64,000 nt of DNA from Mesodorylaimus sp. YZB2_4 (Eukaryota > Nematoda > Enoplea > Dorylaimida > Dorylaimidae): positions 90,434-154,433 of the forward strand of contig JASANH010000944.1 in NCBI GenBank assembly GCA_030248295.1, written 5' to 3'. Shown here in pieces: positions 1 to 64,000 of this stretch. Position numbers and translations under genes: made by a program. The notes beneath the pieces were generated by a model. The model worked only from the letters and a program-made list of their open reading frames with translations, did not search any database and was not told the origin of the DNA. How positions within the stretch are numbered: position 1 is the first letter of the stretch; each line of letters opens with the position of its first letter.

Positions 1-188
1 TGGTATTTGGGAAATTGAAGAAATGTAGTACATGCGGGACGACGAATCGAGAAAAGGCGTTGTTATGTTGCGAGCGATGCATAAAAGAACGTGCTCGACC
101 GAAACAGCGATATTGCGATGTTGAGTGCCAACGTGCCGACTGGAGGGTGCATCGGGAAATGCATGCGAAACGAGGTGATAGCAAATAG
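1..188 (+). CDS. C-terminal exon of a MYND-type zinc-finger protein (partial, 5' end outside window)
   Basis: An open frame runs from the window edge to a TAG at 186-188 and encodes about 61 residues. The cysteine/histidine spacing fits a MYND zinc finger: CSTC, then CERC, then RYCDVEC, then W-x-x-H-x-x-x-H, ending in a short basic tail (AKRGDSK). MYND fingers bind two zinc ions and usually recruit proline-rich partners. Placement at the extreme C-terminus occurs in some ZMYND family members, but too little is present to say which. The spacing between the first and second cysteine pairs is somewhat long for the family. No start or splice acceptor is visible, so the true 5' boundary of this exon is unknown. 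The MYND call is fairly secure; the parent gene is not identified. Confidence 0.7.
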   Translation, partial: VFGKLKKCSTCGTTNREKALLCCERCIKERARPKQRYCDVECQRADWRVHREMHAKRGDSK

Positions 189-611
189 ATTCCGGTTACA
201 TCGACCAGCCGATATTTTGCCACATTGACCAATTTATAGAATACTGTATATAACGTTTCTGGGGTGCGAAATAATTCAGTATTTCTGGATGAATTTTTCG
301 CTTTTTTTTATCTGAGTCAATTATTTTTCGGTGCCGGTTTTGTTGATTTCGGGTTGTTTAAATATTGTCCTGCGGGAAGAATGTATTCTCTTGTTCTCTT
401 GGTTGTGTGATCAGCCATCGTTCAGTGCCTTCTGTGATTTTCGAATCTGATTTTTCCTGTGATTTTCGTGCCTTCGATTGAGTGTCAGAATATTGATGCA
501 GTAAAAGTTTGAGATATGGGCGTGCGATGATGCATATTCTGCCCGAGTCTGGCTTACAATGCTTCGGCCTTTTGTCTCGTAGTGCAGTGTGAAGTGGTGT
601 GTCATTTATAG
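189..611 (+). other. Intergenic gap between the MYND gene and DENR
   Basis: About 420 bases of AT-rich sequence with no convincing coding potential. It should hold the 3' UTR of the MYND gene and the promoter/5' UTR of DENR, both on the plus strand. I see no clear AATAAA signal or TATA box. Confidence 0.5.
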
Positions 612-3122
612 ATGGCCAACGATGCCGCCAGTGCACTTTTGCCCACCGGACCCCAGCCTGGTGTCAGTTATCCGATCAAACTGCAGTATTGCGGCGAATG
701 CAGCATGCCAGTCGAGGTGAGGTGAGGGTGGATGCGGATGGTGTAGATGGCCTTATGCACTTGTACAGTGCAAGTATGGGCAAAGGGGGGGGGGGTAAAT
801 CCCCCTGTTGGGCCGGCCAGGACATTGAACCCTTCCTCTCGAAATCCCGCCCCCCCAGGTCCAGCAGGAAGGGAGGAAAAGCGATCAAATTGTATGTTGA
901 CTGGACCAAGACCTGACCTGACTGACCAAGCCCCGGCCTCCAAGCACAGGTTAATTGTCCAGCCAGCCTACAGTACTGTATGTAAACACATACAACTCAC
1001 TCACTCGACTCGACCCAAACCTGACTAGGCCTGACCTGTCTCACACGCAGTCAGATCAGGCTTAGGCGATCTCATCTGATCTCTACCCCCTTCCTCCTCC
1101 CCCCCTCTAACCCAGCCGACCTTGCCCATACTTGTTGTACAGTGGAGGCTTGGTTGGCAATGTATACTCTGGACTGAACTGGAAACTAGAAGCGCCACTG
1201 GTCAGGGTGGTCAGCCCCGAACTTCCATCACCTGGCACTTCCAATAGAATCGGCTTCTTTCCAACTTCCCAGTCTCAGTGGCCCCACTACAACACCTCAT
1301 CACCGTCCTCTTCTACGGGGGTCCTTATATTTAGTACTGATCATCACCTGCGTTCGTTACCTAGGCCTCATTTTCTTCCTGATTATTTCCTGTGCAAGTT
1401 TAGTGCTGCTGACCAGGAAACATCGCCAGCCGTCAAGTCGAACTTCAGAAAACCGAAAATTCTAATACGTTTCTAGGTGCGAAAGAAAGCTCTGTGCAAA
1501 ATATCAGATGCGTCTGGCCAACTATTCAGCAGTGGTCAGCGCTTAAAGTCCTGTAAAATTTTTGAATGCTTCTATATTTTTTGGGTATTTTAAGAAAAAA
1601 CCGCAAACCCGGCTGTTGGAAGCTCAAACTGGAAGCCCGAAACCCGAAAACTTAGTTTGGAATGAACCCTGAGCGTTTGCTCAGGTTCCTTACCACGCAC
1701 GAATTAAAAAATTTTTGGAACGTGAGGCTCTTATCGCGGGTAACCAGTTGGCCTGGCGCCTCTGATGATTCGCACGGGGCTTTCTTTTGCAGCTAGGAGC
1801 AAACTACAGTTTTTGGTTTTAGCAATTTCGACTTATCAGTTGGCGGATCCCTTGTAAGATTCTCACAGAATTCTGGAAACTGATTCTTTCTTAAGTCACC
1901 AAGACTGAAATCGTGGCTGGTGGTACCAGATTGCAGGAGGTCATGTGCCAGAAAATACATATTTGCATGCTACCTTTTGCTTTTAGTACTGCGAGTATGG
2001 TCCATGTCACGAAAAATGCAAAGAATGGCTGCACAAGAATTTGCCGCAATTATTTAAAGAACTGCACGTAAAATCAGCAGCCGCGGATGGAAATGAAGGA
2101 GCTGGCAAGAGTAAGTTGATTTCACAGTGGGGCTAGCGGCCTAGGCATGGTGCCTGTTTTTCGGTGTTCGAGTCTTGGTCAGGTCAAGTGTTTTGGAGTC
2201 TCAATATTTTCAAGTGCGTTTGGGTGTAATGTATGGTGGGTTATGCAATGCCCATGAACTTGAATCTTGCCTGTGAACACGGGGGGGGGGGGTCAGCTAG
2301 CGCAGCCTGAGAATAATAAGCCTCGCATCTGCCTTAAAAATTACAGCCGAAGAAGGGGAATCAACGGAAGGCGCTGACGAGAAGAAGCGGCAGAAGCGTG
2401 GCGGCAAAGGTGCGCCTAAAGCTCCGAAAAAAGCTGCCGCCATTGATCAGAAGATAACACTTTCTCGAGCTCCTCGGGGAAAGAACAAATTCGTCACTGT
2501 GGTCGGTGGCCTGCTAACTTACGGTAAGTTTTATCATTCTTTGGCTTTCGGGATTTAGGATTCTTTCTTTTCTTTTTTTTCAGACATCGAATTGAAAGCG
2601 GCGGCTAAATTTTTCGCTCAACGATTCGCTTGCGGATCGTCGGTGACTGGACCAGATGAAATTGTCATTCAGGGCGATGTGAAGGACGACCTGTTTGACG
2701 TGCTACCAGAGAAATGGCCCCAGGTGAGTGGGTGGGCGGGCGGTGTTATAAGACCACGTGTCTTATAGAGGAGATTTACTACTCCACCGCACCGAATACG
2801 ACAGCAAAAAGAGAAAGCACACCCAAAAGCAAACACCGGAAAACAAAAAAAAAAAAAAAACCCAAAACCACCCAAAAAACCAAAACCAAAACCCCCCCAA
2901 AAAAAAAAAAAAAAACTGTTATTGTTGTAGAAATGAAGGATATGCTAGTTTCTTCACATAATACTCAAATTTAAAAATAACAAGGAAAATTGCCTGTGCA
3001 TTCCGCCCCCCGCGCCTCTGGAGTTGGCATGCAGTAGTTCCATGACTCGTTTCCATGTCTGAACTCTGTGTTTACAGATCGATGAAGACAATATCGACGA
3101 TTTGGGCGATTTGAAACGTTGA
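612..3122 (+). CDS. DENR: Density-regulated protein (DENR), complete, five exons
   Basis: Exons: 612-716, 1987-2110, 2347-2523, 2584-2723, 3078-3122; 591 nt, 196 aa, matching the usual length near 198. DENR pairs with MCTS1 and acts on 40S subunits in translation re-initiation and post-termination recycling in the cytoplasm. The N-terminal region (about residues 26-52) carries the family cysteines in YCGECS followed by [15 protein letters not shown] Lys-rich linker (about 95-115) precedes a C-terminal SUI1 domain (about 115-185) containing VTVVGGL, a [12 protein letters not shown] segment and the [10 protein letters not shown] end. All introns have GT-AG borders and the frame is continuous. 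Intron 1 is 1270 bp and includes a G run at 785-795. Intron 4 has an A/C-rich stretch at 2840-2915. The start ATG lies directly before the conserved N-terminus. Confidence 0.95.
2843..2915. repeat. A/C-rich low-complexity tract in DENR intron 4
   Basis: The tract consists of long A runs interrupted by C clusters (CCCAAAACC-like units). It lies wholly in the fourth intron and has no coding meaning. It superficially resembles CCCCAAAA telomere repeats but is irregular. Confidence 0.7.
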
Positions 3123-3229
3123 TGCGGATAAGATTGTATTAACTCACAAGACGCGGATGTGGTTGACCATGAATGCCTGCTGCTCTCTGTTGAGTTCTGC
3201 ATTGTGGAGCGAGTATGTTTTTAAACTTG

Positions 3230-3235
3230 AATAAA
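3230..3235 (+). terminator. Poly(A) signal of DENR
   Basis: AATAAA lies 108 bases after the DENR stop codon, at the usual distance for a short 3' UTR. This is seen in the sequence; its use is inferred. Confidence 0.65.
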
Positions 3236-3948
3236 ATTTAATTTTCGCTGCGTCCATTAAGCGACTCGGGAAATTCATTATTGTTACAGTGTATTTACTC
3301 TGCCTGCGGTTTTGCCCTTATTTGACAAGTTCCATAAAAACAGGTCATAATTGCGTTAAACGCAGACTTGTTCCTGCAGAAATCTCACACGGTGTGATTC
3401 ACACGGTGTGCTCACGCATAGTGGCGATGACAGACTGCCCTTCGGCTTCTCATTTGCTAATGCATGAAGCCGAAAAGGAAAAATCGATGTTAATAATAAA
3501 CTAGCGACATACAAGAAAATATCAAATAGAAACCTAGCTGGCTGAAAGACGCGCCTGCGCTGAAAATTAGCGGCCATAAAAGTCTTCTAAAAGCAGGTTG
3601 TATGGATCGAATAAGAGTGGGGGTGTCCCCGTGGGCGTATTGACACCCCGAGTGTTACCCCACCAAAAACACAGGTTGCCAAGCCGGTGTGGAATTGGAC
3701 ATATTACATACTGTGGCCACTTTGGCAAATCTAAGTTTGGAATTGGTCATATGTATCACCAGATCAACAAATACTAGGAGTGGGTCAAAACTTTAATTTT
3801 TTTCAAAACATACACCTGGTTTATCTATAAAGACCACGAAAAACATATCATCAAGGTCTGGGTCATCTTGGGTAAAAAAAAACTTGCCTTTGAAATCAAA
3901 TCTGGGTTGAGAACGAATTCAGCCCAAAGAAACGCTATACACGTTCGA
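3236..3948. other. Intergenic gap between DENR and secreted-family gene A (tail to tail)
   Basis: About 710 bases that should include the 3' UTR of gene A on the minus strand. I found no coding sequence and no clear AATAAA for gene A. Confidence 0.5.
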
Positions 3949-5604
3949 CTACTTTCCTTTGCCGCCGCCATTCCCATTGTTTCCCGCATTGCCGTTTCCA
4001 TTATTGCCTCCATTTCCGCACCTGAAACAAAACTTTGTCAATGATCCGAGCGTCACAGCGAGAATGGCTGCCTACCCTGGTTGTCCATGGTTGCCACAGT
4101 TTGGAGTCGTTGGCGGAACAGCTGTGGTTGTGGTGGAGGTTGAAGATGTGATCGTGGTCGTGGTTGGCGTTGTTGTTGGGGTCGTGGTCGACTGTGTGGT
4201 GGTGGTTGGCTCAGTGGTCCTCGTGGTTGTCTGCTCACTTGTGCTAGTCTCAGTAGTCGGCTGTGTTGTAGTGCTCGTAGATTGAGTAGTGCTTTGAGTC
4301 GTAGTTGTTCTCGTCGTCTGGGAGTTGACTGGTTTTTTTACGAAGGCCAGGCCGCCCAAAGCTCCCAGAGCTCCAAGACCACCTAAACCGCCTAGGCCGC
4401 CAAGACCACCATCGCCCCCAAGATTGGCCTGGCCACCCGCATTTTGACCTCCATTGTTGACGTAAGCCAGAGGGCATAAGGCCGTTACATTCTCAAAGAG
4501 CTCACATTGCTCAGAGTGTATCGAGTTTCTGAAAAATCAATTTGTAATTTTCAAGTGTCAGGAGACACATACCCAGTTGCTTACCCGATCTGTTTAATTT
4601 CTCGTATATAAGTGAACCATTTTAAAAATGTTTGATCGTTGACATTTTTGAATGTGTGTTGGCATTTGCGGGGCTCTCCCCAACCGTCAACTCGCTGCTT
4701 GAGAAAGCGTCCACGGAATATTCGGCGTTGTGTCAGGGTATTTATGGTCATGTTACAGCAGAGAAATAGAGCTCTGTAACGGAAGAAAGATTTTGGACCT
4801 TTGATTTATGCAATTTGAGTTATGAAATTCCGAGATAAGGATTCACTGGCTCTTCATATTAAACTTGCGGCCACCCTTCAAACATAACTGGATGGAGTTC
4901 ATAAATTCCCGCCCAGAGAACCCCAAAATGTAAAGTGCCAGGTTACGAGGAGGGTCTGTGCCATGAGATATAAGTATGCAATCAATCTTCATGACTACCG
5001 ATAGCGACCCTGCCGTCCCAATGCAGGTGTTTGTCCGCTGGGGCTGATTGTACAAGCAAGCGGACCAAACATAGAGCATGTACAGTGCACATACAGTGTA
5101 GCACAATTTTCATGGCCCAAGAGTAAGTTTTCACGACAACCTGGGCCAAAATTTGTGTCCATGAAAGCGACAGGTAGCTAGCGATGCTACTCTGATGAAG
5201 ACCACATGCTGTATGATGCCAACTCACTTGTGCATATTTCTTGCGCGGTCATATTTTGGATGAATACCACGAATATAGGTGTAATTGCCAGTTTCTTTCA
5301 AAGTACAGGACTGCCGCCATTCGCATTTCTGAAATCACATAATTAGTTTCTAGTACAGAATGAGGGAACTTGTCTTTTTCACCTCGGTACAATTCGCAGT
5401 CACATTGACACATTGAATTGTGAGGTTCAAGCGGCGGAAGCCATTGTCGTTCCACTTTATCTTAAATATTGCTTGGCCTGGTCGGCACGACACCTTGTAG
5501 TTTGGGTAGGCTCGATCCATTCGATCGTTCCTATTAGCCACTTTCAAAGCAGTTGCTCGTTGGAAAAGACCACAAGTGATGATGAAGACTAACAGTAGCT
5601 TCAT
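3949..5604 (-). CDS. Secreted Cys-rich, Thr-rich protein of an unrecognised family (gene A), five exons
   Basis: Exons in coding order: 5604-5383, 5328-5228, 4773-4585, 4528-4076, 4021-3949; 345 aa. Residues 1-19 form a signal peptide (MKLLLVFIITCGLF). The head carries cysteines at 40 (SCRPG), 65 and 72 (QCVNVTANC), 76 and 82 (KCEWRQSC), 113-114 (FLCC), 145 (KCQHTF), 179 and 189. It includes N-glycosylation sequons such as NLT, NVT and NYT. The motif TYIR occurs twice, at 91-94 and 162-165. A Gly/Leu-rich stretch, then a Thr/Ser-rich mucin-like segment follow (about 235-310), then PNCGN and a Gly/Asn-rich tail (323-345). I recognise no named domain. Intron phases are 0, 2, 2, 2, exactly as in gene C and, for the first three, gene B. 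A secreted, O- and N-glycosylated structural or coating protein is inferred. Confidence 0.85.
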
Positions 5605-6190
5605 TGTGACTAGAAATGCAGAGAACTATTACAATATTCTATCAGTTGATCAGGCTTCTTTCTCTGAATCCAGGTATGTTTTACGCGTCCATGTGTTCGG
5701 GTATGTTAGTGTCTCTTGCAGTCTACCTCCAGTACAGTTCTGTACAGTGTCCATGTGTACTGTGTGAACGGCAGACGCCACTGTCAAGGCCAGGAGTCGA
5801 GCTGCTTTTAACTATAACAGCTTTTGAAGGGCTCACTTGTTTTTCTTGAGAGGCTACTGGAATGATGACTCAAAATTTAAAACTACCACATCCCTCAGTC
5901 CGCAAGATTGTCAGTCAGTGTGCGCTGACAAGATTCAAAGATTTTCTGAATGCAACTTCGAGCTAGACTAGGCGATGTTTCCTGTTAATTTTGACATGAA
6001 AGGTTGTGCATGTGTTGAAAGTTTCATCAAAGCGAAACCTGACAAGAAATTTTGCAACCATGCGCCTGCAAAAATGATCACTGTGGCAGTGTTATGCAGA
6101 AGGAAGGGCGGGAAATTCGAATTTATGCTCAAACTTAAACGACCGCGAGATTTTGTCCTGGAATCGTCGCTAGATCTGTTTTTTTTCGTT
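5605..6190. other. 5' flank of gene A
   Basis: The divergent space between genes A and B begins here. I see short ORFs only, and several copies of TACAGT/ACTGTA-type hexamers around 5690-5770. No gene is supported. Confidence 0.4.
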
Positions 6191-6209
6191 TTGGCTTTTT
6201 AATTTTTGT

Positions 6210-6607
6210 GGGTTCGGTCCCCCTGCCGCCCCAGTTCCCCACGGAACTACCAACCCGTTTTGCCTATAGCCGGACAGCAGTCATATCATGATAAGCAACG
6301 CCGTGAGGTGTCCCTGTACGTGTCTCCACGGGGAGCACCTCCACACGAGGGCATCCTGTGCCATCACCAGCGTCCCAGGATGATACTGGGCGAGAAGGGA
6401 GACACCTTCCCGACTGGTGTGTGGGAACCAGCTTCCTGATTCTTTACTCGTTCGGCGCCCGCCACTCGACGGTACCAGGTCGCTCAGAGCCAGGTGTGCA
6501 AAGCCAGCGACGGACTTCTAAACTGCCGTCCTCAGCCGGAAAAGAGCTGCTGGCCCAAGCGTTGAGGGACCAACGCCTTAACCAACTGAGCCACCGCGGC
6601 TCGCTAG
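6210..6607 (-). mobile_element. tRNA-derived SINE (minus strand)
   Basis: Read on the minus strand, the element starts near 6607 with a tRNA-like head. It has a perfect pol III box A (TGGCTCAGTTGG, at 6593-6582) and a decayed box B near 6523-6512. A non-tRNA body follows for about 300 bases. The box A match and spacing support a tRNA-derived SINE. The distal border is approximate, and no target-site duplication was established. Confidence 0.65.
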
Positions 6608-7379
6608 ATCGATGATGCCAGACTGGCAGACATGCAGACCTGACTTACCCATGTCGGCCATGAAATGAGATTAATATACTCTACGCAGTGAGAAAATGAT
6701 ATCGTCCTTTCTCTTTTCCTGTGACCATCTTAAATTTGCTCGGCCAATTTATAGACACGAAGTTTACGCAAGGTTCGATCACATCCGGTTTGATGCACTT
6801 CCTTGTCTGAATTTCAATGTTTGCCATCGCCCTGCCTGCCACATTTCTGACGTAAACGACAAGGAAGTGTTGCAGACAAGTGAGGCAAAGTGTCATTCGG
6901 ATCTCAGTCGTTCAAAAGCAGATACAGTACATTTTATTTTACTTGGTCTGTAAATCTAAAATTCAAAGATATAAACTTTGGAAAGCAGGTCCAAAAAAAG
7001 TAATAAAAGTGTCGACCGAGGGGAGGAGAGATTTATAAGTTTTCTGGTGAAAATTACGGGCGACGTGATAAACAGCTTTTTTGCGCGCGGTCAATAAAAA
7101 ATTTTATTGCCGCGAAATTCTTCTGTTCCGAAACGGAAGCCCTTTAGGGCATGGTGACATTATTTTGCGAGATAGTTTGAATGTTTGTCTTCAAGAAGGA
7201 TTTCCGCCATGTCGCAAATGTTACATCTTTTGATCACGATTTTTCCATTTTTGTGTACACCCACTTGCGGCCATTTTGCCTGCATGCAGCTTCCGCCATT
7301 ACACGGGACGCTGTGTAAGGCTGGCCAGCATCTGTCGTTTCTTTGTTAGCTATAGCGTTTTTTTGGCCTCAGGCCTTTT
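6608..7379. other. Gene-free stretch
   Basis: No gene supported. It contains a short imperfect palindrome at 7086-7114 (cgcggtcaataaaa against its complement), described under findings. Confidence 0.4.
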
Positions 7380-7738
7380 GCCTCTAGCTGGCCAGCAGAA
7401 AACCTTGTTAGCAAGGTTGTGGTGGGACCTGCACACACAGCAGAGTCCCCCTAGGAGTCCCCAGTGGAAGCAGTTCCATAGCAGGGCATCCAAGACAGGA
7501 CACCGACTCCCTCCGACGACGGCGGGTTGGCGATGAACCCTGTCAGCCGAGACTGTCTCTTCGTTTTGCTCACGTTTCTCCTCTCGGAGAACCTTGGCGT
7601 GCAAGGCCAGCGAGGGTTCATGGGTCGCAAACTTACCACAATCACCAAGAATTGAACTCAGGGCGAGCCTAGGCACTCCATACAAAGCAATATGGGTATA
7701 CGAATGCTGAGTCACTGTACCACCGCGGCCGCTCTAAC
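7380..7738 (-). mobile_element. Probable tRNA-derived SINE (minus strand)
   Basis: On the minus strand a tRNA-like head near 7738 has TGGTACAGTGA as box A and GAGTTCAATTC as a box B-like motif (7659-7646). A body rich in CCCC/GGGG pentamers follows. The body differs from the element at 6210-6607, so it may belong to a different SINE family. Borders are approximate. Confidence 0.5.
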
Positions 7739-9222
7739 AGCGCTTCTATAAAGGAAAACTGCTGAGCTGTCCTCTGAACTAGCGAGTTTCCATGGCCCCT
7801 GTAACTTGATGCCAGACTCACTATGCTGCCCAAATAAGTGGCAAAACAGAGTTCCAAAATATCAAAGTACCTTAGTGATAATCTTAGTTGTATCGATTTT
7901 TAGACGTTGATCCATTTATGACACGTCCAACATGCTCAGAGTAATCAAAACGTAAATCAGGAATCAGACGCTCAAGCAGATGGCATGCAAATATCACCAG
8001 GCAAACTCTGTACAAGCAATGGCGCTGTACTCGGTAAAACCCGGCCTAAACTCGAACCCCAGCGAGTGAACCTGTCGATTAGTCCAGTGGAAAGGTACAC
8101 TACTGGGAATCCATGGATCAAGATGTTTTGTTGGCTCTTTTGCGTTCCAGAATATATCAGTTTTCCATCTCATAAGGACCATGGTGTGCTGAAACTTCCT
8201 TAATTATGTACCAACGATGATAGCATATCATCGTCATTCCACAAAGTTATGGCAATAAAATTTTGGTTTATAATGTTACTTTACCACACATAGTTAACCT
8301 GTGTGGTCTGTGCGAAATCGCTGGTTTTTGCAGTCTTTGCTTTCATGCCTACACCTATTGCTTGTGTGGCAAGACAAGAAAATTAAGCTGGGGGAACAAC
8401 CAACGACTTTATGAGTGACACAAAGCAATGTGTTTTGATAATCTTCGGATTCACTAACATTTTTCCCCCGTCTTTGTGTGTGCAGTCGCTGTACAGCACT
8501 GTAGTATGCAGCACTGTACCATTCGTCTCGGCTTCTGATGCCTTGCACCAAACCACTAAAGGCGAATTCACATTGGAGACGCACCATCCGACCGAGCCAT
8601 CCGACCGAGCCAAGCAACCGAGCCGACCATCCGAGGTAGTATTCACATGGACTATGCGTCCAGTGCGTCTGCGGAGATGTCGAGGTCACTCAGTCCGTGG
8701 GAGGTGAAGAAACAACAGCATGGAACTGTTGTTTCGACTCGAATGGAATTTCACCTTGGGAATTCTATATTTAGTAAGGTCTGCCAAACACAGCCAATCT
8801 CGCTTCAACGAGCCGTCGAGTTATTGACGAGACACTAACTAGTTGATCTAACCGTCAAATACTGTTACTTCAACGACTCTTTTTTAAAAAGTCGTAAATT
8901 TTCCCCTTTATTTCTTCCACCTCTGCCATCGTGAACGAGTTCGCGTGGGGAAATGATCGACTCTTGTTCACGCCCAACATAGGAATACGAGCAAACAAGG
9001 CCGGGACGGACAAGATTAATTGAGAGAATTGCGGAAGCGTCAATCAGTGTGAGCACATTGATTCATTATTTGACTAAATATCTACAAACTAGTTCGAAAG
9101 TTGGAAAGGTCAACTGACCCTGAGACGAATATCCCCCCTGCCATTCCGTTTCGGTCGTAGTTGTGAGTGAACAAGGGTCCCAAGAAGCCGTCTGTAAACA
9201 ATTGTCTGTTTCAGTTCTGTGA
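7739..9222. other. Gene-free stretch upstream of gene B
   Basis: No gene is supported. Around 8000-8110 there is a weak tRNA-like segment on the minus strand with a box B-like GGGTTCGAGT, possibly an old SINE. Short TACAGT/ACTGTA motifs are frequent. Confidence 0.35.
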
Positions 9223-11222
9223 ATGAGGTACCTGCACTGCGCTTTATTGTTGCTGTTCATTTGCTCTGTCAGCTCCATCTCGAAGCTACCTAAGGATGAG
9301 GCGCCTCGGCAGACCCGAAATTACAAAGTATCGTGTCGACCTGGTAAAGCCATCAATAACATCATTTGGAAGGACAAAGGTCTCAATCAGCTGGACCTCA
9401 CAATCGACTGTGTCAACGTGACCGCAACTTGCAATGAGGTACCGTGCATTAAAAGTCCACATTGTGTAATACTTATTTGTAGCTTAGTGGTCATTACAGA
9501 AATGCGAATGGCGCGAATCTTGCTTGCTAAAAGATCTAAACAATTTCACATACGTTAGAGGACTTCATCCAATGTATGACTCGATGCATCGATTTTACAA
9601 GTAAATTTCACTCATTCTCAGTCTTTGAGAGTCCACGAATATAAAGGAGGGAAACCCTCTGAGAATGAGACTTACAGTACGCGCCTGTACAATTTGATCT
9701 GGTCGACCCGCTGCTTCGGTTCTAAGAGCAGTCGACGCCTTAAATAAAACCGACTTTTTGTGGAAGATACTTCCCTGACTATGACGAGCACTCAGCAAAA
9801 TGGGACACTTTTGGGGGTTGAAGAATGTTCTGAAAGTTAAATATTTTCATTTTTTTCCTCATCCAAACACACGAATGTGCACTGAACGGATAATAGATAC
9901 CAGGACACGTCATACATATGTGTGACTGGTCGCAGTGGTGCAGTGGTTCAGCAGTCGTCTACTCATACTGATTGGCAGGTAGCAGCTGCAGCTGTGCTCG
10001 TCCCCGGCCCCCAATCCCCGGCGACAGAGGTCGGTTTGAAATTTGTAACTCCGCTGACCTCACAGGGACGTGCCAACTGATTGTGAGTGTAAGCGCCTAT
10101 GCTGCGTAGTGGTCCCTCTATACTTGTTTTCCCAACCTTTCGAACTGCTAACGTTAGGTTATACTGTACGTACTGCAGTACAGCACGGGTAGTGCGCACA
10201 ACGTAGTTTTTCAACCCAGGGGGAAGAAGACTTCGGGCTCCTTACAGTAATTACTTACAGGTCAGTCGAAAACGCGAAAAAAAACGTGTGATAAGCGGAG
10301 CCCATTTCAGAGTTGGTTTCCTCTGTTGTAACTTCAGCAAGCCCCAAAATCGGCGGGACCGAAAAAAAATTATGGAGCCAAAGAATTGCAAGCATGGCTT
10401 CAAAAATGTTAATGAACAAAAATGGAAGAAGGGCGTCACGTATATCAGACAGATAAAGCAAGAGGGGTAAGTGGTCATGAATGATGCGGTGCGGCTCCAA
10501 AGGACCCAAGATCTACATTCCCTGTTTCCAATAGAAAAACTGTTCTCTCGGAACAGTGCCAGCTGGAAAAAGAAGTGAAAGTCTTATGCGCGATACCGTC
10601 TCCCTATCAAACGATCAACTACGGCGCGAGCGCTCTTGCTGGTCTCGCAGGCTTGAGTGGTCTTGCCTTGATTAAAAAGAAACCAGGTGCTAAAACGACA
10701 GCAGCCACAACGAAAACCGCCACAACGACATCCGCATCCACGACCACGACCACGCCAACAACCACGACCACGACGCCAACGACTACAACCACCACGACAA
10801 CACCAACGACTACAACCACCACGACAACACCAACGACTACAACCACCACGACAACACCAACGACTACAACCACCACGACAACACCAACGACTACAACCAC
10901 CACGACAACACCAACGACTACAACCACCACGACAACACCAACGACTACAACCACCACGACAACACCAACGACAACAACCACCACGACAACACCAACGACT
11001 ACAACAACCACCACCACCACGCCCACAACCACGACCACTACTCCAACAACTACCACTGCATGTGGCAGTCCTGGTGGTGTTGGTGGACCAGGAGGAGGCG
11101 GTGGAGGTGGAGGTGGAGCTGGCGGCGGTGGGGGTGGGTGTGGGGGCGGTGGAGGCGGCGGCGGTGGTGGTACAGGCGGCGGTGGCGGTGGAGGTGGCAA
11201 CTGGGGAGGCGGCAAGGGCTAG
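9223..11222 (+). CDS. Secreted Cys-rich, Thr/Pro- and Gly-rich protein of the same family (gene B), four exons
   Basis: Exons: 9223-9438, 9500-9600, 10311-10466, 10535-11222; 386 aa. A signal peptide (MRYLHCALLLLFICSVSS) starts it. The head repeats the family pattern: SCRPG, DCVNVTATC, KCEWRESC, FLCCN, NCKHGF, a second TYIR, then SEQCQ and LC. Exon 2 has exactly the same length (101 nt) as in genes A and C, and intron phases 0, 2, 2 agree. Exon 4 encodes a nearly pure Thr/Pro mucin-like region (about 215-330), built on a DNA minisatellite. It ends in ACGSPGG and a tail of long Gly runs with single Cys, Thr, Asn, Trp, Lys interruptions. Unlike A and C, the tail is in the same exon as the mucin segment. 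Exon 3 is shorter and lacks the basic linker of A and C. Function not known; extracellular structural role inferred. Confidence 0.85.
9925..10095 (+). mobile_element. tRNA-derived SINE fragment in intron 2 of gene B
   Basis: A plus-strand box A (TGGTGCAGTGG, 9936-9946) is followed by the motif GGTCGGTTTGAAAT at 10029-10042. A closely similar motif lies in the SINE at 48300-48640, so both may belong to one family. Borders approximate. Confidence 0.45.
10735..11058 (+). repeat. Coding minisatellite (Thr/Pro codons) in gene B
   Basis: About ten near-identical copies of a 27-nt unit (ACA CCA ACG ACT ACA ACC ... in frame) encode T-P-T7-type repeats. The reading frame is kept throughout. The repeats explain the long open frames on all other strands and frames here, which are artefacts. 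Confidence 0.85.
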
Positions 11223-13160
11223 TGTCACACAGTAGTATCACTGCGAGTATGATGTTTTCTCTACTGTAAACGATTCTGCACGCGTATTAGTTTTACCTTT
11301 TGGCTGTTTAAAAACGACGTCGCCTGGCAATGTTAGCGGGGTTCCCAACACAAGAGTGTTGTATCGTGGCCTGACGTGTGCAACTAATGGAGCCTTTACT
11401 TTAGAGTTGAGCCAGCTAAAAAGAGCCCAGACCATACAAGTGCAAGCCCTTATATCCAGAAGTTCATGCAGTCCTGTAAAGGCGTGGCTAATCCACTTCC
11501 AATATGAATTGCATAGTGCACACGCGGAATAGACATGACATCATGGGCGTGGCTAAATGGTCATTGGCTACAAGGAAACTATCATGCTACCATGAATAGG
11601 CTATGACTAATGAGCCCAGGATTTATGGCGCCGGCGATGTAGGCAGGAATGAAAACATAGAAAAGCATAAACTAATCCTGACTAAGGGAAAAACAGGTGC
11701 CCACACAAAATGCGTCTGGACTAAACCAAAAACAAGTGCAATTGACAGTCGACACTCGAAAATCGAGCTCACAACAAAGAGAACAAATTACAACGGGGAG
11801 AATGATAGTAGAGGCTCGGTAGGTCTTTGTTTTTAGGTGTTTTATTTGATCCTTTTACAGATAGATCCCGATCTAGCACTTGCAAACGACGAGTCAGATT
11901 TTTGGGCGCTTGTAGGACTCCGAGACTAAAAGGAATAATGCGAGTTCCCACCATAGATTTTAATTTATCATCAAAATCCTTTTTTAATTTTTTTTTAAGT
12001 TCTAATGCCAGGTCATCGCTTTAGTAACATTACCACGAGGCTTGGCACAGGGATATACTGAAGGTGGGGTGGCGTGCAGGTTTATGTACATATATGTGCC
12101 TCAACAAGAAATGAGGTCAAAATAGCCGACATGCTTGCAAAGACGTCGGTTTTGATGGCTCATGTGCTGAGACGATTCAACTGTGCCCGTTCGAGTATCC
12201 ATTACGGACGTTAACATTTCGTAGTGTGAAACATAAAGAAGGCAAAGATTCAAAAATGCATATTGTTTTTTCTGTTATGGCGCACCTTGGTCGTCTCCTC
12301 TTCGACCACCCGATCGAACGTGCTGCATGTAGCGTCACGACGGACAGTGAAAGATTGAAAAAGACAGCAACTACACTAAGGAAAAAAAATTAAGTCAACA
12401 GCTGTGCGGCAGGACCATCTTCTTGTTTTATTGACCGGCAAATAGTAAGGGTACTAGATGTGCATGTGCGCGATAACTGCGCCGAAAGGGAGTTCATTTC
12501 TCTTCCAGGCGAACCCCTCTGACACGTAACCAATCTTGACGGTCGCCAATTCTCGATTTTTTTCGCTAGCAAGTCAAAAATTTCGGTTTTCCGCATTTTG
12601 ATCTTATCCATAAATGGGAAATGGGTGACCAAATTGAAGATAAACATGGTTTTATTAGCTGAAGTTTGCTGAAAGGCACGCCAGTTATTGTTTCTGTATG
12701 TCAAGTCATGGATTCCTCAAGCTGGAAAATCGAAATCATCGATTATTGATCACGTGTGATTTTTCATCGAGTTTTAGATAAAACAAGTGGCAGATAAATC
12801 AGGTCATTTTTTCTTTGCTGTAGCAAAAAAATCATAAGCCCAATCAATTTGTGTCACTGAAAGAAAGCAGGAGAAATAATATCCCTCGGGAATGGGTTAT
12901 TCGTATCAAAATATCGCCGTAAAACTGATCACGTCGAAAAAGCGAGGTGATATCGATCAAAAGCACGTCTCGATCGTAAAAATTTTGAAGAAATAGAATG
13001 AATCCTACTTCGTTACGTTGACCTGTCAAAGAGACCCCAAGGAGGGCTGCCATACCCGCGGACCACGCATTGTAAAGAGTAAAAGAAAACAATCGCTGAA
13101 CAAGGTCAGAGTGGAAGTCAACGATTTTATGAATAAAATGCTTAGTACGCAAACAATGCC
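11223..13160. other. Gene-free stretch downstream of gene B
   Basis: About 1.9 kb with no supported gene. It should contain the 3' UTR of gene B. Confidence 0.4.
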
Positions 13161-13595
13161 ATGGCGATTGGATTAAAATGGCTTGAAGACATCAATGGGT
13201 CCAAGCGCTCGTGCTCAGCGACAAAATTTGGGCAAATCGATTTCTCAGGGCTTAAAAGGAAGAGCAAGGAGACGGATGATCTTTGGAGCCAAAAATTCTT
13301 GTCTGACAAAAGTCAGTTTGAATTTGTATCAGACCGCCTAACGGGCTGTATTCAACAATCCCACGAACGGTTTCGACCTGACTGTATTCAGACGAGAGTG
13401 AAACACGGTTGTGACAGTCTAACGGGTTGGGGATGCTTAATTTCAATTAGTGTTGGTGAACTTCATCCAATGCAAGGCACTAACAGTGCTGCTTTAGACA
13501 TCGGAATGTTGATCGAAAATTCGATTCCATCAATCAATCTTGTCGAGTACCACTTCCAACAAGTCAGTGCACCTTGTCACGTGGCAAAACCGTGA
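13161..13595 (+). pseudogene. Tc1/mariner-type transposase remnant
   Basis: An open frame of about 144 codons resembles the middle of a Tc1-like DDE transposase: a SDKSQFEF segment where the family has SDESKF, RFRPDC, then RVKHGCDSLTGWGC, and FQQVSAPCHVAK where the family has FQQDxAPxHxA. The acidic residues expected in SDES and FQQD are replaced (K and V), so the catalytic triad is broken. The N-terminal DNA-binding half and the C-terminal part are missing. I found no convincing terminal inverted repeats. This is an old, dead copy. Confidence 0.65.
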
Positions 13596-14055
13596 TAAAA
13601 AGGTAGGTTGATCAAGAAATCGATGTTATCGATGATTCGCCCTCAAAATCCTTGCGCAGCTATTTGATTGAATGTTAATGTGATTTCAGTGATCGCTTCA
13701 GATCAGAACATAGTCAGTTCCGATTGGGTGTTGGAAGCGATAAAAACAACTTTAAGTTGATACTTGCATTTATTTCTTGATAAACCAGCTTCTAGGTGTT
13801 CCTATTTCATGGAAGCCTTTTGTGAATAATTAATGTGGTCTCTCAAAATATTGATTACTAATCGAAATATCGATCGACAAAAAGTTTTTTCAAAAATCGT
13901 GTTCGCCATTAAATTCTGCGTCTAACGCTGTTTTCATTTGTATTATCTAGGATGGTTACTTAGAGAGTTTGGAAGGCATACTCTAGAAATTAGCCCGATG
14001 CGCACAGCTGTTAGCTTAATTTTGAAACGTAGTATATACCTGCCTCCCCCCCAGG

Positions 14056-14185
14056 ATCGACCGAACACGGTTTTTGCACCGAACCGAACCTTACCGAACT
14101 TTTTCTAAAATCTCACCGAGCCCGAACCGAACCGGACCGAACCGAACCGACCGAACCGAACCTACCTACCGAACCGAACCGAATT
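14056..14185 (+). repeat. ACCGA/CCGAA short tandem repeat
   Basis: Irregular tandem copies of the pentamer-type unit ACCGA(A). The same unit appears in opposite orientation at 15149-15255, so the two tracts form an inverted pair about 1 kb apart. Confidence 0.7.
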
Positions 14186-14542
14186 TTCTATGTTCACCCT
14201 AAGCACATCCTACATAAAGTATCATCATGTATATAGAGTAATATCAAGAATGACCCGCTAATGTTTCGTCTTTTAGCAGCCCTAATCTGAAAGTTATTGC
14301 GGTAAATTTGATACCATTGTGTTCAGCATTCGATTCTGAGTCAGTTTGACCTATTTTGCTAGCCATTATATTCACCATTCGTTTTTTAAACGCTATACAC
14401 GCGAAGTACCAACTGTCACAACTTTTTTCACAATGTCCGAACGAATTCGTTTCGGCAAGCTTTAACTCAGCTTTTGGAGTTGCTTCGGACTTTACTCGAT
14501 CCCAGTTCATTGCATAAGCAAATTCTTCCTAGACTGAGTAGT

Positions 14543-14941
14543 CTAATGGTTCGAATCGGGACTATTCAGAGACCAACGCTTAGCTTTGATAAAATCGGGG
14601 AAAGTGATCCCTGCACCATTTCTCCGAATCTTTGTGGGTTTGAGCCTTCGCGCCATCTTGCTGAGATGTCCAGTTGTTCCCAAATACCTTTCTTCCATAT
14701 TTCTCAGCTGCTGGCAAACCATTTCCATATGAACGGAATCATCGACTGTAACTTTACCCAACATTACCAGCGGTGTAACCGAATTTCTAAGGTCTTGACT
14801 TTTCATTTGTTGTACAGGCAGCTGTTCAGTATTATGTACACTGATTTGTGAGTGCACTGCCTGATGAAGCAATTGCTCTATCCTTCCTGTGTTAGTGTAA
14901 AGTTTACTACAACGCGACTGCTTCCGTAGAAAACTAGCCAT
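14543..14941 (-). other. Unassigned ORF between the inverted ACCGA tracts
   Basis: A 132-codon open frame on the minus strand that starts MASFLRKQSR and ends NSPDSNH. I recognise no domain. It sits between two inverted ACCGA-type tracts, which raises the possibility that it is part of a mobile element. It could also be a chance ORF. No splice context or paralogue is visible here. Confidence 0.2.
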
Positions 14942-15148
14942 TTTATGTTAGTGTCATTCTTTGTGGCACCCGATATTTTCAAAATATTCAGAAGTCACTC
15001 CTGTTAATCATTTTTCAAATTGAAATTTTGAAGATAATGAAGAAAGGACCGAATAATTAAGGAAAAGGGACAGAGAAATTTATAGCGAGAACGAAACCTC
15101 AAACAAAATGACCGCGTTTTTCCAATAAAAGAGGGAACTCGAAATTGG

Positions 15149-15255
15149 TTGTTCGGTTCGGTGGTTTGGTCCAAAAAAGCCAGTTCGGTTCGATTCGGTA
15201 AAAATCGCCAATCCGGTGGTTCGGCTCGGCCGCTTCGGTGGTTCGGTCGATGCTG
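15149..15255 (-). repeat. TTCGG/TCGGT repeat, inverted relative to 14056-14185
   Basis: Complement of the ACCGA-type repeat. The outer edge of both tracts reads GATCGACCGAAC or CATCGACCGAAC next to a C-rich CCTCCCCC block, which suggests related ends. Confidence 0.6.
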
Positions 15256-16800
15256 GCCTCCCCCGCGCATAAAAATTTTTAGGCCGTTCGTCTGGTATGT
15301 CAGCCCAAATGCGGGCGGGCCCAAAATCTGCTTTTCTTATACATTCGTACACGGTGGCTTCTACTTTGAGCGTTACCAGTTTTATGTTTCTTCAATTTTG
15401 CATGCTTCCGCTTGCCGTTTGCCACCTACGACACGGGATTCGTACGGAGATGATGAAACCTAAGGGCAAAAAGATATTGTATGAGTCGCCCTCATTGTTC
15501 ACCTAATTTTTGTTGATAAATTTTCACATGATTTCAGTCGCTCGAGTGGCTGACTGATTGGTAACACACTTTTCACTGTCTAGGTAACATGAACCTCTTT
15601 CATCTCGATATGATTCAATTACCCATTTACAAAAAATATTTTGAACAAGCTGGAGCGAAAAATTTTTGAATTCGGGTGCTTTTTTTCTGCCACTGCCAGA
15701 GCTTGCACGCGGTCTGTTTAAGAGCATTAAGCGAGAAAAATTTAACCTGGCACTAACGGCAGCCCGTTCAATGCGGCCAGCTCGCACACACCACGTCTGA
15801 CTAAATACATTCTCACGCTTTGTTTCATGCTTTCTTTCGCTCATTTTGTTTTGTTTTCGGCCCCCCCCCCCCGCCAGGGTTCTCCCCGCCCCCTGGACCC
15901 CCTAAGCCTAAGAGTGGAAACGGATGCAACATCCCACACTGGCAAACATCTAACATTGCAAACTTGAAATCTACTGTATTAATAGAAAATGTTTTATTTG
16001 TCGATCATATACCGAAAAAGAAAAATTTGAAAAAATTTTAATCTCAGGAAAACCAGGGTAAAAAAGAGCAGCGCCAGGGCAGGAGCGAATCTGGGTCATC
16101 CGTTCTTAACCCTGCCTCCCTTTCCCCTACAGGCGCGTACGCAGGGGGTGCTTGGGGGCCTGAGCCCCCTACGACCCTGATAAGTAAGGTAAAGGTTCAA
16201 AAAAATCCGTGCAATGCCAGCCTTGAGTTAGGTTGCATGCCCACTTGATACATTTTTGTGTTTTCGCAGTGCAAGATTGATATTTGTCGCCTCCGGCGGG
16301 GCGGAGATAAACCCCAGTGGCGAGCACAGCGGGTGGCATTGCAGTCAACGGTCCCCTTCCAAACCAGAGAAGTGGCCAGAGTGGGGACCCAGTTGATCAA
16401 TAAAGGTTTTTCTTGTATATTGTGAGTACGGTATGAACGTATGAAACTGTTTTTTTGCCTGTCATGCAGCATCGACTCATCGCGATAGCTTCGTCCGCGT
16501 TCGAATAGTTCATCTCGTTTGTTTTGTGGGATTTGGATGACACTCGTTGTACCTCATAGCTACTGTATTTGCCAGCTCTTAACTCGACTTTTATTATCAT
16601 TCCTTTTTCCGTCGCACAAGACACAAGCCATCGGATGCATGCGAAGGAGTCATCATAAATCTTCAAGTCTTTCAATCTTTTGAGTCCTAAAACCTAGATG
16701 AGACCCCGCATAAGAAAGTTTTATAGGTGATGCCAGTTTGCGCTATTCTGGGCTCCGCTCGGGTAGGCGGAGCTAGTTCCGGCCGATGTCATGACAAATT
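15256..16800. other. Gene-free stretch
   Basis: No gene supported. A C run of 12 lies at 15861-15872. Confidence 0.35.
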
Positions 16801-16803
16801 GCC

Positions 16804-17042
16804 TGATTTCATGACGAGTCTCGTATCGTATGAGTATACTGAACGACCAGGTGCGGGGTAGTCACAATATATCTGGGAAGAAACAGATCTACTGCATATC
16901 GTGTGATGCATGCTGACATGTTGTGATGACCCCGCACCCAGTCGTGCAGTATACGCATACGATACAAGACTCGCCATGAAATCAGCAATCAGCAATCTGG
17001 GAAGAAACAGACCTCTATCGTGAGATGAATGCTGACTGGTTG
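16804..17042. mobile_element. Foldback (hairpin) element with internal direct repeat
   Basis: The arm 16804-16866 (starting tgatttcatgacgagtc) is complementary to 16921-16984 with roughly ten mismatches, leaving a loop of about 54 bases. In addition, the block at 16871-16923 (atctgggaagaaacaga...) recurs directly at 16995-17042. This combination suggests a small non-autonomous foldback transposon or a partly duplicated MITE. No coding sequence lies inside. Confidence 0.65.
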
Positions 17043-17045
17043 TTT

Positions 17046-18242
17046 CATAAATTTAGTTTAACTACGGTATTGTGCAAGAAGGTATTTATTATTCATGTTA
17101 TTGTTTTACCACCTTACCATACGCTTTTGCGCAATCGAGAGGCTGACACCATTATATAGCGCGGCGGGCTCACATTCGTTGCGGCTGACGATGAAATGGA
17201 GCAAAGTCGCAGCGGCCACTTTTTTTTACAACTACCTTCGTTCACACTGGAACTGCAGAATCTGAGGGGTCTGCAGTCGATCCTGCCGCTTGGCTGAATA
17301 CTGCACATGCTTATAGCAGATACGTAGATTGAGACCTTCATCGGACTTTCTCTGCAAGCGGCTGGTGAGGGAGGCACGAGCTTGCCGAAATTTTAGTCAT
17401 GAAATAAGCTCTCGGTTTTTCGAACACAATAGGAAACTTCAGACCAGCTAGTGCATCTGAGCTCACAGTGGCTAGATATGCCTTGTGATGTTGCTTGCTC
17501 GCCTTTTATGGTAGAATGCGTCTCACATACAGTATACGCTTACGATTAGTTGTAAGCACGATCCTCGTTGATGTCAGCATCAGAAGCACAAAGCATAATT
17601 GGAGGGAAGCTGAAGGTGGGTGATGAAGCTGATGGCACGTTGAAGTTATGACAAGGCGAGGTATTGGTGTTGTTTTAGCGAAACTGCAACGGGTCAGGCA
17701 TCGGTCAAGCAATGACCTTCAACGTTGCAGTCGTTAGCGCAGCTTTTGTCCCGTGATAAGCTGGAAAGTGGTGAAAATGCCTGCATTAAAAATAGCCCTT
17801 ACAACACATCTGAAGCCCCACCACCACGAAATTTCACAAAGTGAACACTGACAACAATCAAGTTTGGAACTGGTACAGTTTTTGTACAGGCTCATGTTCC
17901 CTGGAGTGCCCACTCTGCTTGTTTTATTCGAAACAGAGCTCTGAAAAATGAGTCTACAATTTGTTTTTGTGCACGAAATATGATCTACCATGTTCACTCG
18001 GTTATGTCCCCTGACTGGACTCAGCTTTAAGTTTTAACTTTCGAGTGAGCGCGGTATTATAATTATCTAGACTAACTTTTTATCGACTTTGACATGCTTC
18101 AGCTACAGCTTATCCATGCAGTATCTTATTCTCGATGTCAATCTGATATGTGCGAATTTAAAAAACAAAATGAAGTACTCGTATATGGAATAAAGTAAAC
18201 TCTTCCAGACTGAATGAATCACGATCGGTACTTCTTCAGTTA
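17046..18242. other. Gene-free stretch downstream of gene C
   Basis: About 1.2 kb with no supported gene. The part nearest 18243 should be the 3' UTR of gene C on the minus strand. Confidence 0.4.
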
Positions 18243-20788
18243 CTATCCATTCTTGCCGCCGTTTCCATTATTTCCTCCGTTTCCAGTATTTCCTCCGTTC
18301 CCATTATTTCCTCCGTTTCCGCTGCCATTATCGCATCTGAAATAAGAAGATCGAGACAATTTAACGATCTCTAGTACAACAGACGGGGCACGACTCACAA
18401 CGGCTGTCCTTGGTTTCCGCAGTTTGGAGTCGTTGGTGGAATCGGTGTCGTCGTTGTCGTTGTAGGCGTAGTGGTTGTAGTTGTCGTTGTAGGCGTAGTG
18501 GTTGTAGTTGTCGTTGTAGGCGTAGTGGTTGTAGTTGTCGTTGTAGGCGTAGTGGTTGTTGTGGTCGTAGTCGGCGATGTGGTCGTTGTGGTTGTTGTAG
18601 GTGTTGTGGTCGTTGTGGTTGTTGTAGGTGTTGTGGTCGTCGTGGTCGGGGTTGTGGTGGTGGTGGTTGGCTCAGAGGTGGTTGTGGTCGTGGGCTGGGT
18701 AGTCGTAGAAGTGGACTGAGAGGGTTCTGTTGGCTGGGTCACGACCGCTGGAGTCGAGCTAGCTTTAGTTGTCTCGCCTGGCTGAGGCACTGGCCTTTTG
18801 ACAAAGGCTAATCCCATCACTACCGCCATAGTTTCTAAACCTGGAAGCCCTATGGGATAGTAAACAGCGTTGCCACCGAAACTTCCTTGCCCCCCGACAT
18901 TCTGAAATCCATTGACATAACCCAAAGGACACAATGCCGTAACATTCTTGCGCGATTCGCATTGTTCGGTAACTATGCTGTTCCTAGAAGGCAATATGCC
19001 TGTGTTTTACCAAAATCTTTAGCACACACGATTTTTTACTGACCCGATCTGCTTGATTTGTCGAATGTATGTAGTCCAGTTCCTGAATTTTTGATCGTTG
19101 ACGTTTTGGAACGTGTGCTGGCAATGGTAGGGTTCTCCCCAAACTTGTGGTCGATGGGTCTCAACCCCTTTCATCCTTTCTTTGTGTCGTCGGCCGTAAA
19201 ATTTTGGATGTCGAGGCGATGATTGCGGCGGAGCGATGGTTGCATTGAGAGTAGCATTGCAGCATAGGAACAGAGCCCTGCAAGCTAGACCATTCGTACT
19301 TAAGAGTCAAAACTCTCACGGAAGCAAAGTTTCCTTGGTGAAATGTCCTGTCGCCAAATTTTAGGTAGATAAGGAGCTACTTCAATTGTTTCTGTCACCA
19401 ATAACCTGTTTTCTTTGAGAATATACACGCCCCCCCACGTTACCGCATAGGCCGCGTGTACATTCCCAAAGAAAACAGATAGTACATACTGTACTTTGAA
19501 AATTTGCCAAAGGCGAAGCACAAGAGGACGCTTCTTCGAGCGTCCACGAATCGGCCTGACCGCACTTTGATGAACCGTGATTCGGTTATCCTCTCTGGAC
19601 CCTCTGTGCGGAAACCAAATGCATACAGTGGTTGCTTTTTATATGGCGGTGGTATGGATCTATATCTACTGTATAACGGAACTGGCAAAGACAAGATCAG
19701 TCAACTAACACGGCCTGCTATTGATTGTACTTCACACCTTACGGTGTGGGCCTCACAGCCTAAAATGCTATTTGGATGCGATGCATCAACTTAGCGTGCG
19801 CTGCGTAAGAACTGACAATGAAAAATAGTACCTAAATATGTGGCATCGCTATCTAGGCATTGCACCCAACTGTACCTAACTGCACTTCCACTGTGCATCT
19901 ACCAAAAAGCCGCCAAGGTCCATTATCTAACCAAGATCAGTCAACCAACACATCCTACTGTAGACTGCATTTCACAATGCTATGGTGGGAACCATATGGA
20001 ATAGTACTGCGTACAAGTGTTTGAATGCGGTGCATCGAGTAAGCGCGCGCTGCGAAAGAATGAAAAATGATGCCTATATTTGTAGCTTATCTGACCCATC
20101 GCATTCCAACTGCACTTCCACTGCGTATATACCAGAAAGGCCAAGGCCCATTATCTCATGGGAATCGCGCAGATCCTCAACATGGGCTACTGTGTAAAGC
20201 CCCAAGCCCCAAAGCGCCACAGAAGCTCCAAAGATTGATCCTAATGGCTGTAGTTTTCCATAACAGTATGTTTTATGTCTAAAGTGACCCCAAATCCATG
20301 AGCAAATCATTCCACTCACCAAGCGGCCTAAAATGCTTCTCAGTTTTCGCAGGTCTCATGCGATCAAGCTGCTGAACGCCACGTCCTATCTCAACGACAA
20401 GCAGTACTCACCTGTGTATATTCTTCACACTGTCATATTTAGGATAAATAGCTCTAATGTACGTGTAGTTGCCAGTTTGCGACAGCACGCATGAATCACG
20501 CCACTCGCATTTCTAGAGCAGAAGTTTTTGAGTTTTCTGGCCAGCGCATTACCATCTCTCTCGCCTTACCTCGCTGCAATTCGAGGTCACATTTACGCAT
20601 TTGATCGTGAGATTGAGACTCCGGTATCCACTGTCCTTCCACTTTATGTTATAAATACCTTTACCTGGTCGGCAGGACACATTGTAGTTTGGATAAGGCT
20701 GCGATACTTGACTTCTTCGAGTCGTCAACTTCGCAGCAGTTGTTTGGGAGAAGCCGAGAATCAAGAATAAGACCAGCAAGGGGTGCAT
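18243..20788 (-). CDS. Secreted Cys-rich, Thr-rich protein of the same family (gene C), five exons
   Basis: Exons in coding order: 20788-20570, 20512-20412, 19277-19044, 18983-18399, 18336-18243; 410 aa. A signal peptide (MHPLLVLFLILGFSQTTA) precedes the family head: SCRPG, KCVNVTSNC, KCEWRDSC, FLCCN, HCQHTF, EQCE and LC, with TYIR in both exon 2 and exon 3. Exon 3 carries a longer basic linker than gene A. Exon 4 has a Gly/Tyr-containing hydrophobic segment and a long Thr/Pro mucin-like region ending PNCGN; exon 5 encodes a regular Gly/Asn tail (repeats of GNGGNN). Intron phases 0, 2, 2, 2 are identical to gene A. Gene C is closest to A in exon plan and tail. Intron 2 contains a 235-bp tandem duplication. 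Biochemical function unknown. Confidence 0.85.
18420..18660 (-). repeat. Coding minisatellite (Thr/Pro codons) in gene C
   Basis: In-frame repeats encoding T-P-T7-type units on the minus strand, parallel to the array in gene B. They explain the open reading frames on the opposite strand. Confidence 0.8.
19691..20160. repeat. Imperfect tandem duplication of about 235 bp in intron 2 of gene C
   Basis: Unit 1 starts near 19691 (aagatcagtcaactaacac) and unit 2 near 19931 (aagatcagtcaaccaacac). Both continue through aligned blocks such as gcgctgcg, aactgcacttccactg and cattatct. The units are clearly related but diverged with several indels. Confidence 0.7.
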
Positions 20789-23700
20789 GATTCAATGTCA
20801 CGCCCCGACCATCCGACATTTTCTGTAGTCTGCCTGCTCCTAATATATCTTGAGATCATAGCAGGATATTGGAGGTGGATCTAGTTTGGGTGAGGAATAT
20901 TCAATCACAATTACAGTTTAATACTGACATCAGCATTTTTTAATTTCCAGTTCAATCAATCTTTGATAAATGATAGGAAGCCTACGCTAGATTCAAATTC
21001 ATAAAATCAAATTGCTCTTTGACTTATCTGAGTATGTATTTGACGACGTGTATAATGCACAATCGGACGACGCAAAATTTGTTCTTATCTAAAACCGGTT
21101 GTCATAATCGACCAAATGTATTAAATTAATGACACCTTATGTTTACGTTTATGTTTCGCAGCGAAAGAACAGTCTGATGGCGACAGACGATTTCATGAAG
21201 TTTACGCCCTTACCTTTAGGCAGGAACGCCCTTTTCCCTGATAATGTGATTTGTCACTAGAAATAAATTACCAGTAATAAACAGGGAAGACAGACGGGTT
21301 TTTTGGACAAAATCTGAATTTAATGGCTCTGCGTCAGAAGAGGAAATGTTGGGCAGGATTTTCCTGATTCGTAAAATAATAAATTTCGAAGAAGACATCG
21401 AAGTGCTTTTGCATCTAACTGCAGTATCTGACTCGAGGTCCCATTATGTACCGCCATTTTTTTAAAGTGATGCTCTCCACTCACGTCAGCAGAAATCAAT
21501 TTTGTGTACCAGGCAGATTTGGTCGATGATGTTAGCTGATGTAGCGATCTTCGATTCAGGACCCAAGATAGTTGACACGAAGAACTTACTCGAGTGGAAA
21601 GTCGTCTTAGGAGGACTTGAGGATAGAGGCCCATCAGAGGCCTGTTATGGCCGAGTGTGGTCACTCTGTCCAAGAACATCATACCAATAAAAAGCCCCCG
21701 CCTAGGCCATACAGTAGAAGACCTTTTCATCACAGCGTCCGCAGTGAAGAGGAAAGGCTACAGAATGCAACCTTGCTGGGCGTCATTGGCCACGGAGAAT
21801 CTTCCGAAAGTTGGTTTTGAACTCTGACATTGTAAGTGGAGTCTGTAGATGCTCAGGAGTAGTCGTATTGGCCTGAAGAGGCAGCCTGTTCCCACCGCTT
21901 GCAGATCCCGAATCGCGGTATTCGTAACGACTCACCAATGATCGAGAGACATAACAATGTAGAGGCTCGATTGGAAATCGATACTCTGCACGGAGCCCGC
22001 AGCTGAAGCATTCCACGTCAGGATAATGGTCCCAGCCATGCACTAGGTCGAAGGACTTGATTAACTGCCCCAGGCTTTTGGCTCGATGCAAAAGCTCCAC
22101 CAGTCACTTCCTCCAGTAGTACGGACCCAGGGGTATTACGACAGTCAGAGACACAAATGAAAAGTGGGCACAAGTGTCAGTTAGACCCAGGGTCGGGTCT
22201 GGTACCTCCGGACTGGGTTGAACCCGATCAGATCCGGTGTATACAGTAGTCATAGGCGTCAGCCGCGGTGTGTTAGGCGGAGAGAAGCTGGTCGCCGGAC
22301 TTCTATCCCTAGTCATCATAGAACAGTGATCCTCTCTACTCCTTGCACCTGGGCGGTGGGTGACTCACCCTTCATTCCTTTCAGAGGGGCCTTAAAGGGC
22401 AGGGTCTCTAGTATCTGGGTTCCTAAGGCCTGTAGTGGCGACTCCTGCGCTTTGGCCCAGTGGACCTTAGTCGGCCGCAAGATTGAGAGAAGGGAAGTTT
22501 GTCCTTTTCAAAAAAATCTGTTCGTCTTGCCTCGTAGGAACGAGTATCCGGATGGGAGCCATGTGATCCCTTCGACTCACGTCATCAAACCCCTGTTCCA
22601 GTCTTATTATAGAAGTGTTCACTTTCGGCCTCTTAAAGAAACAATAAACGAAGCCATTTATGAAAGGAAATTGTCCGCAAAGCAGACGCACCCTGGGGTC
22701 TTCGTTTCGGAATCAACAACACGCACGTGGCACAGACGGACACGAAACGTAACCAGGAAGTGTAAGGAGTTAGAAGTGTATGTCACAAGACACTTTACGG
22801 TCATCCCCTATGGATCAGGGCTCTCTCAATGTTAGCCCTGATCTCTTTTGTTTGAATTTTCTGGTCTTCGCCCACTTGAGCGAAGCCCGTTTTCGCTGCA
22901 TTCAATCCAATCTGTGTTGCCACAGCTTCCCTTCATGCCTTCCTTTGGAGCAACTTCGCACGGGGCCATGCTAAACTAAACACCAGCTTCCTGACAAAAA
23001 CCAGTTGACTTGTCTACTCGTGCCCTACATGTGTCAACTTCCTACTCGGAGCACCTCGACGGTATTCGGTGGGCACAGCACGTGACATGAACAAACCGAT
23101 CTCCAGGAGCCTGCCGTCGTCTGCCGGAAGTGAGCAGTGGCAGTGCGTGGATGGTAGGATAACTTGTGTGTCTGCACAGTCTATTTGGGCCACTGCGGAA
23201 CAAGTTAACGTCTCTTTATGTTTCACCCTTGCTTTTATACACTTGTACTCAAGAGGCAATATTCCAAATTAAATTTTTTATTTCGGAATTAGTACTTGAA
23301 ATGTGGATTTAGGGCCAGCTGTTAGTGAGAGTGGGGTTGTTTTAGTAGCCAGCTGCCAGATCACAGTTACACTGATCACTGAGTATTTCGTTTCTGTGCT
23401 ACAATTTGCATAAATTTTTATTCAAATTTGTGATTTAGAAGTGGACTATCATAGTTTACAGAGAGTCTAGGAGAGCCAAGGAAAAGTTGAATGAATATAA
23501 TTTCAGCTAGTTGCAACAAAACAAAAAAGCAAGCGTTGGCATATATCGGGACTTAATCTTTGTCTTTCCGATCTTGTTTTGATTACAAAATTAAAAAACA
23601 AGGCACCACAGCAAGTGCCCCAAAGCCAGACTGTAAAAGTCTAAGACTGCCTGCTTCAGGACGAGTAAAGGAGGACCAAAGACGACAATTTTTTGGATTG

Positions 23701-24652
23701 CATTTTTTTCCCAGGGATCTGATGTTTTTAACAATAGGCAGTAATATTACTAGTCTATTACGGCCTTAGATGGGCATTACAAAAGCTAAGATTACAATAA
23801 ACTGGCTTTTTATGAATTGTAAAATAATTGTTTTATGTGCTATGTATGTGCTATTTACTATGTGCTATGTGGCGCAAAAAAAGCAATCATAGCTAGCAGC
23901 TGGAGACAGTGGCTGGTGGACGCCTTATAGGAGCAATATTATGCGCGGATATACCCACTCTTGTAATAAACGGATAGAGCGTAGGCTAATATGAGCGTAT
24001 AAAGGACAGTCTAGAAAACGGTTTTTTCCATTCGCCGCGGCGGTCAATAAATTTATGCCGGCCGAGCAAGCAAGGCGTGTGCCATCCGTTGGGCGTCGAG
24101 GGATTGGCTAGGGCGCACTCCTTTTCCAGGCCTAGTGTCACAAATGAGCTCCTATAGACGACTGTCTTGGTCGGCGGATACTCGACACGTGTCCTTATTT
24201 CTAAAGGCTCTTGGTCGATAGCGACCCCGAACCGTGACTGCTGACTGCCACCCTTTTAAATCAGTGATGAGGACCTATGGCCATTTTGTACGCCCTCTTC
24301 ACACCCACTTTAGCTATGATGAGAGAATGCTCTCTTTTTCATCAATTTCCGTTTTACTCCAGCCACTACGAATCTGACGCAACCAGGAGTGAACGTTCGA
24401 CTTGAAGCTGTTGCTAACCGGACCCACGTGCCAACGACAATCGCAGTCCCAGTCAATACTCGATGTGAACTGGCATTTATACTGGCTCATGAAAATAGCT
24501 CAGTCTTTGTTAACTAGCAACTCATTTTCATACATTCTCGTATTTCTAAACTATTGATCGATCCGTGCATTTGGGTGGTGCATCATCAATAAACCACGAG
24601 CGATTCTCAATTTCTCACCGCCGCCAGCTGGCCCCTGAGTAACACGTAAATC
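20789..24652. other. Gene-poor stretch upstream of gene C
   Basis: About 3.9 kb with no supported gene. A 205-codon plus-strand frame at 22218-22835 and a 137-codon minus-strand frame at 21320-21733 were inspected and not recognised. A palindrome-like core similar to that at 7086 occurs near 24043-24067. Confidence 0.4.
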
Positions 24653-24665
24653 ATGGCTGCCCGAG
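24653..24665 (+). other. Possible short first coding exon (orphan)
   Basis: ATGGCTGCCCGAG is followed at once by the splice-donor consensus GTAAGC. Together these look like a short initiating exon (Met-Ala-Ala-Arg), but no matching downstream exon could be linked in frame. Chance occurrence is quite possible. Confidence 0.2.
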
Positions 24666-27600
24666 GTAAGCCTCCAACGATGATAACTAAACAGCGCCCA
24701 CTTTCCATTTCCTATTCATTTTCGCATCTATAAATGTACTTTTCTATCATTTTCGCACACTTTTAGATTTGAGCTCCCACAAAGAAGATAAATTACTTTC
24801 TCCTGTCTAATGAAGCTTATTCAAGAATAAGACCTGAAAAATTCTTCGTTAGCTGTCCGTTTTAATATTTTTTCTCCGCTTGGATGAACACTTCTCATTA
24901 GGTACTTACATAATTTTCCATACAGTCGGCCTTGTCTTCAACGAGTAAAAAATTGGCCAAGACTATTTGTGGATAAAGATTCAAGTAAAGCCGGTTACGC
25001 GCCAAAATATTTTGAAAGTCTATCTTCGTGTATCGTACAAAAATGCATGTGTTGGCATCCAGTTGCATGCCTCGCCCCCGCCATTTTAACCGTTGTTTAG
25101 AAAAATAACTAGAAACCCTTAGGGGCGCGGAAAGTCTATACATAACTTAATTTTTCCCTCCCTCTTCCAAAATACACACCGAGCATAATAGTTGATGAGC
25201 GTGTTTCATCATCTAACCAACTTGGCATACTGAAATTTGAAACTGTTGATCAAGCGGGCTATTGTTGAGGGTCGCTTTTCCTTGCGTGGCATCTCATTAT
25301 TTGATGTTTTTTTTCAAATGAACCCCACTTACACTAAAATGAGCTAGACCATAAATTGAAGAAATAGTATCTTTTATTGTGCCATGTTCTATGACCGGTG
25401 CTTACAGTCAGAGAGGATGGTTTTCTTTAAACGTTTGCCAGCTCTACTTTTTTGTGATGGCGCATTTTAGCGCACACGAGTTCCCTGCTGCTGCAATGGA
25501 TACTCTCGCCTATAAATTCTCAATAAAATGGAGAAATACGCTGCTATCTTCGTGGCCTATCGACTTGCTCAGCCCGAACCCCCTTCCTGAGCCAAGGAAA
25601 GAATCATCTGTCATCCTCTTACGAGGACACCTAAGCATCCAAGTTGGCGTTGTGTTTACTCCCTTCTAAGGGCCGGCTCTCAAGTAAGGAACAAAGTAGA
25701 TAGCTTCTGCCTCGATCGTCTTCGCATCGATCATCGAGGAGAAGATAGCCTTTTTCAGTCAACAACCTTTTCCGCTCCGTCGAAAATTAGGTGCCGCGTG
25801 AGAATCCAAGGATGGCCCGGGGGACGGGCAGTCGTAATAGAGTGTCAAGACCGTGGTTGCTGGTGATGAGGAACTGGGAAGGGATGTCTACAATTTGTCA
25901 AAGTCTGTTCGTATTTTGATCTTCTTACTAATTTATGTCAGGCCCACGCCTTTTCGGAAGCGCACTGGCTATCAGCGAGTATCTAAAATCGCTAGATATC
26001 TTATGATTATGTCTCTTAGACACTGCTCTTAAGACGGTACAAAATGAGGGCGTGAACCGAGATCATGGAGTAATCGAAAATGGATGAAAGACAGGAAGTG
26101 AGAGGTCCTTGTTTTATTCTGCGTACTTTTATGCTGATACTGTAGTGGGTACTTGCTGTTTGTACAACCTGAGCACTTCCTGAATTAATTAACTCAAAAG
26201 AGCCAGACAAAGTCTCCCATGTTTTGCTGCTTGTTGTCGGTGTTCTTTGCTCTCCCTCTCCATCAGTTTTGGATGGTTAGTCTCTTGGGATTAGGGCATA
26301 ATTTGGTCGATCCACGAAGCCAATTAGGTACTTGATTTATTTTCACCTCTTTTTTCTTCGTGCTTGTTTTGCCATTCCACTAAACGTGGGCATGCGCGCT
26401 CGAGGGTAAAGGGCCCCCCCCCCCTGTCAATGCGCACTGCCTAACTGCCAATGTCTCATGGCCGGTGCTAACAGGTGGAGAGAATGGTTCTAGATTTGTT
26501 AGGTTGCGAGCTTTTGTATCGGGTGCACCACAAAGAACTATACTTGGACTTTTTAAAAATCCACTCGTCAGTTAGCTCAGTTTTTTGACGAGCATCAAAA
26601 TATATCATTTTATTCAGCGTCCAGATCATCGTACATACCTAAATTTGCATTTGGGTGTTGGCCATAGATATCCTGTATGGCAAAAGTTTAGGGATCTGTG
26701 AGTGCCATATTGCAGTTTGAGGAATCACATGAGAGGGTCATGACTTATTACAGTTGTAAGAAACGTTAACTAGTTGTACCACACCTTTCAGTGCGCTAGT
26801 TCAGGGGACCGTACCACCTCTCCGAGGCCATGGCCAGGCAGGAGACCAAGAGGGTAATGAGGTCGAGTGACTGGTTTGGTTTGCTCGCATCGGCTTAAGA
26901 CTGGACTTCAGTTCCTGACCTGAACTGCTCTGCGAGCCCTTGAAGCCTTTAGTAATCTGTGAGAACCTGCCCGTTGTGTTTCTGCCTTGGCATCTTAGAG
27001 AGCTACAATACAGTATGTGCACGGTACCTGTTCTGGGATGGACGATATACCTGCGTGCAGCACTGTACGTATAGTGTGCAATTAGTAGTGCTATTATAAT
27101 ACCCATGCGGGGCATACCGCCATTTCGTTGAACGCTGTATAATCATAGGGTTATCATAGGGGGCATCATATATACTTCAACTACTTGTATATGTCTACAG
27201 TACATGTACCCGTGTGCCAACCATGATATACCTATAGGTGAAAGTGCTAACAAGTGCCATCGATGCATTGCAGATCCATCATCCGCTTGACAGAATAGAT
27301 GTGAAGAGAGCCATATGCAATGATCAAGGAGGATGCATCAGGAACTGAGCATACTTGGCAGACCACTCCTTTCGGGGCGGACTGTTTCAATTGGTCACGT
27401 CCAGAGCTGTGACATGCGACAGGTGTGTGTAATTGTGCAGCTTATAGCATTAAAAATGCTTATTTTGCCAAATATGAATTTAGGCAATTTTCCGCAATAA
27501 AAATATAGCAGACCTGAGCAATATGTACAGGCTGCACCTGTTATGTTATACACATTGTTTGTATGAGTGACATGCGCGTAACACTCACTCGGCCTATGCC

Positions 27601-28005
27601 TAATGCAATGCATTTTCAATCAACTTGCCGCGGCCAGCGGTCGAGGCTACTCCTCTTACCTGTTTACCGCGTTATGCGTACACATCAGCCAAAATTTCGT
27701 GTGGCCAAATATGACCCATTGTCTTACAGTGTCCGCCTGCCGGACAGCATGTTTTCGTGCCGGCGAATAGGTTTTTGTGTACTGTGTGGGTTCTGTGACG
27801 TCAATCAAACAAATGGTGTGCGCTTTCGAGTTGGCCGAGCTGACTTTTTAGTTTGACGTCAAGGCCTTGGACTCGATGTGGCGTGTCTGTAGTGCCGGGG
27901 AGGACAGGCGACAAATGGACAAACCTAATCACCAAAAGGAATCTCCATATTTGCCTATTCCCACTTGTACACTTTCTGTCTGTGCATTATTGGCATGCCA
28001 TTCAG
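24666..28005. other. Gene-poor stretch
   Basis: About 3.3 kb with no supported gene. A C run of 11 occurs at 26414-26424. Confidence 0.35.
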
Positions 28006-28116
28006 GTTAGGGCGGGTGAAGGAAAAAACACAAGCGCGCTAGTCGAGCAGCTGGCCAGGAAACGAGTATTGGCTTTCTTGAGGCAGAAATATGCTGCAGA
28101 GGAAGCAAAAAAGTAA
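28006..28116 (+). other. Orphan exon candidate (unrecognised protein)
   Basis: A 36-codon frame beginning VRAGEGKNTSALVEQLARKR and ending EEAKK then TAA follows a good acceptor (tgccattcag). Its composition (Ala, Lys, Glu, Arg, amphipathic helix-like) looks protein-coding. The stop codon overlaps a donor consensus (AA then GTAAGAG), so it could be an internal exon instead of a last exon. I could not link it to a start or identify the protein. Confidence 0.25.
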
Positions 28117-28878
28117 GAGCATTGATAAAAATTTTTCCTCTTCTCTCAAAACGACGCAAGAATTTTGCCTCTCTGCCCATTTCGTCAAATTGGAATGGTT
28201 GGTTTGGTTAATATCGTAAAATTCATTTCATTCTCCCCTGGGCTCCCTTTTTTGAGTAGTAGGTGCACGGGCAGTTTCTTGTGTACACAGTATTAGCAGT
28301 GGATACGTAGGCTCGTCGAGGGAGCCATCTTCTTGCCGACTCGTTATTATTCGGAGGCCGCCCAAGGAGCTTTTCCAGACATGGTGGACGAGGACAAGAT
28401 GGACGACGTTTATCCCAATCACCTAGTCTCTTCTCTCATCAACCATCATCCGCATTGATGACGCGTGTGCCCGCTCCCCGTGCGTTCGCTCCTTGCGAGG
28501 ACTTGGATGAGAAACGGCGAGCGAGCCGTGGCATGTGGGTCCGAGAAAAAAAGTTCCTCCACATTATGCTCTAGTCTGGTCACGTCCACGTTCAAGCCTT
28601 GTCTTATGCCCGAGTCCTTTAGAGGAAGTTCAGTTTAGTGCGCCTAGGCCACCTGACCGAGTGGCTATTGATGGTTTTCTACCTCGGGCTCTCACGCTAT
28701 TGGGGAATTTCGTTCAGTGACGTTAGGTTGATTTGTACCAATGGGAGTCTTCAAATGAGCAAATTACTCAAGGTATGGGTTTTGCTGGGTAGGAGTGCCC
28801 GAGGTGACCATTATTTTATACCACTTACTATCGGTGAGGTCCAAAATTAGCCTTTATTGATTTTATGAGAGACTCTCG

Positions 28879-29078
28879 ACTGGTTTTTCCAACTTGACTG
28901 GGTTGGTATGCGACATGTCTAATTTGCTAATCCCGTACTTGCCACTCCACTTTACACTGCTCAGAATGCCGCAGAGTCCACCCTGTTCTGAAGCACACAT
29001 ACAGAAGGCGCATCGCTGCAAACCATACTTAACTGGTTTTCCCAACTTGACTGGGTTGGTATGCGACATGTCTAATTT
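28879..29078. repeat. 47-bp direct repeat pair
   Basis: Copies at 28879-28925 and 29032-29078 agree at 46 of 47 positions (core aacttgactgggttggtatg) and are separated by 106 bases. This near identity implies a recent duplication or concerted copying. Confidence 0.8.
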
Positions 29079-29375
29079 TTAGCCGTTTTTAGCAAAGATT
29101 TTCTGAATTTCAGTGTTTTCAGCACTTATTTTGCGCTCTGCGCTGTAAAGTTTCCTTCATCGCTATATCCTACATTGTAGTCAGATCCCCGAAATTGGCA
29201 ACCTTCCAAAGGCCGAGTCATTTCAATAACCCCTCTGTTACAATATCCGTTCTTGCGCAGGTGCCTTAGAATGTGACCAAATTGCACGCGGTAGTACTTG
29301 TTCAAGTGTCGAGTGGCACTGTCTCCTTTTGACATTCTTGCTTCTTGTGACAGCCCCACGTCCTATTAGTTGACC

Positions 29376-32300
29376 ATGACAAACATCCACTCAAGGCATT
29401 CAATTTTAGGATCGACTCTACCTTATGGCTTATCTAGCCGCACGCCTCGGCGTTATTCGGATACGAGCAATTTGAATGCTGCGGTTGTGGTGGTTGCCGA
29501 ACCCATATCCACATCGACAGCCAGCCTCTCACGATCTGGAGAGCACGACCAATTCGTGCACCCTGTTATCTCGGAACCGCCACAAACAGTAGAGCCTCTT
29601 CTCGGACTTTCTGGCGAACACACACCAACCGAGCCAGATATGGGGGCCGTGTACATTCTACTCGGCTGTCTAGCCGTATCCGGACTAGTGGTCTTGGGCA
29701 TACTGGCCTATTGCACGTCGTACTGTTGGCGAAAACGGTGTTTTAATGGTCGTCGGACTGTGCCGTCCATCAAAATCTCAACGAGCGTCGAAGATGGCTA
29801 TATGGCCTTGAAACAGATTGGTAAGATTTTCCAAATTACTCCTCTTGTTTGTGCAAAATAACAGGCTTCGCTGGGATTTCATGCTCATGTCATGGCGGTT
29901 GAGAATTTTTCAGCTATTTCTCCAGTCTATTTTTAGTACATCCTGCTAAAAATCAGACTAGCTGGAATTAGAGCCAACTTCGACAACCTTCGTACTGGCT
30001 TCGTATTTATTACTTTGCCCGACACCCCCTTTTATGAAATTTTTCAACTCAGATTTCACAATGTTGAAACTTGATTTCCTATGCTGCTAGAATCAGTTCG
30101 GGAATCACCCGCAGCTAACATAATGTCTTCTACATTCGTCCTTGTTCCTCATGGCACAACCAGACAGACTGAAGAATTTCCATTTAGTTCTTTCCGTTTT
30201 ACAGTTTGCCAAGATTTCAAGTCTGGGTCAATATGAGAAACAGAAAATAAAAAAATTAGGAAATGTACTGGAAATGTACTGCACTGGAAGGTACTTGGAA
30301 ATGTTTTCCGATTTCAAAAAGTCGAGGCAGTTTTTTGCAAATCTCAATAGGCTGTATGCAAAAAGAGCTTCCCTGATCGTGAGTGCGACCTGTCTCACTC
30401 CTGAATCTAAAGACTGCAACCCACTGGCAAGAAATCTGATTTAATAATGACGAACAAATAATGAAAAATCATAGCAGAAAAACCGTCACAAGTTTTTACT
30501 GATGTTTTTTTAATTTTGTGAAGAAGTCAAAGGGTAACATAAACATTAAAAAAATATTCTCCCGTGGACGGGGTTGGCGAACAGCGGGAGCAAAGTGCAA
30601 GTTTTTATGCAAATCGATTTTAGCAGACTTGCCGCAAACAGTCCAAGAAGGGAGGGCGAGACGACTGGATCGATTCTAATTTATTTAATGCCGATAAGTT
30701 GTCAATACGAACTCGGCCAAGATTCTAGCAAATGTGAGCGAGGGCGTTTCTGGAAAACTAATCAGTTTCAGTTTGTTTTTTTCAGTAACTGTTGCGTTGA
30801 CGTTTCCGTTTTGTTAATTTGCTGGCCAGCAGATAGGGGATACTTTCTGAGCTGAGGATTTTGCAGTCCCGATAACGCATCTTTCTCGATAGGAGTCAGG
30901 CTTTTTTCTGCTGCGATTAAGTGTTATCTGAGATATTTCTGACTACTGCCACCTTCTGAAACCATATTTCACTTACTACCTTCAAAAAAGGGATTTTCAG
31001 CTCACTCTGTAGGACTGATTTATTCCTTTTTCCAAGGGTAGGTTGGTCACATTACTGTAGGATCTTGCCTGCCTTTCTCTTCCATTATTGTGTGAAATAT
31101 AGTTTCAGATAAGGGCATCCTTGGTGCAGACGACTCCCCTGTGAAAACAAAGCCGCAAATTTGCATTTTCGTCAGAGGCAGGCTAATCAGCACGCCTAAC
31201 TGAATAAATTTTAAAAAACCATTCGTTTGGACAATGTTTGTTAAAAATCTAACGGGTCGCTATGAAAACTGAAAAACTGAAAAGCTTTAGTCATTCGCAA
31301 ATTTGTATTCAGACGATGATGAACTCTATTGAAAATGTGCAAATAACGAGCCCTCCCTTTCAAAAAAATTCAGTTTCAACGATGACGCAAAAATTTCAGG
31401 CGATTCCTGCTGGAAAACGAATGGTCAGGGTTTAGGCACTGACAGCAGTAGTAAGCAAGAATGCTTTCTTTTCAGGAATTTAAAAGTGCTAGTTTATGTT
31501 TCTTACGCATGGGCCCACATTAAAGTAACACGCAGTCGGAAACTTGGAAAAACAGTAGCTCGTGTTTTTGTATTTTGCAGAAGTCTCAAAAGGCTTGCTT
31601 GATGGGGCGTGCTCTATTCCTGCTTTTATGAGGATTATACTAGACATAAAATAGCGATTAAAAAAAACAGTTCAGTAGAAAATATTCATAACGAAAGTGA
31701 TACCTGATATACTCGTACACCCGCAAAATGTGTGGGAGGATCCTAGGAAGGTTTCCTGGTGGGAGGGCTCACTCGGTGAGAAGTAGTAAGCAACACTTTT
31801 AGAATAAATCGCTAGCTCGAAGAAGTTTTTCAGGGGCAAATGTTATCCGACGATACAGTAAATTCTGAAAATTGCACAGGATAAAACATGCTATATCTGG
31901 TACATCAATTTTTAGCGGATGCACCAGTCATTCAACCTGTTTCGGCGCATAGCACTGCTCCTTCTTTTGGAGGGACCGACACAAGGATCAAAATGTTCCT
32001 TCCGCCATTTTCATGGCGTTCATGTCTCGAAATTTTCTGTGTTGGGTCATTATCCCAACCTTATCGTTAGCCTAGAGGAAAAAATTTCCGTTACGAGCGC
32101 ATCAAAACTTAAGAAAAAATTATTGATCAGTAACTAAAGGTCTCGGTTTTTTCTCCAAAAAAAAGCTCCGGAACATAGGATAGACGATATCTCATTAAAC
32201 TGATTGTCCTTCTTCCGGCCCGTTGGGCAATGAACCGAGCGAAAAACATGGTGCCAACTATTCCGTGTCTATTAGTCAATCGGCTCGTTGAAATGTCGAC

Positions 32301-35300
32301 GCCACCATTTCCGCCCCCTTTTTCTTCCATGCATAGAATCTCTCAAAACGGCAGCTCTTTCGAAAAAGGACTCGCAACCACTCTCTTTTCCCGACAAAGA
32401 CCAGTCCCCTCCCCGAGCGCGCCATCAGAACTCCCCCTTTTGGATGGCAGCGCTCAGAAAAAAGCCATCCATCCACGGTGTTGTGTCATTTGTGTCCGGA
32501 CATTGACTGGTTGCTAGCATTGCCGAGTTGTTTTGTCAAATTTCGTTACTCCGCATCATTAGCTCGTTCGGCGGCCGTTTCTCTTTCCAAGGCTCCATTC
32601 CATTTACTCAGAGTCTGTCTGCCACTGCTCATCCATCCATGCCGAATATATTTCAAAGATTAGTGTCTAACCTTGTCTTCCATTGGTCAGGCATGAACGG
32701 CCAGCCCAAAGTGGTGGTCACCACGGCCGATGAGCAAACGTCCATCGTATATCAGCAACCATCTCGGCCCAGTCTGCCCACCTCAATTTCCTTGAATTTG
32801 GCGCATCGTGCAACGGTCGAGCCTCTGAGGACGTCGGCCGATAATGACACGGGTGGCTACCAGCAGTCCACCACTCGATATTACAATAAGCATCATCGAC
32901 GGCACAGCGGCAGTCGAAGGAAACACTCCCATTTCGAACACTCGATCATGAGTTCGGCTACTTTCAATGGCACCGTTCTAAGTTTATCCTCATCCAAAGA
33001 TGCGGGGCGACTCATTCATCGCGGTGAGCAGAATGGACGACCAATCGCCGCACGAACCAATTCTGAAACACTAGATCCGTTATCGGACGAAATCGAGCGC
33101 CGATCGATCCTGCATTATGACATTGGGTATTACGAGAAAAGTCACACAGGCTGTATCAGAGGCACCTTGACATTCGCCCTACGATACGACTATATTCATC
33201 GGGTGCTTATGGTACACTTGATCAGAGCTAGCCATCTTACTGACAAGGTAAGCTCGCATTTCGCATGCCAAGTTTTTTATCTCAAAAAAAGTGCTGATCA
33301 TGGTGCCCAGTCTTAGCTGAACTTTTGATTTGAATTTCCCATGCAAGCACGATGCAGGGTCGAAATTGATACAAGTGATGCTTTCTAACCGCGGTAACAA
33401 AAGTTTAGTTTAGGTGGTTAAAAAAATTGGGCGGAGCCTTTTATGACAGCTGCAGTCCATTATACAGGTTTATTTGACATCTCAATGTGGTTACTGCGCT
33501 CAGCTTGCAATGTCTTTTGCCATCATCTACAGTAGGATATATCGATTACAAATTATAGCTTTGTGCAACCTGAGGGCCATATCTTATAAAAGTTAGTCCG
33601 CATACAACCTTTCAAACGAATGCAAGTGGGTTATAATCTCCCACTAAAATAGAATTATCATGCCAAAAAAATATTTCGAATTCCCACTTTCCCACTTCCC
33701 ACTAGAATGCGTCATGTGCTGGTCAAAGAATCTTCATTTTGGATTTGCGTGCAATGGGAAATATATCACGCAACACTATCATGCGATGCCAGATCAGAGT
33801 TAGTCTATGTGGTGAACGCGGTCGATATGCACTAGCAACTCGTCTACTGTACTTATTTGGCTAGAAGTACGCAGTACCCTTATGAAAATATTACAAAATT
33901 GCGAATGTTCGCGTCGTGGCTCGTCCAATCCATTGTTTGAGAATCGCGTCTAGGTATCTGCAGCAGAGAAATAAGAATAATAAATAAGAATAAATAAGAA
34001 TCTGGGGCATTTATTTATTTCTTCCCCCGTTTAGCAGCAAAATCTCGTTTACCTGGCAATGCTGACAGCTGAGATTCTCTCATCTGTTGTCAGTGTACTA
34101 AGGGCACGATCCGCGAACAATAGACTGCGGCCCACACAACGAATTTGTGTGACTCCTTACTGGATTCATTCTTATTAATTAATAACGGCCAAGCCATAGT
34201 CCCAAATTCTATTTCTTCATGCGCGATGTCGCAAGGATCTAAAGCGGTATATACTGCGTGGGCAGTCCCTCACTTCCCCTTTTTATGTTTTGCCTCACCC
34301 CCCCCCCCTTCCCCCCCAAACGCATGAATGCACACTCGAGGGTGTAAAAGCATATTTTAGACCAATTGTTTCACCCGGCCGCGATTCGAACACTCGTGGG
34401 AAAGCGCGCACCCAGCGTGAGAGACATACTGTACCCCGAACCCGCAGGCTAGATGCAGATGAAGAGCATAGCAATTACGATTTGCAGCAACACCAGCTGT
34501 GGCCATTTGGAAAGATGCTCCTACTTTAACTATAGACGGCATATTAGCATACGAGTTCACATATGTACCTACTGTATACTGCTGGCATACCTGCTATCTC
34601 GATTACGCACTAACAGGCACATTGCGAAGTGAGTCAATTCGTATCCCATCAGCGTTTAGTTAGGGTCTTTGGCTATCAAAGAAACTGAAGTGCTGCTAGC
34701 CTTTTCTTTTAGGACCATTCCGCGATCTCTTTGGATCCATATGTGAAAATGTATTTATTACCAGAAAGGAGATATCATTGCAAGACCAAAATATACCGAA
34801 AAATATTTGACCCAGAGTTCAATGAAATGTTTTCATTCGACGCGCCCTACACAAGCCTTTCGTCCAGGATGCTGCAAGTGAGGCCAAGAATGGGTTGTCT
34901 GGTCTTCCTTTCTCCCAAGTACACATTGTCTAGTGGGTTAAAAACCTTCGCCAATCAAGGTTTCGGCAAGACTGGCCGACTAAATTTTTTGCCACCCTTT
35001 GTTTTTCCTTGCACACGTGGAACCAATCTGTTGAGAAGTGTTCATAGTACGGCTGCCTATTACAGTAGGAAGTCCTCGTGTGTTAGGCCTATGCAAGTGC
35101 CTAACAGGCTGTCAAGCACCTCATTATCTACGGGGTTGGTCTAGACGGTCCAACCAAACTGATTTCATTCATTCTCAGAACTTCCTGTTTTCCATGCACC
35201 TCTAACCGCATTTCTTTGTTTACAGTTCACCCTTTATAATTATGATCGATTCACGCGGCACGGCCTGATTGGCAATGTAATCATGCGTGATTTGTTCGAA

Positions 35301-36377
35301 AAATCTGATTTGCACGCCTGGACCGAATATACTATGGCCATTATCGGGGATAATGTGAGTTGAACAATTTGGGATTTTCAATCCAATTTTTGCAGAGTTT
35401 TGGTTCTAGGAAAAAGACGACTACGGGGATTTGCTTTTGTATTTATCGTATGACCCGAATGATGCAAAATTAATAATTTGTGTGGCGAAAGCGTGTAATT
35501 TACGACCAATGGATATCACTGGTGCCTCAGGTAAATTTTCATACCTTAGCTTTGCAGGGCGTGCAGAAGAGTTAGCCATGGTTTTGATATTCTCCATTAT
35601 AAAATATAGGTTCTCTATAATATTTAGCGCGCGACAGGATTTGAGCACATTCGCACTGTAATCTACATTTTAGCAGTCGCACTTTGCCCCTCTCCAGATC
35701 AACCCAGGGGTTTCTCTAGTAAGTACATCCAATGAATGACGCAACATGCTTTCGACTCCTTCGAAGCCTAAAATCTGCTTAACACAGCCTTTGCCAGAGT
35801 TTTCTGCTTTCTGCACTCGTTTTTGCGAAATTCATCACAAAAACCTCGATTTGGAGGTCCTCGCTTCTTCTTGGACGTTTTCACGTGTTTTCTGCTGTAA
35901 CATTTTTTAAAAACCAGTAACATGTTTTAGATCCATACGTGAAGATGATTCAATTGCAAGGGCGACGACGCGTAAAAACTCGTAAAACTACGATGAAACG
36001 CGCCAATTTGCACCCAGTCTACAATGAAATGCTAACATTCGATTTACCAGAATCACAAATCGGCAATACAAGTATTTTAATCAAAGTCATGGACTGGGAC
36101 AGGTATGAAGTGGTCCTTTGTTTCTGTACTTTTAGTGCTCGACTATGCTCGTCCATTTATCGGATAAATGTTAAACGATATTTTACCAGGTTTACTGCTT
36201 TGCAGAATCGGCCACGACGATCTGCTGGGCTGCTGCATTTTGGGCAGCGAGAGTCCAACAGCAGAAGGAAGGGAGCATTGGCGGCAATGTTATCTGCGTC
36301 AGAGCGATAAACCCGTCGGAATGTGGCATTCGTTGTTGGCCGATGTGCCCGAAGGATACACCAATATCACCAAATAG
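29376..36377 (+). CDS. Synaptotagmin-like membrane protein with two C2 domains, seven exons
   Basis: Exons: 29376-29820, 32691-33247, 34713-34877, 35226-35354, 35410-35530, 35931-36102, 36206-36377; 586 aa. Synaptotagmins sit on vesicles or plasma membrane and couple Ca2+ to exocytosis. An N-terminal lumenal part of about 90 residues is followed by one membrane segment (91-113) ending in Cys-rich CTSYCWRKRCF (likely acylated). A long Ser/His/Arg-rich linker follows (about 114-290), then C2A (about 295-430) and C2B (about 436-575) with the family's C-terminal W-H-S-L. C2B keeps all five Ca2+-binding aspartates (MDITGASDPYVK; MDWDRIGHDD). In C2A the loop 3 acids are partly lost (YNYDRFTRHG in place of YDFDRFSKHD). 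All introns are GT-AG and in frame. The subfamily is not assigned. An in-frame ATG upstream of exon 2 could start a shorter form. Confidence 0.9.
29821..32690 (+). other. Large first intron of the synaptotagmin-like gene
   Basis: A 2870-bp intron with no further coding exon that I could support. Just before exon 2 the frame stays open from about 32528. An ATG at 32640 would add residues MPNIFQRLVSNLVFHWS ahead of exon 2, suggesting a possible alternative, soluble N-terminus. Confidence 0.5.
34320..34440 (-). mobile_element. tRNA-derived SINE fragment in intron 2 of the synaptotagmin-like gene
   Basis: On the minus strand GTGTTCGAATC matches pol III box B. It lies downstream of TCTCACGCTGGGTGCGC, which is shared almost exactly with the element near 57270-57390. 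The two copies identify a dispersed family with a tRNA-like anticodon-arm segment. Confidence 0.6.
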
Positions 36378-36669
36378 AATGTAGACAAACACTTCTTGTC
36401 TTATACTGTAGATACGATGCGGGTTTAGTATAACCCGCGTGTGCAACTAATATTCCAAAGGCTATAATCGCGTGCGACATCCCTGGACTTATGCTATGTC
36501 TAAAAAGTAGCTATGTGCATGTTTGAAATGTGATAGTTACATTGTTTGAGGGGCTACTATGTGCATATTGTAGAAAAATTGGCCAGCACTAGTCGATATC
36601 TGTTCCAGCAGGTGAAAATACTGTAGTATGACGGGCTCCTGGTGGTGAGTGGGCGTATTATGACAGAAC

Positions 36670-36675
36670 TTTATT
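36670..36675 (-). terminator. Candidate poly(A) signal of the myosin heavy chain gene
   Basis: AATAAA on the minus strand, about 380 bases after the myosin stop codon. Confidence 0.4.
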
Positions 36676-36879
36676 AGGCTAATCCAAGTCAATGAAATCT
36701 AAGTATTTCACGAATCTAATTGGACAACAAAACAAACCAGGTCTAAAGCTTCTCGCTCACCAAAATCGTCCAAGAAACTACAAAAATTAACGCTGTCATA
36801 AACTTTTTCAGAGAGTAAATATATTTAAACCATGCGTCCTAAATCAAACAATTTTTGAAACAGCCATAATCACGCGCGC

Positions 36880-36885
36880 AATAAA
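36880..36885 (+). terminator. Candidate poly(A) signal of the synaptotagmin-like gene
   Basis: AATAAA on the plus strand, about 500 bases after the stop codon. Confidence 0.4.
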
Positions 36886-37052
36886 ATTAGGGCTGGTTTG
36901 CATTATTAGTTATCCCCAGAAAGCGCGCGGTGTAAAGAAACCATAAAACCAAAAGTAATAGAACAAAAATGAAGATTAGCCGCTACACAATGTTCGCACG
37001 TTCGAATTCGCACGCGCTCGTCACATCGCTTTTTAATGGTCGATGTTTTCCT

Positions 37053-40000
37053 CTAATCGAAGTTTAGAGCGCTGCCGCTGGCGCGAGCACGACTTGGACT
37101 GCGCAAAACGCTCGACGATGCCTAAATAGGAAACAGAGCATGCAAATTTTCTTCAACACACCTGAAACAACTTACAGAAGTGCTGAGTGGTCCGATGGAA
37201 GCAGAGCTGCGATTCTTAGCGCGCAACTTCGTCAATGAATTCTCAGCCACATCGGCGCGTTCTTCAGCGTCTTCGATCTGTTGTTGCACTTGGCGGTATT
37301 TAGCCAAGTTAGTTGCTGCTATTTCTTCCTAAAGAAGTGCATGCAATGCACGGTCTGATAATGGAAATATCTGGACTACGATTTACCGCTTCATCGATCT
37401 GTCTCTTGTAGACCTTCAATTTCTGTTGCAATTTGTCCACCAGGTCATTCATGCGCTCAGCCGACCGCTTGTCTTCCTCGATCTAATCACATAGCCAATT
37501 AACAGCTGTAGGTTGCATTGAAAATGCGCGTAACATACCTGGAACTCCAATTCCTTGATACGGCGATCCTGTTTACGGAAGTTCTTATCCGCATCGGCGT
37601 GACGGCGTTGTTCGCCTTCGAGTTCCTGCTCGAGCTCGCGCACCTGAATGCCGAAACTTATTTATAGGGCGATATGCTACAAACCCCTCGAGAGCAACGA
37701 TGGCCATTGAGGCGACCATTGCTTAATTTAATCTCTGCAACACACTTACTCGTTGCTCCAATTTCTGAATGACTTTCTTGCCACCCTTCAATGCAGCTTG
37801 TTCAGCCTCATCCAAACGTCCTTGCATGTCCTTGACCTGTTGCTCCAACGCCTTGCGCAGGCGTTCGACGTGTTGGCTGTGTTCTTGTTCTTGACGCAAT
37901 TCGTCAGCTAGACGAGCAGCGTCAAGGCCGGCCTTCTTGGAACGTTCGTCGGCGTTCTTCAGTTCGTTCAAGCTATCGTCCAATTCTGCCTAAAATTAAG
38001 TCTATTGTCTTTTGGGACATAGCATGCGTCTAATCATGAGGCAAAAGTACCAACCGCTGCAGTCACAGCTTCCTGTCACAAAACTATACCGTCTCCAAAA
38101 ACGTTTAATGTTTTAGCATAAACGAGGAGGACAAGACTTACGTGCAAAGCCTGCAATTCGCTCTCCAGCTTGCGTTTGATCGAGCTCAACGAAGCGGCTT
38201 GCGACGAGAAATCATTGACTTGTTCGCGCAAATCAATGGCCTCATGCTCAGCTTGACGACGAGCACGTTCAGCCTAGAAAAGTGGAAAGTGCGAAAATAT
38301 AGCCTGGAAAAGGCTGCTTATCCTTACGGCATCGTTGGCCACAGACAGTTCTTCCTTCTCGCTTTGCAGGATTGAAGAGCGTTTTTCGGAGTTGTTGTAT
38401 TGTTCACGCAACTCATCGCGCTGGCGTTGTTCGTCTTCTACCTGCAACTGCAATTCCCTGATTTGCTCTTGATATTTCTTTATGTTCTTCTGAGCGTCAG
38501 CGTTGGCCTTGTTGGCATGATCCAAAGCGATTTCCAATTCGTTTATGTCTGATTCCAATTTCTTCTTCAAGCGCATTGCCTCAGCGCGTCCCTTGCTTTC
38601 TGACTCCAATGTGGCTTGCATGGATTCCAAGGCCCGTTGATGATTCTTGCGCGTGTTCTCAAATTCTTCCTCCTTTTCATGGATGCGTTTCTCGATGTCT
38701 TGACGGATTTGAGAAACTTCCACTTGGGCTCGCAACACCTTGCTTTCTTCAGCCTCCAAGGCGGCTTCAGCTTCATCCAAAGCTTGCTGCATAAGAGAAG
38801 TCAAGATGAATGTCATAGCTCACCAAATAATAGTTCGCGCATTATACCTGCAATTCTTCTTTCTCCAATTCTAAACGGCGCACCATCTTTTGCATTTCGT
38901 GCACCGAACGTCCACCTTCGCCCAATTGGTCAGTCAAGTCCTTGATCTCCTGAGCTAACGACTTGTTCTCCCGACGCACAGCTTCGATTTGCTCATGGAA
39001 TTCGTCTTGGGCATTCTTCAATTTGAAAACTTCAGTGCTCAAGCTGCGGTTGTCTCGTTGAGCGTTGTCCAGTTCGGCAGATAGATCGTCAGTCTTCTTC
39101 TTCCATTCATCGACGACCTTATCGAATCCTTTCTGTTTTTTCTCCAGGGACTGCGCAAAACTGTTCGCGCGTTCCACATCAACCTGAGCATCGTCCAATT
39201 CTCCCAACAACTTGTGGCGGGTCTTTTCCAAACTGGCGATCTTAACATTGGCTTGTTCCAGGGATTCTTGGTATTCTTGCACTTTCTGTGTAAGTTTACG
39301 CCTGGAAAAATATGAGCTATTTTACTCTGACCAGCCTGAAAAAAAGAGAGGCATACTTGGCATCTTCGATTTCGTCGACTTTAGCCAAACCTTCGCTCTC
39401 GAAACGGGCACGCCATTGTTGGATTTCGCCGTTCAACTTTGAGATGTGGCGTTGGAGCTCAGCCTTGCCTTCGGCCTCTTCTTCCAATTGCTCGCGCAGA
39501 TTGTCGTTCTCGTGTTGATAGTTCTTCAACTGGGCGGAAATGCTTTGACGCTCCTGAAATCGACTTCATTAGACAACTAGGATTTTATTACTGAGCTTCA
39601 ACTTTTATATCCCAAGCTCCTCAGATTCCGCACATTGGCGAAGCTAGTATCGACATGTATGTGTGTAAGCACAGCCCTCTTACCCTGGCTTCTTCGTCAG
39701 CCGTGCGTCTCGCCTCCTCCAGTTGGCTCTGCAATTGGCTCTTCAAGCGGTTCAAATTGTTCAATTGCGATTCTGCTTCCTCCAATTGACGACCCAAGTC
39801 GTTGTTTTCGTTGTTCAGGCGACCACGTAGGCCAGAGAAGTCGTTCAATTGACGAGTTTGCTCGTCGGCTTTGGCTTGCAATTCGGCTACTTGCAATTCC
39901 AATTGCTTGGAGATGCGATCAGCTTCGGCCTTGGCCTTCGATTCTGAATCCAAAGCAGCGTGCAAGTCCTCGACTTCGCGTTGGATTTGTGCCTTCTCCT

Positions 40001-43000
40001 TATCGCTCCTGAAAAAATTGTCTCTGTTTCACACCCTTTCTTTATAAAACGTTCTGTATTGCGTCAGTTCTGCATTAAAAAGCAGGGGACCCAGCTTCTA
40101 TTGTAGTTTTTCAGCCCTGCCCAATCCTGTGAGCTCACTCACTTAGCTTTAGCCTTTTGCAATTGATCCAATTGTTCTCCCATTTCAGCCACAGCATCGT
40201 TGTGCTTCTTTCGCAGGGCGGCCAATTGAGACTCGTGGTTCATGTTGCTCTCTTCCAAATCGCGGCGCAACTTGGCTAACTCGGCTTCGCGTTTTTTGTT
40301 CATCTCAACTTGGGCTTGCGTGGCGCCCCCAGCTTCATCCAAACGTTCACTCAGTTCTTCCAACTCACGTTGCAGTTCGCTGCGAGCCTTTTCAGCCTGA
40401 AGTAGCAACCAGTTTTAGTGTCAGGTATCCAGCAACCAAGAGCTTCGAGGTCATACCTTGGACCTGGATTGGCGCTCAGCCTCGACTTCTTCTTCCAATT
40501 CCTGAATACGTCCTTGCAACTCCTTGATTTGCTTTTGCAATTTATTGACCAAGGATTGCTCATCTTCCAATTTGCTGCTCAATGAGTGCAATTCTTGCTC
40601 TTTCCTCTTCAAATTGCTTTCCAGATCATGTTTCTGTTTGTTCAGTTCTTCAATGTTTTCTTGGGCGACCTTCAAATCGCCTTCCAACTTGCGTCTGCTC
40701 TTGTCCGTGTCTTGACGGCCACGCTTCTCGCGTTCAACACCATCTTCCAACTCGTCCAACTGAGATTCCAGCTTGCCCTTGACCTTGTTCAAGTGATTCA
40801 GTTTGTCCTCTGTGGCTTGCAAGTCTTCGGTCAACTTGCGATTGATTTCTTCTTGATGTTTCTTCTCTTTGTTCAGTTTAGCCACCAATTCGTCTTGGTT
40901 GCTCATTTCTTCTTGCAAACTGCGAATTTGATTATCTTTGCTGGTTTTCTCGGATTCGGCTTTACGCAGAGACAATTCAAGATCTTGAATCTGCTTTTTC
41001 AAATTTTCAACGTCTTGTTCTACCTTCTTCTTAGCCTTCGTCAAATCGGTGTTGCGCTCTTCTTGATCCAGAAGACGTTCGTTTAATTCCTAAAAGCTCA
41101 GATGCTATGATAACTTTTCTGATCGTAGACTGCGGTGCGGACGTCACTTACCTGAATCTGTTTCTCCAAATCAGCCTTCTGTGCGGCCAATTTGGTAGCA
41201 CGTTCCTCGGTGGTCGACAAGCTGCCTTTCTCGTTTTGCAATTGCATGAACAGATCGTTCTTTTCTTGCAGCAATTTAGCCAATTGACCTTCCAAATCCT
41301 TGCGCAAGGTTTCTTCTTTACCCAAGTTGGTTTCCAATTCCTGAAATCTGACCTTTGTATTTTTTTCACTAAAAATCCAGCATTACAAATTTTACCTTGA
41401 TCTTGGTGTTCAAGGCGTCCATTTCTTCCTCTGCCTTGGCTGACTTCAACATAGGCTTCACCTTGCCGTACAACTTGAACCATTGCCAGGTACGCAATTG
41501 CAACCATTGACGGACGTTGCGGCTGACGATCAGGAAGCCAGCACTGAAAAATGGGGCCAATTAATTGCTGGTTCTAGCAACGATCGGACGTTGTCATGGC
41601 CAGTTTGTCTCAAGAAAGCTCTCTATTTATCAGTGCATCAGATATTCAATGCTTTCACCCAAACTCGCCCTATCCAGCCAGCACCGCACCAGCTTTGACC
41701 ACCCTTACCGTTGTTCCTCCCGTCTCTTGGCCTCGATCTTCGCAGTCCAGAATCGAACGCGAGCTTGGAAGCCAGTGAAGATTTTTGACAAGGCTTCATC
41801 GCGCAAGTCTTCCAAACGGGCCAGAATACCAGCCTTGAAGAAGATCTTTGTCGTACCGATACGGAACTCTTCATCCTTCAATGAGCTTTCGTTGCGTAAT
41901 TTGTCTGTGATCTTTTCGGAAGAAACCTTTGGATCGGTCGAACTCTTGGCGGCCTCAGCAGCCAAGATGGAGTAACTAAAAGACCGAGTCACACATACAA
42001 TGGTATCCCTATCACTAAAGTCTCAACCTTGAGCATACCGGTGTTTGAAGTCGGGATACATCAGCCGGTTGGGGAAACCTTTGCGGCAAATACGAATACC
42101 TTCCAGTACACCGTTGCAAGTCAACTGGTTCAAGACCAGGGCAGCGTCCAACACACCGCTCTTCTTCTCTTCGTTGGGGATGATGCAACGAATAAAGTGA
42201 GGGTGCGTTTGATGCAACATGCGCATCAGGTTGTTCAAGCTTTCCTATAATTGCCTCGGCTTAGTTCAAGTATTTTAATCTATTCACACGACTTACTCTG
42301 TACATCATCGAGACAGTCATGAAAGAAGCGGATTTGCCCTTGCGGCCACCACCAGTACCAGCTTTAGCCGCTTCGGCAGCCTCTTCTTGTGTCTGATAAC
42401 TGGCGAAGATATCGACCAAGAGCTGATTTCCCTGGCTTTGATTTTTCAAGATAGCAACGGCGCTGTCGTTCAACGGATCCTTGTTCTTTTCCAACCAGTT
42501 CGTAGCATTGTAGCGCACAGTGCCAGCGTAGTGGACGATGGCAAAGTGAGCTTCGGCTTGCTTGCCCTTCGGTGGCTTGGGTTTCTGGAAGTTGGGGTGC
42601 TTGCCCAAATGCTGATCCATCAACTTTTGCACGTAGGTCATGTCAGTGGCCTTGGGCACGATGCACTCTTCGTCCAACATGGAGATGATACCCAACGGCT
42701 GCAAGTGTAAAGGGTCGTTCAATCGTGAGTTTATGACAAAGGGCCAACAAGGTCACCTTTTCGATCAACTCGATACAAGCCTGCAAGTCCAGACCGAAAT
42801 CGATGAACTCCCATTTGATACCTTCGCGTTGGTACTCTTCTTGTTCCAACACGAACATGTGGTGGTTGAAAAATTGCTGCAATTTTTCGTTGACAAAATT
42901 GATCCATTGCTGTTCGAAGGAGTTAAAGTCGAAAATTTCGAAACCAGCGATATCCAACACACCAATAAAATATTTGCGTTCCAAATCGCTCGAGTCCAAG

Positions 43001-45314
43001 GTCTTGTTGCAACGCATGACCAGCCAATGGAACATACGAGCGTAGATAGCCTTCGACAAGGCGCTTACCGCCCATTCCACCTACGTTTTTGGATGCTATG
43101 GCATGGAAACTCCAGAAGAAAGCACACGTTGTTCTTACCTGTTGCAAATTCTGACCCTTGTTTACCCATTCGTTACCGACGCGCACGCGTGGTTTCAACA
43201 AAGCCTTCAAGAATTCTTCGTGACCGACACCGAAGTTGGCGGCGGCGCGTTTAGCATCTGAAAAATATCACTTTATTAGCCGCTTTTTAAAATCCTCAAA
43301 CCCTTAAAACCCCCTCACCATCGTCCGTATCGACCTCAGCTTGCTCTTCGCGAGGACGTTGCTTGAACTTCATTTCACCCATGTGCATGATAGCGGCGCA
43401 CAATTTGAACATGTTCAATTTTTCATCAGCTTCGAAAGCCATGATGTCGAAAGCTTCCTATAACGAAAAAATTGGACCTCGAGTCGTTAAAAATGAACAT
43501 AAGATCAGGGCTTACATCAGTGACTCGCATTTCCTCCTTGTCGTCCATACCGTCCACAGTCAACTCAGCTTGCGAGACGAAGTGGTAGTACTTGATGTCG
43601 TTGGTCAATTGCAGTTGTTCTAAAAAGTGAGTCGCAGTATCCCATCTGATTAATTAGTGCTTCACACTATTTCAAATTAATGTGCTAGAACTTTGCAGGT
43701 TTCCAGCGATGCTTACCTTTCAAGCCCTTAATTTGTCCAGACATGATCTGGTAGAAAATGTGGTAGCAACGATGTCCTGGAGCTTGGAAGACCACACGAG
43801 ACTTTTCCAACAAATCTAGAAGTAAGCAGTGTATATTTTTTTTTAAAGCTCTTCAGCTAAATACGGGTATTTCATTCTCAAAGGGGTCCTCGGCACAGTC
43901 CAGTCAGAACAAGGCACAGTCGTAATCTGGTTTAACCTTTACCCTCTGTCTGCATAGATATACCTTCTGAACCCACAGCTTTCCTCCCTTTTTTAATTGA
44001 CATTATGCATGCTACTTACAATGTTCGATATCACCACCAGCCAGCTTTCCACGGGGGTCGAAGTGGATACGAATAAATTTACCAAAACGGGACGAGTTGT
44101 TGTTACGCACAGTCTTGGCATTACCAAAGGCTTCCAGCACAGGGTTAGTTTGCACAATTTGATCTTCCAAAGTGGCCTAAGCCAGAGAAAATATAAATAT
44201 GCGGATTTGATAGAATATTTGAAATATGCTTACCTTTTTCGCGCCTCCTTCGTCGCCACTTTTCTTAGCAGCAGCAGCTGCTTGAGTGGCACCGACGATG
44301 GCGAAATAGGCAATGACTTTCTTTGTATTTTCTGTCTTACCAGCACCAGATTCACCAGTAATCAACATGGACTGATGTTCGTGATCTGATACAGGAATAT
44401 TGGTGAGCACACGGACGGGATACACAAGAGTGTTTACCTTGCATCATGTAGCGATAGGCTTCATCGGAAGCGGCGAACAAGTGGGGCGGCATTTCGTTCC
44501 TGCGCTTACCAATAAACATCTTGATGACCGACTCCGTGTAAATCGGCAGACGCTTATACGGGTTGATCACGACCTATAGAGGACAAATCTAGTCGAGTCA
44601 CTTCTTGCGAAAGCCTTATTTAAAAAATTTCGCTTACGCAGAAAAGACCAGAGTAGGTCTAAAAGCACAAAAACTGCTATTAATTTCTGTTAGCGGTTAC
44701 AGTATGACCAGCAGCTTACGTAAATCATCATGGCGAAATAACGCTGGCGTAAATTGTGCAATACGCTGGCGTCGTTCAAGAAGGTCAAGTTGGCCATGTC
44801 TTCGGTCTTTTCGAATTTCGGTGGATTCATTTCTTGCACTTGCTCTTTTTTCAAGGTCACCTGAAAAAGAGAATATTTAACTGTTGAAACAGAAAATCTT
44901 CGCATTATTGGACTCACGACGCGCCTACAGTATCCTCCAATGGAGCTCATGACTTGTCAAAAACAGTGTCAATGGTGCAGGAAAAGGTGATCTGGAGATG
45001 GGATATGGTCACTCAAGATCACCACTTTACACAGTGTGACTAATTCAAATGGTTACTTGCCTCGTTGCCCTTGGCGTTGGTGACCGTGACCATGTCGCCC
45101 TTGGTGCTCTTGATTTCGGCGGCGAGGTAACCCTCTTCGGCATCTGGAATCCAGCAGTTCTTTTTGCTGTCGTACGGTTTCGATTGGCTCTGAAAATCGT
45201 TCCCTTTTCTAATAGTTCAAGAAATCGTATTTTCAAAGATACCTTCAACGCCCTTTCGGCGGTTTCTTTCAAAAATTCCCAACCGGGATCGCTTTCGTAG
45301 GAAGAGTAGGCCAT
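37053..45314 (-). CDS. Mhc: Muscle myosin heavy chain, complete, 29 coding exons
   Basis: Class II muscle myosin, the thick-filament motor; 5922 nt, 1973 aa, typical length. Motor: P-loop GESGAGKT (177-184), switch [10 protein letters not shown] (242-250), switch II DIAGFE (466-471), reactive-thiol helices with Cys 708 and 718. IQ region about 790-840, then an unbroken coiled-coil rod to about 1940 and a Ser/Arg-rich tailpiece ending NFD. Exons, 3' to 5' on the plus strand: 37053-37121, 37176-37328, 37387-37482, 37539-37643, 37750-37989, 38142-38273, 38328-38786, 38848-39301, 39357-39553, 39684-40008, 40143-40396, 40457-41089, 41152-41340, 41396-41543, 41709-41975, 42039-42244, 42297-42698, 42757-43080, 43139-43257, 43319-43457, 43516-43619, 43717-43815, 44020-44176, 44234-44385, 44438-44573, 44638-44658, 44720-44860, 45061-45189, 45243-45314. 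One intron is GC-AG; one exon is only 21 nt. Confidence 0.97.
45059..45060 (-). other. Non-canonical GC splice donor in the myosin gene
   Basis: Exon 2 must end after GAG (Asn-Glu) for the next exon to continue [14 protein letters not shown] in frame. The bases after GAG are GCAAGT, the consensus of the minor GC-AG intron class. The nearest GT would shift the frame. Confidence 0.8.
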
Positions 45315-47210
45315 GGCGATCGATTGATCGATTTAGGAAATCAGGAAATTACAGGGACGATTCTACCGAGGTTTAGTGTAACCTTGGTCTCTGGCTAGGT
45401 CCGTGCGCCAACGACCGACCGGTATAGACGGCTCGCCGTTACGTCGAATGGAAGCAGATTTCAATTTCTTCTCGTCCAGACCTTTTGAACGGCATGCGCG
45501 CAAGCACTTTGACGAATGGGTCGAGGCGCCAAACGTCGAATGCCGCCGAGCGATTCTCCCAAATGGACACACACGAGACCTGGGCTGGTAGCTTCTGCGA
45601 ATTTCATTCCTACCTCCAAACACCCTTCCACTTTTCCCTAACACCAGCCTACTTAGAATTCGTGGCTCGCCTGAGTTTACAAGCTCGGCACGCGTCCTAC
45701 CACCGCCCCAGGCTCTATTTTTAATCCGCGGGAATGCAGCTTCTTCGCGGCTCGTTTTGCTTCAAGTCAAAACGCTTCCTCTCACTAGGCCTACATCGAG
45801 GGCGCAGTCTGTGAATTCTGAAAGAGTTCATCGAAGAACTTCTTACAGCCATTTCGTGCGGGCCAGAATTCTTGGACCAAATGCTGACGCCCAGGATGTG
45901 TAGGAATAATGGTGCCCGAGTTGCGAGTAGGCGTCTTGATGAAATGAGCGATACGATAGGGGGCATCTTCCGCGCGAAGGAAACGCGAGTCGAGAAAAGA
46001 GGAAAGAAATTGGCTAAAATAAGATTTTGAGCTTTTCTAAAAAGCATTACATCAAAAGTGGAGGACGCGCTTGTGCTTCTGACAACACTCGTATTCATAC
46101 ATGCTAATCATACCTCATTTTTCCTCTTTCATTAAGAACAGCGAATAAATTTTTAGACCTTTTTGCATACACCGTGTACTTGCATATTTTCTCAGTTTAA
46201 CCCAAGAAGACGAAATGTTTTTAAACAAAAGCCTGAACAATGCAGAATTTTGAAATTCTTCAAAATTTCCGTCAATTTTCAAATTCTCTGACGTCATTGC
46301 TCGTCGCAATCATTCGGCGTCCACTGAGAAACGATTTGTAGGATTTGAGACGAAGGGAAACAAAGGCTTAAAAGAGGTGGGTGCGCTCACATTCCGAACT
46401 TTGCTTTTCTAAGAAACAGGTTGAAGACAAGAAGGACGAAGAAAAACCCGCATATCTTCGTAGAACTTGGGATTGGAATGTGATATCTGGCGCAGATAAG
46501 CCAGATGTCTTGAACCTCGCATATTCACAAGCATCGCATTCCATTATTTGCTAAAGTTTATGTGCAGTCTTGGGCGCAGTTTTATGCAGTTGTAAAAGCT
46601 ACTTCTTCGTCGTGCACCTATTTTACTGATTTAGGCTGCTGCCTGATATTAAGCATTTGATTTTTATTCCCGCTCAAAATAGGAATCTTTTCAATGTAAA
46701 AAGGCATTTCCGCACAGCGTGCGTACCAGGCAAATAGAATGAGGCCAGCTTCCGTTCAATTTTTTGTAAAAGGGTGGAGAAGAACTTTTAGAAATCCTGG
46801 AAGCTCCATTCTGTTTTTCGTTTCCGAGACCTGGATGGCGACAAGATTTGACACTCTTGCTAATTTATCGCGGCTGACACGGCTTCCTTTAAACATCGCG
46901 CTCAACTCGAGTTTGCTCGATTCAAAATTCACTTTATTATGATGTCGTTTTTGAACAGCTGCGCTAATTTGTTATGCGGTATCCAGAAAACATGCTGCAC
47001 TACAGAGAAACGGGGGATGGAGTGCAAAGTTGTCGAACATGTCGCGCCTAGATTTTAGCTAGTGCAAGTTAAGGTTTTGGGTCAAATAACTAAAAGAGAC
47101 TTGGCAAACTTAGCAAATTTTTGGCTGTGTCAAATTCATGTTTTGATGCGTTTCTAAAATAAAAAAGAAGAACGATCGTGCTTTAAAGCATGCTTGACCA
47201 TGTACAAGCT
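45315..47210. other. 5' flank of the myosin gene and gene-free stretch
   Basis: About 1.9 kb that should include the myosin promoter and any untranslated first exon. Apart from the MEF2-like site I see no gene. Confidence 0.45.
45715..45724 (+). promoter_or_regulatory. Candidate MEF2 site upstream of the myosin gene
   Basis: CTATTTTTAA fits the MEF2 consensus YTAWWWWTAR. It lies about 400 bases upstream of the myosin start codon, where muscle promoters often carry MEF2 sites. The motif is seen; its function is inference. Confidence 0.4.
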
Positions 47211-47243
47211 CTTTCATTCATTCATTCATTCATTCATTGTTCA
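47211..47243. repeat. (CATT)n / (TGAA)n microsatellite
   Basis: About seven tandem CATT units on the plus strand, best explained as the 3' tail of the LINE lying next to it on the minus strand. Confidence 0.75.
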
Positions 47244-48300
47244 TTCGATAGACAGACGCAGGACGCGCACTCAAAGTCTATGAAACACGACACTTATTGG
47301 TCGGGGCAACTTCAAAAACTTCTTACGTTCATACACCTAGAAAAATAATCAGTAGACGCCCACGCAGTTTCCCGAGAAATATCTTTCCATACATTAATAG
47401 CAGACCAAATAAAGCTTTGCCTATAAGCTACAAAGTTTACTCTGGAAACAAAAAGATGGTGCGGCTCACAAGTCCAGGCGCTAGCACGGCCAAAAGACTT
47501 GTGACTAAAACGTGCATTGGTAAAATCCTGAAAACCGTGATAAAACTCATAAAACTGGCACACTCAAACACTTTCTTCTCTTATAAAGTGACGACCACCC
47601 AGATCTGACTAAAGCATTCTGATACGATATGCTAAAATCATTCAGATAAAGCCTAAGAGCATAATGTTGGGCACCTTCTAAGTCGGCAATATCTGTCGTC
47701 AACACCGGATCCCAGCACACTGAACCATACTCGAGAACACTGCGAATATAAGCTTTGTATACGAATCCAAACACCTTAGCATCACAATTTCTGCCAAGCT
47801 TTCTCCTCAAAGCGCCAATCATATTAGTCGCTTTACGAACAATGTTAGAAGTGTGCTCACTGAACTTCATATCGCTTGAAAACAAGATGCCCAAATATGT
47901 TACCTTGTCGCATTTTACCAGCTTGTGTCCATCGATATGCAAATCTGGAACATCGGGTAATCGATTATGACCATACCGGAATAAGATGAGTTTTGATTTC
48001 GATGCACTAAATCCCAAACCATTCGATTGAATGCAGTCCGAAATAAAATCAATGGCAGGTTGTACCAGCCGATCCAAATCGCTGATATTATTAATTGGTG
48101 CAAGCAGAGATGAATCTTGTAAGAGAAAATCAGGGAATTTATCGAAATATGAAGCAAGGGATTGATGAACGCGACGAACAGGGCAGGTTTCAGAATACTA
48201 CCTTGCAGTACACCAGATCGCACGGGAACTGAATCTGACGAGCATCCATCAATGATATCGATAACTCTTTGCATCGTGAGATGGCCAGGAAAGTTACAAG
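47211..48300 (-). pseudogene. Degenerate LINE (non-LTR retrotransposon), reverse transcriptase part
   Basis: Read on the minus strand, the element enters the RT domain with RSGVLQGSILKPALF (family: SGVPQGSxLGPxLF), then IN-LL. After a frameshift follows LLQDSSLL where the family has FADD. Next come SASKSKLILF, KVTYLGILFSSDMKFSEH and RSVLEYGSVCWDP. A further frameshift leads to a C-terminal YRQSFIWSAINVWKD segment. The coding remnant ends near 47312 and the copy appears to terminate in a (TGAA)n tract at 47211-47243, a 3' tail type known from L2/CR1-like LINEs. The 5' part is cut off at about 48300 beside a SINE. Frameshifts and loss of the catalytic FADD motif make it inactive. Confidence 0.75.
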
Positions 48301-48640
48301 ACCAGTTTGTGCGAGAGAGAGAGCGGCCACAGTGCTGGGTGGTTCGGCAGTCTACCCGTAGTGAAAAGTAGTGAGCGGATTGGTCCATTTCCCAGTGAGG
48401 GAGGTCGGTTTGGAAACCACAAACCTCGGCTGATCCGGTAACATGTAGGTGCTGTCGAGAACTGACAGGGTTCAGAGCTCATCCGCGTCGGGTTCAACCC
48501 GAAGCGACCCGAAAGTCCCTGACCCGAATTCGCTAAAGCAGCGGGGGATGTGGGATCTGAACTTGGAGAAACCACAATCACGCCAGCACATTTTACACCC
48601 AGGGGAGTCCCCTCGTGGAGAAAGTGTATGAGAGGGTTTC
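48300..48640 (+). mobile_element. Probable tRNA-related SINE abutting the LINE remnant
   Basis: Shares the motif GAGGTCGGTTTGGAA with the SINE in intron 2 of gene B (GAGGTCGGTTTGAAA). It is followed by a body with CCCAGGGGAGTCCCC near its 3' part. The tRNA-like head is degenerate. Borders are approximate. It seems to mark the 5' truncation of the LINE copy. Confidence 0.45.
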
Positions 48641-49933
48641 TGTGACCCGGCACGACGAAGTTAATTATCAGTATGACGTCCAATTTTTATGAAAATGGTA
48701 TCATTTCTTACTAAACGTCCTCAGGAAAAGCAATCTTAGCATAGTGGTTTTACTCGAATTCTGCTGTGAGAGTGAAGTTGTGAGGTGTCGAAGAGTCTCC
48801 ACCCCCGGCCACCACTCTCACACACTACATACATAGTCTTTGAATAAATTTGCAGGAAATACCGGTTTCAAAAAAGAAATCACACTCTTGAAACAAGCCA
48901 AAAAACTCAAGCTCACCCCGTGCTAAAAAGCAAGAGGCTTCATGGATTCTGACCAACGAAGCTTTCAACTAACAAAATTAGGACCTGACTGACCTGATCT
49001 CTGACTGCGAGTCGAGTCAGAGCTCGATATCATATGCTGACAGACGATTTCTCAGTTCCTGCTCAGTGAGACTGACATGTCGAATCAGACTAGCTGGAGG
49101 CACTGGATACGTTTTTTGAACATCAGGACCCATCGATTCGAAATCAACGGACATCATGTCGCAGTGGCTTCAATACGCTGTGGAGCCATCCACATGGTCA
49201 TGCTACCCAAGGTGAAAAAGTAGTTTTTTTTCGGTTGAGCTCGAAAAATACAACCTTCACAACCCAAAACCACCTTGTCTAAAAACCCGACCTAACTCAA
49301 CCCAAAACCCTAAGAATGGGTTGGGTTGGGTATTGGGACCCAATGTAGGGCCTGGACCTGCCCGATTCGAAGTCTGCTTAAGTGGAGGCGCTCCTGGTGG
49401 AGACGCACCAAGGAACGCTGCTGTGTGTACTGCCCCCCCCCCCCCCGTACAGCCTTGTATATAAGGTTTCTCTGCTCGTCGACTATATCTAGGCAAAACG
49501 GGTTCTCAGAAATTTAAAACAATGCAAATTTGAAAACACTCAATGCCGTTGACGTAGGCATGGTTAAAACTGTAACAGATATTAAAATACTGAACAGATA
49601 CTGAATACTGTAACAGGTACTGAACAGATATTGAAACGTTTTTTTTGAGTATATGTCAAAATTTCTCGCTGTCACTCCAGGGCGAATCGATTGATTGTGA
49701 GCAACCCCGTCTTATTCATAAGTCTGAAGGCCTATATAAAAATTTCTAAAGTGCCTTAGCTGAACCTGAGCCATACCATGCTGTAGAGAATAGAGCATTG
49801 TATAGAGAACCATATTGTACAGTTCACAGTGTATACATGTATAGAGTAAGTATATTACATAGGTACACACACACATTGGGTATAGAAAACCGCGTATGTG
49901 AAAAAATACTGGGCTACTTGTGCCCAGCGTGGT
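48641..49933. other. Gene-free stretch
   Basis: No gene supported. A C run of 14 occurs at 49433-49446. Confidence 0.4.
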
Positions 49934-51376
49934 TTAAACGTGTACTACTACATGCACAACCTCATCGATTACAAACCCGGCCATATTCACTACCAATTCG
50001 CACAAAAAAACAAGAATAGCAATTAAAAGGCCGCCACATCCAGCGTGTATAATAGGCATAAAGGATCCGAGCCTCTCGTGGCTATCTGAATGAGGTATAT
50101 TAATTTTACTCTCATCACAATTTCCCATCCTTTCATATTTTCTTTGCAAAAATTGAGCTAGGCCATGTTCTTGGAAAGTAAAAGCAGCTATATTCAGTTT
50201 GCTCAATAGCCACGAAGAATTTTTATGGAGTGGAAATGTCATACTGTCCAAAAATGGGATAGGAACAAAATAAAAATTGTTGCAGTCAAAGTCTTTGAAT
50301 CTGTAAAAAATATTCTCTCTGTTCGATAATCGCACTAAAAAAATATTTTTCTCTTTTAAAATAGAATCAAGTATATAAGCTGATGGGGTTTGAATTATTG
50401 GATTAAAACTAAGAATGTTTTGAACTCGATGTCCATGAGGAGAAGATGGGGCGGTAAGAAATTGATAAAAACTATTCGATTTATTTTTCATAATTAAACT
50501 GCATCGCATTTCTTCCAAGCATTCAAGAAAAGTTTCAAAATTAGTAAAAGGAGCATTATGAGGGAAGGAAAGTTTTTTGGAGATTGAATTACTGATATAA
50601 GCATTAATTATAATTAATACAATAAATGACCACACCATGATGAGAAAACGGATGGACAGGAATCTCAAAACTGTAGGTTTATATCGCTGGATAAGCAAAG
50701 ACGCACAAGCCTGACAAAAGGTCGGCACTAATCGATAGATTATGGGGACTTGTCTGCTTGTATATTTCGCATCCAAGATTAGATTTGCCGCAACTTCTAT
50801 TAGCATGGACATTAAGAATAAACAGCCCAGTAATGCAGCATAAATTTGCCACTGGAAGGAGCGAAGTAAATTCTGAACCATCGTTGACTTCTCGAATTCG
50901 GGTTTGCGAGTCATCAAAATATAATCTGAATAGAACACGGCATTGCTGAATGTGACAGCTTTATATCGCTGATAGGTCGGCATAAATAGTGGGAATGACG
51001 TATCGAATTCACGACGCTGAACAGCACCAATCACCCCTGTCCCAATCCCTGCGTCATCCGAGTCCCCATAATCGCCATTAAACAAACCAAATGTGCAGTT
51101 AAGATTCAGGAAATCACAAATTATTTCCGCTGCTTCCATTCCAAATCCTTTTGCCTTGCAATGAGGGTGCAAAGAGCAGCTAGTTGCGTATGGAGGATCG
51201 AAGAGAATACCAGTGTGGATGTGTAAAGACATGGTGGAGAAATTGAGACGAGCTGCATCCTTGGAGCTAACGTTAGCTTTTAGAAAGTTGAGTGAGCGGG
51301 CAAAGTTGGCCTTAGAAATAAAGAAGAACCGCTCGAATATCGATTTTTTCGTGTCTGCTTTGTTGGAACATTTCAT
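49934..51376 (-). CDS. Ionotropic glutamate receptor-like channel (ionotropic-receptor type), single exon
   Basis: 480 aa in one exon. The protein begins almost directly with a ligand-binding S1 lobe (from LHIHTGILFDPPY at 51) and has no large amino-terminal domain. S1 keeps an arginine (R137, in YQRYKAVTFS) at the place where glutamate receptors hold the ligand carboxylate. Membrane segments: TM1 about 176-197, a re-entrant pore segment about 213-230, TM3 about 240-260, then lobe S2 and TM4 about 447-470. The SYTANLAAF gating motif is replaced by AYISNSISKKLS, as is usual for variant ionotropic receptors. No clear signal peptide is present. The lack of an amino-terminal domain and introns fits divergent, often chemosensory, receptors. 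Ligand and site of expression cannot be inferred. Confidence 0.8.
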   Translation of the reverse strand: MKCSNKADTKKSIFERFFFISKANFARSLNFLKANVSSKDAARLNFSTMSLHIHTGILFDPPYATSCSLHPHCKAKGFGMEAAEIICDFLNLNCTFGLFNGDYGDSDDAGIGTGVIGAVQRREFDTSFPLFMPTYQRYKAVTFSNAVFYSDYILMTRKPEFEKSTMVQNLLRSFQWQIYAALLGCLFLMSMLIEVAANLILDAKYTSRQVPIIYRLVPTFCQACASLLIQRYKPTVLRFLSIRFLIMVWSFIVLIIINAYISNSISKKLSFPHNAPFTNFETFLECLEEMRCSLIMKNKSNSFYQFLTAPSSPHGHRVQNILSFNPIIQTPSAYILDSILKEKNIFLVRLSNRENIFYRFKDFDCNNFYFVPIPFLDSMTFPLHKNSSWLLSKLNIAAFTFQEHGLAQFLQRKYERMGNCDESKINIPHSDSHERLGSFMPIIHAGCGGLLIAILVFLCELVVNMAGFVIDEVVHVVVHV

Positions 51377-52850
51377 GCGCGAAAAGTTTCGCTAGTCACG
51401 TTAGACTGTACTGTATTAGAGGGAATAACGCGTGCCTGGGGCTACAGTGCCAGTGCGACGTACTGTAGTGAAGCTTATTGGACTACCTCACTAAAACACG
51501 CTTACCCATCGAGCGAAAGTAGTAGGGATGTGTATCACACCAAGTTTACCAGAACCACACCCGGCAAGTATAATCGCGGCACTGACTAAAGGACAAGCAA
51601 GACAGAACCTTTTACACCCCTAGGACTAGATCACTTTGCATGTCACGACCGGACCGGATCGGAAGGGAAAAATTTCGGATAGGATCATGTGAAATACTTG
51701 TAAATTTTTTAACAATCAATAACGCATCAACTTTTTTCGAAAGGTCGCTCCGAACAGTATTTATTATCATGATGCCAGGGCACAAGCAACGCCTTCGGAA
51801 AACTTTGCCACACAGCTTATCATGGATCGCTGAATACTTTACAGCCTGATAAAGTAAAGTAAAGAAGATACATGCTGCTCATAAATGACTGCTGAGACAG
51901 TCATAATATTTTTCGTACGCCAGGACAAAGATATTAGGGGCGTGGTCTTTTTCAACTAGGACGCGAAAGAAAACTTGGCAATTACGTTGATGACACTAAT
52001 TTGCTGACTGGATGTTCGAAATCGATACAGCGGATTTCCATGCCCACGATATGGATGAACGAGCGTCACGTGCAACACTGAAATGAGCGAAGACCAAAAT
52101 CCTGCTGATTGGGATCATCAACAGGCGGAGGCTAGGATAGGAGGTAATGCATTTTGTAGTTGATAAACTGAAAATATATGGATTTTGGATTAGCAGGGAC
52201 GGCATGGAAATAGCCGAAAACTGGGCATGTGTCAGAGATCACATTGGTGAGCTTAAGGGAAAAATTCCGACCTCAGAAATTTCATTTGTCTGTTACGATA
52301 CTTATGATTATTTGGTGGCAAAGGCAGGTCTGGTGGACCGAAACAACTTGCGCAAGTCAGCTGTATAAGGATACCAGAAAAGCTGAATTGGCTGCTAAAT
52401 GTGAGCTTCTGGATCAGCATACTCGCTCGAATAGGTGATAGCCTACCTAATCAAAAATAAGGAAGCCAAACTCAATTTATGACCCCTCGGTCGATAAAAA
52501 GGTATCGAAGGCAACTGGTGCCATTCAACAATACTTGACTGATAAGTTTAGGAGAACTAGGTTTTTGTGGTGCCTGCATTGATTCATGATTGCTAACATC
52601 GAAAAAATGTTGGGAAAAAATAAATGACTGTAGCTGTAAGTGTTAAATTAATTAATGACTTCAAACTATCTTATAAAAATGGATATTTCGACTCCTCACT
52701 CACAAATATTTCTGTCGACTGACTCCAAACTATTTGCAAATTCTGAGTCATCAATGTTTTCTCTGGTCTCAAATAATAATAACGATAAGATTACTTGTAC
52801 ATAACTCTATTTGTGAGCAGGAATAAGGAAGCATCAATGCAATAAAAAAA
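51377..52850. other. Gene-free stretch
   Basis: No gene is supported. A weak plus-strand open frame near 52147-52438 (MHFVVDKLKIYGFWISRDG) was inspected without recognising a family. Confidence 0.35.
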
Positions 52851-53493
52851 TCTGTTATCAGACAACGAAAAGGTTAGCCCAGTCACCCTACTCTAACCAA
52901 ATGCAAGGCAAACGAGGTTGGCTGGGCTCCCTCGGCGGTTTGTAGAAAAATTGTAAACAAACAGAATTGCTACACTGTCACTAATAAAAAGTGTAACAAG
53001 GCGTCCGTCCCCTACCTCAGCCACTTCATTCAGGCAATAGAGAAATGGGAACACAAGGGCCGATGGTCGTTGGGTCTTTTGCAGAAGGCTGGCCAAAAGT
53101 TATCAGCATGCTGGCTACACAGGAGCTGATCTTCCTGTTATAGTATCACTGGGTAGGTGCTACACATGCAGTACTCGTCCCTGTCAAGGCAGATGCAACC
53201 TTATTCATGTGGGTATTGGCCATTGAAAAACAGAAGGAATAAAATCCTACAGGGAATCGACTCCGCGACTTCACGATGCACCGAGTACATCACAGAGGCG
53301 TGCATTATGGGTGAGTATGGGAGTATGATTGTGAGTCTCACCCTGAACCTAACATACATATGTAGATATATCACGTCTGGATAGTATAACCCACTCAAGC
53401 ATGTGCCGCTGAGGGAGCTCAGCCAACCTCGTTTGCCTCGCATTTGGTTAGAGTAGGGTGGCAGGGCTAACCTTTTCGTTATCTGATAACAGA
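52851..53493. mobile_element. Non-autonomous DNA transposon (MITE-like) with about 88-bp terminal inverted repeats
   Basis: The left end, 52851-52939 (starts tctgttatcagacaacgaaa), is the reverse complement of 53406-53493 with only about ten differences along the full arm. The interior (about 465 bp) has no coding capacity. Flanks are A-rich on the left and TGTTTTA on the right, and I could not define a target-site duplication. The superfamily is not assigned. Confidence 0.85.
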
Positions 53494-54291
53494 TGTTTTA
53501 GAAATGTACAGTATGTGCGGGTGGGTATGGGTTGCCACCCTCCGCAGAAAAGTTTATGCAGCCCACTACAGGCATTTCCGTTTTTCCAAGTCATACAGGA
53601 CTCGCTCCGTGGCCTCGGGTTTGGAGCCCATTTCTTACGCGGTGCGGCGGACTGGTCTGTTCGACTCTCAACCGTGTAAATCACTTCATGTAAGTGCGTC
53701 CCTCCACCCAAGAGTTTGATGACGGGGTAACATAAACATCGACAAGACAACGCTTCTGTCTTTCGCGAGTTGCCTGCCGATGGTGCAATTTCTGTTAATT
53801 AGTGTAATCGATTTTTCCCACAGCCACCACTCGAGTTTGAGTTTTAAAAGTTCACAGAGGTGGGTGGCAGGTGAAATAGGCATTAGCCCCTTAGTTAATG
53901 AAGTCCGTATGGGTCCCTCTTGTTTCATAGGTCATTGCCATCACCAAGCAGCAGGTTGAGCAATACTCCGCCCTTTCCAGTGATGGTTTCGGGGTAACAT
54001 GCCGTCCAAGCTGAATAAGGCCAGATGCTTTTTTGAAACTGAAACCTATGTACCGACGCTAGATACGAACCACTGTGTGATGTGAGGCCTAAAACAACGC
54101 TTCTAACTAAGTTAGTAGAATATAGTATGATTTTAAAAACTGTGATCATTTTTATATCAGAAGAACGGTCGATATCCGCCTTGCCACCCTTGGCGAACAA
54201 GATCTTTTTTATCAGGTCAGAAAGCAGATAATGCCGCGGGCTGCATAATATAACTGCTTTTAAATCCGTTCATAAACCCTTCCTATGAAGA
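53494..54291. other. 5' flank of the GPCR gene
   Basis: About 800 bases with no gene supported. A short tRNA-like segment (GGTTGAGAGTCGAAC on the minus strand near 53675) may be a SINE trace. Confidence 0.35.
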
Positions 54292-55422
54292 ATGGTAAGC
54301 GCAGGTTATCAGTGCGATCTGCCCCAGTCTATTTTAATAGCGGCTGATTATCTCAATTTTATTGTTTACAGTATTTTTCCACCTTTCTACTTTTTATTGG
54401 GTCTAAGCGGACATATAATTTTGCTTATCAGTTTCTATCGGCAATCGAAAAAAGAAGATGTTTACGTTTATCAAATATATTTAACCATTAACAAAATTTG
54501 CGAGATTTTCACTGAAACTCTTTTTATAATCGCTTATGACTGCAGCGGATTTATCAACGAAGGCGTGCGTGGTTTTATGAAAAGTTACGTCTTGCAGTAT
54601 TTTACCGCCCATATGGCCATGCCTATTAGCGCCATATTTACCATGAACTCATTGCTATTGACACTATCCATGTCTGCTGATCGAGTGTTCGCTCTGTGGA
54701 AGCCAGTAGAGTATACAAAAATTAATGCCAAGTTGCATAACATATCGGCTGTTGCAACCTGTCTGGCGTTGTCTGTCTTATTGAACGTGTGGGACGGATG
54801 GGTCTTTGAAATGTATCCCAAATCCAGTGTTGACGGTACAACAAACCAGACAAGCCATGGTGAAGAAATTTACATCATCATACAAGCGGAGACCGGTGTA
54901 CTCTTCACGTCTTGGGGTTTGGCCTTTGGTTATTTGCGCGCATGTACGAGGGTGTTTGCAGTGATCATATTGCTGATTTTTAACGTCCTCTTGGTCGTTG
55001 CTTTACGCCGACGCACGAAAAGGCTTTTGAAGATGACAGCAAATAGTGAACAGAAGAAGCAAGCTGCCGCAGAAAGAGCTTACCTGATATTGGCCATTTG
55101 CCAGACGTGCTTGGCTCTGTTTTATCAAATACCGAACGCTGCTTTCAGTGCGATGATATTGGCTGCCCCGGACTGGACCGCTTGCTGGGGTCCCTTTTAC
55201 TCGCCGTTTGTTGACCTGGGCATCGAAGTGGCCGACACAATGGATTTCCTGGTCTTGATTGCTGTTAGCAAGCATATGCGCAAGGCTTTTCTTAATGTGT
55301 TTCCAGTACATCGGTTTCGCACATGCTGCAAAACAGAGTTGCATGAATCGATGCTTGCTACTGCTCAGCAGTCAGGGCAGAGTAACAATGTCCGAGAAGC
55401 GTGGTCTAATCGAGCTGCCTGA
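54292..55422 (+). CDS. Class A (rhodopsin-like) G protein-coupled receptor, single exon
   Basis: 376 aa, seven hydrophobic segments: about 22-48, 60-82, 100-127, 150-168, 210-240, 262-292 and 305-328. The DRY position is DRV (130-132), followed by FALWKPVEYTK as in peptide receptors. The NPxxY motif of TM7 is replaced by TMDFL. Extracellular loop 2 has a sequon (NQT). The pattern, including a shortened N-terminus, resembles the large and divergent FMRFamide-receptor-like families of invertebrates; that placement is by overall pattern only. It would sit in the plasma membrane and signal through G proteins; the ligand is unknown. The start ATG is followed directly by GTAAGC, a splice-donor consensus, but the frame continues into the receptor so an unspliced start is preferred. 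No intron is seen, unlike most neighbours. Confidence 0.8.
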   Translation: MVSAGYQCDLPQSILIAADYLNFIVYSIFPPFYFLLGLSGHIILLISFYRQSKKEDVYVYQIYLTINKICEIFTETLFIIAYDCSGFINEGVRGFMKSYVLQYFTAHMAMPISAIFTMNSLLLTLSMSADRVFALWKPVEYTKINAKLHNISAVATCLALSVLLNVWDGWVFEMYPKSSVDGTTNQTSHGEEIYIIIQAETGVLFTSWGLAFGYLRACTRVFAVIILLIFNVLLVVALRRRTKRLLKMTANSEQKKQAAAERAYLILAICQTCLALFYQIPNAAFSAMILAAPDWTACWGPFYSPFVDLGIEVADTMDFLVLIAVSKHMRKAFLNVFPVHRFRTCCKTELHESMLATAQQSGQSNNVREAWSNRAA

Positions 55423-55939
55423 CATCCAGATGTTTTTCGTTTGGTTCAGTCTTGTGTTAGCGCGCTTTTCGTGTATGGGTAATGCGTGTCAGCCCTTTTC
55501 TGCTTATGATTCTTTTTATCGATTAAAACCTGATAGTAAAACTGCAGCCTTTTTTTTCGTCCTAGCGATTTTCTAACGCGGCTGCGGGGTTTGTTTTCGC
55601 AATCTACAGTATCAACGCGAACTCGGGAAAGAGCGTTGCAGAGAGAATCATCTACTCCGAGCTGAGCAATCGCAGACATTGGACTGACAAGGGTACCAAT
55701 GGCATGTTGAGATTGAAGCAAATAACAATAAGACCGGATCACGCAATCAACCGTCTAATATTAGAGAGGCCTAAAGAGCAAAGGTAGCAATGGCACAATC
55801 AATTACACGGACGCATCTGACGTATTCCATTCCCCTTGCAAACTACGTAAGGCTAGTACTTGCTAATGAATAAGCTGACTAGTGCATGCTATATGTAGGC
55901 TTGATTTTTGGCGCTGCAAGGTACATTTGGGCGTATTAG
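55423..55939. other. 3' flank of the GPCR gene
   Basis: No gene supported; includes the presumed GPCR 3' UTR. Confidence 0.4.
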
Positions 55940-57075
55940 TGGTGTTAAACGTTAACAACGGTATTTAACGCGTTAACGACATCTTTTTTTGGCCAACGAT
56001 ACGGTAACGGTAACGATATCTTTTTTAGATAACGCGTTATAATCGTAACGATATCTTTTTCATGTCGACTAGCGCGCTTTTTAAACCTAGGTAAGAAGCG
56101 TACGATTAGAAGTGCGCTTTAGCGTTTCCGTGCGGAGTAAACAGTGACAGATTATACGCCCAGTACCGAGCGCTGCATGAAACTCTCTGAATGAGGATAG
56201 TTCCTTTACCCTCTCCTCCATCGAAACCATCTGCAGGTTTGCATTCACGAAAGTATCTAGTCGCCATTTTAGCGCACAGGCAAGGCTGTATTCTTGAAGC
56301 CTTCCCAGCATGGATTTTCACGTGGCTCCCCTCAAAAGCTTCCTTCGGAGCCAGCAATGGAAACTTACTTGGGGCTGACGGTTTATAGTGCTTAGATCTG
56401 CATCGGCTATAATGACTGTGTTTTCGAACATGAGTTTCTTTGATCGTTTTGCTCTCGCTACTCAGCGAGAGAAAAACGATCAACATCTCAAAATTCTTTA
56501 ATTGATGAATCCCATTAAAAATGAGTGATCACTTCATTGTTCCTGCCTGAAAACGGACCAATTTTGCTCACTATCTGATGCAAGAAAGCAGAAGAAATTG
56601 ACAGAAATTCCCCTCACGCAAAATTATAGTCTGTTGGTTTTCTTCGAGGATAGTTGAAATTGGGAAGCAGAACTTCAATTAGGTCACGGGTACGCCTGCC
56701 TGCGAGACTGAAATCTGACTAACCAACTGCGAATAAACAGGAATCTGAATGAGTGCTGTATTTATTGATAGCCATCAAAACATGATCGAATTTGTTTTTC
56801 CTCAAACTCCTTTTCTAAATTGCAGAAAAACAAAACGTGGCGACAGCAGCAGGAAATACTGTAGTCAAGTATGTCGGCAGATTTTTCAGTCCCAGTATTA
56901 AAATATCAGCATGTATGATAAAACGGCAGAAAGACAGACATAGAGACGCTGCATTCGTAACTTTAAAAAATGACGATATTTAACGCGTCAACGACTGACG
57001 ATAACGATATCTTTTTCGCGTTATCGTTCGCGGTTCGAAACGATATCTTTTTTGCTAACGATATCGACATTAGTG
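55940..57075. repeat. Paired AACGATATC(T)n repeat blocks about 1 kb apart
   Basis: Blocks at about 55945-56065 and 56965-57070 both carry (T/A)TTTAACGCGT followed by several copies of AACGATATCTTTTT in the same orientation. The 900-bp interior has no recognised gene. They may be ends or sub-terminal repeats of one mobile element. Confidence 0.5.
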
Positions 57076-57264
57076 CGCACTTTTACCAATGTTTTCTTAA
57101 TCATTCCTGCGGTTCAACAGATACATGCCGAGATGTGCTAAAGTACAACTACAGTAGGTTTGTATAGGCTTTACAGGGCCCTTTTCATAGGTTTAGCCAT
57201 ATTTTAAATTGAACTCCTGCCTTTTCGTCCTCTAGTGGGTGAATGTCATGTCATGTCATACTTT

Positions 57265-57400
57265 ATCCATAGCCAATCACCATAAGGCGCACTCGAGGGC
57301 TAAGGAACACATAATTGACAATCATTTTGTACCGAGGCGGGAGTCGAACCCTCCCCTGTAAGTGCGCACCCAGCGTGAGAGGCATGAGCGTGAGCGTGAG
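57265..57400 (-). mobile_element. tRNA-derived SINE fragment
   Basis: On the minus strand GGTTCGACTCC is a perfect pol III box B, preceded by CTCTCACGCTGGGTGCGC, a tRNA anticodon-arm-like segment shared with the copy at 34320-34440. A (GCGTGA)n-type tract lies at the upstream edge (57386-57405). Confidence 0.65.
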
Positions 57401-57405
57401 CGTGA

Positions 57406-60391
57406 ATATGTGACGGGATACGGAATAGCTTTGTTGGAGGAACATGGCTTGTTAGCAGTGCCTTTGTGAAAATGGTCCTTAAGCGAGGTCATGTTTTTTG
57501 AAACTTGCAGCTTGAAAAGAGAATGGTCATTGAGAAGTGGGCAAGAATACTCCTCAGGTTGATGATCTCTTTTAGAAGGAGTCCGAAACCGAATTTGAAA
57601 GTGTGGTCAGATTAGATCATGCCAGCTGGTTGCACCTACGTTGAGTCCATAACAGAAAGAGTATACCCGCAGACAACAACTAAACTATTCCTATGAAAAG
57701 CATAGATTTTTCCTATTTGCTCATATGTAGACGCAGGAAAGACATAACGCTAACTTCTTTCATGCCTGTCAACACCATCGCTTTGAGATCTGACGCTAGC
57801 CTAAGCCACTTCAATTGCATAAAATCAACCGACACCTGGGCTCATATTTGATACCGTATCTCTGACCTGGCAACGAAATTTAAGACCCACACCGCATATT
57901 CTCTGTTCACGACAACGCAATATTCGGCCCTGCCTGCGGCAGGAAGAGAAACAATAAAGCAAAATTGCTACTCGATGAAGGAGGCGAATCTCGCGGTCGC
58001 GAAATTGCTAATCGCGCCCAAGCCATAGGTGATGGATCGGACTAATCGAGAGATACAATAGTATGAGCTATAATTATCGCAAACTGGAGAAAATGGTAGA
58101 AAAAGTGCAAAAAGAGGACCTTGCCCCAAGGCATGACTAAAGACTCCAGGAAGAGATTAATCCAGGCTGACACCGTTATGCAGGTCACCTATGTAGTGCT
58201 TGAGGAAGTAGAACAAAGGTTGCGTTGTACATTTGGCTTTCTTGTCTTGCTATCCTTACTGCACCTGTTCAGCGGGCTGTTAATTATGAATCATCAGTAA
58301 GACAGATCGACACATCGCAAGGGAAGGACTCTCGATTTTATTGACGCTTGTACTGTCACCACTCTGTGGCAGAGCGAGTAAGTTTTAGAAGACCTGGGCC
58401 ACGAATTCCGCTCGCCTGTTCCTCATGTTCAGCACCAAATTCAGGAAAAAGTTATGACTGGCTTTGGGAAAGGGCCACCTCAAGTGAAGTTGCCTGAGTC
58501 AAACACATAGTCGCTTGGATAGGCGTCAAATCGTTATTTTGACGCAATTATTTGTCGCATAGTACATGCTTAGGACACGACATACATACCCCTAATCGTG
58601 AGGGGAATAGCACTCAAGATCAGGTGGAGTTATATCCACCTTTGCAACTTTGAATCTTTTCATGTCAACAAGCATTAAAGCAAACTGGAGAAAAATTGCC
58701 GTTTCATTTTCCAATTTCTCGAAAAGTTCTATTATTGTGTCAAAGTGTATTATGATTGTTCCGAATGGAAATCCGCCCAAGAACGAAACAAAAATTTTTC
58801 TCCCCCTCTTGCACGTAGCCTGTTAAAGAGCATCGATGAATGACTGGCAAGGTCGCGGTAGGATTTCAGTGAGTTTAGAACATTTAGTCCCTGACAGTCC
58901 CCGTCGGTGATACAATCCGTGATAAAAGCCCGTTTTATGTACCTAGTCCTCGATTCCCCCGTCAGATTCCGGACCCGAGGAAATGTCTTCTGCTGATTGC
59001 AAACTGAGGATAGAGCGAAATATCACGAAAAGGGCTGTTTTAATTTCAAAATACGGCTTTTCCGTGAAACCTAATTACGAATTTGTTTTAAAATAAGAGG
59101 ATTCGTTTCAGGTGAAATCTTTTATGATCTCTCGAAAGTTTAGCAGACGTGGGAGGAGATATGATCACAAATCTTTGCACTTGTCTTTGCAATTTTCTTT
59201 TTTGATATGGTCACGTGGGATTCAAGTGTAAACTTACTTGGTTGGACCAAACCTGACAAACCTGCGTATTTGGGGCGTATTTGGCCAATTGGATGGCTCC
59301 AGAGGGGAGGGTTATTCGAGAGGGAGACTTTTGAGCTCCTTGTGAAATCGCTATGTAGTCACCCAGGATTCATTTAGAATCTTCTCAGCGATGGTATCGA
59401 GCAGTCAACGATTACACGCCGTCGATGTCTGCGTGGGTGAACATATAAAAAGCCTTTAACCCGATAAAAAAAATTAAAGTTTACGTTTGACATAGTTTTC
59501 GTTTATGCTTCAGATTTCCACTTTCAAGTTTCGCCCCTGTGCTACAATCAACCCTTCGTCCTAAGCATATCTCTCCACCTAGCTCGAAAACCTAATTTTT
59601 CGACGAGCTGATTAAATTTGTCAGGTCGTCACAGTTTTCCTAATATAAATGTGAAAATTTTGATTGACGTATTTAATTTTGAATAATTTGTTTTGTTCGA
59701 AAATTGTATGAAGAGGGTATAAGGAAAATGACGATGTGCTAGGCATATACTGTACGTGTCACTTCCGAGCAGTAAGTCGGTTCGTATCTGTTCATAAAAC
59801 TTCCGACACGTTTGACACGGTTCATGTGATCAATGCGCTCTATGGTATGGGAAAGGGTTGACGTCATGAGCGGGCTCAGCTTCTCCGTCAATAAGCCTGC
59901 TGGATGACGCAGGTCCTATAAATTTACTTATACCGTTCAAACGTGTGAGGGATAGTCGCAGCTGCACTCGTCTAATCTCTTTCTTCATTCGTACTAGCAC
60001 TTGTAAGTCGCAGGACACTGGTCTTGAGTTGAGAACAAACCACTACATTCGTCTAGTTTCGAGTTTTAGCTTGACATGAAAAACCGTTTAGTTCCCAACA
60101 TGGTCCGATTCGTGTTCGCAGCTGGATATGAGAAGGGGGCCAAGGGGTTTGTCTCGTTACCAAGTAGCAACAGGTGGTTCTGCCTTGATATTTGATTCTA
60201 TATGTGGACATTCGACCGACGCACTAGCGCCCACGCGCGTCATACATAATTTAGTTTATTGTATTTTTCAGAATCAAGGCCGATCGAAGTAACGATTAGT
60301 CGACGGCCAGTGTAGCAGCGGCACATAACCGCGGGCTTTTTACTGTGGGCGATATCTCAATCACCGTTCTTCAACTCGCCACAAAACTACG
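57406..60391. other. Gene-free stretch upstream of the Spatzle/neurotrophin-like gene
   Basis: About 3 kb without a supported gene or a recognisable element. The segment next to 60392 should contain the promoter and 5' UTR. Confidence 0.4.
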
Positions 60392-62812
60392 ATGTCCAAT
60401 GAACGATACGGGAATGGCGGGTGGTCGGCCACAGTAATTCTCCTATTGACATCTGTCCTCTGGTCTGGTTGTGAGGCGCATGGAAAAAGGGAAATGCTGC
60501 TGAATGGATCGCCCGATTTGAAATTATTTCGAGAAATATACCGAATTCAGATGGACCAACCGAGAGTATGCTATGATTTTTTCATACGATAACATCTTTT
60601 TGTTATTGCGTTCAGATAAATAAGAAAGCTTTAATTTCGTATCAACGCGAAATCGAGATTTGCCCATCGGTCACCGAATGGCAAAATCTGACATCTGCGT
60701 ATGGTAAGAACTTGGGTGGGGGGGGGGGGGGAAGTTTTTACTGATCACGTATGTACAGTAAGAGGAGCAACTTAAATGACACAAATTTCTGTTTACATAC
60801 GAGCATGATTCTGCCCCTACCCCTAAGTTGTTGCCGCTTTTCGTCTCAGTCCTGACTTTTGATTCGTTTACCTGTTATCACTAGCCTCTCACAAGTTTGT
60901 CAAAGCAACTGATGGATTACGTTTGCAGAAGCAGCGCCATTTAAGACACAAGAAAGTTAAAGGAAACTACAAACATCTCTCCGTTCAGTTTTATTATAAT
61001 TAGAATAGGGAGATAAAATTTAATTGAGATCTAGACAGGGGACATACCTATTCGGGCCAGGTGGCATTGCCCACGCTGCAAATTTCAGATAAGGCCTCAT
61101 CCGCAAGGTCCCAGGTAAGGTACCAGGTAAGATACTCGTATTTGAGGGGGAGACTTCTCCCGATGCAGATTCCTCTGATCTGGCTGTGAGGGTGTAGTAC
61201 ATCTGCGTGGTAAAGTCTATTCCTACTGGAGACTACAGATAGAGCATTGAAACAGCTACATCGTCAGCCATAGAGGGGACATAATAGCTTTCTAGCGATT
61301 GTGCTTGAATTATTGGATGTCAGAGTCAGTGAAGTGAACTGATGCGCACAGCAGAATAGGCGTTTAAGCAGGAAAGCCTTTCACCTGGAGAGTAAGTTTA
61401 TTTTACTAAGTAGAGCCGCTTCGAAAAAAGAGTCATTAAACGTCAGCTCAAAACACAATCGCGCATTATGCCTTGTAAGAACTCACATTGGCAAATAATA
61501 GGTCTCGCTCTTGCGCACCGGAACATTCGCCAGATCAGTTTTCAATTTTGAAACCCCCACACTAGTATACCCCCCCTGGATAACATGCGAGGATTTACGG
61601 ATGATTTTCAGGGTTTAGGGGATTGCCTATCCTCTGTTCTTTCTTCTTCCTTGCAGGACTGTAGAAGACTGTTCTGGGTGTTGTCGACAGGTGCGCGTTA
61701 GTCCGCTAAGTGAAAGTAGCGCTAATCCGTTTTTCAAGGTTGAAAGAGGGTGCAGATATAAATAGTACTTTCTGCTAGCTGCAGCAAGTCGCAGCTGGGA
61801 TTGATGATAAATCGATCAGCACTTGACCTTTTCAGCCAGCGACGGACGGCCCGTTACAATTGTGCAAGATCCGCATATTGGCTACCAATGGTTTTATACA
61901 GTCGGTTGCAAGCCAGACTTTGAGAGTCAACCATGTCGGCTGGTTAGCTCAGAGTAAGTGCCATTCTGATTCTAATAAAGTCATGTCACGTAAAACGGAA
62001 ATGACATAATGTACACAACATGAGAATTCAAGAAATTAATATTTCCTAGCAGGTTTACTCAACGGCCTCAATGCGAGATTCAAAGTAGAGGCAAGACATG
62101 AGCTGACAAAACATCATAAGCTTGGTTGGACATCAGTGCTTTCAGAAGATGGTCAAATCGGTGAAGCTGCTCTTGAGTTATAACGATGCAAAATTAGAGG
62201 CTCAACATGGGTAGCATCTGCGTTAGCTTTATACTAGGCGCGACAATACTGCGCCTCGCGATGTCTTACAGTACAGTAGAGATACGCTGCCGCCACCAGA
62301 GAGAAGGAACGTTTGTGAGGATGGCACAAATCAGAGTTTAGTCAAAAATCTCTCAGAAGGACCTATAATTGGTGGTGTGACGTATCAGTCGAAAACTTCA
62401 AAGCCCTAAAGTCAATGCGGTCAATATTCAGTATCCTGCACCTTCGTGTCGTTGTTGCAACCTTCTGTAGTCCGCCAAATGTTTGCATCACCGGCATGTA
62501 ACTGGTCCGTTAATAAGGATTCGTAACCGCAATTTAGTTCGGTTTTCGAACCTGCTTGGAACGACGCGCAGTGTACTCTGCCTGCTAGAACGACGCCTTC
62601 TTTGGAAGCATGAGATTTATATGTCTTATAGATACTCGACCAGGTGCCGAACACGCTACAATTTGGTCCCAGCTGTCATAGAAACGCACCAGAGTGATCA
62701 GTTCGGCCAGCTCGGTTTTACCATGGTCAAAATACCTGGTCAATGCGTTTGCGTGGAAACAGCGACTGTCGAGGTGGGGTGGCTCGATAGCTCTCGATCA
62801 GACTTTTATTGA
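60392..62812 (+). CDS. Spatzle/neurotrophin-type cystine-knot growth factor, four exons
   Basis: Exons: 60392-60565, 60616-60703, 61836-61953, 62632-62812; 561 nt, 186 aa, frame continuous across GT-AG introns. A signal peptide (hydrophobic core about 14-26, ending near GCEA) precedes a dibasic GKR. Six knot cysteines follow: C74 (CPSVTEW), C112 (YTVGC), C121, C132 (STRCRTRY), C165 and C167 (GQCVCV). CPSVxEW, GYQWFYxxxC, CRT and the final C-V-C match the neurotrophin/Spatzle fold; a C-V-C ending is the neurotrophin form. Such factors are secreted dimers that activate Toll or Trk-type receptors in development, nervous system or immunity. The long prodomain of most family members is missing or reduced to about 35 residues, unless an upstream exon exists. 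Orthology to a specific Spatzle or to neurotrophins is not decided. Confidence 0.8.
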
Positions 62813-62846
62813 TCACCACAAATCAGACCATGTCCTCGGAATTCAA

Positions 62847-62852
62847 AATAAA
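62847..62852 (+). terminator. Poly(A) signal of the growth factor gene
   Basis: AATAAA 35 bases after the stop codon, consistent with a very short 3' UTR. Confidence 0.55.
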
Positions 62853-63347
62853 AACTCGCAGTAACATTCAGTTGTATGTCTCTTGACGAATGTACCGCAT
62901 GCTTATGACTAATAGACAAATGTAGGGAAGAATAAAGTAAAGAAATGAGGGTTTCTGCTGTATTATGGACGGCTTCTTGCGTTAAAATAAGCATCATTTT
63001 TCTAGTGCCCGCCAACATCTGTGATCCCCCCCCTGGTCCTGCTATCATAGGTCTCATATCAAAACGCCTGAGTGTCCTTTATGAGACCCTCAATTCTGTC
63101 AGCGCGTCATCAGCTATTTATTCAGTTTATTATAGCTTGACCTTCTCTTGTCTTGCATTTGGCATGCCTGGACGCACTGACGTCAAATCAATCTGCCGTC
63201 AAATTTTAACGAAGCCATTTAGAAACACCTACGTTTGCACTATATAGCCCACAAACTTAGGCTTATTGTCAGACCAAGGGAGCAGCAGTAAAACGTCATG
63301 GCCCTGATAAGCATGTTTTCCATTCCACAGCTGTGTACGTGCTGATC
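62853..63347. other. Gene-free stretch
   Basis: Nothing supported in about 500 bases. Confidence 0.4.
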
Positions 63348-63813
63348 TACCGTATTTCCACGAAATTCTCCCTGGGGAAAAATTTTTTCAAATGGGTCGC
63401 AGACGGGGGAGAATGACCAGAGTGGGGAGGATTTCCAGAGGTGAGAGAATAAAACTCAAACATTTTCCCGATGCCATTATAGAAAGATAGACAGGCTAAA
63501 GCTTGCCAACAATTCTGCTAACTCTGTTTATTTCAATAATTCTCTTCCCGAAGTCATGCTGCTCATAGCCGAATTCAATCAATATGCACGATATCTTCGT
63601 CTGCAACCTCATTTTCATCATCTGACTCTTCTAGGAAAACATTTTCTATCGCGCTAACACCCATATACTTCGCATTTTACTCACCTGATGATTTTTTGCG
63701 GTAATTCAAATTCGTCCGCGGGGAGGATTTCCTGAGAGGGGGAGAATAAAGTTCAATCGGGGTTTGGACGGGGGAAATAACAAAAGGGGGAGGATTTTTG
63801 AGGAAATACGGTA
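63348..63813. mobile_element. MITE-like element with TACCGTATTTCC terminal inverted repeats
   Basis: The left end TACCGTATTTCC at 63348-63359 is exactly inverted at 63802-63813. Similarity continues more weakly inward (GAAATTCTCCC against AAAATCCTCCC). Inside are repeated GGGGGAGAATAAA / GGGGAGGATTT motifs. The 466-bp element has no coding capacity. A clear target-site duplication was not found. Confidence 0.75.
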
Positions 63814-64000
63814 TACTAGCGAAGGGGCCTGGCCATTTCTGGCTGTGAAATTAACGGATGGAATACAGTATAAGTAATGAAAATTGGAGACCGAAACATA
63901 CATAATTGGTGGGAAGTTGTTTGTAAGAAATTTTAAGAAGAATTGGAAATTCTCTCTTGTGATTATCGCTATGGTTAAGTGACACAACTGGATGTTTACT

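Follow-up and report, generated by a model that had tools for sequence, protein, structure and literature searches.

A cluster of three genes for putatively secreted proteins with a ten-cysteine head, a threonine-rich tract, and a glycine-rich tail

Organization and age of the gene cluster

The window, which is the whole 64,000-nucleotide stretch of Mesodorylaimus sp. YZB2_4 DNA that was analyzed, features a cluster of three genes, A, B, and C, bounded by positions 3949 and 20788. The gene models have GT-AG borders at all 11 introns. Gene A is located on the minus strand and its five exons encode a product of 345 amino acids. Exon 1 (5383-5604) encodes the putative signal peptide and the SCRPG and CVNVT motifs, exon 2 (5228-5328) encodes KCEWR.SC and TYIR, and exon 3 (4585-4773) encodes FLCCN, KCQHTF, and a second TYIR. 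Exon 4 (4076-4528) contains the final two cysteines of the head, a hydrophobic Gly/Leu linker that leads to GLAFVKK, and a Thr-rich tract, and exon 5 (3949-4021) encodes a Gly/Asn-rich tail. Gene B is located on the plus strand and has four exons and a product of 386 amino acids; exons 1 to 3 (9223-9438, 9500-9600, and 10311-10466) are followed by a single exon 4 (10535-11222) that holds the end of the head, the linker, the Thr tract, and the Gly tail. Gene C is on the minus strand and its product of 410 amino acids is encoded by five exons, of which exons 1 to 3 lie at 20570-20788, 20412-20512, and 19044-19277, exon 4 (18399-18983) encodes the end of the head, the linker, and the Thr tract, and exon 5 (18243-18336) encodes a Gly/Asn-rich tail.

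Exon 2 is 101 nt long in each gene, as a preliminary description had claimed. The same description reported equal intron phases, which holds for the first three introns (0, 2, and 2 in all three genes) but not for the last one, since a fourth intron, of phase 2, is found in A and C and is missing from B. The models would be artefacts if repeats had been joined to unrelated exons, and two features could be read in this way: the low-complexity tails are open in several reading frames, and a polyadenylation-like signal is present within 600 bases 3' of A and C but was not found within the same distance of B. The common exon structure, the similarity of the exon 5 tails of A and C, and third codon positions that have reached saturation in spite of a conserved protein sequence argue against an artefact, which is scarcely conceivable.

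The relationship among the three genes was determined by comparing their heads. The first two exons match each other between paralogs in tblastn with E values of 3.6e-21 to 3.2e-39, whereas the lowest E value among 300 shuffled heads was 0.01. Third positions differ in 102 of 170, 102 of 189, and 111 of 174 codons in the pairwise comparisons, whereas positions 1 and 2 differ in 41-66, and pS is 0.76-0.84 versus a pN of 0.23-0.33. None of the introns is similar to its counterpart. Saturated synonymous sites together with a conserved protein indicate, on sequence comparison, that A, B, and C are old paralogs under protein-level selection, so the local duplication with inversion described previously is correct but old. 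A search of the window with the full-head profile (E ≤ 1, frames of at least 15 residues) gave 12 pieces, all of which are exons of A, B, or C. A profile of the second half of the head added two weak matches, at 29028-28930 (E 0.5) and 23398-23345 (E 0.79), which are taken as chance.

A myosin gene is also located in the window. Its head piece scores 653 bits with 6QDJ versus 523 bits for the next species (3jbh, a tarantula myosin), and a 212-residue piece of its tail scores best with the tarantula myosin among 15 matches that, judging by their names, include no nematode tail. The 6QDJ structure is identified as C. elegans MHC-B in an excerpt of its report (PMC6803673). The score of the head piece places the animal among the nematodes or near them, and a tardigrade, arthropod, or flatworm source was rejected on this ground, although the tail piece speaks against it.

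The cysteine-rich head

The head features ten invariant cysteines with the spacing C-X24-C-X6-C-X3-C-X5-C-X30-CC-X(19-45)-C-X33-C-X9-C, which is fixed in all three proteins except in one loop. The head alignment contains 70 invariant columns out of 214, ten of which are these cysteines, and pairwise identity is 48-62%. The proteins contain 6 (A), 3 (B), and 10 (C) sequons, nine of the latter within the head. Both the ten cysteines and the N-glycosylation sequons had been proposed before and are borne out here. A shared signal peptide had been proposed as well, and putative signal peptides are indicated by hydrophobic N-termini with 19-residue hydropathy maxima of 1.58-1.86. The TYIR motif named earlier is present in exon 3 of all three genes, but exon 2 of B has TYVR in its place.

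The earlier statement that the head matches no named domain agrees with the profile searches, which gave no significant match in Pfam, NCBIfam, PHROGs, or PDB sequences. The best E value of the three heads in hmmscan against Pfam-A was 0.064, with all matches below curated cut-offs and none common to the three. NCBIfam returned a single match in one member (E 0.03), PHROGs a single match (E 0.53), and the PDB sequence profile search three matches, of which the best (E 0.028) is a designed protein. The lone weak matches to C6, SH2_1, YabA, Ig_TgrO1, PRK08363, phrog_205, and a designed TIM barrel were rejected, none being common to the paralogs. The Nematode C6 domain (PF01681) is collinear with the head of B (13.8 bits, E 0.083); however, this score is below the 27.9 cut-off, A and C gave no such match, and the match did not recur with trimmed B. 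No relative of the head was confirmed beyond the window in the viral and genome contigs that were searched, and a search of phages with part of the head revealed none. The AlphaFold2 model of the head has a mean pLDDT of 40, which is too low for a fold to be read from it.

Dermatopontin (DERM, PF14704) is a matrix protein with three repeats, five disulfides, and a repeated hexapeptide of the DR-x-W-x-F type as its hallmark. The head could be a far-diverged form of this domain, with which it has in common ten cysteines and, by eye, a loosely comparable succession of elements (C-x-P/G-x-x-I ... C; C-x-W ... C; YIRG ... CC; YIR ... C). TYIR-I occurs twice in the head, with a score that 3 of 200 column shuffles reach. 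The dermatopontin query was a reconstructed sequence, which scored 145.1 bits with the DERM profile as a positive control. In hhalign, 26 columns were aligned with P values of 0.029 and 0.036, but 6 and 7 of 200 shuffles were equally good. Single heads compared with the query by phmmer gave E values, for a database of one, of 0.0066 (B), 0.0097 (A), and 0.029 (C), at 0.1-2.1 bits. The query scores 0.7 bits with the head profile, which is matched by 247 of 1845 plain and 366 of 1931 Cys-fixed shuffles (those reported out of 2000 each). Additionally, hmmscan gave no DERM match for any head or for their consensus at a cut-off of 28.3 bits, the cysteine spacings are unlike, and the hallmark motif is absent from all three proteins. 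The sequence likeness to dermatopontin appears weak at best, below significance against shuffles, and descent from this domain is quite improbable.

A search for dermatopontin in the PDB by sequence (E ≤ 10) found none, and DERM was not found in viral contigs. It was also found in none of 15, 195, 398, and 396 bacterial genomes, the three larger sets each including one genome of the first 15; these searches gave no control match and say nothing about bacteria. The papers listed by the literature searches included no evident report of dermatopontin in nematode-type animals.

The linker, the threonine tract, and the tail

The tails of A, B, and C consist of 28, 50, and 40% Thr and 21, 22, and 13% Gly, respectively, in agreement with the Thr/Pro- and Gly-rich C-terminal half described previously. 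A and C have two extra tail cysteines in a C-X7-C arrangement, and B has two that are 25 residues apart. The P-T8 units of B and C are encoded by 27-bp minisatellites, at 10738-11053 on the plus strand in B and at 18456-18648 on the minus strand in C, with mostly different codons. A comparison of units showed that 8 of 9 codons differ between the main unit of C and that of B, and 7 of 9 for the second unit type of C, which indicates that a single peptide period was formed from separate DNA units. By sequence, the proteins combine the signal peptide and the long Thr/Ser/Pro tract of a mucin-like secreted protein, and O-glycans are predicted.

The linker is where 19-residue hydropathy past residue 35 is highest in all three proteins (1.68 in A, 1.29 in B, and 1.58 in C), and it is followed by a basic pair (KK/KR) in each. 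This arrangement would be expected of membrane-anchored glycoproteins in which the linker crosses the membrane ahead of the basic pair. However, the hydropathy values are borderline or low, the linker of A is a Gly-Leu repeat, and a span at this position would leave the Thr-rich, Cys-containing tail in the cytosol, which makes a membrane anchor very unlikely. The near-membrane-span hydrophobicity of the linker was counted against assignment to the matrix. Full-length A and C, the two proteins that were run against profiles at this length, gave matches to Tim54 (E 0.087) and SOG2 (E 0.011, 15.6 of 26.9 bits), which fall on the linker and the Thr tract and are taken as composition effects.

Proposed role and relation to nematode mucins

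Among the nematode mucins described so far, small Cys domains are found in DPY-6, which excerpts of two reports describe as having a role in cuticle patterning (PMC11925461, PMC13225626), and in the Toxocara MUC proteins of the surface coat (excerpt of PMC3611597). The cysteine-cradle domain of DPY-6 and SPIA-1 (CCD-aECM, PF23626) resembles the head in being a small disulfide domain of secreted nematode proteins with a matrix role, and in DPY-6 it is joined to a Ser/Thr-rich mucin part (excerpts of PMC11925461, PMC13225626, PMC11304992). This domain is C-terminal, alpha-helical, and has four cysteines, whereas that of A, B, and C is N-terminal and has ten. The CCD motif C-X22-C-X7-P-X3-C-X9-C, as given in an excerpt of PMC11925461, is absent from all three proteins both in its exact form and relaxed by 3, and hmmscan gave no CCD-aECM match for the heads at the cut-off of 27 bits, assuming that the Pfam copy includes PF23626. 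MUC-1 to -5 of Toxocara canis (TES-120) are likewise secreted and have Cys-rich modules beside Ser/Thr tracts, but these modules are ShKT domains with six cysteines, and the excerpted account mentions no Gly tail (PMC3611597). ShKT gave no Pfam match in A, B, or C, and a loose spacing pattern of our own design found no ShKT-like spacing in any of them. From its sequence the head looks new, while the overall plan of head, mucin stalk, and tail is familiar from other nematode mucins; the best reading by analogy is a plan like that of DPY-6 or the Toxocara MUC proteins with an undescribed head.

The interpretation that we lean towards is that the three genes are functional, arose by ancient duplication, and encode secreted glycoproteins with a structural role in the apical extracellular matrix of an animal that is a nematode or closely related to one. 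Export would be directed by the signal peptide, and the head would form a compact N-glycosylated domain, perhaps mostly beta, with up to five disulfides, which binds either partner molecules or further copies of itself. The Thr/Pro tract, with its nine-residue P-T8 units in B and C, would be an O-glycosylated, stiff, and hydrated stalk, while the tail, rich in Gly and Asn and equipped with a separate Cys pair, may pack or cross-link adjacent molecules. The assembled proteins could form a coat such as a cuticle surface coat, an eggshell layer, or gland mucus. The extracellular coating proposed in the preliminary description is compatible with the predicted signal peptide, sequons, mucin tract, and Gly tail.

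Alternatively, glands may secrete the proteins in soluble form, as components of mucus or saliva or as defence proteins, with the binding activity residing in the head and the Thr/Gly tail serving as a solubility or retention tag and not as matrix material. Three diverged paralogs with a conserved head and a variable tail length would fit such products, and Toxocara mucins serve as both coat and secreted product (excerpt of PMC3611597). The low pN of the heads (0.23-0.33), however, indicates constraint rather than fast change. Gly/Asn tails are also typical of material proteins, and soluble gland products are a rather unlikely explanation compared with structural glycoproteins of the matrix.

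A more specific proposal, which is possible but tentative, is that the head represents a new ten-Cys extracellular domain family of nematode-type animals, which forms a three-part coat molecule together with the mucin stalk and the silk-like Gly/Asn tail, and possibly a deeply diverged triple repeat of the dermatopontin type. If the latter applied, this matrix family would extend into nematode-type animals. The three proteins provide a searchable ten-Cys signature for a domain that is unnamed in the searched profile libraries and is fused to mucin and glycine-rich parts. According to an excerpt of PMC11304992, it is not known which specific mucins occur in the surface coat of C. elegans. If the family were limited to one lineage it would be another orphan secreted family, and if relatives are present across nematodes, a missing component of their outer coats would be named.

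Gene models and neighbouring genes

Frame translation with splice-site fixing places gene A on the minus strand (5604 to 3949; five exons, 345 codons), gene B on the plus strand (9223 to 11222; four exons, 386 codons) and gene C on the minus strand (20788 to 18243; five exons, 410 codons). The three paralogs lie exactly where the preliminary description had put them, and all 11 introns are GT-AG. Judged from sequence, A, B and C are real genes. Exon 2 is 101 nt in all three, as had been claimed. The intron phases, described earlier as identical, are 0, 2 and 2 after exons 1–3 in each gene, but a fourth intron (phase 2), ahead of the Gly/Asn tail, is common to A and C only and B lacks it. Acceptor-like sequences (TTTCTAG / TTTCAG) are located a few bases 5' of the ATG of A (5605–5615) and B (9205–9222), not of C, and could mark either an intron within the 5'-UTR or an acceptor for trans-splicing. 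In gene C, the second intron (1134 nt) features short repeats spaced 240 and 230 nt (19692–20139), which are a local tandem duplication.

The window also contains a many-exon muscle myosin heavy chain gene on the minus strand (about 37500–43700), whose motor part resembles C. elegans MHC-B most. A piece of 400 residues that was assembled by eye reaches 653 bits with C. elegans MHC-B (6QDJ) and 523 bits with the next different species, a tarantula. A myosin tail piece scores best with tarantula, and no nematode tail is apparent among the matches listed. The entry 6QDJ is given as MHC-B in PMC6803673. The animal is accordingly placed among the nematodes or in a group near them, such as the hair worms. 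Two C2-domain exons on the plus strand (34713–36310) probably belong to a synaptotagmin-type gene, the gene name being a guess. A single open frame on the plus strand (54289–55422) encodes a 7TM receptor just above the Pfam cut-offs of Srx and Srw, which are nematode chemoreceptor families, and an ionotropic glutamate receptor-like frame of 485 aa on the minus strand (49934–51391) stays under the Pfam thresholds (Lig_chan, 24.5 bits against 30.8). Minus-strand frames at 47547–48478 look by eye like the final part of a reverse transcriptase from a non-LTR retrotransposon and have no match in Pfam.

Conservation and affinities of the head

The N-terminal heads of A, B and C align over 214 columns, 70 of them invariant, including the ten cysteines described earlier as conserved. 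Successive cysteines are separated by 24, 6, 3, 5, 30 and 0 residues, a variable loop of 19–45, and then 33 and 9 residues. Paralog tblastn with exon 1–2 pieces gave E values of 3.6e-21 to 3.2e-39, and in a control with 300 shuffled heads nothing in the window was better than E 0.01. Identity over aligned codons is 0.62 for A–C, 0.50 for A–B and 0.48 for B–C. Because synonymous differences are saturated (pS 0.76–0.84) and pN is lower (0.23–0.33), introns show no resemblance to their counterparts in 10 comparisons, and differences at codon position 3 outnumber those at position 1 or 2 by a factor of 1.5 to 2.5, the copies are old and have been maintained by selection on the protein. A TYIR-I element is present in both halves of the head, with 3 of 200 column shuffles equally good.

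With hmmscan against Pfam-A, the A head gave no row at E up to 10, nor did its trimmed form; the B head gave C6 (0.083; trimmed, YabA 0.14), the C head SH2_1 (0.081; trimmed, 0.064) and Ig_TgrO1 (0.62), and the head consensus no row in any of three forms. The sole NCBIfam and PHROGs rows (0.03 and 0.53) each came from one member, and the best of three rows in a PDB profile search (E 0.028) is a designed protein. A full-length domain scan of A and C returned Tim54 (0.087) and SOG2 (0.011), both rejected as matches on the low-complexity part. The claim that the head matches no named domain is borne out in these libraries, and by these profile comparisons the head belongs to no named domain family; hmmscan filters conceal most weak matches, so clear membership is excluded and remote kinship is not. 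In collections not meant for animal genomes, 66 pattern matches in viral contigs and 93 in genome contigs yielded no confirmed relative, and an 87-residue hybrid query found none in phages. Titles and abstract openings among the literature matches listed, most subscription journals being outside their scope, mention no such family.

By eye the head recalls dermatopontin, for which one sequence, confirmed by Pfam as DERM with a score of 145 bits, served as yardstick. In hhalign the head profile aligned to it over 26 columns with P 0.029 (0.036 in another run), and 6 of 200 plain and 7 of 200 Cys-fixed shuffles scored as high. In phmmer it reached single heads at 0.1–2.1 bits, with E values that assume a database of one (0.0066 for B, 0.0097 for A, 0.029 for C). 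Scored with the head profile, the yardstick obtains 0.7 bits; of 2000 shuffles of each kind, 1845 plain and 1931 Cys-fixed ones were reported, and 247 and 366 of these, respectively, came up to that score. Dermatopontin has a hallmark hexapeptide, which a pattern search did not find in A, B or C. Dermatopontin kinship, as it appears from these alignments, is a lead and not a finding. AlphaFold2 with a three-row alignment predicted strands only at mean pLDDT 40, a weak hint that the fold may be all-beta.

The tail and comparison with nematode mucin-type proteins

The head is followed by a hydrophobic linker, with the ending GLAFVKK in A, GLALIKK in B and GLAFVKR in C. The highest hydropathy of this linker over 19 residues (1.68, 1.29 and 1.58, respectively) is borderline for a membrane span. 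The Thr-rich tract comes next in all three proteins. It is an irregular Thr/Ser/Pro tract in A, and in B and C a 27-bp minisatellite encodes nine-residue Pro-Thr8 units, with two unit types inside C. A codon count on the unit sequences, with the main unit of B as reference, finds 8 of 9 codons changed in the main unit of C and 7 of 9 in the second type; thus one peptide period is built from different 27-bp DNA in B and C. The proteins end Gly/Asn-rich in A and C and almost pure Gly in B, and the tail Cys pair is seven residues apart in A and C, with 25 residues between in B.

Nematodes possess secreted proteins in which a small Cys domain is coupled to a mucin part. DPY-6, which patterns cuticle furrows, carries a C-terminal four-Cys cysteine cradle (PMC11925461, PMC13225626, PMC11304992), and Toxocara MUC proteins, which form a surface coat, combine ShKT modules with Ser/Thr tracts (PMC3611597). 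A, B and C follow the same logic; their head, which is N-terminal, is a different one from the C-terminal cradle and ShKT, and a Gly tail is added. A pattern search found neither the cradle nor the ShKT Cys motif in A, B or C, and the cradle gave no row among the hmmscan results for the heads. Because the logic is shared, the head is another one and the known Cys motifs are absent, A, B and C are filed, by analogy of working plan, as mucin-like matrix proteins with no named domain. Animals commonly have orphan families of secreted Cys-rich proteins. The earlier observation is confirmed, and its interpretation is supported in part: none of the libraries searched has a name for the head, and A, B and C probably make coat material.
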